Shown: in pieces, positions 1 through 64,000 of the stretch | How positions within the stretch are numbered: the stretch's first letter is position 1 | Layout: each line of letters begins with the position of its first letter | NCBI GenBank assembly: GCA_001972305.1 | Contig: BDDD01001763.1 | Coordinates: forward strand, 42,985 to 106,984 | Length of the DNA stretch: 64,000 nucleotides | Direction of reading: 5' to 3' | Origin: Cephalotus follicularis | Lineage: Eukaryota; Streptophyta; Magnoliopsida; Oxalidales; Cephalotaceae | The notes under the pieces: model-generated | Seen by the model: the letters and a program-made list of their open reading frames with translations, nothing else | Database searches by the model: none | Told to the model about the DNA's origin: nothing | Program-made: the position numbers and the translations under genes

Positions 1-25
1 TCAAAAACCGCGGCAACGGCCCCTT
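1..25 (-). other. Primer-binding-site-like sequence (tRNA-Asp type)
   Basis: On the minus strand the bases read GGGGCCGTTGCCGCGG. This is close to TGGCGCCGTTGCCGGGGA, the primer site complementary to the 3' end of tRNA-Asp used by Athila and Tat elements. It lies directly after the putative LTR end. A few mismatches are present, as expected in an old copy. Confidence 0.5.
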
Positions 26-2042
26 TGCAAAATTTAATCAAATTTAAATAAATTGACTAAGCATCATAAATCAAATCTAAATTAAATTTTTTTTGTTTTT
101 TTTTTTTTTTACCAAACGAAATGAAACACAAAAGACGAAATTAAACACAATCAATTATATTAATCAAATAAAGACGAAATCACACACGAGATGCAATCAA
201 TAATTAAGGGGCACACACAAGGCAAAGGCAAATACAAAATAAATAAAAAAATATAGGCAAAGATGCAATTACATATTGATAAAATAAAAATAAAATAAAA
301 AACAAAAATAAAAATAAATAAATAAATAAAAAATAAAAACACAAAAAGATTGTTAATATTGAATCAAATTTATCCTTAGTAGTATTGGAAATTGTTAGAG
401 ATTGTAGTAACGTATTAGAAATTGTTTAAGATTGAATCTATTGTTCACGTAAAAAAAATGTTTTAAAATTTATAGCCGCAAGTGCACGGATCATGCAGTA
501 ACGGGTCGAACGCAGGGAAACGTTAAACTAGTTATAAATTATTCAACCTTGGCGAAGTATACCAAATTTGAGATAAACTATCAAAAACTTCTCATAATTA
601 TGCAAAAATAGTAAAACAATTGAAAACAGGTAGGAAATAAATTAAATAAAATAACAGACTAAAATAATTGAAAATAACAAAAAATAATACGTGCAAATTA
701 AAACTAATTAAAGCAATAAATAAAACTAAAGAAAATATATAATGGGAAATTGGTTTTAGGGTATAGAAACTCACCATAGATTGTATTGAACAATTCACTT
801 TAATTAAACGATCATACCTTGATAACCAACGGCAGCTAGCTCAATACAGAGTGCGACTGTGATGACAAATCGTATGAGTAGTCATGCTAGGTCTATACAG
901 AGTGTGGATTTTAATCAGACAAACCGTATGAGTAGTCATGCTAGGTCTATACGAAGTGTGTTCGGCGTGACAAACCGTATGAGTAGACTCCATTGATCGC
1001 GTTGAAAACCATTCATTCACCAACTTTCAACTTCACCGACAAGATGTTTGTGGATTATAATCAGACAGACAAAGTGTGTGTGAAGGCAAAAAAATTGAAG
1101 AACAAATAAAATATTCAAGGATTTTTATTTATGGAATTGAAATAATAACAATCTAGGTTTTGTTCTAACCCCAAAACCTTAAGAAACTAGCTACAAAACA
1201 TGAAGAAAACTAAACTAAAAATTGATAAAGAAAAGAAGAAGGGAGATCGGCCATGTCTTCTCCCTCCGTTTGTGTGCGGCTCTATGCCATATATATATAC
1301 ATATGTAACCGACCAGCAATTCATTATTATTATTTCTTTCTTTCTTTCTTTGGCGCATGTGCTGATATAAGGGCTTGTATTAATGCTGAGGTTGGTGAAT
1401 TGTGGGTTATTGGCGTTGAAGATTGGTGAATTACGGCTTGAAGACGTGGGATACTGTATTGTGCTGCTGACTTATGTGTTGATTTATGCATGGACTCGTG
1501 GCGCATGTGGTGTGAAGTGCACTGTTCTTTGAGGAATGCATGCATGCGACATCATGGAGGCTGATGTTGAAATGGACTGAAGATTTGATGCGCATGGTCT
1601 CGTGGCGTATGCATGCGCTGGGCGTTGCATGTTGCTATTGCATGAATTGCTGATTGGTGAAGAATGCATTCAATTTGCATTGATCAATAATAATGGCATA
1701 ATGGTAATATGTAATGTAATCCAAATGTGTCTTTCAACTGTATCTCTTTACTTGGACCTCGGAACATGTCGACCCAAGAATCAAAAGTGCACCAAATAAT
1801 TTTATGAACGCAATGAGTCCAATATTTGATATATTCCGGTAACTTCCAAAGGTTTCATAATTACCATTATGCCATTATCTCTTATTTTGACTCCAAAATT
1901 AACTTCTTAGCTCCATTTATTTATCTTTCACAGAATAAAGCCAAAAACCTGAAAATACAACAAAACATACCCGAGTAATCTGATCCAAGCATAAAAATAT
2001 AACAAATAGATCATTAAAAACCACACATTTTTATGCTAAACA
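26..2042 (-). repeat. LTR of the Athila/Tat-type fossil (longer copy)
   Basis: On the minus strand the repeat would begin TGTTTAGCATAAAAATG at 2042 and end TTTTGCA at 26, next to the primer-site-like sequence. The part from about 917 to 2040 is repeated at 3528-4670. The remaining part (26-916) is AT-rich, with homopolymer and TAAA-rich runs, and contains a GTGCACTTGCGG stretch (minus strand, near 477-490) of a kind I associate with LTRs of this clade. The left limit is inferred from the primer site because no second copy of that part is in the window. Confidence 0.5.
865..990. repeat. Short tandem-like repeats with core CGTATGAGTAG
   Basis: A core (C)CGTATGAGTAG with flanking GTCATGCTAGGTCTATAC recurs three times at about 50-bp spacing (near 871, 924 and 974). 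The second LTR copy (from 3528) carries two of these units. The repeat probably lies in the transcribed part of the LTR. No coding meaning is apparent. Confidence 0.6.
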
Positions 2043-2690
2043 AATACTCACATACTTAGACTTTGCTTGTCCTCAAGCAAACCAAATAGAAACCTAAAAA
2101 TATAAACACAAGCTCAAAAACAGAAAACATAAATAAAAATCTAACTCACTTTTGTAGGAATCACGATTGCATCTTTCGACCAGTTACTCTCAAACCAGTT
2201 GGCTTTAAGGAACTAGGTGTAGAACACCCCTAAGGTTTAATTACTCGAATCAAATAGGCTATAGACTAAGACAATTTTTTTTTCATTGGTGTATATATAT
2301 ATATATACACATATATTTGCAAGAACATCAATTCCTTTTCCTCCTCCTCCATAAAATCTTATGAAACTTTGAAAACACACAAAATCGGTCTTTTTATTCA
2401 TTTATCATTTTAATTTTTGCACAAAACTCCTACCTTGAGATGCATTCCTTTTCTTTTGAAAACAAAATTTTTATTATCTCCTATGGGGTTTTCTATTGTT
2501 TTTAAGCATATCAACACTTATTCCTACTTTCAAAATTAAAATGAACTTTGGTCTAAAACCCCCCATACTTAAATTTTGCATTGTCCTTGATGCAATGAAA
2601 ACAACTATAGATATAAAAATGAAGGCTCAACAAATATATGAAACAATGCAATCAAATAAAAACAATAGGGGTAGGTATTACCAGATATGA
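2043..2690 (-). other. 3' noncoding tail of the Athila/Tat-type fossil with polypurine-like tracts
   Basis: On the minus strand this AT-rich stretch contains AAGTATGGGGGG near 2565 and AAGTCTAAGTATGTGAG just before the LTR, both in the style of the purine-rich tract that precedes the 3' LTR in this clade. A perfect 8-bp inverted repeat, TTTGCTTG-TCCT-CAAGCAAA, lies at 2062-2081. There is a (TA)n run near 2291-2310. No protein-coding content is seen. Confidence 0.5.
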
Positions 2691-3644
2691 TCATGGAGGC
2701 TCGAAATAACGAGTCTCCTCCACCGATACAGCTATAAATTTGAGAAATATTTGCGTTCGCTGCCCGTTCTCCTTCAATGCGCCTCCAATACATGTCATAG
2801 CAAACTCAAAAATACCACGTGAAAGCATAGTTTGAACAATATAAACATCATCCCAATGAGATTGCCACCAATAAAAACCACCAAAAGAACCATAAATTTT
2901 AGAAAAAAATTCAACAGTAAAACAATCATCCCAATAGGATTTCCACCAGTAAAAACAATGAAGAGAACACGAATAATCACGGCCAACCAACCAATCACAC
3001 ACATGGTCCATACGAATGCACACCCTCCATCCTATTTGATCTTTAGTAAAGAAAAAGTTATTTTTGAGCATGGTGTGAGGGTAGGATGATGTGCTAAGTT
3101 TGTGAGTGAAATGGGACAGATTGTCCCATTGAACGTCCAAAATCAAATCAACGTCCCCATCGTCCAACCAACTTAGAATTTCCTTTTGTGTGACTTCCAA
3201 TTCCTCGAACTCTCTCAAACATTCCATGAAGTTGTTCTCAAAATCTACTTCAAAGTACGTTTTGTCAGACGTAGCGATTTTGTGTGTGTAATGCGATAGA
3301 TGATCCCATTCGCTATTCAATTTTGGCTCATTGAGCTTATTTTCCAACCACATTAACGCTTCCTCATTTTCTAGCCACGTCAATCTATCCTTTTGGTTAG
3401 CTTCCTGTACCTCGAATTCTCTCCTAAAATTGCGATCAAAGTCGATATTAAAATACGAATCAAGGGTATCAGGAATCGAGCGAATCACGTAGACATCATC
3501 TAAGTAAGATTGATGCTTTCCCGATCGGATTTTAATCAGACAAACCGTATGAGTAGTCATGCTAGGTGTATACGAAGTGTGTTCGGCGTGACAAACCGTA
3601 TGAGTAGACTCTATTGATCGCGTTGAAAACCATTCATTCACCAA
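2691..3644 (-). pseudogene. Open frame inside the Athila/Tat-type fossil, with a tandem protein repeat
   Basis: This 317-codon frame is the longest open stretch between the two LTR copies. Its first 39 or so codons lie in the LTR, so the true start is unclear. Residues of about 64-129 and 130-188 look like two diverged copies of one unit, each with YF-x2-DF, a QK-(D/E)-x-L-x-WL core and WD-x-LSH-x-THK. Further on, the pattern FYWW-x-S-x-WDD occurs twice. No retroviral domain (protease DTG, YxDD, DDE) is present. I do not recognise the protein. It could be a remnant of an accessory frame of the element, or a frame held open by chance through repeat expansion. Confidence 0.4.
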
Positions 3645-4670
3645 CTTTCAACTTCACTGACAAGATATTTGTGGATTTTAATCAGACAGACAAAGTGTGT
3701 GTGAAGGCAGAAAAATTGAAGAACAAATAAAATATTCAAGGATTTTTATTGATGGAATTGAAACAATAACAATCTAGGTTTTGTTCTAACCCCAAAACCT
3801 TAAGAAACTAGCTACAAAACATGAAGAAAAATAAACTAAAAATTGATAAAGAAAAGAAGAAGGGAGATCGACCATGTCTTCTTCCTCCGTTTGTGTGCTG
3901 CTCTATGCCATATATATATATATATAACCGACCAACAATTCATTATTATTATTTTTTTCTTTCTTTGTTTGGCGCATGTGCTGATATAAGGGCTTGTATT
4001 AATGCTGAGGTTGGTGAATTGTGGGTTGTTGGCGTTGAAGATTGGTGAATTGCGGCTTGAAGACGTGGGCTGCTGCATTGTGCTGCTGACTTATGTGTTG
4101 ATTTATGCATGGACTCGTGGCGCATGTGACGTGAAGTGCACTGTTCTTTGAGGAATGCATAGAATGCATGCATGCGACATCATGGAGGTTGATGTTGAAA
4201 TGGACTGAAGACTTGATGCGCATGGTCTCGTGGCATATGCATGCGCTGGGCGTTGCATGTTGCTGATTGCATGAATTGCTGATTGGTGAAGAATGTATTC
4301 AATTTGCATTGATCAATAGTAATGGCATAATGGTAATATGTAATGTAATCCAAATGTGTCTTTCAATTGTATCTCTTTGCTTGGACCTCGGAACATGTCA
4401 ACCCGAGAATCAAAAGTGCACCAAATAATTTTATGAACGCAATGAGTCCAATATTTGATATATTTCGGTAACTTCCAAAGGTTTCATAATTACCATTATG
4501 CCATTATCTCTTATTTTGACTCCAAAATTAACTTCTTAGCTCCATTTATTTCTCTTTCAAAGAATTAAACCAAAAACCTGAAAATATAGCAAAACATACC
4601 CGAGTAATCTGATCCAAGCATAAAAATATAACAAATAGATCATTAAAAACCACACATTTTTATGCTAAAT
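3528..4670 (-). repeat. LTR of the Athila/Tat-type fossil (partial copy)
   Basis: This matches 917-2040 closely, including the run from TTTTAATCAGACAAACCG through the pyrimidine-rich and (TA)n part to TTTTTATGCTAAA. Small length differences occur in the simple-sequence parts. On the minus strand it is the upstream LTR. It lacks the part equivalent to 26-916, so the LTR and the adjoining internal region were probably joined by a deletion. Confidence 0.65.
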
Positions 4671-5144
4671 AATGGCGCCTGCAAGATTCCCTATCAGTTG
4701 TAACATGTGATTTTTGTCACATGTAACATAACAGGGCGCGATCCAGTCAGCTGCCTTTCCCTGGCAGTTGGCTGCCAAGTGTCACGACAGTTGGGAAGTC
4801 GGTTGGTTCCTCACGCCAGTCAACTGCCTTTCCCTTTAGTCCAACAGTCGGCTGGTATATTGCACCAGTCGGCTGTCCAAGCCAAAATCTCCACAATTAT
4901 ACTTAGAATCACTCTTTTAAAAGTTATAAGTTAACTTGAATTCAAGATATCAACCAGGAAATTTGCCTTTTATTAATTCATGGTAAAGGTTACATCGAGG
5001 ATTACATTAGTACATGAAATTGAACTTTCGGGCGTTACAGTATTGTACTAGCATGAAATAAATATGTACCTATCGGTTAAAGTATGGAACGTATGCATGT
5101 ATAGTCGGGATTTTGGAATGAGTATCGGAGAGATGATGAATTGA

Positions 5145-5153
5145 CTATATAAG
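5145..5153 (+). promoter_or_regulatory. TATA box of the LTR block
   Basis: CTATATAAG is followed within about 40 bp by a long pyrimidine-rich leader (CTCTCTCTAC and similar), the usual layout of a plant LTR core promoter on the plus strand. Confidence 0.5.
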
Positions 5154-5651
5154 TCAATTTCTCATCATTTTCTCTCATTTTCACTCCATCTTCCTCTCTC
5201 TCTACACTTCTCCTCTCTCCCTAGCTGAGTAATCTCTGTAGCAGCTCCGGATTAGCTTCCTCCGTCAACAAAGATAGCATTTGCAAGTGATATCATACCA
5301 ATTGAACAAGAAAAGAGTGGGTTCTTGGAAATTTTTGGCCTTAGATCGATTGCTGCTCAATTGTTGAAGCTGCTATTATAGGTAGGACTTCTTACTTGAA
5401 TTACCTACAGCTTGTATTAATTGATTGATTGAATTGCATAATTGAATGAGTGGAATTGTAGGTTTTAGGGTTTTGATTTAATCCTTGACCTAATTGATAT
5501 AGAGAATGATAGAAATTGTAAATTCAAGGTTGTAACTTGTTTTACTAACCTTGAATGGTTGTTTTTAACACTTGGTTTTCAAAGAATGGGTTTTAATGGG
5601 TTTTTGACCTGAGATTTGGCTATTTTTCTGCATAAAATTGAACCTGCCCAG

Positions 5652-5996
5652 CAAAGACATCGATCCCTAGCCCATGAACATCGATGTATTTTGCTTGAAA
5701 TGCCGCATCCTTTTTTTCTACAGCAAAGACATCGATGTCTTTCAAAGACATCGACTTCTTTGCCCAGGATTTCTCTTTTTGAAGAAGACATCGATGCTGA
5801 ACATCGATGCGCATTTACAGGCTATTTTTAATGAAACGCGTCAACGCCTTTTCCCAAAGACATCGACGTCTTTAAGCCAGATTTTTATACAAATAGAGAA
5901 AGACATCGATGTCTTTCAAAGACATCGATGTCCTTCTACAGTTTTAAAGAATTGCTTGAAACGCATCGATGTCTTTCGTCAAAGACATCGACGCCG
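5652..5996. repeat. Cluster of AAAGACATCGATGTCTTT palindromes
   Basis: About a dozen full or partial copies of the perfect 18-bp palindrome AAAGACATCGATGTCTTT occur in about 345 bp at irregular spacing. Some carry CATCGACG variants, and some are adjacent copies sharing bases (5734-5752 and 5909-5930). Translated, the repeats give DIDVF- or RHRCL-like peptides in several frames, an artefact of the repeat. The cluster lies downstream of the TATA box of the LTR block. Confidence 0.85.
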
Positions 5997-7401
5997 ATAA
6001 TGCAGAATGGAATTTTAACATTGTTAAAGCTGGTTTTCAACTCCTTTTCACATTGCTGCTTGACCAGAGCCTCACTTGAGGTATTCAAGCATTTGAAACA
6101 TAGTTTTCTATGGTTTTCAAAGATTGGATTGATAAAATGATAAAGTGATGGAGTGATCCATAGGCGACGATCCAGTGACTTTTAGAATCTGGATAGACAT
6201 TCCTTTCTATCTCGGTGATTCGATTGTCACCGTCTATTGGCTACTGATTGATTGATTGATTGATTGAGCTATAAGTGTTGTGAGTCTAAGTTCAGAACGT
6301 CGGACGCTCATTCCCATTTCTCCATTAGACATCACCACTTATCGGCATTGTACTGATAGATTGATTGATTGTATTGTATGGATCCTATAGAGTGACCTTA
6401 TGACCCGCATTGGCATGTTAGGTTGTCGACTTTGTCCCATATTTCGTCGATCATGTAATTTATTTTATTGATCTGCTGACGAGCAATACTATTACTGATT
6501 GACGATTGATGGTCCCAGAGGGTTGTAGCTCCCTAACGGTATAGTAGCTCCCTCATGGTTGTAGCTCATCGATACTGTATTGACCCATCCATAGGCTGGA
6601 AGACCTATGAGTCCCAAACCTGATCAGTTTGAGACAAATGGGTAGATCTCCCACCCTTTTCGAATGACTACCTTCCGTGGAATTGATCATTGCTACTGAT
6701 TGACATTGTACTGACCGAGGTCGCATGCTCTATAGGATTTGATTGATTGATTGGGTGTTTGATGCAACAACTCTGAGTGTCTGCTATTGATTGATTGTTA
6801 TAGATCCTATCTGTATGCTCTATTATGGGCCAGTGAGATACGGATAGTAGATCGCCAATTGTATTCATGCATTTGCCATATCATGCATTGATATTGTACA
6901 CCGCACATTATATTGTATAAACTGTCAACAATATTGCACATTGTACATGCATACATGCTGCATGGGGTTTCTGCTTAGCCTTGTGGCTAACCCCATCCTT
7001 CAGGGTGGGGCTGTGTTGTACTTTTATGTGTAGCATAGGTAGGGCAGCAGGTAGCAGCAGACAGAAGGATTAAAATTTTGGTGCGACCACATGATCGTTT
7101 GGATGTGACAGAGCTGCCTTACAGATTGTACCGATGAGACTGAAGACTAGTGTTGTATGGAAATGTATCAGAATGAAATGACTGACATGGTATTGTAACT
7201 GAATAAGTGTTGTATTATAATGACTAGTACTGTACCGTATTGTATCGCATGAATGAATATTTGTACTGTATCTTCCACATATGACATGTATTGAAAAGTT
7301 TTAAGTTTTTCGCATTTTTATATTGCTAGTCCCGACCACTGTATTGTATATTGGATTGAGAGTAATGCTACGTGTCTGTTCTGTGGGCACGGGGTGTTAC
7401 A

Positions 7402-8217
7402 ATAGGAGAGCTCAACTTCTTCCTTGTACTTTAAATCAAACAACTCAAGGAAGGCATATTCAGCAGCTAATTCAAATACATAAAATATCTACTCAAACGA
7501 TTTCTGATGGAAAGTGCCAAGAAAAACAAAACTCTTATGAGCACAACAACAAGGTTAGAGAAGGATGAGCAAGGTAAAAGTGTTGATCAAAAACTCTATA
7601 GGAGTATGATAGGCTCATTACTTTATCTTACCTATATTGTTTAGGGTGTGTCTTTGTACTCGTTTTCAAGCATATCCTAAAGAATCACATTTGGATGTCA
7701 TAAAACGTATTTTTAAATATCCAAAATATACGCCTACATTAAGCCTTTAGTATCCTCGAGAATCTACATTTGATTTACACACATACTCAGATGCTAATTT
7801 CGGTGGCTATAAGGTAGATCGTAAGAGTACTAGTGGCACTTGCCAATTTCTAGGCAATACGCTTATATCTTGGTTTAGCAAAAAAAAAAACAAAATTCAG
7901 TAGCACTATCCACTACCGAAGCCAAGTATATTGTGGCCAGAAGTTGTTGTGCACAAGCACTTTGGATGAAACAACAACTTTTGGATTATGGTTTTAATTT
8001 TCATAATGTGCCTATAAAGTGTGACAATATTAGTACTATTTGCTTAGCTAAAAATTTGGTGCATCATTATAGAACAAACCATATAGACATCAAATTTCAT
8101 ATCATAAGAGATCGCATTGAAAAATGAGATGTCGTTTTAATGTTTGTACCTACGCAAGATCAAATTGCGGACATCTTCACCAAGCCCCCTGATGAACAAA
8201 CGTTCTTAATCTTGTAA
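7402..8217 (+). pseudogene. Sirevirus reverse transcriptase (3' part) and RNase H remnant
   Basis: Recognisable pieces in order are IGELNFFL and QIKQTTQG of the reverse transcriptase, LYRSMIGSLLYLT at its end, then RNase H pieces LSTTEAKYI, CCAQALWMKQQLLDYG, NHIDIKFHIIRDRIEK and finally ADIFTKP. These are standard landmarks at the end of Ty1/copia pol, and the wording is closest to SIRE-type elements. In the living element this enzyme copies element RNA into DNA in virus-like particles. This copy is heavily broken and starts abruptly at the LTR boundary. Confidence 0.8.
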
Positions 8218-8927
8218 GGGCATTGAGTTTATGTGATATTGATTAAATGTTCATATGTGATATCTATTATTTGTTTAAATGTGTTTTGATTGTTATTTGA
8301 TTGATGATGTTGTGATTATTCATACTTGTTACATGCATCATGTACATTGTGCATCAATAAGCTCTTTTTAGTTTTGGGTTTGAGAAATGTGCAAGAGAGA
8401 GAAATTTTAAATGTGCTTTGAAAAATCTTTCATAAAATTTTGGTTATGTTTATGAAACTCTTTGTCTTCAAGCAAGTGTTAATCGACACCTGTAATGGAC
8501 ACAAAAAATTTGAGATTAAACCTTTAAGAACACAAATTTTGAGCATAAAAGATCAAAACTACAATTTTTGGATATAAACTAATGTTTTGTTGTCAAATTT
8601 GACTTTTTCTGCAAATTGCAGACTAAGTGTTGATGCCTAGAATCTAAGCGCTAGCGGTTTGTAAGTGTTCTTCAAAATCACAAAATCTCCAAGTTAAGCG
8701 CCGACTCATTGAGTAAAGCGTCATCGTTTAGGTCGCGTTTTTACACTTAAAGCGTCGTCTATTTACTTAATTTCAAAACCCTAACTTTTATCTAAAATAA
8801 AATCCTATCGATTTCTCTCACAAATATCACTGAAAATAAAATAATCAATCAAAATCTTCCTAAAACTCCAATTTGCATCATAATACTGCATCAAATCATC
8901 ATTTCCTTCAAGTTTCAAGCATTATCA
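8218..8927 (+). other. Noncoding gap between Sirevirus pol and envelope-like gene
   Basis: No gene is visible in this 0.7-kb AT-rich stretch. It holds a small cluster of motifs related to AAGCGTCGACGCTT between 8635 and 8760 (for example AAAGCGTCATCG and AAAGCGTCGTC), and then a leader-like AT-rich part before the first ATG of the envelope-like gene at 8928. Confidence 0.6.
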
Positions 8928-9879
8928 ATGGCAATGACTAAGAGACCTAATATGGAGGAAGAGGGAACTTCAAGGGGAAGAGGAAATCGATCAAGGAGGG
9001 TACCAATGGTAGAAAGACCAGTGCCACAAGTTAAGGTTGCTCCTCATGAGTTAAGGTATCCTCAAGCCTATTTTGATAGAAGAATTTTGGTTGGGAAAAT
9101 CCTAGATTTTGATTTTTGCACTTTGAAAGGTTTTCGATTGTTGATTGGATAAATAATGTTGGTTTACCACCTTTTTTCATAATTAATCTACCACACTATC
9201 TGGATTTAATGAAGGAATACTATGCTCATGATATGCTTAATAGTAGAGTGGTGATTAGCACTAATGTCAAAGGAATTCAAATAGAGTTGACCTCTAGGAT
9301 TCTTCTTGCGGATGGTACTACGAGTTGGTAGAAGAGGATGGCTTTGTCTAAGAGGATTGTAGCGGAGAAGATTTTTTCTAAGAACTTGAACTTGAACTAC
9401 CGCTTTCTTCATCGTACCGTGCCTACTAACATCCTTCCAAAAGCCGGTGGCTTTGATGAGGTCACTCACGTGGAAGCTTTCACTATTTTCCACATCATTA
9501 CGGGAAGAAAGATTAATGTGTCATTGCTTATTCTAAGGCACATGACGACCATGCGAAACAAAGAAAAGGCTTGAATCGCATATGGTAATATTGTGACCAA
9601 AATTCTTCAACATTTTTTAGTCTCTTTGGAAGGCAAAGTTCATCACGCTCTTCAACCGGCCAACACACTTGGAAGAGGAACTCTTGGTAGAATGTGTTTC
9701 AACAAGCATAAAAGTATTGGACATTGGTGTAATAACCGCAATTTCAGTTAATGTATATTATAACCCTTGATGAATAAAATATACTTTTGAGATTACATGT
9801 TACGTTATTGCTTGAATAGAATGAAATTTGGAATAAATTATTAGATGAAAAATTAAAGAAGTAAATTCTGGTGCTAAAC

Positions 9880-10012
9880 CGCTGATGCCTAACACCATAC
9901 CGTCGACGCTTTGAGCCCAGACATGTGTACAAAACGCGCAGTTGAAGGTTGAGTTATGACGAACAAACCGTCGACGCCAGAGAGAAAACCGTCGACGCTT
10001 TGCGCGGTGTCA
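9880..10012. repeat. CGTCGACGCTTT palindrome cluster 1 in solo LTR A
   Basis: At least four related motifs (CCGCTGATGCC, CCGTCGACGCTTTG, CCGTCGACGCC, CCGTCGACGCTTTG) occur in 130 bp, all centred on a self-complementary CGTCGACG core. The matching cluster in solo LTR B lies at 29026-29155. Confidence 0.8.
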
Positions 10013-10927
10013 GGAATGTGATACACACCTATTAGAACAGAGCAGTGGCGCCAAATGGGTTCCATGCGAGCTAAGGGTGCTGTAAACATGTCAATGCACA
10101 CCAGAAACCTTCACCAGCTGGGTAACATTCAAGGATAGAGCCTTGCATGTGATCTGAACCTGCAACCTACAATCACAGCAGAAAAAGTAAGAGAAAACAA
10201 AGAAAAGAAGGCATGCATGAGAGAGAGAGAGGGATGGGTGCTGTAAAAAATTGAGTTAATGGAATCTGATGAATTCCTAAACTTTTGACCCTTATATCAA
10301 CAATGAGAGATTGAATGAGAGTGTTAGAAAACACTGAGGATAGAGGAGAACTTGTTGGAGAATTTTTGGAGCTGCATGTTGAGGAGTAGAGTGTTCAAAG
10401 AGACTTGGAAGCTTTGATTTCTCCTGGTAAGTCCCTAATCCGAATCCATTGTCATGGTTATTAGGATGATAGTTAAGTTACTGAATCTAAGTATAATAAC
10501 CACTGTCAACCAGATTTAAGAGTTAACAAGTTAAATTGAGATAGAAATGATAAATGGTTCAATAAGAGTTGAATCTAGGAACTAATAGTGATAAGCTATG
10601 GTTCAAGTTATAAGTTGTTATCATGGTTAGATAACTGAATAAATTTACTGGTATTAATGTATAAACCTATAAACATGCAATTGTTTAGGCTAATCTCTGC
10701 AAATTGGAAGATTAAGTTGGAGGTTGAAGAACTTGGACTCAAAGAGAGAAATAAATTCAATTTGATTTCGGGATTGCTTTTAAGGTAGGGGTTTTGACAT
10801 GTTTTTGAATATATAACATGTATAATGTGTAGTGATGGTTAATATATGATTGCATGATTGAATTGGACTGAGATTGAATGAAAATTGTGCATGCCCTATT
10901 TTGATATTGCTCCTGGAAATTGTTAGG

Positions 10928-11093
10928 AACGCCAGAACCGCCGACGCTTAGGTTTAGACAGTTGACGCTTTGGTGCGAAAATGGCATGCTAAGGCTTAGA
11001 ATGTCGGCGCTTACGCTTTGATCGTGTATCCAGTGTCAACGCTTAGTCCACAACCGTCGACGCTTAAGTAGAAACTATCGACGCTTTAGAACA
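10928..11093. repeat. CGTCGACGCTTT palindrome cluster 2 in solo LTR A
   Basis: Seven or so motifs of the form (C/T)CGACGCTTA or GTCGACGCTT with point variants occur between 10928 and 11093. The equivalent part of solo LTR B is 30065-30232. Both clusters flank the putative start region of the LTR transcript. Confidence 0.8.
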
Positions 11094-13189
11094 GTAAGTA
11101 TAGAAATGTGTAAATTGATTGATTGAATTGATTGTGATTGTAAATGTCCTTGAACTACTATATAGTAGCTATCTTTACTGTTTTTCAATGAAATTACTAC
11201 TGTTATGTACAAATCTCAAGGATTTTGTCAAACTTAATGCTTTAAGCATAAATAATGATTTTTACAACGGATTTCATATAGAAAATCTTATTGTATACAA
11301 TTGCTATATTCCTCTACAAGAGGTACTGTATCGTTTTGTTCTCCAAGAGAACCACTGACTGAACTGTTATGTTTTCTAAAAATGAAAACTATCATTATAT
11401 TGCATATTGTGGATATATGTAATATTGCCACTGAATTGATTGAATTGATTATCTATGCTATTGCCGTTAGCCGAGTGATAGGAGACATCACTGGCTACGG
11501 AGGTGGTCCTATGTGCCAAGACATGGCTAGAGTATCCACCCAAACTGTTTGCAATGCAGATCTTGATTGTTAAACTGCCCGCTAATGCCGGTAGTAACTG
11601 GCCTGATCTATCATCTTTGGATTGAAGGGTGATAGATAGGTGGTGCACAGTTGGTGCTAGGAGTTAGCGACATGTGACACCCAAACCAATGTACTGATTG
11701 ATTGTACCCTTGTGCGGTATTCTTGCATTGTACTGTCTATGGCCACTTGGCATGATTGCTTATATATTGGAATACTTATATATGTATTATTTTAAATAAA
11801 TTGTCATGCACGTTTACATTTATAGATTCAATTATCATGCATTATCTTCCTACTTAGCCAAGTGAGGACAACGGCTAACCCCCTACGATTTCAGATTAAG
11901 CAAGGGCGTTCGGAAGGTGCTGCTGAAGCTTTTGGAGAGCTTCTTTTCTTCTTAAGGTTGTTACCTTTATGTCGTTTTGTATTTGTAATGAACGTTCACA
12001 CTCCGTTGCTGTTTTACTTTCCTTATGTAAAAGGATATTGCTGGTATTGTATGAGCACATAGTATGGGCTGCGTGTGGATGACTTTTATTTTTATAATCG
12101 GGCTTATGGAATGCTTCCGCCTATATATTTGAATTGTTATGGAATGCGGGATTATTATTACATTTTGATATCACCATATATGCTTGTTTTAACAGAATTG
12201 AAAGTCGGGGTGTGACAATTGGATTCATAGAGACGATGATTCAAATGAGGTTGAACAAGATGAAAGATAAGGGGAAGGACAAGATGAGATGGAACCGAAG
12301 TGAGTCAAGCTCCCACCGTTGCTCCCTCACATGCATCCTCTTCAATCACACTTCAAGATATCATGGAGAAGCTAAATTCCATTGAAATAGATTTGAAGAG
12401 AAGACAAAAAATGTTGGAGAGGAAACTAATCAAAAAAGGGTTGATTAGTGATGAGGATGTGTCTCCACCATCTAGCCAAGGAATCGACAACTTTGTAGAA
12501 GACAATCAAGAGAATGAAGGAAATGAAGAAAATGTTGGTGAAGATAACCAAAGAGAAGAAATTGGTGGTACTGCAAGCCAACAAGAAGATGATGATGATA
12601 GGATGGATGATGATTTGCTGCATGCATTTGAATAATCACATTAGCATTATCATGTTTTATTTTCCATGTTCAAAACTTTGATGTTATGTTTCTATTACCA
12701 TTTTTTATTTTGATGTTATGAACTTTATGTTTGGTTTTAATTTGTGAACTTGTGAACTTCATGTTATGTTTTTAATAATTATTGAATGAGAGTTTGCTAG
12801 TTTGAATGTTGTTATATTCAAGTTGCCATAATGTTGCTATGACCCTTTTTGATATGTGCTAAGCATGTTAAGTTGCTAGAAATGCTAAATTGCTAGACTT
12901 ATATTTTTGCTCTTTATGCTTTTGTTGAGGGGGAGCTATTTCCAAGCTCTTAATTCCTTAAGAGGGAGCCTATCAAATTTATTTCAACTCTTGTAACATA
13001 TATTTTGTGCAAAATTTGTCATCATAAAAAATGGGGAGATTGCTGACATTTTTGTCACAATCCTAATTTTGATGATAACACATTTGCTTCTAACATAATT
13101 TGTTTACATGTGCAAGATGTTGTAATAGTGAAAAATCAAAGAAAAGTCAACTTGGAAGCATTTTCAGCATGCTTTAAGCATAAAAGGAC

Positions 13190-13510
13190 TAAGCGGCGAT
13201 GCCCACATTGTAAGCTTCAGCACTGAAGCTAAATGCAACTGCCAGCGCTTAGTGTTGGCAGTAGATTTTGAGCCATCTCAATTTGGCTAAGCGGCGATGC
13301 TTAAATGGAAAGCGTCTACGCTTTAGCAAAGCAGTGACACTGAAATGGCCAAACCTTCAACGCTTAGCAAAGTTCATGAGACTTTCAAACAAGTTTACCC
13401 GGCGATGCCCAACATAAAGCGCCAACACTTAGCAAAGTGCAGAGAATGTCAAAGGCTAATCAGTGATGCTTAATACTGAGGATTCAAAGTCAGAGCCTAA
13501 CGGTAACTAC
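13190..13510. repeat. Decayed palindrome cluster in Sirevirus LTR
   Basis: Motifs such as AAGCGGCGATGCC, GCCAGCGCTTAG and AAGCGTCTACGCTTT recur at irregular spacing. They are degenerate versions of the AAAGCGTCGACGCTTT motif seen in the younger Sirevirus LTRs. Confidence 0.6.
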
Positions 13511-13630
13511 AAAGCAACAACACTCAGCTCGTAACCTCAGCACTTAAGTTGTATTTCATTAAACTAGTTAGAAATTTTTACATGGAATTGTAGCATTTCT
13601 ACTCACCAACAACTCTATTCACTCAAGAAG

Positions 13631-13638
13631 TATAAATT
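13631..13638 (+). promoter_or_regulatory. TATA box of Sirevirus 3' LTR
   Basis: TATAAATT lies about 590 bp into the LTR, followed by an AT-rich leader. The position is comparable to the CATATATATAC of the LTR at 19259. Confidence 0.4.
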
Positions 13639-13970
13639 GGGGCCTTTGTATAGTTGAAGACAATTAATTACACTTACCAACTCTTACACAAGTCATTCTT
13701 CAAGCAATATTTTTACATGTTCAAGAAGCCTCAAAAGTTCAAGCAAAGCTTTCATTCTCTAATCTTGAGTGTTGTAGTGAGATTATTTATTCAAAATCAA
13801 ACCTTATGGAGGTTATAAAAACTCTAAACACTTTCTTGTATTTCTTTTATTATCAAGGGAAGTGAACCCTTGTTTTAGGCTTTGGTTAGAAAGTCTAAGT
13901 GATTGAGTTCAATCACAAAATTGCTCTTTGTATGTTCATTAGCCTTTAAATCGAAAAGTTTAACACTTCC

Positions 13971-15092
13971 ACATACACCCCCACCCCGGTTGAGTTACTT
14001 TCATTATAGATTCAATAATTAGGTTAAAAACCCCTAAATTTTGACCTAAAAATCTAACATTCAATTCAGTATTCATTTAATCAGTTCAATCAATTAATTT
14101 AGGCATAATATAAAGCAATAACCATGTATCCATGGTAGATTTGGATAAACAAACCCTACCAATAAGTTTTGAAGATTTAACTTAGAGGAAAATCAGTAAA
14201 TGGAGGAAGAACTCAAGTTCTTTAATCAAGCTTCAACTCAGTTTTCAATCAAGAAAAATCAACAAAATCTATACCCCTTTTGATCCCCAAACTTTGGTAG
14301 TAGTGAGAAAAGAGAAAAGAGAAGTTTTGTTTGTGTTTTGTGAAAGGGAGAGATCCTGAGAGTGAAGAATGAGAGAGTAACGGGTGAGATAAGAGGGAGA
14401 TATTTGTTAAGGGTATTGATTTGGTGTATCTCCTCGTATAGTAGGGTATATGTTACCATACAAATCGGTAAAACTGCTACATGCTCGGTTAAAAACCAAC
14501 AAACAAACACGCAAATATGCATATAGGTATGAAATACCACAATCTAGTCAATCAATTTACAATACAAGCAATTACAATATCAGTAAAATAATAAACTTGA
14601 ATGCTAACAGTACAATAAATAGACCTATCAAGTCCGACATCATACAACCATCTTCGGTATGGAAGGCATTGTGGAAACGCAAGATGCCGAATAAGATCAA
14701 AACTTTTGCTTGGTATGCTTGTTAAAGAGCGTTTCCAACGACTGACAACTTGCAAAGGAGGGGGATGTAGATGCAACCTTTTGTTGCATGTATCAATGCA
14801 ATGGAGAGTCTATTGATCAAGTGATATGCATTGTGGGGAGACGAAGGTTGTTTAGAGTGCAAACAAGTTTTTAAATATCGTTAAGCGAGAAGACTCTCTA
14901 CCTTTTCCACCAATGGTAGAGCGTATTCAATATGGTAGGCCAATAGAAGATTTGGAGTTGTTCCTACTATTGCATGGAGAACATGAACTTATAAAAAATC
15001 AATGCTAATTGGGAAAGAGCAGTTAGCTTTGTAGCAAACACTTACTTTAGTGAGAACTATTTAGAAGAATATCGCATCGTGAAATCACCAAT
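13971..15092. other. AT-rich intergenic stretch with a LINE scrap
   Basis: Apart from the zf-RVT fragment near 14640 no gene is seen. The part from about 14000 to 14500, read on the minus strand, looks like the leader part of another LTR (a pyrimidine-rich stretch near 14280-14400 followed by 'TAGGGTTT'-style sequence), but no ends could be fixed. Confidence 0.4.
14640..14850 (+). pseudogene. LINE-type zf-RVT (reverse transcriptase zinc-binding) fragment
   Basis: The frame reads SSVWKALWKRKMPNKIKTFAWYAC, then a stop at the codon after the cysteine. The following bases continue in other frames as pieces resembling FPTTDNLQRRG and a CNGESIDQVI-like stretch. W-x3-W-x5-P-x-K-I-x-x-F-x-W is the hallmark of the zf-RVT domain found near the C-terminus of plant LINE polymerases and of copies of it scattered in plant genomes. 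Only about 60 codons are recognisable, no polymerase core or poly(A) tail was found nearby, and the piece is clearly broken. Confidence 0.6.
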
Positions 15093-15423
15093 GATGTAAG
15101 ACCCGATCCCAGTGGGTCCCTTTTTATCGTATTAATAGCACTCGTACCATGTACTGTACTGTTGTTATATCTTTTGTATAATAAAACTGATTGGTTGGAT
15201 TGAGGTATTTAATACTCATTTGTGTGATTACGTGTGCATTTATACTATTTTATTAAATGATTGGAGGCTTTTACTCTGAGTTTCGGCGAGTGGGACCACA
15301 CTAGATCCCACCCACATGTTTTAAACTACTTCCAGCCACACAAACCATTGTTAAAACATGTGCTCTCCTCATAACAATATCCACCGACACCAGCCCTCTC
15401 CCTTGTTAAACACCAACTACATC

Positions 15424-15462
15424 TACTACTACTACTACTACTACTACTCTCTCTCTCTCTCT
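15424..15462. repeat. (CTA)n-(CT)n microsatellite
   Basis: About nine CTA units run straight into about eight CT units in a leader-like part of the LTR block. Confidence 0.9.
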
Positions 15463-16130
15463 ATCTCATTTCTTTTGCTCACCAACAAAACACAAACACT
15501 CTTCTATCTTCATCCTCTTCAATTGTTGCACCTGTCAACTCCAAAGAGAAGAGATTTTGCTTTGTTTCTCTACCGGTTTCGCTCATCAAAATTGATTGGT
15601 AGTTTGCTATAAACCAAAGACTTGTGTCCTTCCTCCATTAACTGATGTCTTTGCAAAATTCAAGCTCAAACAAATTGCTATAGTGTTTCTACCTAAAATG
15701 CTCCATGGATTCATGGATTTTAAAGCTTTTAAACTATTTAATGGCTTTATAACTAATTGATTGGTTAAAACTAAACTAGAAACTGTTTTAGGTTATTTTT
15801 GGGGTTTTTGACGTAAAACTAGATCTAAGGATTCTATGACTGAAAAACTGGTTTAGAAGGGTTTTAAAATGTCTTTGAACTTACCTTAACCTTTTAAATG
15901 ACTGAGTTTGTAAAATGGAATGGATCTGAGTCAGATTAAGCAAGAACTGTTGGGTTTATTTTCCAACAAGTCAACACCTTCTACCAAGACATCGGCGAGT
16001 TCTTGATTGGGAGGAACATTCCCTTTTCTCATTTTCCATCACGTTAACTTCTTTCCCTATATGACATCAACATGAATCCTCTAATATTACTACCTCTAAT
16101 CCTGACTCAACATGCCAATGCCTTCCTTTG

Positions 16131-16262
16131 AACGTCGACGTGATGTAGGAATGACGTCGACGTCTTTCACTTGAAACATCGATGCCTACAAGATAAACTT
16201 CATTGGCATGAAGGAGTATTGAAATACGCCAAATTATTTTTGAAAGACGTCGACTCCTTTCT
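16131..16262. repeat. CGTCGACG / CATCGATG palindrome cluster
   Basis: AACGTCGACGT, GACGTCGACGTCTTTC, ACATCGATGCC and AAAGACGTCGACTCC occur in 130 bp. The set mixes the CGTCGACG core of the Sirevirus and solo LTR clusters with the CATCGATG core of the 5652-5996 cluster. Confidence 0.75.
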
Positions 16263-16738
16263 TGCTGCTTCTTGTTGGATTTCATCCATGGCTTCCATTG
16301 AACGTTTTTCAATTGGTTTTATGTCAGGTGCTTCTCTAGACCCATAAACACTGTTTTATTACTGTTTTAACGCAAATGGATCATGGATCGATTTTCGCTT
16401 AATACTGAACTGTTTTATACACTTATTAAACCGACTGAATGAGTTGACTGTTTGATTGACCGAATTGACTGATTGATTGTAACTACTCGAACTATTGTAT
16501 TCCATTTTATCATATGTATGCATTACTATTATTGGATTATATTGGCAGATTGGGGTATTTTATATACCCAATATATGATTATTGATGGGATTAGAGTATT
16601 TTATATACTCATCCTTATTTTATAGATTGAGAATGCATACTCATATTACTGTTCGCGTACGTTTAAGTTGAGTTTGTGAGTGTGAGGCCGTGTTTATTGT
16701 GAACTGCATGTTCTAAATCGATACAGACCACTTGTTTT

Positions 16739-16749
16739 CTCTATATAAA
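16739..16749 (+). promoter_or_regulatory. TATA box of LTR-like block
   Basis: CTCTATATAAAC is followed by a long CT-rich leader, a layout typical of plant core promoters. It drives the plus strand of the LTR-like block if active. Confidence 0.5.
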
Positions 16750-16781
16750 CTCTCCCTTGCTCACACTCCCTCAAAAAATAT

Positions 16782-16784
16782 ATC

Positions 16785-16817
<33 letters not shown>

Positions 16818-16876
16818 TTTCCCCACGACATCTCTCCCCTCTCCCTCTCCCTCTCCCTCTCCCTCTCCCTCTCCCG
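16782..16876. repeat. (CT)n and (CCCTCT)n microsatellites
   Basis: A run of CT dinucleotides (about 16782-16820) is followed after a short spacer by about seven CCCTCT hexamers (about 16837-16875). Arginine/glutamate or serine/leucine peptides translated here are by-products of the repeat. Confidence 0.9.
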
Positions 16877-19258
16877 CTCTACAACTTCTTCATCCTCATA
16901 CCACATCACACACACATCTCTATCCCTCTCCCTTATACACGAATTCTCCCTCTCCCTTATCTCTTAATTTCTTCACCAAGGACACACACAAAACTCGGCC
17001 TTTTCCATCCTTTGTTTCCGCCTAGATCAATGGATATTGGAGGGAGTTTTGGAGCTTGAGTTGCATTGATGATAGCCACCCTGAAGCTTGAAGCATTGAA
17101 AGTTTTAAACTTAAGTCCAGTCTTTGATTTTTGCTAAATTCAACACCCACAAGCTTCTAAGTTGTTAGGTAGGGTTTCTCTACCTAAAATGCAAATGACT
17201 ATGCACATATAAATTGTATTTGATTGATAGAATGATTGAAAATTGATTGAATTGATTAGTTGATTGAAATTGGTGAAAAACGGTTTATAGATCCACTTTA
17301 TCCCTCTAATTGTTTAAGGACCTTTGAGGGGGTCCAAATGATTTGATTTCTTGATATGTTGTTATTGGACATGTCTAGATGATTTCTTAATATGTTGCTG
17401 CTTTTTTTGGCAGAAAATGGTCTATTAGTCGACTAATTGTGAAATTTGACACGCCCCATTCCCGAGCACCCCCGCCCGAGGTCGACTGTGCCAGGTGGAA
17501 GGATCCTTCACCTAGATCCCTAACCAAACCCAAGCAACACAAAGGCTAACGCTAAGGCCAGGGCAGGCACTAAAAACACACTACCGAGGAGAGCCGCGCT
17601 CCCCAGGCCAAACGCACCCAGGGCATAAATACAAGAAATACCCGAGCAGGATGGAGGAATTTCCCATCTCGTCCAAGCCAAAAATGCTACGCGTACTAGA
17701 AGAAACACGCGGCAACAAAGGAAAAAAAGAAGGTAGGGCCAAACTGTAAATAACATTTACTTAAAAACCATTCCCAAAGCTCACCGTTTAACTAAAAAGA
17801 CGCACTGCCCAAAAGCATCTTTCCAATAAAGGAACACACTCAACAACCACTACCCAAACGCACCGTTCCACTAAAGGAACATGTCAGGGAAGGGAGCCAG
17901 GGCAAAGAAAGCAACACTATGCCTTGCCTGGGGTCCCGGGCAGGGAAAGTCAACACCACCCATTACACAAAGGCGTAACACAAGCCAGGCCTGTGCCCCA
18001 TCCTAAGACATGCCTTGCCCGGACAAGCCATCCTCGGGCATGTCCTCAATGGACAACTTAGGACACAACCTTCCCTGGCATGACCCACACAAACAAGAAT
18101 ATGCCCGGGGACAAGAAAACGGCAACACTTAACATAAGGCTAAGCCTGAGATCAACACAAGGGCCCAGGGACAAACGCCAAGCATTGGGACCACTACCCG
18201 GGGACCCCCAAACGCTCAACTTACACTAAGGAGATAGAATCTCACCCCGGTCAGGTACCTAAGGGATCCACCAGGGCTTACCCACCAAAACATCTGCAGG
18301 GACCGAGATGGTCCGAGGTCGGGAGGACGGGCAAAACTAAAGAAAACTGTCTACTCCTTCAAAACGCCTACGGCATGCCTGGGGATACCCTAGGGATGCC
18401 ACCAGAATCCAGCTTAGGGTCAACCAACCCACGCTGCGAAGTCAACCTAAGCTTTTACCAACCTAACATAGCCACCCCTCCCCCGACATCTCAGCAGAGG
18501 TGCCACGCATGAAGGGCCCAAGGAGAAATACTGAAGTTTCACCAAGGCCGGGGCTGGGGAGGCCTGTTCCGCTACCCAGGGTCAAACAACCCCCGAACAC
18601 ATACATCGTTCCTGCACACCCAAACACGAAGCATAAACAATGCCAGGGCTGGGAAAACAGCTTAAACAAAAAGTATATAAAACAAGCGAATTATATACAC
18701 GGTCCCGGGCAAAATGCCATGGACCCACAACATCCAAGAACAACGTATACATGTTTACAGCAAAAGGTTTTATAAGGTATAGACATTAACAAAATCTATA
18801 CAAAACCCCACGAATGTCCCCAATGCATGAAGGTGCTCGTGGGCTAGGAGCCATCCTAAGGTGTTGCGCCAGTGTCTACCTCTTTCAACAAGCTATGCTT
18901 AGTGGATCTCAAGAACACTGCTGCCCCGCTATCCCTACACACAAAACTGAGAGGGGATTAGTCCAACTGACTAGTGAGTAAGATCAAGAAAAATCCTTGG
19001 CAAACCCACTTCCACCAGGGTGCCAAGAGCCAAGGAAAACGTGCCCTGCCCCAATTGGGCCAAAGGACAACCCATACCCCCTGCTCAACAAAACAAGGCA
19101 GAGGTGAAAATATACAAGGATATCGATAACAAAGAAAAAGCTCGAGGAGACGTCAGAGCTACCAACTTAATGACATGCCTCGAGGAAAGAAGATAAACAA
19201 CAAGTTATATGCCAGAACATGCCAAGGATCCAAGGATCAACAAAAGAAAAACTCTAAG

Positions 19259-20128
19259 TGTTGACATTTATGTCTCAATCCTAGTTTTGATGATAACATA
19301 TTTGTGTTTAACCAAGTTTCTTTATATGCAAGAAAAACATAGAATGCGCGAAACAGCAAGAAAAACTGCAGAAACAGGATAAAGCGTCGACGCTCAGAAA
19401 TAAACCGTCAACGCTTTGTGCAACAGTCGAGACAATGAACAAAGCGTCTACCATTGAAGTGTTTTAAGGAGAGGAACAAATGTTCAAACCATCGATGCCT
19501 ACATTTAAGCGCATGTGCTTTAAGTCAAAGCGTCGACGCTTTGAGGGAGACAGTCGACGCTTTGCACGGCTGAAAAGAATTCTGACAGAGTTTTAATGCG
19601 CCGTTTTTTATGCACCAAGTTTCAAGACTTACCCAACGGATCTCTGAGGCAAGAAACATATATATACAAAGGTTTTTTGAAGACAAATGAGGAGAAGAAC
19701 ACAAGTGACATCAAATACAAAAGGTCATTCAAGAAAACATACAACAAGCATTCAAAATCAAGAAGTTCTATCAAAAAGCCCTCATTTTAGTATCCTATCA
19801 AATATTTGTTCCCAATTAGATTGAGAAATTTCATCTTGTAAAATCTAACCTTTTGAGAGGTTTAGAACAAAACTTTAATCTATCTACTTTGATTGTAATA
19901 GGGAAGTGAACCCTAAAAGAAATTAGGGAGTGAACCCAAAGAGAGTTGTAAGTGATTGAGGTCAATCACAAAGGTGTACCGAATAGCACCCGGAATTTTA
20001 TTCGGAGAATAGTGGAAACTCAAGGAGATCCTTGGGAAAAGTGGACGTAGGCAAGAGTTATGCCGAACCACTCTAAAATTGTGTTTGCACAATCTCTCTT
20101 TAAATTGTTTATTTACTTGTTATTGTTT
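19259..20128 (+). repeat. 5' LTR of the Sirevirus derivative
   Basis: It matches 21682-22726 from TGTTGACATT to ACTTGTTATTGTTT. It is shorter mainly because it has fewer units of the palindrome cluster. A TATA-like CATATATATACAAAGG lies near 19658-19673. The last few bases of the LTR may have been lost where it joins the envelope-like gene. Confidence 0.85.
19380..19566. repeat. AAAGCGTCGACGCTTT palindrome cluster (Sirevirus 5' LTR)
   Basis: Motifs AAAGCGTCGACGCTCAG, CCGTCAACGCTTTG, AAAGCGTCTACC, CCATCGATGCC, AAAGCGTCGACGCTTTG and CAGTCGACGCTTTG follow each other. AAAGCGTCGACGCTTT (near 19535) is a perfect 16-bp palindrome. Confidence 0.85.
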
Positions 20129-20139
20129 TCCCATTATAG

Positions 20140-21176
20140 AGTGGCTAGGTGCTCAAGGGTTAGAACCCTTATTTTCAATCAATTTACCTAGCTATCCTGA
20201 GCTAATTAAGGAATTTTATGTTCACATTCTAAGTAGCTCGATGGTAGAATTAAGCACTAGGGTCAAAAACAAGGGAATTGAATTAGAAGTAGACACACTA
20301 GCCACAATCCTAAATATTCCGAATGATGGTGCTAGGGGATGGAACCAAAGAACTTGGGTGACAAGTAGAGATTTTGATAGACAGGATTGTGTACGAATTC
20401 TTTTTGGTGAAAATGCTGATTTTCTACAGCGAATGTACACTAGAAACCTAAGTCTACATTATAGGTTCATACATCGTACTGTATGCACACATATTTTGCC
20501 TAAGACTGGTGGGTTCGATGAGATAACCCACATGGAGGCATATACCATGTATCACCTAATCACAGGCAAGAGAATTAATGTGCCTTTCTTGATAATTAAT
20601 CACATGCATGCAATCCATGACCGAGAGAATGCCAGATTAGGTTATAGCAACATCATTACCAAAATCCTCCAATTCTTCGCAATTGGCCTAACTGGAGAAA
20701 TAAATCACCCACTCCAGAGTGTTGACAAGTTAGGCAAAGGAACCCTAGGAAAAATGGGGTTCAAAAAGCACAAACGGCTTGGAACCTGGATCTCAAGAGA
20801 AGAGGACTCTAACAGAGTCGTTGAAGAAGAGGGAGAGGCAGAAATGGGCGATGAAGCACAAAATGTACCAAGAGAACCTGAAGTTGAGCAAACACCAGAT
20901 ATCAACCTCCCAAGAACCAAACTAGATGAGATATTTAATGCGATGAAGGGACTACAGCAAAATGTCGAAGAAATAAAAATGAATATGCAATCGGTTAAAA
21001 GAAGACAAAAGAGAATGGAAAAGAAGTTCGCAGAAACGGGGATAATAGACTACAAAGGTCTCATTTCCTCCTCCTCGAGCCACGATAACGATGACATTCA
21101 CCAAGATGATGGAGAAACCGATGACTTGGAGAGAGAGATTGGTGGTGAAAACGAAGACACTCAAATGAACGACTAA
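20140..21176 (+). pseudogene. Sirevirus envelope-like gene (N-terminally incomplete)
   Basis: This open frame of about 345 codons lacks its normal start; upstream in-frame codons lie in the LTR. In order it shows NLPSYPELIKEFYVHIL, a core with YRFIHRTVCTHILPKTGGFDEITH, a conserved GFKKHKRLGTW, an acidic linker, a predicted coiled coil (about residues 285-330: MKGLQQNVEEIKMNMQSVKR) and a Ser/Asp/Glu-rich tail. It is the same family as the gene at 8928-12635 and resembles the 'putative plant transposon protein' family. Apart from the missing front it reads without interruption, the cleanest copy in the window. No signal peptide or membrane segment is evident, so calling it envelope-like reflects position, not shown function. 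Confidence 0.7.
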
Positions 21177-21664
21177 GCTCATGCATTTCATTTTTGCATT
21201 CCATGATGATGTAGTATTTTGCTATGAACAACATTTTTATGATTTGTGGTATTATCTTTGTAATATGACAGTTTAATGTATTCAACAATCTTCGTGATAT
21301 CTCATTATGCATTTTATGTCTATGTATTGTTTTAATTTTGATATGTAAAACTTGTGATTGGTTTGAAGTATGCAATGTGAAATTGAATGCTTTCTTTTGT
21401 ACTTAATCCAATGTCATGAATGAATTTGACATTGTTTTCCAACAACAAATTGATTTGATTATAACAATTTAAATCATTTTTGAAATGATAACAAAAAGGG
21501 GGAGAAAATATCAGAAAAGATAGGAAAATAATGACAAAGTAAACACCCCTTGTTTAACTAAGGGGGAGATAATGAATTAAGGGGGAGCAAATGTGTTTGT
21601 GCATTATTTGTTATGTTTTAAGTTATACTATTTATTATATTTAAATGAAACAAATTTTGTCATC

Positions 21665-21681
21665 ATCAAAAAGGGAGAGAT
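21665..21681 (+). other. Polypurine tract of the Sirevirus derivative
   Basis: AAAAAGGGAGAGATTG lies directly before the 3' LTR start at 21682. It is the primer for second-strand synthesis in this lineage. Confidence 0.75.
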
Positions 21682-22726
21682 TGTTGACATTTATGTCTCA
21701 ATCCTAGTTTTGATGATAACATATTTGTGCTTAACCAAGTTTCTTTATGTGCAAGAAAAACATGGAATGCGCGAAACAGCAAGAAAAACTGCAGAAACAG
21801 GATAAAGCGTCGACGCTCAGAAATAAAGCGTCAGCGCTTTGTGCAACAGTCGAGACAATGAACAAAGCGTCTACCGTTGAAGTGTTTTGAGGAGAGGAAC
21901 AAATGTTCAAATCGTCGATGCCTACATTTAAGCGCATGCACTTTAAGTCAAAGCGTCTGCGCTTTGACACACAGAGTCTGCTGATTAAACCAGTGACTTA
22001 AGATAGAATTCAATTTGACAAAAGCGGCGACGCTTTGATCTAACCGTCAGCGCTATGAGGAAACAGTCGACTCCAACATACAGAACGTCTGCGCTTTGAC
22101 TTGAAAAATTCAAATTAAAATACCTAACGGTCATATAAGCGTCGACGCTTTGAGGGAGACAGTCGACGCTTTGCACGGCTAAAAAGAATTCTGACAGTGT
22201 TTTAATGCGCCGTTTTTTATGCACCAAGTTTCAAGACTTACCCAACGAATCTCTGAGGCAAGAAACATATATATACAAAGGTTTTTTGAAGAGAAATGAG
22301 GAGAAGAAAACAAGTGAAATCAAATACAAAAGATCATTCAAGAAAACATACAACAAGCATTCAAAATCAAGAAGTTCTATCAAAAAGCCCTCATTTTAGT
22401 ATCCTATCAAATATTTGTTCCCAATTAGATTGAGCAATTTCATCTTGTAAAATCTAACCTTTTGGGAGGTTTAGAACAAAACTTTACTCTATCTAGTTTG
22501 ATTGTAATAGGGGAGTGAACCCAAAGAGAGTTATAAGTGATTGAGGTCAATCACAAAGGTATACCGAATAGCACCCGGAATTTTATTCGGAGAATAGTGG
22601 AAACTCAAGGAGATCATTGGGAAAAGTGGGCGTAGGCAAGAGTTACGCCGAACCACTCTAAAATCGTGTTTGCACTCTCTCTAACTCTCTCTCTTTAAAT
22701 TGTTTATTTACTTGCTATTGTTTGCA
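21682..22726 (+). repeat. 3' LTR of the Sirevirus derivative
   Basis: At 1,045 bp this is the fuller LTR copy. It starts TGTTGACATT and ends ATTGTTTGCA, after which Tekay-type LTR sequence resumes (AGAAGGGCTACGC). The palindrome cluster spans 21805-22180. Confidence 0.85.
21805..22180. repeat. AAAGCGTCGACGCTTT palindrome cluster (Sirevirus 3' LTR)
   Basis: About a dozen motifs occur, including AAAGCGTCAGCGCTTTG, AAAGCGTCTGCGCTTTG, AAAGCGGCGACGCTTTG, CCGTCAGCGCTATG and AAGCGTCGACGCTTTG. Several keep the flanking AAAG/CTTT arms while the centre varies. Roughly 175 bp of this cluster has no counterpart in the 5' LTR. Confidence 0.85.
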
Positions 22727-23856
22727 AGAAGGGCTACGCAAGCACTCCTCCCCCGGCAATCATACGTTAGCGCACCTCACTCCATGAACCTCGATCGAGG
22801 GGCTATGCAAGCCCACCCCCGTCGACAATCACGAGGTCAGTACTACACTAGGTGAACCTCGTTCGAGAAGCTACCTCGTCGGCAATCACATAGCGTTAGT
22901 ATCGTCCAAGGGGCCGGGGAATCACCGCTCAGCTCCACCCTTGATGAGATAACAGAGGAGAACATCGGCTCAGAGGTAAGTGTATCACCACTTAGACCAT
23001 CTTGTGTCGGCCATCTCACACATAACCAAGTAACCAGCACCCAGTAACCAGTACCCGAGAACAAAAACACATGATATCAAATAAAGCATGAATACTTAAG
23101 CAGAAAGGGGAAACAACAAGTTCAACCCAGGCAAGGCAGTATTCACATGCAATATCAACAAGATGACAGAAGAAGAAATCCTAGTCAAGGTAAATTCATG
23201 GAAGGGCATATAAACAATAAACTCTCAGTAATCAATTGATAGAAAGAAGAACATCCCACTCACTAGTATCAGCAGCTTCCTCAGCTAGCTTCCTTGTTGT
23301 GCGGACACCATGCCTAGATCTTCCTCTGCAAGACCAACACACAACAACGCTTAGCTACCAGGAACAACATCTCTGAAGCTATGCGTGAACCACATACATC
23401 CATGAAAACCAAGGCGAAGCTCCTTCTCTGCCACAATATCGTGCCTGTACCAACCAAGCAACACACCAAAATGTACTGAGGAGAACACTAACCTGCTAGA
23501 CGCGTAGACGGGTGGAAGAAAGTCCCAACCTCAAACAGCGATCAAAGCTTCAGAAGAAAAACGAAGAAGACAGAAGAAGATAAAAGCTCACTCTCCCAAA
23601 AACTTCTTCAGGCGTGATAAGATGGATATGATATGTGCCGAAGTCAACTATTAAGCTTCCTAAGCAAGCTTTGCACATATCCCAACACCATCTAACAACT
23701 CTTATCTCTTAACCATACAACATTGGGCCTCCACGAAGCCCAAGCCAAACAAAACTTATCCAAGAAGAGCCCAAGACAACCACAACCAAGGAGAAAAAAA
23801 AATTTCCCCCCAAGCCCAAACATAAATTTACCCAAAATTAAATTCGGGCTGTTACA

Positions 23857-23873
23857 TCCTCTCCCCCTTAAAG
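23857..23873 (-). other. Polypurine tract of the Tekay-type element
   Basis: On the minus strand CTTTAAGGGGGAGAGGA directly precedes the 3' LTR start TGTAACAGCCCG at 23856. Confidence 0.85.
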
Positions 23874-23949
23874 AATTTTGTCCTCAAAATTCCAGCTCTG
23901 GTCCAGGGAACAAGTCGGGGTAACGTTCCCTCATCTGGTTCTCACGTTC

Positions 23950-25176
23950 TCAGGTAGCTTCTTCTGCTACATGGTTTCTCCACAAGATCTTCACCAAGAG
24001 AATAGTCTTATTCCTCAACACATGTTCTCGGCGGTCTAAGATCTGCTCTGGGGCTTCCTCATAAGCCAACACTGGTAAATCCTCCCCGGCCAACACCACT
24101 GGCTCGGTCAACACATGGGAAGGATCAGCAACGTATTTCCTCAGCACAGATACATGGAACACGTCGTGCACCCTGGCCATCCCCTCAGGTAACGCCAGAT
24201 GATAAGCCACTAGTCCAATCCTTTGCAAAACCTCAAAGGGACCTATGTACCTTGGGCTAAGCTTCCCACGCTTGAAAAAATGGACTATCTTCGTGTAAGG
24301 TGATACCCTAAGGAAACCCTTTTCACCCATAGAGAACTCCAAGACCTTACGATGCTTGTCTGCGTAGCTCTTCTGCCTACTCTGGGCTGCACGCAAATGA
24401 TCTTGGATCACCTTCACCTTCTCTGTTGCGTCCCTGACCAACTTTGGTCCTAACAACTGGTGTTCTCCCACCTCATTCCAACACAAAGGAGTTCGACAAT
24501 GTCTACCATACAAAGCCTCATAAGGAGCCATACCAATGCTCACCTGATAGCTGTTGTTGTAGGCGAACTCGATCAAAGTCAAATTGTCATCGCAGCTCCC
24601 CCAGAAATCCATGACACAGGCTCTCAACATGTCCTCAAGAATCTAAATAGCACGTTCAGACTGCCCATCGGTCTGAGGATGGTACGCCGTATTGAGTCAC
24701 AACTCCGTACCCAACGTCCTCTACAAGCTCTGCCAGAATCTTGATGTGAACCTCGGGTCTCTATCCAAAACTATGCTGCTGGGGATCCCATGTAACCTGA
24801 TCACCCCGTCCACATATAACCTAGATAACTTGTCAAAACTAAAGTCCTTCCTTATAGGTATGAAGTGAGCAGACTTAGTCAAACGATCCACTATCACCCA
24901 GATAGCATCATGCTTACTCCTCGTCTAAGGAAAACCAGTGATAAAGTCCATAGATATGTTGTCCCATTTCCATACTAGAATAGGAAGCGGTTGAAGAAGA
25001 CCTGAAGGCTTCTGTCGCTCAGCCTTCACCTGCTGGCATGTCAAGCACCTTGCCACAAACCTGGCAATCTCACGCTTCATACCCCGCCACCAAAAACACT
25101 GCCTTAGGTCACAATACATCTTGGTACTCACAGGATGCATTGACCAAGGAGAACGATGAGCTTCTTCCAGGATCTC
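23950..25176 (-). pseudogene. Tekay-type integrase with C-terminal chromodomain
   Basis: The N-terminal zinc-binding part shows [17 protein letters not shown] and [14 protein letters not shown], followed by [13 protein letters not shown] at the start of the catalytic core. The later part has the C-terminal core (GMAPYEALYGRHCRTPLCW), the GPFEVLQRIG stretch and HDVFHVSVLRKYV. It ends with a chromodomain-like segment, YEEAPEQILDRREHVLRNK then VKILWRNHVAEEATW. In living relatives integrase joins the DNA copy to the host chromosome, and the chromodomain steers it to heterochromatin. That chromodomain identifies the Tekay/Del branch. Several breaks are present, so the copy is not functional. Confidence 0.85.
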
Positions 25177-26643
25177 CTACTTGATCGTCTCAACATGTGG
25201 CACACACATCCTCTCTCCAAACATCAGAGCACTGTCACCCCTGATGTGGAAGTCAATCCGAGAACCCTCTCTGACTTGTTTCAACAACTTGGCCAACCTC
25301 CAGTCCTTCTCTTGCAGTCCCCGAATCTGCTCTTCCCAGATAGACCCCACTTGCAGAGAAGCCAACACTGCTCCACTGCCCTCGGCAAATATCTCTGCCC
25401 TCAAAGACCTTAACTGTTCCAACATTGGCAAGTAAACCAACCGTACATGAGCCGAGGAAGCGGAAGACTTCCTGCTCAACGCATCAGCAACCATGTTGGC
25501 CTTACCAGGATGATACTCGATGGTACAATCATAATCCTTGATGAGCTCGATCCATCTCCTCTGCCTCATGTTCAAATGTGGTTGAGAAGACACATACTTC
25601 AAACTCTGATGGTCAGTAAAGATATGGCATACCTCACCATACAGATAGTGATGCCATATCTTCAAAGCAACCACCACCGCAGCCAACTCCAAGTCATGCG
25701 TAGGGTAACTGAGCTCATGAACCTTCAACTGTCGAGAATCATAGGCAATAACCTTGCCTTCTTGCATTAACACACAACCAAGGCCGTGCAAAGAAGCATC
25801 ACTGTAAACCATAAAACCAACCCCTAGAGAAGGAAGAGTCAACACCGGAGCTGACATCAACTTATCCTTCAGCCCCTGGAAGCTCTTTTCACAGTCCTCT
25901 GACCAAACAAACTTCACATCCTTCCTTGTCAACTTTGACAGAGGAGCTGCTATTGCCGAGAATCCCTCCACGAATCTCTGATAATAGCCAGCAAGTCCAA
26001 GGAAACTACGCACTTCACGTACGTTCTTGGGTCTTTCCCAGGTCAACACAGCTTCAACCTTCCTCGGGTTCACTTCAACACCTTGGCCGGAGATCACATG
26101 GCCCAAAAACATAACCATGTCCAACCAAAACTCACACTTACTGAGCTTAGCATACAACCCATGGTTTCTCAAGGTCTGTAAACCAATCCTCAGGTGTTCC
26201 TCGTGCTCAGCCATACTCCACGAGTATACCATCACGTCGTCTATGAACACCACCACGAAGGTATCCAAGAAAGGCTGGAACACACGATTCATCAAATCCA
26301 TGAAAGCGGCCGGTGCATTGGTTAAACCAAAAGGCATAACTGAGAACTCATAGAGACCATAACGAGATCTGAAGGCTGTCTTCGGAACATCCTCTTCCTT
26401 CACCTTCAACTGGTGATATCCAGACCGAAGATCTATCTTAGAGAACACACAGGCGTCTCGCAACTGATCAAACAAGTCATCTATCCTTGGCAACGGGTAC
26501 TTGTTATGCACAGTAACCTTGTTGAGTTGCCCATAGTCGATACACAAGTGCATAGCTCCATCCTTCTTCTTCACAAACAAGACCGGAGCACCCCATGGAG
26601 AACTACTGGGTCGAATAAATCCTTTATCCAACAAGTTCTCCAA
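25177..26643 (-). pseudogene. Tekay-type reverse transcriptase and RNase H
   Basis: A 488-codon frame starts in the fingers region ([22 protein letters not shown]), followed by [35 protein letters not shown] and the catalytic FIDDVMVYS. Then come the connection part ([16 protein letters not shown]), the RNase H part ([32 protein letters not shown]) and the start of integrase. YxDD is represented by FIDD, as is common in Ty3 elements. The stretch is the best preserved part of this fossil, although the element as a whole is broken. Confidence 0.9.
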
Positions 26644-27357
26644 CTATACCTTTATCTCTTTCAACTTTACAGGTGCCATGTGGTAAGGAGCAAGGGATAT
26701 AGGAGTCGCACCAGGGATCAACTCGATCTCAAACTCTATTTCCCTGTCCGGTGGAGGACCTGGTAACTCATCAGGGAAATCATCGGGAATCTCACAAACC
26801 ACGGGTATGTCCCTTTCCTCTGGTTTAGTCATCCGAGTATCCACCACATGAGCTAAGAATCCTTGCGCACCTTTATCCAAAGCCTTACGTGCAACCATAG
26901 CCGAGATCAACTTCAGAGGTGCTGAGCGCTGCTCACAAACTAACTCCATGCCTGACTCATTAGGCAAGCAAAAGGAAACAACTTTACGTGAACAATCGAC
27001 CACTGCTCGGTGCCTTACCGGCCAATCCATGCCCAGGATGGCATCAAAGTCCTCAATCTTGAAAGGAATAAGGTCAGCTACAAACCTCCATTCCTTGATC
27101 ACAACATCACAACCTCTGTAGACTCGTTCTACACGATAACTCTGGCCCGTAGGAACAGATACAGCGATCTCTTCGTCCAAGGAACTTAACACTCCACATG
27201 CATGTGTGCAAAACGCATGGGCAACAAAAGATAAAGAGGCTCCTGTGTCACACAAAACCGTGGCATCTCTGCCAAAAATAAGAACCTTACCTATTGCCAC
27301 GTCCATGGATCCAAGAGCATCTTCTCTATTAAGGGCATAGACTCTAGATGTTGCCAC
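26644..27357 (-). pseudogene. Tekay-type aspartic protease
   Basis: The active-site motif LCDTGASLSFV is followed by the flap-like and ILGMDWPVRHRAVVDC segments, standard for Ty3 proteases, and then by a linker to reverse transcriptase (EIELIPGATPISLAPYHMAP). In living relatives the enzyme cuts the gag-pol polyprotein inside virus-like particles. The order gag, protease, reverse transcriptase, RNase H, integrase is the Ty3/gypsy order. Confidence 0.85.
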
Positions 27358-27488
27358 TGGTCTACCTTACTAATGACTTTCACCACCCTTCGATGATCCC
27401 ACTTGCGAAGCCGTTGATCCACCTCTGGCTCCCACAGGTTGTCTATTAGAAGCAGCTGATTCAGGTGTCGTAGAGGTCTGCTGAGCTT

Positions 27489-28671
27489 GTGGACAATTCC
27501 TCTTGAAGTGCCCAACCTGGCCACACTAGAAACATTCATGGGTATCTGTCTTGCTGTTGCCAAAGTGAAAGCGACCACACTTCTGGCACTTAGGAGGTTG
27601 TTGAGAAGCTGATGAACTCGGGTGCCTGCTCTGCTACGCACCACTGGCTGCAGGAGGACTCATCTGCTACGGAGAAAACGTCCCCTGGCCATCAGACCTG
27701 GCCTGTCCCCGGTTTCCACCGTCAACTTGCTTGTTGGTACCGTTTCCTTCGCTTCCCTTGTCCTCGGAAGGAACCCTCTCCTTGAACAGCCTGATGTCCA
27801 TCTCTCTTCTGTCCCCTCTCCTGGCGATTCCTCTGTTCCATAATACTCTGCTCAACTCTCTTGGAAGATTCCAGCAAATCTCCAAAGACAGTCAAGTTGG
27901 TGCTGCCACAGTATGTCTCACCTTGGGATTCAACCCATCCAAGAATTTCTCACACCTGTCCTCTTGGTCTGCCACCAAAGCCGGAGCAAAATGAGACAAC
28001 TCCATAAAGCGGTATTCATACTGGTTCACGGTCATACTCCATTGACGCAAATGCAGAAACTCTCTCCTCTTCCCCTTCACGAAGGTAGCCGGAAAGAAGT
28101 ACTGACGAAACTCTCACTTGAAAACATCCCAAGGGATCATCGTAACATCAGTATGCCTAGCTTGGAGAGCTTCCCACCATCGAAGAGCATTCTTCCTTAC
28201 CAAGAAGACAGCAAGTCCAACTCGTGAGTCGTCGAAAACTCCCATCTGTACAAAGAGCATCTCAAGATTATTCAACCATGCCTCTGCATCCGCTGGATCA
28301 TCCGTTCCCTCAAAAGTTGCAGCACCCAAACATTTAAAACGTTCAACTGGTATAGCTTGAGGTTGAGAACTACTCAAAGCTTGTGCTATCATCGTAGCAA
28401 ACTGCATCCACTCTGCTTGATTACCAGTACCAATCGGAGGAGGTACCTACGCTGCTGACTGCGCTGCCAGGACCTCAGCTGCCACAGCTGGTCCGGTCTC
28501 TTGTTCAGGCACTCCAAGGTTAACCTACACACTAGGTCTAATAGGAGGCAGTTCTTGATCCACATGTGGTGGGGAGGTCTCTCTTCCTCTACCCTGACCA
28601 CGTTCTCTGGCTGGGGAGACCCCTTGACCCCTACCCAAGCCACTTCCTCGAGTCTGACGCGGAGGCACCAT
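27489..28671 (-). pseudogene. Tekay-type gag (capsid and nucleocapsid)
   Basis: On the minus strand a start at 28671 gives MVPPRQTRGSG, a common opening for gag of this branch. The capsid part includes FEGTDDPADAEAWLNNLEMLF and ALRWWEALQARH (retrotransposon gag domain), then QWSMTVNQYEYRFMELSHFAP and FLDGLNPKVR. Near 27490-27530 a zinc knuckle remnant reads CGQVGHFKRNC. The gene encoded the structural shell of the virus-like particle. It is broken in several places, more than the reverse transcriptase. Confidence 0.8.
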
Positions 28672-28783
28672 CTACCTTCACATGAAAGGTTAGGGCATTA
28701 CTAACATGTATAAACCCTATATGAAATGCAATGCATGCATACCCCCCAAAAGTCTCCAAAGAAAACACAAGGAAACTAAACCG

Positions 28784-28800
28784 GTCTCTCTGATACAAAA
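28784..28800 (-). other. Primer-binding site of the Tekay-type element
   Basis: On the minus strand the bases after the 5' LTR read TTTTTTGTATCAGAGAG, close to TGGTATCAGAGC, the site complementary to initiator tRNA-Met used by most plant Ty3 chromoviruses. Confidence 0.6.
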
Positions 28801-29025
28801 AAGCTGAGATGCCCCGTTCCTGAGCACCCCCGCCCGAGGTCGACCGTGCCAGGTGGAAGCATTCCTCACCTGGATTGTAATAACTGCAATTTCAATTAAT
28901 GTATATTGTAACCAATGATGAATAAAATATGCATTTTTGAGCTTTTATGAAGGGTTATCTTTTGAATAGAATGAAATTTGGGAATAAATCCTTAGATGAA
29001 AGTAAAGAAATAAAATTCTTGTGCT

Positions 29026-29155
29026 AAACCGTCGACGCCTAACGTCGTACCATCGACGCTTTGAGCCCAAACACGTGTACAAAACGTGCAGTCGAGAGTT
29101 GGGTTATGACGCACAAACCGTCGACTCCTGAGATAAAACCGTCGACGCTTTGAAC
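29026..29155. repeat. CGTCGACGCTTT palindrome cluster 1 in solo LTR B
   Basis: CCGTCGACGCC, CCATCGACGCTTTG, CCGTCGACTCC and CCGTCGACGCTTTG occur at positions equivalent to 9880-10012. Motif positions are kept between the two solo LTRs although individual bases differ. Confidence 0.8.
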
Positions 29156-30064
29156 GGTGTCAGAACTGTGATACACGCCTGTTAGAACAGGACAGTGGTG
29201 CCAAATGGTTTCCATGCGAGCTAAGTGTCCAGCGACGTGTCAACCATGCAAGGAGACATTACCAGCTGTTGACAATGCCAGACTGAGGAGTCTTGCATGT
29301 TCTCTATCCCTCTTGCAACCTGCAAGCAGAGATTGGAAGGAGAGAAAGTGAATGGAATAAGGCATGTGAGAGAGAGAAAAGAGATGGCTGAGTTAATGTA
29401 ATCTGACGAGTTCTAAGGCTCCTAAGCCTCTATATCATCCATTAGAATAGAATGTGAGTGTTAGAAAACACTGAGGATAGAGGGGAGCTTGCTGGAGAAT
29501 TGTGGGAGCTTGCATGTTAAGGATTAGAGTGTTCAAAGAGACTTGGAAGCATGAATCTTCCTGGTAAGTCACTAATATGAATTCCTTAATGTTGTTATAG
29601 TTAATAGTTATGAAAACAAACTAAGATTAGGTATACATATCCATTGTTAACAAACAATTATGGAGTAAACCTGGAATTAGAGATTGGATTGGTATAATTG
29701 TAAAAGAGGATTTTGAAGGTTAGAAGCTAATGATAAGCTATGGTTCAAGTTATAAGTTGTTACCATGATTAGATAACAAAATAAACTTGCTGGTATTAAT
29801 GTATAAACCTGTAACATGCAATTGTTTAGGTTAATTTCTGCAAATTGGAAGATTGAGTTGGTGTGAAGAACATTGGACATAAAGAGAGAAATCAATTCAA
29901 TTTGATTTTGGGATAGAGATTGAGGTAGGGTTTTTGACATGTTTTTGACGATATAACATGTATAATGTGTAATGATGGTTGAGATTTGATTGCATGTTGA
30001 TTTGGACTGAGATTGCAATAAATTTTATGCATGCTCTGTTGGTTGTTGCTCCTGGAAATTCGCC

Positions 30065-30232
30065 AAAACGCTAGAAGAGCCGACGCTTAGGTTCAGGCAG
30101 TCGATGCTTTGGTGTGTAAACATCACACCTTAAGGCTTAGAATGTCGACGCTTTACACTTGATAGTGTGTCAAGTGTCAACACTTAATCTCAAACCGTCG
30201 ACGCTTAAATAGTAACTGTCGACGCTTTAGAA
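30065..30232. repeat. CGTCGACGCTTT palindrome cluster 2 in solo LTR B
   Basis: GCCGACGCTTAG, CAGTCGATGCTTTG, TGTCGACGCTTTA, CCGTCGACGCTTAA and TGTCGACGCTTTAG recur, equivalent to 10928-11093 in solo LTR A. Confidence 0.8.
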
Positions 30233-33200
30233 CAGAAATTGTGGAAGTGCTTAATTGATTGATTGAATTAGTTGTGGTTGTGAATATCCTTGAACTAATA
30301 ATGTTAAGCAATCTATGTATTGCTGCCATTACTGTTGATTAAAGTAGTTACTACTGTGTTATATAAATTTCAAGGATTATACCAACTTAATTCTTAAACA
30401 CTGAGAATGTTTTCAACAAACGGATTTCAGACAGAAAATCTTATTGTTATACAAATTGTTATTTTCCTCTCATAAAAGGCATTGTTATCATTTAGTTATC
30501 CAAGAAAACCACGTAATGAATTGTTATGTTTTCTAAAAATGAAAACTACCGCAATATTGCATATTATAGATATATGTAATATTGTCATTGAATTGATTGT
30601 CTATGTTATTGCCGTTAGTCAAGTGCTAGGAGACATCACTGGCTACGAGGTGGTCCTAGGTGCCAGGAGTTGGCTAGAGCTTCCACCACACTTATCTGCA
30701 ATACAGATCCTGACTGTTACCTGCCTGCTAATTGCAAGCAGAATTGACCTGATTATCATCTTCGGAGTGTAGGGTGATAGTTAGGCGGTGCACATTTGGT
30801 ACTAGGAGTTAGCGACATGTGACACCCAAACCACTGTATTGATTGATTGTACCCTTGTGCGGTATTCTTGAATTGTATTGTCTATGGCCACTTGGCATGA
30901 TTGCGTATATATATTGAAATACTTATATATATGTTTTAATTAAAAATAACTGTCATGCATGTTTACAAATATATATTCAATTATCATGCATTATTTTCCT
31001 ACTTAGCCGAGTGAGAACAAAGGCTAACCCCCTGCAATTTCATATTAAGTGAAGACGTTCGAGAAGTGCTGCTGAAGCTTTCGGAGAGCTTCTATTTTGT
31101 TAAGGTTGTTAATTTATGTTGTATTGTAACGAAAGTTCACACTTCGTTGTTGTTATGCTTTACGTTTCCTTATGTAAAAGGATAATTGTTGGTACTGTAT
31201 AAGCACGTAGTATGGGTTGCGTGTGGATGATTTTATAATACGACAATTGGAATGCTTCCGCTTATGTTAATGAATTTGTTTAAATGTTAAATCTGGATAA
31301 TTATTTATTTCTGATATCACCACATATGCTTGTCTCTAATGGATTGGAAATCGGGGTGTGAAATGGATCCCTAACCAAACCCAACAAACTCAAAGGCTAA
31401 CACTAAGGTCAGGGCAGGCGTTAAAAACAAACTGCCGAAGAGAACCGCGCTCCCCAAGCCAAACGCACTCAGGGCATAAAAACAAGAAATGCCCGAGAAG
31501 GAAGGAGGAATTTCGCATCTCCTCCAAGCCAAAAACGCTATGCGTGCCAGAAGAAACACGCGACAGCAAAGGAAAAAAAGAAGGAAGGGCCAAACACTAA
31601 ATAAACTTTACTTAAAAACCATTCCCAAAGCTCACCGTTTAACTAAAGGGACGCACTACCCAAACGCATCGTTCCATTAAAGGAAAACACTCAACAACCA
31701 CTGCCCAAACGCACCTTTCCATTAAAGGAACATGCCAGGGAAGGGAGCCAAGGCAAAGAACGCAACACTACGCCTTGTCTGGGGTCCCGGGCATCGAAAG
31801 TCAACACCACCCATTACACAAAAATGTAACACAAGCCAGGCCTGTGCCCCATCCTAAGACATGCCTTCCCCGGACAAGCCATCCTTGGGCATGTCCTCAT
31901 TGGATGACTTAGGACACGACCTCCTTGGGCATGACCCACACAAACAAGAATATGCCAAGGCACAAGAAAACGACAACACTTAACATAAGGCTAAGCCTGG
32001 GATCAATACAACGGCCCAGGGACAAACGCCAAGCATTGGGACCACTAACCGGGGTCCCCCAAATGATCAACTTACACTAAGGAGATAGAATCTCACCCTG
32101 GTCAGGTACCTAGGAGATCCACCAGGGCTTACCCACCAAAACATCTCCAGGGACCGAGCTGGTCCGAGGTCGAGAGGACGGGCAAAACTAAAGAAAACTG
32201 TCTACTCCCTCAAAACGCATACGGCATGCCCGAGTTCAACACCTAGGGTTGCCACCAGACTCTACCTTAGGGTCAACCAACCCGCGCTGCGAAGTCAACC
32301 TGAGGTTTGACCAACCTAACATAGCCACCCCTCCCCCGGCATCTCAGTAGAGGTGCCATGCACGAAAGGCCCGGGGAGAAACACTGAAGTTTCACTAAGG
32401 CCAGGGCTGGGGAGACCTGTTCCGCTACCCAGGGTCAAACAACCCCCGAAATCATACGTCGTCCCTACACACCCAAACACAAAGCATAAACAATGCCAGG
32501 GCTGGAAAAACAGCTCAAACAACAAGTATATAAAACAAGCGAATTATATACACGGTCCCGGGCAAAATGCCGTGGACCCACTACATCCAAGAACAACGTA
32601 TACATGTTTACAGCAAAAGGTTTTACAAGGTATAGACATTAACAAAATATATACAAAACCCCATGAATGTCCCCAATGCATGAAGGTGCCCGTGGCCCAG
32701 GAGCCATCCTAAGGTGCTGCGCCAGCGTCTACCTCTTTCAACAAGCTATGCTTAATGGATCTCAAGAACACTGCTGCCCCGCTATCCATACACACAAAAC
32801 TAAGAGGGGATTAGTCCAACTGACTAGTGAGTAAGATCAAGGAATATCCTAGGCAAACCTACTTCCACCGGGGTGCCAAGAGCCAAGGAAAACGTGCCGT
32901 GCCCCAACTGGGCCAAAGGACAACCCATACCCCCTGCTCAACAAAACAAGGCAGAGGTGAAAATATACAAGGATATCGATAACAAAGAAAAAGCCCAAGG
33001 AGACGTCAGAGCTACCAACTTAATGACAGGCCTCAAAGGAAATAAGATAAACAACAAGTTATATGCTAGAACATGCCAAGGATCTAAGGATCAACAAAAT
33101 ATCAACTCTAAGGATCAACAATTATCAAAGGGACTACTGGTACTGTATCAATCACAAGCACATTCCACACACGCACATGCACACATCAAACTCACACACT

Positions 33201-34465
33201 TCCATAGTCGGAACCACCTCGGCAGCATAAATAACAACTCCGTTGACATTCTATCAACGTGGTCATGAGCTACAGGATTGAACACATCCCTCATATACGC
33301 ATATAGATACCCACTTCCAGAGCATCGTATGAACATTGGTAGAAGGGCTATGCAAGCACTCCTCCCCCGGCAATCATACGTTAGACCTCACTCCATGAAC
33401 CTCGATCGAGGGGATACGCAAGCCCACCCCCGTCAGCAATCACAAGCTCAGTACTACACTAGGTGAACCTCGATCGAGAAGCTACCTCATCAGCAATCAC
33501 ATAGCGTTAGTATCATCCAAGGGGCCCGTGAATCACCGCTCAGCTCCACCCTTGACGAGATGACAGAGGAGAACATCGGCTCAGGGGTAAGTGTATCACC
33601 ACTTAGACCATCTCGTGCCTGCAATCTCACACATAATCAAGTAACTAGCACCCAGTAACCAGTACCCGAGAACAATAACACATGATATCGAATAAAGCAT
33701 GAATACTTAAACAGAAAGGGGAAACAACAAGTTCAACCCAGGCAAGGCAATATTAACATGCAATATCAATAAGATGACAGGAGAAGAAATCTTAGTCAAG
33801 GTAATATCATCGAAGGGTATATAAACAATAAACTCTCAGTTATCAATTGATAGAAAGAAGAACATCACACTCACTAGTATCAGTAGCTTCCTCATCTAGC
33901 TCCCTTGTTGTGCGGACTCCGTGCCTAGATCTTCCTCTACAAGACCAACACACAACAACTCTTAGCTACCAAGAACAATATCTCTGAAACTATGCATGAA
34001 CCACATACATCCATGAAAACCAAGGCGAAGCTCCTTCTCTGCCTCAAGATCGTGCCTGTACCAACCAAACAATGCACCAAAACGTACTGAGGAGAACACT
34101 CACCTGCTAGACGGGTGGAAGAAAGTCCCAACCTCAAACAGCGATCAAAGCTTCAGAAGAAAGACAAAGAAGAAAGAAGAAAATAAAAGCTCACTCACCC
34201 AAAAACTTCTTCTGGCGTGATAAGATGGATATGATATATGCCGAAGTCAACTATTAAGCTTCTTAAGCAAGCTTTGCACATATCCCAACACCATCTAACA
34301 ACTCTTATCTCTTAACCATACAACATTGGGCCTCCACCAAGCCCAAGGCAAACAAACCTTATCCAAGAAGAGCCCAAGCCAACCACAACGAAGGAGAAAA
34401 AAAAAATTTCCCCCTAAGCCCAAACATAAATGTACCCAAAATTAAATGCGGGCCGTTACAAAATT

Positions 34466-34605
34466 AGTGAACTAATTCTAGAAAAATTGGCATATTAGTT
34501 GACTAATTATGAAATTAGTCAACTGAGTTCTTAATTCTGGGGTTGGTTTTGTAGGTCTGAGCAACTTAGTTGACTAATTATGAAATCAGTCGACTAGTTT
34601 CACCT
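34466..34605. repeat. TTAGTCGACTAA motif cluster (with 17426-17441)
   Basis: Near-palindromic TTAGTCGACTAA, TTAGTTGACTAATTATG and AATCAGTCGACTAG follow one another. The cluster was split by the Tekay-type insertion, whose target duplication AAATT lies inside one unit. Confidence 0.7.
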
Positions 34606-35442
34606 AAAAGTGTTGTTTTCACTTATTTTTCAAAAGGTTTTCAATAGGAGTCTCCTAAGGCTGAAATGACGTTATACTAAACATGTTTTTAATATATTTT
34701 CATATGTTTATTAACCAAAGGCAATAGGTAACCACGTTTGGCTAAGCATTTGTACTTGAGCCAAAGCGTAACCACCTAACGCTTGTCTTTCCAACACCAA
34801 AGTTACCAGGTTATTAAGTGATGATACTCTATCCGTAGCGTTCTTCACCTAGAGTTGATTGTTAGCCTGAGCATCGATCATTGACTTAGTTCTCTAAGCT
34901 AAGTGTCGATTATTGGAGTCTAATCCTTACCACTTAGATTATTCCTTAGCACCTGGTTGCTTATTTTTAAACCGTTTGGAGCACTTTCAATTGACTGCTT
35001 GACCAAATCGTACTGAGATCACTCGAGCTCTTTTAAAACTGCTTTCTATCTTAGTTAGGTAGGTCTGATCTTTTGATAGATCAATTGATTGTACAACACT
35101 TTCGATTGACATGATGGACCGACTTAATCATTGACCGTTAGATTTATTGACTGACTGTTTAGACTACAGTCCACCCATCGACCAAGTCGTCAATTGGATC
35201 GATAGTGTATTCGTGTTGATGATTGTTTGATTGATTAATACCATAAGTGTCTTAGCGATCTCTAGTCATGTATGTATGACAACAATTGTATATATATACT
35301 CCTAATCCCTCTAGTTAGTTATTTGCCAGCTATTGGCCGACCGAACTATTGTATTGAACAATCATGTAGTTGTGTCGATGATCGAGTGATTGATTGATCG
35401 TAACCATAGGCGCCTTCACGATCTCTAGTCAAGTAAGTGTGG
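34466..35442 (+). repeat. LTR-like block interrupted by the Tekay-type element (right part)
   Basis: This continues the sequence left at 17446. TTAGTTGACTAAT and CAGTCGACTAG motifs (34466-34605) match the TTAGTCGACTAATTGTG at 17426-17442. The rest is TGATTGATTG-like sequence with an internal duplication of CGATCTCTAGTCA (about 35257 and 35417). No clean LTR end is visible before the next unit starts near 35443. No genes are seen. Confidence 0.5.
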
Positions 35443-36834
35443 TGTACACCCCATTTTGTATAAAAAATGGTTAAGGATACCAGCAAAATCCGATGATGAC
35501 AAAGTCCCTTTCAATAATGAAGATTGATTGTGTAACTTATTTAACAAAAATTAAGAATACCGATTAGTACTTAGTAAAATTTATATCCCGAAAAATCGAA
35601 TTCTTTAATAAAATTCTTGGGGAACATGATTAAATTGTGGGTCTAAAAAGATTAAAATGGAATTTGATTTGGGCTGGGTTGAGCTTAAATGAGATAAACT
35701 AAATGGGTCAATTTTAATTAGTTAATAATATGGATTAAAAATATAAAAGATTAATTGAGAAGATAATACATAGGATAATTGATAAATGCATTGGATAAAT
35801 GATGATAATGAGATAAATAATGATGAATAATTATGGTAGAAGATACTAGGTATTTAGACTATATTTATCCTAGATAATGATTATTTAAAGAGGGCCTATA
35901 AGTATAGGGTGACTACAAAAGGAGGAGAAAGAAGAGGGATGAAAAGAAAAGAGGAAGAAAAAGAGAAGAAAAAAGGGACAAAGAAAAAAAAAAGAAGAAG
36001 AAAAACAGAACGGGTAAAAAAAATATATGGAAGGGGAGGAACCAGCAAACAAAAAGATCAAAAGTGTAAAGTTTATCTTCAATATGGGGCCTGCCACCAT
36101 TTGCAAAGGTTTTTTTTAGCGCCGTTTTCGCTAAGTATGACACCATTGCTTGCTGACGTGGCGTATCATTAGCAATTGAAGGACCTGCTATGCAAGGAAA
36201 GAAGGTTGTTTTTTTTCAGTGGTGGGGCCGTACGTGCTTCAAAGTAAACTGTCATCGTCTTCAATTGGTCACGCTTGCTGCTTATAAGTTCTTCGCGGGC
36301 GCAGAGAGAAGAATTGAAAATTAAGGGAAAATTTAAAATTCTTTTAAGTAATAACGGTTTCCTTAAAATTTGTGATTGGGTTTGCGCAATCAATCAATTT
36401 CTCACACGAGTTGAGGTTTTTGATAAACAAACTGTTTGATTATTAGGCATTTCTTCTACGCTTCATCATAATTATGAGTGTAATTTAATATATGTTTTTT
36501 ATCGTTTATTCAAATAAATTCAATCACACTGATATAATAAATGAATTAAAATGTAGTGTAATTAAAAATTAAAAATTAATACGTACTTTAAGTATCAATA
36601 TTAGGTAATAATGTAATCATCATGTTAAAATAATTTTCGCGTAGATTAGATAATTAATTAATTTTGTAGTAATATGTTAGAATTATGTTTATGATAAAAT
36701 TTATTTATCTTTATTTATTATTCCTTTGTTTGCTTATTTATCTCTTTGTTTTTCTTATTTTTCTTTTGGTCATTTATTCATTTAAAAATTTATCTCTTTG
36801 TTAATTAATTAATTAATTAATTTATATCTAAATC
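35443..36834 (+). other. AT-rich LTR-like sequence, no gene
   Basis: It starts TGTACACCCCATTTTG, like a Ty3 LTR start. A TATA-like CCTATAAGTATAGGG lies near 35895 and is followed by a long purine-rich stretch (35920-36020). An (AATT)n run lies near 36802-36822. No matching end or second copy is present, so the LTR call is weak. The lysine/arginine-rich and the opposite hydrophobic frames at 35880-36170 are by-products of the purine tract. Confidence 0.35.
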
Positions 36835-37703
36835 TGTTGATGCAGAAATCCTTCCCTCAACAGTACCCCACGTGTAAGAGCTTGATTTGTTTAGGAAAAT
36901 GCTACGATAATGCTCCGAGGTGAAGGTAGAAGGATGTGGATGTTTTCCCTGCACAGAAGAGCAAACAAGTTGAAGGTCCAGGAGGAATTTCTCCCGGGGA
37001 CACTCCGACGCTCAAGTTAGACCTTTGCACAGAGAAAACTAGGTTCTTTTGAGAATGAAAATGGCTGACCTTTGTTCTGACTGTTGAACTAGTATTTATA
37101 GTGTAGGAGTGTAACTATCTGAGCGTGCAATGTGGAGGTGATAGCTGTCCTCTAAGGAAATACCGAGGATATCGGGATTTCCCTTATCTCCACCTGATTT
37201 GTCGCTACTTTCCTTGTAGGTAGTTTACTATACCTCATCTTCCTTATTTGGAAGAGATGAATCCCTGAAAAGTAGGCTGCTTTTGTAGCCCTGTCCCACT
37301 GAGGGAGAGGAGGGATAGATTCTCTTGGTATTTATCCACTTCAAGGTCTTCAAGTTTCATGGCTTTTCCTAGGGCTGGCGCCTGAACCAGTAGGTCCTTT
37401 ACCAAACTGTCGAGGAAGGTGTCTGCTATAGTGCAGTTGAGGAGGAAGACCTTTGGCTTGGTCCTCAGCACCAATGTTGGAAAAGAGGTCCTCCGCCCTT
37501 ATGCCGAGGAGGGTGGATTCTAAAACACCACTAGTGGGGAGTTCCTCGACACTGGTGCCGAGGATGATGTCTCTGTCTACTTCTCCTTCCAGGTCTTGAT
37601 AACCTTCCTCTGACCAGTATCCGACTTCAAGACCCTTGGACACTTGGCTATGTCTGCAGAGGACACGTGTCGTTCTTGGTATAATTTAATTTTTCCCATA
37701 TCA
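36835..37703 (-). repeat. 3' LTR of Tat-type element I
   Basis: On the plus strand it begins TGTTGATGCAGAAATCC and ends TTTCCCATATCA. It matches the LTRs at 45850, 56727 and 58874. On the minus strand a TATA box (CTATAAATAC) lies at about 37093-37102. Confidence 0.8.
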
Positions 37704-38315
37704 TATGCCCCCCTAGTCCTTCTTTTCTGACCGTGGTCAGAGGAGGACGAACAGAGTTGAGAGTATTGACTCGTGCCGAACTCCTGGAAACTTTACGTAG
37801 GCTTTTCCATATGTGAAAGAACTGAGGCCCGATAGTGTGGCTTTTAGGGATCCTCTGGCACAAAACCAATCTCGTCTTAGCAGAGGATTGAAGCTAGCCT
37901 CTGTCTGGATCCATCTCTGCTAACGGGGCTCGTGTCACGAGCCAAAATCATTTGCATTTAAATAGCGTATTGAACACGACTTACACGTGGCATAAATAAG
38001 CGTTTCCTGCCTCTGTCTCTTCGTCTCCCGCGTCTGATTTGACGATTCACTCCTCAACCGTTGGATCTGTGCGAGGTGGAGGGCTAGGATCCAAGATATG
38101 GGCCTATAAAAGGATATCTACCTCACTAAGCAAACCTTTTACTCATTCAAACTCCCTTCTTTGCATTGTCGTTGTGAGCTCTTGTGATTTACAGTGCCCT
38201 GAAACTTCATCTCCCTGCCATTCTTTCATCAAGGTCTTTGGTAAGTTCCCAATCTTTTTGTTGCTATAAGTTGAATCTAAGAATTCTCTAGCTTCTTCTT
38301 TTTTCGTCTGAATAG
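37704..38315 (+). promoter_or_regulatory. Polypurine tract, palindrome and promoter region of accessory gene I
   Basis: Next to the LTR the minus strand reads AAGGACTAGGGGGGCATA, the polypurine tract. A near-palindrome CTGACC-GT-GGTCAG lies at 37727-37740. Further on, the conserved stretch CAACCGTTGGATCTGTG and a TATA box TATAAAAGG (38105-38113) precede the start codon of the antisense gene by about 200 bp. The same arrangement recurs upstream of the other two accessory genes. Confidence 0.65.
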
Positions 38316-40735
38316 ATGGCTAGAACTAAACAGACTGCTAGGCCTTCTCCTCCCTTAGAAGTCAAACCCCTGGACATGGTGGTTCCCACCGTCGAAAGTC
38401 CCCTTTCCTCTGAAGGCAGCCTGGGGGCTGTGGTGGGTGACCCTGCTGTTCCCATCACCGAGGCTGACACCCTTGCCCCAGATTGCTTTGGTGTCAGTAC
38501 TCTTTCTCACGATGAGGTGCTAGAACTTTCTTGCAAATGCAATTTCCCTGCTGAGTTGAGGTTTAGTCTCCCCTCGGATCCTCAGCTGGTCACCGAGAGT
38601 ATGGAGGGCCTCTTCGCTGTCTTTGAAGGCGCTCTCTCTCATGGTTTGAGGGTCCCGGTGCCCTCTTTTGCTCTCTCGGTCTTGGAGACATTTTTATCTC
38701 CACCATTCTCTTCTCCAACCTCAATCTTGGAGCTTCATCATAGGCTTCTTAGTTAGGTGTCTGGAGTCCGAGGTGGCTGCGACAGTAGGACTATTCAAAG
38801 AATTCCATGTCATCTCGTCTTCACCAGGAAAGCGTGGCTATTTCTTCAAGTCCCACCCTGGTGTGAAGAAACTTCTTTTGAACCCTACTAAATCCATCAA
38901 AAACTGGAGGAGGAGATACTTCCTCATAAAAAATTTCGAGGGGTTCGCCCCCCCTGCATGGTGTGACTCCATGGAAACTACACACCTTAACAGGAGATCC
39001 CCTCTGACATCGACAGAGAACGTGGAACTTGGTAAACGTTTGCGCTTGGAGCCCGATGAGGTGAACTCTACTGTGGTTGAGGATCGTCTGCTCTGAGCCA
39101 GGCTATGTGTAGTTCCCATCCAAGGATCATACTCGGCAGACGTCGAGGACACCTCAGGGGGGTAGGGGATCCCCAGATAGATCCATGCCCTAAGAAATTG
39201 GGGAAAACTGTATAAAGCTCTCGTCTCCTCCGGTTTCTTGTCTTCGCATTTCTTCTGTTGTCTTACTATTTGTTATCATATCCTTGACCTTCCTACTTCT
39301 TTTTCGTGTAGCAATGGCTTCTCGGCGAGGATTCGACGCTCTCTTCGGTGCTACCAAGATCACCAAACCCTCCTCTGCCGAAGCAAACAAGCAGAAGGCT
39401 GCCGCAGAGGCAGCCAAGCAAAAGGAAAAAGATGCTGCTGAGGGGGCCAGGCAGAGGGCAAAGGCCACCGCCAAGGGGGCCAAGCAAATGAAGAAGGCTG
39501 CAGCGGCAGCCAAGGAGAAGGGAGCCAAGCGTCCTGCTGGAGGGCGTTCCTCTGGTGCTCCTCCTCAACCCCCAAGCAAAAAGGGGAAGTATGCGTCCGA
39601 GGCCAAGGTGGAGTCTGCTCTCGGCAGGACGTCTAACAACCCCATCATCCTGCCTCCTCCTCGGTATGTGAAGAAAATGATCGAAGAGTTGGAGGGGGTT
39701 GGGAATGGGTCCTCCAGCTTGGATACCCTCGGGGTGCCATTCGCTCTTAGCTCTCTGTGCCTCTTCCCTGACGAGCTGAAGGAGAGGAAGGACTGGACCA
39801 ACAAGGACTTAATCCATAACTCCCTGCGGAGCCATTTTGAGGTAAAGGGAGATCCTCTTCTTGTGTGCTTTACATTCTTATGTGCTTTCCGTTCTCATTC
39901 CTGCGTCTTCTTTGCAGGCTCTAAATGATCATCACCTCTTGATTGAGAATTTCTCGATCATCTTGGAGAGGTATGACAAGGCAAGGGAGGAGCTGATGGT
40001 AGAGATGGAGACGTCTCGCATGGCCAAGGCTCAGCTTGAGGAAGTCTTTAAGGCCCAAGAGTCAGCCACGGAGGAGAGGAACAAAGCTTTCTTGGAGAGG
40101 GACCAACTGATGAAGGATCTCTCCAAGGTCGGCGACCAGTGGTGCTGCAGAGGAAGCACGAAGACTCCGTCAAGAAGCAGGAGGAGAAGTGGGCTAAGGC
40201 GGTGGAGGATGCCCTGACGGAATTTAAGTCCTCGGACAAATTCCAGAGCTTGATAGAGGCCTCCGTGGAGGATTACAAAGCCTCAGAAGCCTTTGTTGAC
40301 GAGGTCTTCAAGGAATTCGTCGAGTACTACCATCGGGGGTTCTATACTTGCAGGAACTGGGTTAAGGCTCTTCATCCCGAGGTCCCCTTGGAGGAGGTTA
40401 CCTACTGCTCGGCTACCAAGGCTTTCGACTACTATCCCGGCGATTATGAAGCCGAGGAGGTGAAGGCTAAAGAAGCCTTGGAAGGAAGAGCTGGCCTAGG
40501 GGCCGTGGAAGAGGAAGGGGAAATCCTGCCTGCTCCTGAAGCCGTTGTCAGCCAAGGAAACGAGGCTGGAAGAGATGGGTCAGATACTGCAGCCGCTCCT
40601 CTGCCTGATCCTGCGTTGGCCTTGGCTTCATTGGCTCTCTCTTCGGATCTCGTCTCCCCTAAATCTCCTCAGACCAGGCCTTTTCTTCCTCCACCTCCAG
40701 AGGATGACTCTTCACTTAATGCTCCTGCCGCTTAG
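38316..40735 (+). pseudogene. Tat accessory gene I (antisense), PF04195-type domain and coiled coil; H3-tail-like N-terminus
   Basis: It reads opposite to gag. Exon 1 starts MARTKQTARPSPPLEVK; the first nine residues equal the histone H3 N-terminus. Next comes a domain with AVFEGALSHGLRVPVPSFAL, matching the 'putative gypsy type transposon' family (PF04195). Predicted introns lie at 39210-39311 and 39842-39917 with GT and AG ends. Exon 2 is Ala/Lys-rich with a basic patch (PPSKKGKY). Exon 3 has a coiled coil and the conserved RGFYTCRNWVKALHPEVPLEEVTY. The copy has a few breaks. A poly(A) signal AATAAA lies at 40815-40820. Function is unknown. An antisense accessory gene is known in the related maize element Grande. 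A DNA-transposase role is not supported despite the family's name. Confidence 0.7.
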
Positions 40736-41628
40736 TTTTATAGGCTAGCTTTTTCCTTTTGGCCTTGTAATAGTTTTCTAGCCTTTCTTGTACTTGTAAT
40801 CTTTTCAGTTTATAAATAAAGAAGGACCCTTCTGCATTCTCTGACTTTGTCTTTGATTTTTTACATTGTTTACTTGAGCTCTGCATGTATGAATGTGTTA
40901 ACAATTCCCTTAGGAATTCTAACTTTACCCAAGTTACTGACTTCTTTGAAGAAGCGAACACTTAAGCTTAACAGTCCTTGTAGGACACTTTATTTCAAAA
41001 GTGCTTAAGTAACCGTAACTTAGTCTTCAAGAATTTTGTTGTACTCATAGACTAGGTTCTTGGTCTGGTCGGACAAATTCCTATGGGTTTGCCGAGGAGA
41101 GTATCGACTGACCTATTAGGCTTTAGGACAGGTCGGCTGAGCTTGCAGTCCACATGGGGACACTTGTATTAAAGTGCTTAGTCCGACGAGCTTGATCGTT
41201 GCGAGTTCCCATGGATTCTCCTTTCAAGTCACAATTTTAGGTCTGGTTGGACAAGTTCCCATGGTATTGCCAATTAGAGTTTGCTCCCTGGGAGTCTTAG
41301 TGCTTCCTTGGAAGCCTTTGGACGATCCTCGGAAGGAGTCCTTTGCATTTATGGTTTTAGATGCTCCTCGGCAGGAGTCTCTCCTCGGAAGGAATTTTTT
41401 TTTTTGGGTGCTCCTAGGAAGGAGGCTTTTAGATGCTCATCGGAAGGAGTTTTTTGGGGTGCTCCTCGGAAGGAGGCTTTTAGGAGGTCGAACACACTTG
41501 AAGTAAAAACTGAGGGAGTTGATTTATGGCTGTTCAGAGGTTTGAGGACATGAACATAGGACCTCCGGTCCCTTGCAAACTTGAAACTATAATATGGAAC
41601 ACAAGTTTTTGAAAAAAAATTCCTTTCA
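40736..41628. other. Convergent spacer of Tat element I, first copy, with hairpin array
   Basis: No gene is seen. Conserved phrases (GCTTGATCGTTGCGAGTTC and similar) are shared with the spacers at 42200-43215, 49894-51030 and 62842-64000. Between about 41283 and 41480 short inverted repeats of the type CTCCT-CGGA-AGGAG recur six to eight times at 20-30 bp spacing. The INT-proximal end of the spacer is cut where it meets the second accessory-gene scrap. Confidence 0.65.
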
Positions 41629-42199
41629 TTGATATCTAAATTTGTACAACTTACATTCATTGATAATACTTCCTCAGATTTCAACAGAGAGGTCTTTAAG
41701 AAGTCTTTGACCAATTTTCTTCGGGGGTTCTATACCTGCCGGAACATGATCGAATGTCTTCCGGAGCTTCTCTTGGAGTCCGTCATCTGCGGTCCCGCGG
41801 TGGTTGAGTATGACTTCCTCCCTGAAGGTGTTAATGAAGCTGAGGAAGAGACTTTTTGGGTTATGACGAGGAGCAAAGTCAAGCCCAGGAACCAGGGTGG
41901 TCGTCCAATGGTCGTGACATGGTTCTCTTCACTCCCATGTTGAGGAAGAAAGCCTTGCGCCCTTGGATACGGAGCCTGTTTCTCACCTTGTAGCTGAGGA
42001 TTCAGCTCCTGAGTAGATGGCTGTGGATCCTCCAGCGCCCGTGTCCGTGGATCACCATCTTGAGCTTACGGCTAAGGATTCTCCACCTCTTCCCACTGAG
42101 CAAATAGCCGAGGACCCTCTACTACCTTCTCCAACATAAGAAGATTCTCCACCCCCTCCTCCTGCCGTACATGACATCCCTTTAGGGGATGAAGACTAG
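41629..42199 (+). pseudogene. Scrap of a second Tat accessory gene (C-terminal part)
   Basis: The plus-strand frame reads RGFYTCRNMIECLPELLLESV and then YDFLPEGVNEAEEE, clearly the same C-terminal segment as RGFYTCRNWVKALHPEVPLEE in gene I. It is followed by a proline- and acid-rich tail ending near 42199 and by a poly(A)-like AATGAAAA near 42255. Only the 3' portion of the gene is present. It marks the junction between two recombined elements. Confidence 0.7.
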
Positions 42200-43230
42200 A
42201 ATAGCTTTTTCTTTGTTTTTCCTTGTATTGTTTGAAATGTAATCCTCTTTTGATCAATGAAAACATATTTTTGCACCTTGGGTGTCTGTTGTTTTTTGCT
42301 TTGAATGTTCAGGCTTTAACTAATACTCACAACTTCCTAAAGATAATTGAACGTAAGTAATAGAACTTGAACTCCTATTCAGCACCTTTGTTCCCCTTGA
42401 GGACTTTAACTTAGTTTATTTTACAGACTTTATGTTTTGGCCTTACAATTTTCAGACATAATGGCCTAAGCTTTGTAGTCCCCTTAGGACACCATATTTC
42501 AAAGGCGCTTAGACAAAAAGACTTAGTCTTTACGAGTTCTGCTGTGTTCGTAGACCAAGTTTCAAGTCTGCCCGAGCAAGTTCTTATGGGTTTGCCGAGC
42601 AGGGTCTTGTCTGGTCCGTTATATTCTAGACCAGGTCACCTAAGCTTGCAGTCCACGTAGGGACACTTATTTCAAAGTACTCAGTCCAACAAACTTAATC
42701 GTTGCGAGTTCTCATGGATTCGCCTCTCAAGACACGATGTGGTTATGGTCAGGCATTGAAATGCTGACCAGTGTTTGCTCCCTTGGGAGTCTTATTGCTC
42801 CCTTGGGAGTCTTATTGCTTCCTTGGAAGTCTTTTTGTATGCATGGTCTTGGGTGCTCCTCGGGAGGAGTCTTAGGCGCTCCACGTGGAGAGGCTTAGGT
42901 GCTCCTTGTGGGGAGGCTTTGGTGCTCCTCGTGCGGAGGTTTTTGGTGTTCTTTGTGGGGAGGCTTTAGGTGCTTCTCTTGGGGAGTCTTTAGGTGCTCC
43001 TAGTGGAGAGGCTTTTGTTGAATTGAGACCTTGGTCTGTTTGGAATACTCCCTTGGGAGCATGGTTGGTCATGTTTATGTTAAAGCTTCTTGATTTAGGG
43101 GGTTGATCGGCGGCTGTTCAGAGGTTTAAGGACATGAACATTGGGCCTCTGGTCCCTTGCAAACTTGGAACTATGAAATTTTTCGGACATTTTTTGACGA
43201 AAAATTTAGCTTTATCGATATTTTGAATTT
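42200..43230. other. Convergent spacer of Tat element I, second copy, with diversified hairpin array
   Basis: The same spacer phrases recur (GTTGCGAGTTCTCATGG). From about 42778 to 43060 an array of about ten short inverted repeats is visible, for example CTCCTCGGGAGGAG, CTCCACGTGGAG, CTCCTTGTGGGGAG and CTCCTCGTGCGGAG. The arms stay paired while the loop differs. No gene is supported here. Confidence 0.65.
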
Positions 43231-43305
43231 TAGCATTCCAAGCTCTGGGAATCTCCCCGCCCCCCAGACTTTCAAGTTTGAATGTTCCCTGGTTTGAGCA
43301 CTATC
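43231..43305 (-). pseudogene. Scrap of Tat integrase C-terminus
   Basis: On the minus strand the bases match the end of the integrase of element II (the region equivalent to 51055-51130, coding GTFKLE and AWNVEHL there). It is all that remains of pol in element I. It shows that the lost segment lay between here and gag. Confidence 0.6.
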
Positions 43306-43512
43306 TTCACCTCCTATGGCCCTCTCAGTTAGGGGCCAGTTTTCCTCTGCCTTATAGTCTGGTCATGACATCATGGTATCCGGTTTTCAAGACTTTCACC
43401 ATCATTCCGAGCCATAAGGCAACTTTGAATATTCTCTGTTCTACACCCCTCTAGAGATGAAGTGAATTACTCCCCTGGGCTGTTGCTGCTGCTCGGCTTA
43501 CTGAGGAGCTTC

Positions 43513-45265
43513 TTATCTGTGCTCCCCTCTTTCCTGAGGAGTGTCTCTGTCCACATATTTCCTGAGATGACCTCTGCGAATCAAGTTTTCAATATGATTC
43601 TTTAACTGTCTGCATTCCTCTGTATCGTGCCCGTGGTCACGATGGTACCGACAGAATTTGTCTACGCCTCTCTTCTCTGCTGAGGACCTCATTGGCACAG
43701 GCCATTGGATAGGGACCTTTTCCTTCTCCACTACAAGTATCTTGGTACGTGTCTCCAGGAGAGGGGCAAAGTTGTTGTATGCAGGGATGGGCGCCCCTCC
43801 CCTTGGTGTCTTCTCTCTCCTAGAAAGTTTGTGTCTGAGGTCATCCTTGTGGAGCTCAGACCTCTCCTTCCTCTTCTCTTTCTCGCCAGGAGCATTTTGT
43901 GAATGCTCCCCTTTCTCCACCTGATGGCCCAACTAGGATGTTTTTTTCTTTCTTGGCCGCCATCCCCTCATCGGCATTGATGCACCTCTTTGTTCTTTTC
44001 AGCAGGTCCACCATATCCACCGCGGGCTTTTTCAACAGAGAGAAAGTAAATGGGGAGTCGTTCTTCAGCCCACTGTTTAGAGCTGCTAGAGCGAATGATG
44101 GCTCCAAGTCTTTCCCTATAAGAGACTCCTTGTTGAATCTGGTGAGGTAATCTCTTAGTGACTCATCTCTTGCCTATACCACATTAATCAAATGGGTTGG
44201 CTTCCTCCTCTGCGTGGTGCTGTTGAGGATTTTGGTGACGAACAGTTGCACAAACTGCTCGAAATTCTCCACCGAACCCTTCACCAGGGTGAAATACCAT
44301 GACTGGGTAGCTCCAGTCAATATTGTCGGGAATCCTCTGCAGAGTGTTGCGTCTGAGGCCTGGTGCACTAACAAGGTTTGGATGTAGGTGCACACATGTT
44401 GGATGGGATAAATGGACCCGTTATTCTGCTGAAGACTCAGGAATCGGAATCCACTAGGGATACGCTCCTTCATGATCTCGGGTGTGAAGGGGTCGGCACT
44501 AATGTCGCGCACTTCGGACAGATACCCCTTTGGCAGTTCGGCTCGTTGGAGCCTCTTCTCCATCTCTGCAAGCCTTCTATTCATTGCTTGCTCAACATCT
44601 TCTATGTTCCTAGTCCTGCTAGAAACATGTGAGTGCCCAGCCAAGGAGGCTGGACATGCTGACCTATTCCCAAGCACCGTCTCAGGCCTGTACGATGTGT
44701 GAGAATGTACCTGGTGGTCCTCGGCACCCGCTGGTTGATTCTCCTCCATTGGTTCATGCTCAGGGTGCCTGGGCCGAGGTTCATCGTTGTGATCTCTGGC
44801 AGTCGATGATTCTGTCCTCTGAGATGTATTAATCTCAGCTCTCCTCCTAAGGGGTGTATCAACCCCTGACCTCCTTGGGGATTGGATGCCCCTCCTCGGT
44901 GGGTTTCACTTTGGTGCTACTCCCAGAGATGTTTAAATCTCTGATCGCCTTGGAGGGTGTCTTGCCCCCCTTGGCGGGTTTCGCCTAGCCCCTTGGGGCT
45001 GTTGAATCTCCAGAATCGGCCTGCTCGGGCCAGATCGTCCTCGGCTAACTGGTTGGGCAGGTCTGACCTATTCACGGTTGGCTATATTAGTTGCCAACAG
45101 GTTGGTGAGGAGGTCCATTCCTTGGAGCAGCTGAGTGAATTGCTCCCCAGTAATGGGAGCTTCCTCAGCAGTGGCAGCAACTTGACTGGTCGAAGTTGGG
45201 TTGTTTCCAGTAGCAGTCTGGTTGCCATCAAGGGCGGAAGGGTTGTTATTCTTTCTCGGAGGCAT
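43513..45265 (-). pseudogene. Tat-type gag, element I
   Basis: On the minus strand a start at 45265 gives MPPRKNNNPSALDGNQ. The capsid part includes GFRFLSLQQNNGSIYPIQHV, and the basic 3' part carries a C-x2-H-type motif CRYHRDHGHDTEECRQLKNH, the degenerate zinc-binding signature of Tat gag. It would have formed the particle shell and bound element RNA. Several breaks are visible. It matches the gag at 54807-56683 at moderate identity, and this copy comes from a different subfamily. Confidence 0.75.
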
Positions 45266-45285
45266 ATTCTTGATAGCTTTTCGTT

Positions 45286-45309
45286 GCGTTTCCCACGGAC
45301 GGCGCCAAA
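45286..45309 (-). other. Primer-binding site, Tat element I
   Basis: On the minus strand TTTTGGCGCCGTCCGTGGG directly follows the LTR. It is the TTGGCGCCGTCTGTGGG-type site common in Tat elements. Confidence 0.8.
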
Positions 45310-45801
45310 ATGCAAAAATCATTTCCTCCACAGTATCCTACGTGGAGGACTTTGATTTGTTAAGGAAACGCTAAGATATGCTCGAGAAGAAGGTTTAATG
45401 GTGATTATAGTCCCTGCACAAGTGAACAAACGGGTCACAGGTCTAGGATGATGAACTCTCGGGGACACTCCGATGCTTAAGTTAGACACTGCACAGAGAA
45501 TTCAAGGTTATTTAGAATGTAAAAATGGCTGACCCGGTTAATGTCGTTGATTCTAGTATTTATAGTCCTGGAATGTAATTGCTAAGCATAGATTTCGGAG
45601 TTAATGTGTATCCCCTAAGGAAATGTCCGAGGATCACAGACATTTCCCTGATATCCACCAGATTCTGTGCTAACTGGCTATTATGCGCTATGTTGAGAGT
45701 TAGTAATGTCTGCCCACGTGTCAGTGGCTTCAGTGGACGCCTGTCGTCATGACCTGAGGACACGTGGGCCTATTCTTTTTAGCAGAAATTTTACCGTATC
45801 A
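45310..45801 (-). repeat. 5' LTR of Tat-type element I (short form)
   Basis: It shares CAGTATCCTACGTGGAGGAC, CGGGGACACTCCGATGCT and the ends with the other Tat LTRs but is only 492 bp. It lacks the segment equivalent to most of the GAGGAGGTCCTCGG-rich half. A minus-strand TATA box lies at about 45557-45566. Confidence 0.7.
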
Positions 45802-45849
45802 CCTATAAACATGTTTATGAAAAAGAAGAATATTCAATATATTTAAAAT

Positions 45850-46815
45850 TGTTGATACAGAAATCTTTCTCTCAACAGTATCCTACGTGGAGGACTTTAA
45901 TTTTTTAAGAGAAACGCTCGCAATGGATGCCTGGGAGGAAGACGTCGATCTCGGACACCTGCACAAAGTGACAAACTGGTGGAAGGTCCAGGAGGTTGTT
46001 CTCCCGGGGACACTCCGACGCTCAAGTTAGACAATGTGCAGAGATTATAAGGTTCTTTGAAGTGTAAAAATGGCTGACCTTTGTTAAGGCTGTTGAACTG
46101 GTATTTATAGTGCTGCATTGTAACCGTTAGAGCCTGAAATGTGGAGGTGGTAACTGTCCCCTAAGGAAATGCCGAGGATCTCAGGCATATCCCTTGATCT
46201 CCGCCAAATACTTCGTCTCTTTCCTTGTTGGTAGTTTGCTATGACTCTGCTTCCTTATTTGGAGAAGGACGAATCCTAGGAAATCAGGCGGATTTAATGC
46301 CCTTATCCCATAAACCAAGTGGTGGTCTTCTGCTACAAGACTGCCGAGGGAATGTGCTATGATACTGCTGCTGAGGTCATGGGCCTCTTGCTATCCCCTT
46401 TCGCTCCTCAGTGGTGTACGCTTATGACGCCAAGTCCTCATTCATCCGAGGATGAAGTCTTTTGGATAAGGCCGAGGAGGAGGTCCTCGACATCTGTGCA
46501 GTGGGGTAAGTTCTCTGTTTCGTGTCCAATAGATACTTTGGGCAGAGGAGGTCCTCGGTCGTGGTGCCCCGAAGAAGGTCCTCTGACCTATAGCCTAAGT
46601 AAGCTCCTCGGCGGGGAAGGTCCTCGGCGATACTGTCCGGTAGTATGCTCTTGGTCAAACTAGCTCTTCTCGGCCCTAAGTCCGAGGAGGATGCCCACTG
46701 CCATGTAAGCGTTCCTCGGCAGGGCCTTTGGCGAGCCTCTGGCCCCTTCTGACAACTGGACGAACCTTAGGAGGACACGTGGTCTTCTTAAAATAAACAG
46801 ATTTTTACCCTATCA
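45850..46815 (-). repeat. 3' LTR of Tat-type element II
   Basis: On the plus strand it begins TGTTGATACAGAAATC and ends TTTTTACCCTATCA. A minus-strand TATA box CTATAAATAC lies at 46102-46110. The distal half is rich in GAGGAGGTCCTCGG-like inverted repeats. Confidence 0.9.
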
Positions 46816-47445
46816 TATGCCCCCTGGTCCTTCTTCTCTGACCTTGGTCAGAGGAGGAGGATCAGAGTTGAGAGCCGTGGCTCGGGCAAGACTCCTCTGC
46901 AGTGCTTCCTTCTTGCTTCTCCTTGTACAAATAGGCGGAGGCTTAGAGTGTTTCTTTTGACCATCCTCTGACATAAAACATAGCTGCCTGAACCGAGGAT
47001 TAAAACCTGCCCTTTGGTCTGTCACTCATTTTATTATCCGGCCTCGTGTTACGAGCTGTAACGATTAGCATTTAAGTTGCGTACTGAATACGCTTCACAC
47101 GTGGCATGCACTGAGCGCTTCCCGCCTCTGTCTTTTCGTTTCTCGCGTCTGTCTCTTCGTTTCCTGCGTCTGATTTGACGGTCCGTTTCCCAGCCGTTGG
47201 ATCTGTGTGAGGTGGAGGGCTAGGATCCGAGATTGGGGGCTATAAAAGGTTTTGTTCTTCTCAAGGCAAACCTTTCGCCTCTTGATCCTTCAATACTTAC
47301 ATCGTCGTTGAGAGCTTGCCAATTCTGTTGTGCCTTCAGAACCCTATTCCATCACTTCAAATCAAGGTCCTTGGTAAGTTTCTGTCATCTCCCTGCCTTT
47401 CCAGATCGTTCTTGGATTTTTTCTTTTCTTCTTCATCTCAAGCTC
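46816..47445 (+). promoter_or_regulatory. Polypurine tract, palindrome and promoter of accessory gene II
   Basis: The minus strand reads AAGGACCAGGGGGCATA at the LTR border. A perfect inverted repeat CTCTGACC-TT-GGTCAGAG lies at 46836-46853. The stretch CAGCCGTTGGATCTGTG and a TATA box TATAAAAGG at 47241-47249 lie about 200 bp before the start codon at 47446. Conservation with 37704-38315 and 59759-60374 supports a real promoter for the antisense gene. Confidence 0.7.
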
Positions 47446-48346
47446 ATGGCTAGTCAAGAACAATCCAGTGGGTCTTCTTCTACTTCTCCCCTATCAGTTG
47501 AGCCTTTGGCCATGGTGGTTCCTACCGCCGAGAGGCCACTTGGTGTTGATGGTACCCTGGGGGCTGCGGTGGGTGACCCTGCTGCACCCATTGCAGGGGC
47601 TAACCCTCTTCCTGATGATTGTGTCTTCGATGTAAGCACCCTCAGTCGTGCTGAGGTAAAAAAACTCTCTGAGAGGTATAATTTTCCTCGTGGGCTGACC
47701 TACTGCATTCCCTCAGATCCTCGGATGGTTACCATGCACAGAGAGGGTCTCTTTGTCATCTTCAAAGGGGCTCTCTCTCATGGCCTGAGGGTCCCAATTC
47801 CCTCCTTTGCCATCTCTATCTTAGTCCACTTTAGTCTCAATCCCTCACTTCTTCAACCTCAATCCTGGAGCTTCATGATTGGCTTCCTTGTCAAGTGCAT
47901 AGAGTCTGAGGTGGACGCGACAGTGAACCTTTTCAAAGAGTTCCACGTCCTCTCGGCCACCCCTAAAACAAACGGGTATTTTTTCAAGTCTCGTTCTGGG
48001 GTGAAGAAACTTCTCCTCAACCCTACCAAGTCCATAAAATATTGGAGGAAGAGGTACTTTTTAATAAAGGACTTCGAAGGGTTTACTCCCTCTCCCTGGT
48101 GCAATTCCCTGGACACAAAATCTTTGAACAGGAGGTCTCGTCTGACCTCGGCTGAGAAGTTCAGCCTTAATAAACTCTTGGCCCTTGAGCCAGAGGATGT
48201 GAACTCCACCGTTAGTGAGGATCTGATCCAGGCTGCAATGAGTGTGGTCCTTGGGCAAGGGTCCCGTTCGGACATAGCCGAGATGAATATCTCAGAGGGA
48301 GAGGGTGATGAAGATAGTCCTCTGCTCCCAATGTCGGAGGAAAATT

Positions 48347-48440
48347 GTATACGCCTACGTCTCCTCCATTCCTTCTGTTTGTGTTATTATTCTTCTTGCA
48401 TTTTTGGATCTCTGACCCTAACTTCCATGTCTTCTTCTAG
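48347..48440 (+). other. Predicted intron 1 of accessory gene II
   Basis: GTATACG donor, pyrimidine-rich 3' part and CTTCTTCTAG acceptor; 94 bp. One leftover base from exon 1 plus two from exon 2 make a codon, so the frame is kept. The counterparts are 102 bp in gene I and 99 bp in gene III. Only the intron boundary and the ATG-containing exon start are strongly conserved. Confidence 0.65.
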
Positions 48441-48967
48441 CTATGGCTCCTAGCCGTGATTTCTCTGCCATTATGAAGGCTACCGACAAGAGGAAGGCCC
48501 CCGCAGCCGGTGGACCAAAGCCCAAGGGCAAGACATCCGTAGCTGAGGGGTCAAGGCCACAGGCCAAGACTCCTCCACCCGTTCGGATTCCAGCCGCCAC
48601 CGCCGAGAAGAGGAAGGAAGCTGCCAAGAGGCCAGTAGACGTGACCTCCCCTGGTGATGAGCACATTCCTCTGACGAAGAGGAGCAGGAAAGGGAAGGCT
48701 GTTGATGGGACCAAGGTAGGGAGGGTAGCCGAGGACGTCGCTGCCCTCGGATCGAGCTCGCAGGATCCAATCCTCATACCCCCAACTCGGGAGGCCGAGG
48801 ACTTGCTGAATGAGTTTGAGGACATGGACTGCCACAAGTTGCACCTGAATGCTCCTGGGGTCCCTCAAGCAGTTAGTCGTCTGGTCTTCTTCCCTTTGGA
48901 AATGGAGGCAAGGGAGAAATGGTCCAACGAGGAGTTGGTAACCCATTGTCTGCGGAGCAACGTGAGA

Positions 48968-49050
48968 GTAAGTGATCTCTTCCTTGGTTGCCTTGATTTT
49001 TCCTGTATCTTGGTTCTTCATAATTACTAACATTTATGCTCCTCTGACAG
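48968..49050 (+). other. Predicted intron 2 of accessory gene II
   Basis: GTAAGTGATC donor, TACTAAC branch-like site near 49026 and CTCTGACAG acceptor; 83 bp, phase 0. The same intron is found at 39842-39917 and 61912-61995 with matching flanking codons. Confidence 0.8.
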
Positions 49051-49893
49051 GCTTTGAACAATACTCAACTGCTTGTGGACAACTTCTCTGCAGTAGTGGC
49101 CAGGGACAGGGAGCTGAGGTCGAGCATGGCCTCGTTAGAGGAAACTGCCCGCTCGGCTCAAGCTCAACTGAACAAGGTTCTCAAAGTTCAGGAGTCTTAA
49201 GTTGAGGAGAAGAAACAAGCGGTTGAGGACTTGGAGGAGGAGAGGGCTGACAGGAAGGAGTTGGAGGCCGAGCTGGAACAAGCCAAGAAGAAAATCCTTG
49301 ATCTGGGAGCAAAGCTTGATCGCCAGCAGAGGAAAGATAAGGAGCAGCTGAGGAAGGAACAACACAAGGCAGTAGAAGACTTCAAGAACTCAGAGGAGTT
49401 CAAGGAGCTGATGAGGTCCTCCGTGGAGGAATTCAAGAGCTCGAACGAGTTCGAGGAGGCGGTATTCCAGGAAGCGGCCGAGTACTTCCGCCGGGGCTTC
49501 TATGCCTGCAGGAATTGGGTCTCTTCTCTGCGTCCTGAGTTCTCACTGGATGAAGTAGTGTACGGTCCCTCTGCCAATGCATTTGACTTTTACCCAGAGG
49601 GAATTGATGCAATGGAGGAGAAGCTCTGTCAGGCGTTGGAGGAAGGAGTCTCGTCTGCCATGGTGGATGAGTTGTCAACTCCGATTTCACCAGACGTGGT
49701 TGTTCTTGCTGCGGATCCTGCTTTGACCTTGGACCCTGCCTTGGACCCCCATGCTATTCCTTGCTCTTCAGCTCTAGTGGACCCCTTTGCTAGACTTGGG
49801 GATCCTCCTCTGCCTTCTGTTGAGGCCTTCTTCACTCCTCCGCCCCAATATGAAGATCCTCAGCCCGAGCAAGAAGATCCTCCTCAGCCCTAG

Positions 49894-51030
49894 TTTTTTA
49901 CTGTTGTTTTGTAATAGTCTTTCTTGTAATCTTCTTCAAGTTATCAATAAAGGAATTTCTTTCTGCATTCTCTGGTCTTGCCTTTGAATTACTTTCTGTG
50001 TGTTATGGTTGATCTCTGCATGCCTGTACTTATTAACAATTCCCTTAGGAATTTTGTCTTTATTGTGACCTCTGACTTCTCGCACAAGCGTACACTAGAC
50101 TCCAAAAGTGCTTAAGTAACTTATCAAAGATATTAACAAACCTTTTGTATTCTCAGACTTCACCTTTAGTTGTCTCCTTGAGCTTTGAGTGTATACATAT
50201 ACTGGTAATTCCCTTGGGAATTTTAACTTAGCCCAAATCACTAACTCTTCGTAGATGAGATCATTTGAGCTTGGCAGTCCTCGTATGACCTTTTACTTCA
50301 AAAGTGCTTTAAGTAATTTTAGTCTTCACAAATTTTTTGTACTCATAGGTTGAGTTCTTAGTCTGCTCGGACAAGTTCCCACGGGTTTGCCGAGGAGAGT
50401 ATCATCTGACCTATTAGGATTTAGGACAGGTCGGCTGAGCTTGCAGTCCGCTTAGGGACACTTGTATTAAAGTGCTCAGTCCAACGAGCTTGATCGTTGC
50501 GAGTTCCCATGGGTTTGCCTTTCAAGTCACGACTTTAAGTCTGGTTGGACAAGTTCCTATGGTGTTGTCGACCAGTGTTCGTTCCCTTAGGAGTCTTAGT
50601 GCTTCCTTGGAAGTCTTTAGGCATGCTCCTCGGAAGGAGTCTTTGTTGATGAATATAGGGGGGGTTCCTCGGAAGGAAGCTTTAGGATGCTCCTCGGAAG
50701 GAGGCTTTTGTGTGCTCCTCGGAAGGAGGCTTCCGTGGGTGCATCTTTGGATACACTCTTGAATGCCTGTTTCTCTGGTCTGTTTGAGACCCCGGCTTGT
50801 GTTGGTTTTCCTTTTGAGGGTTAGTCTCCGTAGACTTAGGAAGCTTTGGATCTCTAGGTGCCCCCTTGGGGGCATGATCTGAGATGCTTAAAATGAAGAC
50901 TGAGGGAGATGATCGGTGGCTGTTCAGAGGTTTGAGGACTTGAACATTGGACCTCCGGTCCCTTGCAAACTTGGAACTATAACACAAATTTTGAAAAATT
51001 CAACTTCATTTAGAACATAACATCTTACAG
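49894..51030. other. Convergent spacer of Tat element II with hairpin array
   Basis: This lies between the 3' end of the plus-strand accessory gene and the 3' end of minus-strand pol. No gene is seen. At 50602-50728 five inverted repeats occur: CTTCC-TT-GGAAG, CTCCT-CGGA-AGGAG three times, and TTCCT-CGGA-AGGAA. The last keeps pairing through a matched change on both arms. Longer conserved phrases are shared with the other spacers. Confidence 0.7.
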
Positions 51031-52263
51031 TTATTGATAGTACTTCCTCAGATGCTCGACATTCCAAGCTCTGGCAATCTCCCTACCCCCCAAAGTTTCA
51101 AGTTTGAATGTTCCTGGGCGGAGGACCCTTTTGATTTTGTAAGGCCCTTCCCAGGCAGGAGCTAGCTTTCCTTTGGTACCGGTTGGATCCACCACGGCTG
51201 AGTTGCGTAGGACTAGATCTCCTTGTCTCAGTGGTCTAGGGCTTACCCTTTTGTTGTAGTAGCGGCTTACTCTCTGCTGGTAGGCTACGACTCTGATCGC
51301 TGCCTTATCTCTGAGCTCTTACACTAGGTCGAGGATGCATCTGAGACCTTCTTCATTATTGTCTTCAGTGAAGTGCACAACTCTTGGAGATTGTATTCCA
51401 ACCTCCACTGGTATCATAGCCTCCACTCCGAAACAAAGACTGTATGGGGATTCACCAGTTGTGGTCTGAGGAGTGGTTCTATATGCCCATAGTATGCTTG
51501 GTAGCTCCTCGGTCCATCTTCCTTTACTGTCCTCCAAGCTCTTCTTCAAGCCCGAGATGATTTCTCTGTTGATCACCTCGGCTTGACCATTGCTTTAGTG
51601 GTAGGCTACTGATGCGAGCCTATGCTCTATCCTCCATTCTCTGCAAAAGTCACGGAAGGCTTGGCAATCGAACTGCTTGCCATTGTCGGTGATAATTGTC
51701 CTTGGAACTCTGAATCTGCAGATGTTTGACTTCCATACAAAGCTCTCCGTGTTCTTCTCTGTAATTGTGGCCAAAGGTTCTGCTTCCACCCACTTGGTAA
51801 AGTAGTCCACTGCTACAATGAGAAACTTCCTCTGACCTGAAGCCATGGGTAATGGTCCAACGAAGTCCATTCCCCATTGTGCAAAGGGCCACAGGGCCGT
51901 GATAGACGTCAGAGGTTGAGAAGGTCTTCTGCTTATGTTCGCGTTCCTCTGACATTTATCACACTTCCTTACCATGTTTATAGCATCTTGATGCATAGTT
52001 GGCCAGTAGTAGCCTTTCCTTAACAATTTGTGAGACAATGTCCTGCCCCTAGTGTGGTTGCCACAAATTCCTTCATGTACCTTCCTCAGAGCATAATCGT
52101 CCTCTAAGGGGTTCAAGCACCTCAGCCAAGGAAAAGAGAAATTTTTTTTGTAGAGGATCCCATCTCGGAATTGGAATCTATTTGCTCTGTAGACCAGCTT
52201 CCTCGCCTCCACGGGATCCTCGGGCAAGGTCCCATCCCTTAACCAATTGACAAAGGGAGTCAT
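51031..52263 (-). pseudogene. Tat integrase, element II
   Basis: The zinc-binding domain (KVHEGICGNHTRGRTLSHKL then CDKCQRNA) is followed by the catalytic core with WGMDFVGPLP, TDNGKQFDCQAF and the NREI region carrying the third acidic residue. The C-terminal part has GDLVLRNSAVV, GKLAPAWEGPYKIKRV and a final AWNVEHLRKYYQ, ending at 51031. In living relatives it inserts the element DNA. There is no chromodomain, as usual for Tat. A few breaks are visible. Confidence 0.85.
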
Positions 52264-54150
52264 TCAGTTCGGCTCCTGTGGCATATCTATGTTCATCACG
52301 CCTACTTCAGAGATGGTTGGTCTATCCAGATAGTCTACTAGCACGGTTTGATTCTTCTCCAACTCCTTTACCGTTGCTAGCTTTGACAATTGGTCTGCTC
52401 GGATATTCTCTGCTCTGGGCACTTTCACAATCTTCAACACTTCGAAGGCTGACTTCATGCCCTGAAAATGGGATAAGTATTTTATCATAAGGTCTTCTCT
52501 GGCCTCATACTCCCCATTTGCCAAACCAACCACCAACTGAGAATCACTGGAGACTTCAATCCTCTGCACCTCCAAGTGCTTTGCAATTGTCAATCCAGCT
52601 ATTAAATCTTCCCACTCAGCTTCATTATTGGTAGCTTTAAACTTGAACCTGAGAGCATACTCCAATGTCCAACCATCTGGACTTGTCAATACTAATCCTG
52701 CCCCACTGCCAGTGAGGCACGAGGATCCATCCACTGACAACTTCCACATTCCCTTCTCGCTCTCGGAAGGGTTCTCCTCCATACACTCCATAGGTGTATT
52801 ATCTCCAACAAAGTCGGTCAGTACCTGTGATTTGATTGCTGGTCTGACTTCGAACTTCACATCATACTCGCCTAGTTCGACTGACCACTTGATTAGCCTG
52901 CCCGAGGTGTCAGGTTTTGCGAGGACTTGTTTAAGCGGTTTGTCACTCAGAACCTTGATTGTATGGGCTTGAAAATATGGCCTCAACTTTCTGGCTGAGA
53001 TGATCAAAGCATAAGCAAACTTCTCCACCTCTGGATACCTCCCCTCGGCATCGTTCAAAGCCTTGCTCACGTAGTACACTGGTCTTTGAACTTTTTCCTC
53101 TTTTCTGACCAGCACCGCACTCACTGCGCCCGAGGTGGCCGCAAGGTACAAATATAAGTCTTCCCCATCATTAGGTTTCGAGATCAGAGGTGGGGAAGCC
53201 AGGTATTCCTTCAACCTGTCGAAGGCCACTTGACAGTCATCTGACCAAGAGAATCCCTTGGGATCTCTAAGTATTTTGAAGAAAGGGAGGCACTTCTCTG
53301 CTGACTTCGACATAAACCTGCTCAGGGCCGCGATCTTCCCATTTAACCTCTGGACGTCCCTGATGGTTTGAGGTGGCCTCATGCTTTGAATTGCCAAGAT
53401 CTTCTCTGGGTTGGCCTCTATCCCTCTGCTAGAGACCATGAATCCAAGGAACTTTCCCGAGGTGACCCCAAATGTGCACTTGGATGGATTGAGCTTCATA
53501 TTATATCTTCTCAACACCCCAAACGTCTCCTCCAAGTCCTTTACGTGGGGGCTCCTGGCTGGGGTTTTAACGAGCATATCGTCTATGTACACCTCCATAT
53601 TCTTCCCAATCTGTGGCTCAAAAATTTTGTTCACCAGGCGCTGGTAGGTGGCCCCTGCATTCTTCAAGCCAAAAGGCATAACTTTTTAGCAGTACATTCC
53701 TCGGTCCGTTATGAACGCTGTCTTGTTCTCATCAGGCTTGTACATGGGGATTTGATTATGTCCCGAGTAAGCATCCAAGAAGCTTAATATTCTGTAACCC
53801 GAGGTTGCGTCTACCAGCTGGTCTATTTTTGAGAGAGGAAAGTGATCCTTTGGGCAAGCTTTGATGAGATCTGTAAAGTCTATGCACGTCCTGCATTTGC
53901 CATTGGCTTTTTTGACCAGCACTGGATTTTCTAGCCAGTCTGAGTAGTGCACTTCTCTTATGAAACCTGCCTGCAACAGCCTGTTCACCTCCTCTGCTAT
54001 TGCCTGCTGCCTCTCTGGGGCGAAGTTCCTCTTCTTTTGTCTGGTCGGCGGTCTGGCTGGGTCCACGCTTAGCTTGTGAACCATTACGTCTGGGCTGATC
54101 CCAGGGACCTCCTCTGCCGACCATGCAAAAACGTCTTTATTATCTCAGAG
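52264..54150 (-). pseudogene. Tat reverse transcriptase with two RNase H domains, element II
   Basis: Landmarks in order on the minus strand are ANGKCRTCIDFTDL, FPLSKIDQLVDATSGY, FLDAYSGHNQIPM, MPFGLKNAGATYQRLVNKIF, the catalytic YIDDMLVK and FLGFMVSSRGIEANPEKI. A first RNase H follows (DLYLYLAATSGAVSAVLVR to YSVELGEYDVKF-like). A second RNase H at about 52330-52760 shows SVDGSSC, NNEAEWEDLIAGL, SSDSQLVVGLANG and ADQLSKLAT, the plant-type domain gained by Tat elements. The copy is broken in a small number of places. Confidence 0.88.
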
Positions 54151-54186
54151 GAATGTTATTAATTCACCCTTCTCCGCCTCTCCAAG

Positions 54187-54810
54187 TTATGAGCCAACTT
54201 GGAGCATTTTCTCATTATCGCCCTCTTCCACGGGCAGTTGGAGCACATCCTCAACAGGCTGTGGACGCTCTGGTTCCAAGTCTCCTCTGAGCTCCACATT
54301 TGCTATGGGGAGAACCTTGCCCTTCCCCTTATCCGAGATGGCAGTTTTATAACACTGTCTTGCCGCCTGTTGATCTCCTCTGACCTCCCCCACACCAAAC
54401 CTTGTGGGAAACTTCACCACTAAGTGCCTCGTAGACACTATTGCCTCCAACAAGTTCAGTCCTGGTCGCCCTACTATGGCATTGTAAGGGCTTGGGGTGT
54501 CAATCACCAGGAACGTCATCTCTACCTGAGTTTGGCGTGGGGCCATGCCTGCAACCACGGACAGGTTGATAGATCCCAGAGGATGAATTGTCTCACCTGT
54601 GAAGCCAACCAGTGGGGTCTTTACGGGCTTTAGCTGGTCTGCCGGTATCCTCAGCTGATCAAATGCGTGTTTGTATAGGATATCGGCCGAGCTGCCATTG
54701 TCAATAAGGATCCTCTTCATGATAAAGAGTTCCACCAGAAGAGTTACCACCACTGGATCATCGTGAGAAAGACGTACTCCCTCATAGTCTGCCTTCGAGA
54801 AGGTTATCAC
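54187..54810 (-). pseudogene. Tat aspartic protease, element II
   Basis: The active site reads IDNGSSADIL, with asparagine where most Ty3 proteases have T, together with FTGETIHPLGSINL and YNAIVGRPGLN. This matches the known Tat protease pattern. It processes gag-pol in living relatives. It lies in a separate frame from gag and in the same frame as pol. The neighbours are gag (upstream on the minus strand) and reverse transcriptase. Confidence 0.8.
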
Positions 54811-56683
54811 CTCCTCGTCTCCACCAGTTTTGAGCCTTTTGCTGTGAGGATTTGTTGCACAGTAAGGGACTGTCTCCCATAGGCCTTTCTTGCATTTGTA
54901 TGGTCGCCCCCAGATGCGACCCCCCCAGAGATGGTGTGGATGACACCTCTGGGTTGCTGTTGCTCCTGTCGCTCCTCTTGTTGCGGAGGAGCCTCTTTTA
55001 TTCTCTGCTCCCTTCTTCCTTGGGGAGCATCTCTATCCACATACTTGCGCAGATGTCCCTTTCTAATCAGGTCCTCAATCTGATTTTTCAGCTGCCTGTA
55101 GTCCTCTGTATCGTGGCCGTGGTCACGATGATACCGAAAGTACTTCTCAACATTCCTATTCTCTGCCGGAGTCCTCAGCTTCTCAGGCCACTGGAAAGGT
55201 ACTTTGTCTTGCTCCACAGCAAGTATCCTGGTACGTGTGTCAAGGAGGGGGGGAAAAGTGTAGTTAGATGGTATTGGTGCCCCACCCCTGGAGGTGCCCT
55301 CTCGTCTGGAGAGTTTATGTCTGAGGTCTTCCTTGGACAAGTCTGACCTCTCCTTCCTCTTGTCCCTTCTCTCTGGGGCATTTCGTGAATGCTCCCGTCT
55401 CTCCTCCTGATGGCCGGACCAGGGGGTCTTTTGTTTCCTGGCCGCCATCTCTTCCTCGGCGTTGACATACCTCTCCGCCCTTTTCAGTAGGTCTACCATG
55501 TCCTTGACCGGTTTCTTCAGAAGAGAGAAGGTGAACGATGAGTTGCTCCTCAACACATTATTCAAGGCTGCCAGGGCAAAATACGGCTCCAAATCTTTCA
55601 CTGTGAGAGATTCCTTGTTGAACCTAGTGAGGTAATCTCTCAGTGACTCATCTTTACCCTGTACCACGTTGATGAGGTGGGTGGAGTTTCTCCTCTGCAT
55701 GGTGCTGTTGAGGAAGTTGGTTACGAACAGTTCCGTAAACTGATCGAAGCTCTTCATGGAATTCTTCGCCAAGGTAAAATACCAAGACTAGGCAGCTCCA
55801 ATCAAGGTCACTGGGAATCCTCGGCAAAGCATCGCGTCCAAGGCCTGGTACATCCACATAGCCTGAATGTAAGAGCGTATATGTTGGATGGGGTCCGTGG
55901 ACCCATCGTATTTGTCAAGGCTTGGGTTTCGGAACCCGCTGGGGAATTGCTCTGCCATGATTTCGGCCGTGAAGGGGTTGGCGCTAATATTTCGCACCTC
56001 GGACAGATGCCCCTTATGCTGTTCCACTCCTCGGAACCTCCTTTCCAAATCTGCAAGCCTTCTATCCACTGCTTGCTCCACTTCTTCTATGTTCCTAGCT
56101 CTGCTAGAAACATGTGACCCTCCAGCTACTGAGGCTGGGGGATTGACCCTGATTCCTAGTGCGGTGCCAGATCTGTGCGGGGCATTGGAGCGCACTTGTG
56201 CCTCCTCTGATCCCCTGGCCTCCTACCGAGGATCCACGTCCATGGCCTGGTGCTGAGGATGCACTCTTCTGGGACTGTTAGGGTGATCCCGAGCAGTCGA
56301 GGACTCCGCCCTCTGAGATGCATTAATCTCAGGTCTCCTTCCCAGGGGAATGTTGTCCCCTGACCGCCTAAGGAGATGTTCATTTCTCCTCAACGGGTTT
56401 CGCCTGGCACCTCGTGGGTGCCGTGCCTCCACCTCTGGTCTTTGGGGACCAGAAACTCCTCGGACCACTTGTTGGGCAGGCCCTACTTGTTGTTGGTTGG
56501 CCAAAGTTGTGACAACAGATCAGTGACCCGCTCCAATCCCTGGAGGAACTGATTGACCTGCTCCCCTGTGACGGGAGCTTGTTCTTGGGCCGCTATTTGG
56601 ACGGCTTCTGGGGGAGGAGCCATGATCTACTGCTGTTGGCTACCTGTGGCTCTACCCTGGTTATTGCTCTTCCTCGGAGGCAT
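54807..56683 (-). pseudogene. Tat gag, element II
   Basis: A start at 56683 on the minus strand gives MPPRKSNNQGRA. A variable proline/arginine-rich part follows, then the capsid core (FRNPSLDKYDGSTDPIQHIR, MLCRGFPVTLIGAA, QFTELFVTNFLNSTMQRRNS, KESLTVKDLEPYFALAALNN). The basic 3' part ends with YHRDHGHDTEDYRQLKNQIE, the degenerate zinc-binding motif of this family, here with Y in place of a cysteine. The gene encoded the particle shell. A few breaks are present. Confidence 0.85.
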
Positions 56684-56703
56684 GGTTGTTGATGACTTTT
56701 TGC

Positions 56704-56726
56704 TGCGTTTCCCACAGACGGCCAAC
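56704..56726 (-). other. Primer-binding site, Tat element II
   Basis: On the minus strand GTTGGCCGTCTGTGGGAAAC directly follows the 5' LTR. It is a slightly shortened TTGGCGCCGTCTGTGGG. Confidence 0.8.
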
Positions 56727-57694
56727 TGTTGATACAAAAATCCTTCTCTCAACGGTATCCTACGTGGAAGACTTTAATTTGATAAGAGAAACGCTCGCAA
56801 TGGATGCCTGGGAGGAAGACGTCGATCTCGGACACCTGCACAAAGTGACAAACTGGTGGAAGGTCCATGAGGTTGTTCTCCCGGGGACACTCCGACGCTC
56901 AAGTTAGACAATGTGCAGAGATTATAAGGTTCTTTGAAGTGTAAAAATGGCTGACCTTTGTTAAGGCTGTTGAACTGGTATTTATAGTGCTGCATTGTAA
57001 CCATTAGAGCATGAAATGTGGAGGTGGTAACTGTCTCCTAAGGAAATGCTGAGGATCTCGGGCATATCCCTTGATCTCCACCAAATACTTCGTCTCTTTC
57101 CTTGTTGGTAGTTTGCTATGACTCTGCTTCCTTATTTGGATAAGGACGAATCCCAGGAAATCAGACAGATTTAATGCCCTTATCCCATAAACCAAGTGGT
57201 GGTCTTCTGCTACAAGACTGCCGAGGGAATGTGCTATGATACTGCTGCCGAGGACATGGGCCTCTTGTTATCCCTTTTCACTCCTCAGTGGTGTGCGCTT
57301 ATGACGCCTGGTCCTCATTCATCCGAGGATGAAGTCTTTTTGGATAAGGCCAAGGAGGAGGTCCTCGACATCTGTGCAGTGGGGGTAAGTTCTCTGTTTC
57401 GTGTCCAATAGATACTTGGGGCAGAGGAGGTCCTCGACCGTGGTGCCCCGAAGAAGGTCCTCTGACCTATAGCCTAAGTAAGCTCCTCGGCGGGGAAGGT
57501 CCTCGGCGATACTGTCCGGTAGTATGCTCTTGGTCAAACTAGCTCTTCTCGGCCCTAAGTCCGAGGAGGATGCCCACTACCATGTAAACGTTCCTCGGCA
57601 GGGCCTTTGGCGAGCCTCTAGCCCCTTCTGACAACTGGACGAACCTTAGGAGGACACGTGGTCTTCTTAAAATAAACATATTTTTACCCTATCA
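56727..57694 (-). repeat. 5' LTR of Tat-type element II
   Basis: It matches 45850-46815 along its length. A minus-strand TATA box (CTATAAATAC) lies at 56978-56987 and would start the gag-pol transcript. The GAGGAGGTCCTCGG-type inverted repeats lie in the first half of the LTR as read on the minus strand. Confidence 0.9.
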
Positions 57695-58873
57695 AAAATA
57701 AGCAACTCTTTTAATTTAATCGACGTGAAATAGATTGTCACGTTGATAAGGTATAATTATCAGTATATAACGTTGCTAAAAGATAGGAAATATTATTCCT
57801 ATGTAATTCTACAGAAGAATTCTAAGAAATTAAGAAAATTTTTAAAGGGAGTATAGAGTTTACTAGAAAAACTATGAGTAACCATTTGTACGAGAGAAAT
57901 TTATTTGATAATATTTAACCATTGAATATTACTAACCCGAGAAATGCGAGAAAATTGGTTGACATATATTGGAAAAACACAACTAGATCTGGCTTAAAAA
58001 GAGACTCAAATATATGTCATAGAAAAGTAAAAACATCTAATCAAAGTATAGACTAATATTTGCAATTGCAACCAGTCTTGGGATTTAATCCAGTTTTTTC
58101 ACCACATAAATACTTTTTTTTTCCTACTAACTGTTGAGCAGGATTAGATTTGTGATCAAGATTACAATAACTTCCTTTACTGAATAAAAACTATTAACTT
58201 ATCTCATATTAAGAGTTTTCAAGTTTTATTTATTTTCTCATGCTTCTTTATGATCACCGTAAAGATGAAGGTCACTTTTTCGATGTGTGGTTCTGAGATT
58301 TGAATCCACACTATTTCTTTGGTTAAAAAAAAGGGAGTTTATGTCCGCTACATATACTTGGATGACTCATCTTTTTCGTATACACGTTTTTCATATTAAA
58401 CCCCATATCTTATCATGATATCTATGTGAAGCTTAAATTAATCTCTCGTCTTCATAAAGTCTCCGAAATCGAAATAGTATTGCGTTCACGATAACAGATT
58501 AATACCCGAGTTACTACATGCGATGATGCATTTATTAATCCAGATCAACTAAATGGCCTTTTTATATATTGAAGACTCCTACTTTTAAATTTTTTTTTAA
58601 ATTTCGGAGCTTGAAGAACAACTAATTTCATATCTATACAAAGAGAACAAGAAGAAAAAATTGGCATTCAGTTCAACGAAAGTATTGAGCCTTTTTTAAC
58701 TATGGTTTAATGGGTGAAGAAGCATATTCTTACAACCATATGTGACTTAAAAACTCTTCTAATTATTGTTAAAATTGATATAATCAAACTTTGATTGATC
58801 GAGTGATTTGATTTAGAATCTATTTTATATATGTTCTTTTTATATGTTATACTTTGTAAACCCTATAACTAGG
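57695..58873. other. AT-rich stretch between Tat elements II and III, nothing recognised
   Basis: Apart from the target duplication AAAAT at its left edge, no gene, RNA or repeat was recognised in these 1.2 kb. Element II was inserted into it: the 48 bp at 45802-45849 are its left continuation. It may be one of the few non-LTR stretches in the window. Confidence 0.5.
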
Positions 58874-59758
58874 TGTTGATACAAAAATCCTTCTCTCAAC
58901 AGTATCCTACGTGGAGGACTTTTATTTATTAAGAGAAACGCTTGTCACTGATGCCTTGAGGAAGATTGTGATCTCGGACACCTGCACAAGGTAACAACAA
59001 TGGTGGAAAGTCCAGGAGGTTGTTCTCCCGGGGACACTCCGACGCTCAAGTTAGACAAAGTGCAGATGAAATAAAGCTCTCTTGAATGTAAAAATTGCTG
59101 ACCTTTGTTCAGTGTGTTGAACTTGTATTTATAGTGGAGCTTTGTAACTGATAGAGCGTTTAATTCGGGTGTGATCATTATCCCCTAGGGAAATGCCGAG
59201 GATCTCGGTCATTCCCGTTATCTCCGCCTATAATGTCGCTGTTTCCTTTGTTGTAGTTGATCAGGATTCTATCTCCTTATTTGGATAAGTGTAGATCCCG
59301 TGAAATCTGTTGAAGTTAATCCCCTTATCCCATAGATAAGGTTGAGGTCCTCCGTTTGCAAGACTGTTGAGGGAACTGACTATGGCACTGCTGCCGAGGT
59401 CATGGTCTTCATTAGTCCGAGGACAAAGGTAGTTTGAATATGTCCGAGGAGGAGCTTGATAGTTTCTGTGTAGTGAATGTCTCCTGTTCTATGTCTGGTA
59501 GATTCTCTGGGCTGAGAGAGTCCTCGGCCCTTACGCCTTGGATGTAGTCTTCTACTTCTAAGTCCAAGAAGGGTTCTCGGACTTGTGGTCTCAGTGTGTT
59601 CTCTTCAAAAAATAATGGTCCTCGGCTCCAGGTCTGAGGATGACGTTCTTGGCCATGTGTGTGCTCCTGTTAACTAGCTTGTGATTCCTCATGGATAGCT
59701 GGTCAAGTCTGCAGTGGACACGTGTCCTTGATAATATAAACATATTTTTCCTTCATCA
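58874..59758 (-). repeat. 3' LTR of Tat-type element III
   Basis: On the plus strand it begins TGTTGATACAAAAATCC and ends TTTTTCCTTCATCA. At 885 bp it is slightly shorter than the LTRs of element II, and clearly more diverged from them than those are from each other. A minus-strand TATA box lies at about 59126-59135. Confidence 0.85.
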
Positions 59759-60374
59759 TATGCCCCCCTGGTCCTTGTTCTCTGACCTTGGTCAGAGGAG
59801 GAGGATCAGAGTTGAGAGCCGTGGCCCAGGAAAGACTCCTCTGAAATGCTTCTTGGTAGCTCTTCCTTGCACAAATGGGCTGAGGCTGAGATTATTGCCT
59901 TTGTCGTTCCTCTGCTACTCACCTTAGTCTACTTGAACTGAGGACTAGAGCCTACCCTTTGGTCTGCCATCAATCTCATCAATAGGCCTCGAGTAGTGAA
60001 CCGTTATGATTATCCTTTAAGTTGCGTCTTGAATACGCTTCACACGTGGCGTGCACAGAGCAATTCCCTCCTCTGTCTTTTCGTTTCCCGCGCTTGATTT
60101 GACGGTCTGTTTCCCCACCGTTAGATCTATTTGAGATGGAGGGCCAGGATCCGAGGAAAGGGTCTATAAGAGCCCTTCTTCCTCTCATATCAAAGCTTTC
60201 GCTTCTTCAACCTTCAGAACTTACAGTACTTTTTGAGAGCTTTTTGAGTCTGCAGTGTCTTCAGTTACTTACTCCAAACCCTCGAATCAAAATCTTTAGT
60301 AAAATCCTACCACTCTTTGCTTTCCCAGATCATTTTCTTCTTTTGAGGTTTCATCTTCTTCATCTTCTATTTTC
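59759..60374 (+). promoter_or_regulatory. Polypurine tract, palindrome and promoter of accessory gene III
   Basis: The polypurine tract is at the LTR border. A perfect inverted repeat CTCTGACC-TT-GGTCAGAG lies at 59780-59797. A TATA-like TATAAGAG lies at 60165-60172, about 200 bp before the start codon at 60375. The layout is the same as in elements I and II. Confidence 0.6.
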
Positions 60375-62841
60375 ATGGCTAGTCAAGAACTGTCCACTGG
60401 GTCTTCTTCTTCTTCTTCTCCCCTATCTGTTGAGCCCTTGGCCATGGTGGTTCCCCCCGCTGAAAGGCCGGTTGGTGTGGAAGGTAGCCTAGGTGCTGTG
60501 GTGGGTGACCCTGATGCACCCACTGCAGAGGCCAATCCTCTGCCTGAGGATTGTGTCTTTGGTTTGAGTAAACTCAGCCAAGCCGAGGTCAAAAGGCTTA
60601 CTAGAAAGTACAATTTCCCTCGTGGGTTGACCTTCAATCTTCCTAAGGATCCTTGGGTAGTCACCGAGAGCCGAGAAGGCCTCTTTGTGGTCTTCGAAGG
60701 GGCCCTTTCCCATGGTCTGAGGGTCCCTGTCCCCTCCTTTGCCATCTCGATTCTTCTTAGCTTTAATCTTCATCCTTCTCTTCTTCAACCTCAGTCTTGG
60801 GGCTTCATGATAGGTTTCCTAGTTAAGTGCATAGAGTCCAAGGTTGAAGCGACTGTGAATCTCTTCAAGGAGTTTCACGTCATCTCGGCCACCCCCAAAA
60901 CAATCGGGTATTTTTTTCAAGTCCCGTTCTGGGGTGAAAAAGCTTCTTCTCAACCCTACCCAATCCATAAAAAACTGGAGGAAGAACTACTTTTTAATAA
61001 AGGACTTCGAGGGGTTTATTCCCTCTCCTTGGTGCACGTCCTAGGACGTTAAATCTCTGAACAGAAAATCTCGCCTGTCCTCGGCTGAGAAGATAGATCT
61101 CAGCAAGCTCCTGGCCCTTGAGCCAGAGGATGTTAACTCCACCATAACTGAGGATCGCCTGGTCCAGGCAGGACTAAGTGTGGTCCTTGGACGAGAATCC
61201 TCCTTGGACGGATCTGAGGAGGAAGAATCAGAGGGAGAGGGAGAGCAAAATAATCCTCTACCCCCGAGGTCGGAACGAACTTGTACAAAATCTTTGTCTT
61301 CTCTGTCTCTTCTATTAATACTGTTCTTACTAACCCTTGCATTTTTTGATCTCTGACTCTGACTCTCTTGTCTTCTTTCAGCAATGGCTCCTCGCCGAGA
61401 TCTTTCTTCCATCATTAAGGCCACTGATCAGAGGAAGACCCCTGCACCTACTGGGTCAAAGTCTAAGGGAAAGGCCCCTGTGACCGAGGTGCCAAGAACA
61501 CAGACCAAGGTTCCTCCTCCTCCTTCTGCTAGGGTGCCAGTGGCTACGACCGAGAAGAGGAGGGAGACGAGCAAGAGGCCGGCAGACAAGACCCCCTCCA
61601 CTGAACATGCTCCTCTGATGAAGAGGAGCAAAAAAGGTAAAACTGTGGATGGCACCGAGAAGGTGCGGGAGGTCGAGGACGTTGCTGCCCTCGGATTAAG
61701 CTCCCAGGATCCCATAATCATTCCCCAATCTCGGGGGGTGAACGAGCTGCTCAACGAGTTTGAGGAAATGGACTGCCACCACTTAAACCTGAATGGTCCT
61801 GGAGTTCCTCAAGCACTTAGCCGGCTGGGCTTCTTTCCCCAGGAGATGGAGGCAAGGCAGAGGTGGTCCAACGAACAGTTGGTGACCAACTGTCTGAAGA
61901 GCCACTTCAGGGTAAATGATCTTTTCCTTAACTGTCTTGACTTCTCTTGTACTTCAGTTCTCCATAATGTCTAACATATTTTGCTTCTCTGACAGTCCCT
62001 GAACAATACTCAACTGCTGGTGGACAACTTCTCGGCAGTGATAGCCAGGGACAGAGAGCTGAGGTCGAGCATGGCCACATTGGAAGAAACTGCACGCTCA
62101 GCCCAAGCTCAGCTGAACGATGTTCTTAAGGTTCAGGAGTCCTTGGCTGAGGAGAAGAAGCAGGCGGTTGAGGACTTTGAGGAGATGAAGGCCGAGAAGG
62201 AGAGGCTGGAGGCCAAGCTGAAACGGGCCGAGGATAGAAATGATGATCTGGTGGTCAAGCTTGAGAGGCAGCAGAGGAAAGAGAAGGAGCAGCTGAGGAA
62301 GGAACAACATCAGGACGTGGCCGACTTCAAGAACTCGGAGGAGTTCAAGGAGTTGCTGAGGTCCTCCGTGGAGGAATTCAAGGGCTCAGAGGAGTTTGAT
62401 GAAGCAGTCTTCTTGGATGCGGCCGAGTACTTTCATCGGGGCTTCTATGCTTGCAGGAATTGGGTCGCTTCTCTGAAGCCCGAGTTTCCTCTGGATGAAG
62501 TGGTGTATTGTCACTCTGCCAATGCATTTGACTTCTACCCAGAGGGGATTGATGCGGTGGAGGACCGGGTCAGTCAGAGGTTGGCGTAAGAGGCCTCGAC
62601 TGCCCCCGTGGGTGAGATGCCAACTCCTACTTCTCCAGAAGTGGTTGTCCTCGCCGCGGATCCAGCTGCTGCCACCTCGGAAGCTGCATTAGACTCCTCT
62701 GCTCTTCATTCTTCCCGTCCTCCAGAAGACATTTTTTCCGGTGTTGGAGATCCTCCTCTACCCTCCACTGAAGCCTTCTTTCCTCCTGCACCTCTCGAGA
62801 ATCTTCCGTCAGAGCACGATGATGATGCTCCTCAGACTTAG
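60375..62841 (+). pseudogene. Tat accessory gene III (antisense), three exons
   Basis: Exon 1 starts MASQELSTGSSSSSSPLSVE and has VVFEGALSHGLRVPVPSFAI and PQSWGFMIGFLVKCIESKVE of the PF04195 pattern. Predicted introns lie at 61283-61381 and 61912-61995. Exon 2 starts MAPRRDLSSIIKATDQRK and has the basic KRSKKGK. Exon 3 starts with SLNNTQLLVDNFS, has a long coiled coil (EEKKQAVEDFEEMKAEKERL), then HRGFYACRNWVASLKPEF and an acidic/proline tail. The gene is closest to copy II. A few breaks are visible. Intron places and phases are the same in all three copies, evidence that the splicing is real. A poly(A)-like AATGAA lies near 62902. Confidence 0.72.
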
Positions 62842-64000
62842 TTTTTGCTCTTAACTTGTAATAGTTTTTTGTTTTTATCTTCTGTAATCTTTTTGAATAT
62901 CAATGAAGGCAACTCTTTTCTCATTCTCTGATCTTGGCTTTATATCTTTCTTCTGTGTGATGTGATTGATCTCTGTACTTGTACTTGTTAGTAATTCCCT
63001 TAGGAATTTTATCTTCATGATGACCTCAAACTCATCACACAAGTGAGCACTTGACTCCAAAAAATCTCAAGTAACTTAACAAGAAAAAGAGGCTTTGCCT
63101 TCTCGGACTTCATCTTCAATTAGCAATTCCCTTAGGAATTTTATTCTTGTTATGATCTCGGATTCCTCGCATAAATAAGCAACTAACCCCAAAAAGGCTT
63201 AAATAACTAATTAGTAACAACAAGCCCTTGTATTCTCGGACTTAATTGACTCCAAGTGCATTTGAGCTTCAAGCGTACATAAGTAATGATAATTCCTTGG
63301 AACTTTTAAGTTAGCCCAAATCACTAACCTTGCATAGACGAGGTCAATCAATCTTTAAGAGTCCTCGTAGGACCCCTCATTTGTAAAAATGCTTAAGTAG
63401 TTATAAGAAAACTTTTGTACTCACAGGTTGAGTTCTTCGCAGATTGAATTCTTGGTCTGCTCGGACAAGTTCCCATGGGTTTGCTTAGGAGAGCATCGTC
63501 TGACCTAAGATGTTTTAGGACAGGTCGGCTGAGGTTTCAGTCCACTTAGAGACACTTGTATTAATGTGCTCAGTCCGACGAGCTTGATCATTGCGAGTTC
63601 CCATGGATTCGCCTTTCAAGTCACAATTTTAAGTCTGGTTGGACAAGTTCCCATGGTGTTATCAACCAGTGTTTGCTCCCTTAGGAGTCTTAGTGCTTCC
63701 TTGGAAGTCTTTTAGGCCTGCTCCTTGGAAGGAGTCTTTGTTGATAAATATAGGTGCTCCTCGGAAGGAGTCTTTTGCATGCTCCTCAGAAGGAGGCTTT
63801 GGTGTGTGCATCCTTGGATGCCCTCGAATGCCTGTTTCACTGATCTGTCTGAGACCTCGGCTTGTGTCGGTTTTCTCATTTGAGAATTAGCCTCCGTAAG
63901 GCTTAGGAAACTTTAGATCCCGAGATGCCCCCTTGGGGGCATGGTCTGAGATGCTTAGGTTGAGACTGAGGGAACTGATCGGTGGCTGTTCAGAGGTTTG
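62842..64000. other. Convergent spacer of Tat element III with hairpin array
   Basis: No gene is seen up to the window end. At 63675-63800 several inverted repeats occur (CTTCC-TT-GGAAG, CTCCT-TGGA-AGGAG, CTCCT-CGGA-AGGAG, CTCCT-CAGA-AGGAG), in the same order and place as in element II. The part 62985-63450 contains three repeats of AATTCCCTTAGGAATT-like or AATTCCTTGGAA-like inverted sequences. Confidence 0.65.

Follow-up and report, generated by a model that had tools for sequence, protein, structure and literature searches.

An accessory open reading frame (ORF) in the genome of Cephalotus follicularis, carried by a Retand-like Ty3/gypsy element, opens with the N-terminal tail of histone H3. 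The initial annotation had confined this feature to a single subfamily; it was instead found in at least three related element groups of the same genome, and as judged from these copies the H3-like match is neither a chance event nor a one-subfamily trait. The motif may be a short sequence selected to mimic the unmodified N-terminus of H3 in the region of Lys4, that is, some kind of H3-tail mimicry, and this reading is given a probability of about one half.

Sequence reading and a six-frame scan of the window (the whole stretch of DNA analysed, 64,000 nucleotides) located the H3-like N-terminus at 38316..38348 on the + strand. The ATG at 38316–38318, preceded by a TAG codon, is followed by GCT AGA ACT AAA CAG ACT GCT AGG CCT TCT. 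The encoded ARTKQTARPS is identical to residues 1–8 and 10 of H3, the tail of which reads ARTKQTARKS, with a proline at residue 9, as first described. When the window was scanned in six frames against MARTKQTARKS with a listing threshold of 5, this site scored 10 out of 11 and all other listed sites scored 5. Under an order-0 model, an ORF start would read ARTKQT by chance with a probability of 2.2e-8 and ARTKQTAR with one of 8.6e-11. Consistent with the original description of the remainder of the protein as not histone, the histone fold (PF00125) was absent from the five window proteins scanned with Pfam. Candidate H3-like N-terminal peptides are ARTKQTARPSPP and ARTKQTKRLVRG, with ASQEQSSGSSS as the MASQE-type negative counterpart.

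In element I, the accessory ORF runs in its first frame for 146 codons to a stop (38316..38753, + strand). This stretch is homologous to PF04195-bearing proteins, with 63% identity to the Cephalotus protein model P0003 over 107 residues; the 146-residue fragment gave no Pfam match of its own. The same protein continues in another frame at 38725..39095 (+ strand), where it is 70% identical to the element II protein. Given this homologous continuation in a different frame after 146 codons, the copy of element I is frameshifted. A TATAAAA at 38105..38111 (+ strand), 211 nt 5' of the ATG, could serve as the promoter of the antisense accessory gene, and a TATA-type box is present upstream in 39 of 40 near copies, window copy included. 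A candidate 5' leader intron (GTAAGT...AG) would occupy 38241..38315 (+ strand) and abut the ATG; the presumed leader is free of ATG in 26 of the 40 near copies and contains one in 14. The long terminal repeat (LTR) beside the accessory ORF, which is the 3' LTR in the gag-pol direction, lies on the − strand with approximate ends at 36835..37690, and a gag-like ORF at the far end of the element (44174..44749, − strand) scored 21.5 bits for PF03732, below the cut-off of 24.1. The LTR-like ends (36835–37690 and 45310–45842) are 58% identical over the aligned part, and either is 63% identical to that of element II. Its own ends being no closer to each other than to element II, element I could have a chimeric origin or be what is left of a nested insertion. 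A second antisense ORF on the + strand, 39314–39928 and on to ~40.5 kb, starts with MASRRGFDALFG, includes a lysine/alanine-rich stretch resembling histone H1 and gave no Pfam match (39314–39928); a sequence resembling an intron runs from GTAAAG (39842) to TTTGCAG (end at 39917), after which a coiled-coil-like part follows. Short tandem repeats of ~20–26 bases flank accessory regions at 41401–41484, 42775–43017 and 50666–50732.

Two related elements in the window carry accessory ORFs without the motif, and both have the MASQE start initially ascribed to them: MASQEQSSG in element II (47446..48453, + strand) and MASQELSTG in element III (60375..61052, + strand). Both proteins contain PF04195 (Transposase_28), at 38.9 and 34.6 bits respectively against a cut-off of 26.2. 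Element II (45847–57694) is bounded by LTRs that are 96.3% identical, and a candidate 5-base target repeat, AAAAT, was read by eye at its outer ends. Its reverse transcriptase, RNase H and integrase ORFs (51595..53679) and its gag are on the − strand, so its accessory ORF is antisense to them. The predicted structure of the element II protein was poor (mean pLDDT 36.1) and was left out of the argument. Other direct repeat pairs, 906–4565 and 17515–34407, with 89–97% identity, are probably LTR pairs of further elements.

In Retand elements, the accessory ORF is antisense and located beside the 3' LTR (PMC11963269, PMC7264820, PMC6317226). Among Retand clusters with recent activity, 97% contain antisense TRP28 ORFs (PMC11963269). 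The Cephalotus elements resemble these aORF-3R (TRP28/PF04195) ORFs in the PF04195 domain of elements II and III, in a position antisense to gag-pol and between pol and the 3' LTR, which is clear for element II, and in the tandem repeats close to the accessory region. They differ in the motif itself, as no histone-like N-terminus is mentioned for Retand accessory ORFs and the word ‘histone’ occurs 0 times in PMC11963269 and PMC7264820.

Near copies of element I were obtained from the Cephalotus assembly (1.577 Gb, 9746 contigs) using a 445-base query. The best 40 of 3627 candidates all reach the start region, missing at most the first two bases, and consist of the window copy and 39 other loci, in the choice of which the N-terminus was no criterion. 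Had close relatives lacked the motif, the initial annotation would have regarded it as a chance match; instead, ARTKQTAR is exact in 28 of the 39, together with an intact ATG in 23, and Lys4 is present in all 39. Thr6 is likewise present in 39, Ala1 and Thr3 in 38 each, Gln5 in 37 (the remaining two being stops) and Ala7 in 33, and residue 9 is proline in 32, serine in six and alanine in one. The reading frame is open over all 314 fetched codons in eight of the 39 copies, one of which has no ATG.

The proposed check for an excess of synonymous over nonsynonymous change came out in favour of constraint on the peptide. Across the 40 near copies, codons 2–9 gave a pN of 0.039 and a pS of 0.246 (ratio 0.157), versus 0.055 and 0.116 (ratio 0.472) for codons 10–122, with ratios of 0.75 in codons 21–55 and 0.63 in codons 56–75. 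In every one of 100 bootstraps over copies, the motif had a lower ratio than the remaining codons. A ratio as low was reached by 10 of 106 eight-codon windows and a pN as low by 32 of 106, so the pN of the motif is unexceptional. Among variants present in at least three copies, four synonymous and one nonsynonymous fall in the motif and 26 and 25 outside it, a difference that is not significant (Fisher p 0.36); among rarer variants, with stops scored as nonsynonymous, the corresponding numbers are three and nine in the motif and 49 and 128 outside.

Searched across the genome, MARTKQT gave 2551 matches (1278 + 1273), compared with 0 + 2 for the control; genome pattern counts here are of places, mostly without individual inspection, and any host H3 genes are counted among them. 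The degenerate pattern MARTKQTA[RS] gave 548 matches (285 + 263) and its reversed control 0. The first 30 of these 548 places include no H3 and continue either as group A (PPLEVEP...) or as group B, a different sequence, with residue 9 being valine in eight, proline in six, glutamine, alanine and serine in five each and threonine in one. Groups A and B are 47–51% identical overall and have the motif in common, and the group B locus L048 has few further residues in common beyond it. A PF04195 family search that was blind to the N-terminus (best 150 of 9886 candidates) led to group D, the core of which is 56–61% identical to that of group B. Of 75 further PF04195 loci picked for an open frame of at least 230 codons, 20 were read, and 19 of these belong to group D. 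Seventeen of the 20 are readable at the motif; L108 belongs to another family, L112 carries an indel there and L118 lacks coverage of it. MARTKQT[KR]R is exact in 14 of the 17 and altered by a single missense change in three; Lys4 and Thr6 are present in 17, Thr3 in 16 and Ala1 in 15. The 30 best PF04195 loci (L078–L107), distant copies with core identities of 26–40%, are often interrupted and their starts unplaceable; they showed no motif and were counted neither way. In a core-selected search near group B (best 150 of 13360), MARTKQTA[RS] is exact in five of 35 loci on contigs to C365. On contigs to C268, five exact matches and two MARTKRT make seven of 30 group-B-like loci; the other 23, which weigh against mimicry, match neither by pattern, their N-termini being unread, and as many copies contain stops, decay may account for part of these 23. 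An N-terminus that varies freely had been named as a sign of chance; ARTKQT is instead kept in diverged groups with other synonymous codons.

It is possible, if on the unlikely side, that the N-terminus is kept for a different job, such as serving as a basic tail in nuclear localisation or nucleic-acid binding, and that its identity to H3 is fortuitous. Lysine or arginine is frequently the replacement at residues 5 and 7, as in the 1210 genome places (584 + 626) with MARTKQT[KR]R and the 593 with MARTKRT, and DNA binding is predicted for the TRP28 domain (PMC11963269). Against such a tail, the uncharged residues Ala1, Thr3 and Thr6 are held (38, 38 and 39 of 39 near copies; 15, 16 and 17 of 17 group D copies), and the chance of ARTKQT at a start is the very low value given above. 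Furthermore, the charge-preserving change at Lys4 belongs to the rarest variant counted: in an otherwise unchanged MARTKQT, K4R/S occurs at eight places and T3A at 23, compared with the 593 of Q5R, which may be a single event inherited across many copies. From these counts, residues 5, 7 and 9 vary between lineages and residues 3 and 4 seldom do. Residues 1–4, 6 and 8 are held across lineages, and residue 9 is never lysine in the copies read.

A tree of 27 cores built without the N-terminus and rooted at the midpoint, in which the row L065 is labelled B and belongs by sequence to group A, placed groups B and D apart from all others (100/99). Elements II and III, of the MASQE type, form one group with P0001–P0004 (100/99) within the A side (98/96), the order of which is unresolved. 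As the motif is found on both sides of the tree and nowhere in the MASQE group, the simplest history is an ancestral motif that was lost in the latter. Thus groups A, B and D probably inherited the motif from a common ancestor and the MASQE group lost it, although independent gains in the three groups may be the alternative history. The persistence of the MASQE group without the motif counts against mimicry. Alternatively, the 5' end of a host H3 gene could have been taken up by an ancestor and simply inherited since, with little function. A match of eight identical residues located at the same chain end would fit such an event, and gene capture by LTR retrotransposons has been described (PMC7264820). 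However, the DNA alignment of the three window elements is continuous through the start with no inserted foreign block, the identity to H3 ends at residue 8 or 10, and persistence despite synonymous turnover is unexpected without function. Capture with little function is therefore improbable, whereas capture as the origin of the motif is compatible with mimicry.

A constraint acting on the DNA or RNA, such as a splice site, promoter or other signal of which the peptide is a by-product, was considered given the upstream sequence, in which GTAAGT is found in 38 of 40 near copies and AG immediately before the ATG in 33. This is very improbable, as the pS of the motif (0.246) is reached by none of the 106 eight-codon windows and 100 of the 2551 MARTKQT places contain 45 distinct 20-mers, in which each of the four alanine and each of the four threonine codons is used. 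A chance match in a single decayed copy, as the frameshift of the window copy might suggest, has a negligible probability in view of the 39 near copies that align across the motif and the 2551 places versus two in the control.

Mimicry of H3 would depend on exposure of the end. An initiator methionine that precedes alanine is removed, leaving a free A-R-T-K end as in H3. In groups A and B, within the 50 codons upstream, no in-frame ATG follows the last stop in eight of nine copies checked. L048 (group B) has an in-frame ATG 10 codons upstream of the motif and group D has one 14 codons upstream of MARTKQT, so that the motif may be internal in L048 and group D. In group D (L109–L127), a serine-rich in-frame extension, MTTSSSSSSLSGNL, precedes MARTKQT.

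Two protein searches, in one of which the best 7999 candidates were scored, returned 10 Cephalotus proteins, with identities of up to 78% to the element II protein over 93% of its length. P0001, P0002, P0003 and P0010 begin at an internal MVVP methionine and the other six models further in; starting at internal methionines, the ten models are uninformative on the motif, which is thus easy to overlook in the public Cephalotus gene models found. The element I protein gave no match as a query in a protein search, a null result that is uninformative because the search also failed to return P0003, at 63% identity over 107 residues. The motif pattern had 0 matches in prokaryotic genome contigs and none in phages. 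Within a mainly open-access literature on histone mimicry in retrotransposons and plants, no report of this H3-like N-terminus was found.

The mimicry reading can be set beside known cases. Histone mimics of viruses, among them influenza NS1, are likewise short histone-tail-like segments within non-histone proteins of a parasite genome. The known examples are either shorter or located internally or at the C-terminus, whereas the present motif is N-terminal, up to eight residues long and spread over many transposon copies. In several structures of H3 readers the side chain of Gln5 faces solvent, and the tolerance of the motif at residue 5 fits this arrangement. In mammals, residues 1–3 of H3, residues 1–3 of PAF15 and the VRT motif of DPPA3 compete for one site on the PHD of UHRF1 (PMC11187062). 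The likeness lies in an A/V-R-T end that vies with H3 for a PHD finger; PAF15 and DPPA3 are, however, mammalian host proteins, and the present case is a plant transposon protein with exact H3 residues 1–8 and a putative ligand role. Among plant proteins, H3K4me0 is the preferred ligand of the ZMP PHD, SHH1 recognises H3K9me2 combined with unmethylated H3K4, and both proteins act on Pol IV (PMC9699677). The PHD of VIM1, the plant counterpart of UHRF1, is reported not to bind H3 (PMC12474915), which counts against mimicry.

From the conservation seen in the sequences we infer a target and an outcome. Removal of the methionine would bare the free A-R-T-K end of an accessory protein presumed to reside in the nucleus; nuclear localisation is reported for Grande gene23, a comparable accessory protein (PMC7264820). 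The exposed end could then compete with, or recruit, host proteins that bind the H3 tail. Readers of unmethylated H3K4 in transposon silencing are suggested as the target only tentatively, and are somewhat unlikely; the likeliest partners would be type-1 PHD proteins (ZMP, NERD) or SHH1, followed by H3K4 methyltransferases or demethylases. In this way the element would blunt or redirect its own silencing. The full scheme, an ancestral and selected free H3 end (A1-R2-T3-K4-x-T6-x-R8) on a nuclear protein that would titrate H3K4me0 readers against silencing, is quite possible while falling short of probable.

To our knowledge, no histone-tail mimic has previously been described in a transposable element, and this would be the first. 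If the mimicry is real, a conserved mimic of the H3K4 site would provide the PF04195 accessory protein with a concrete and testable function, and the pattern of tolerance, with positions 5, 7 and 9 free and 1–4, 6 and 8 held, would predict the class of reader that is touched. Histone mimicry would thereby be extended from viruses to transposable elements.
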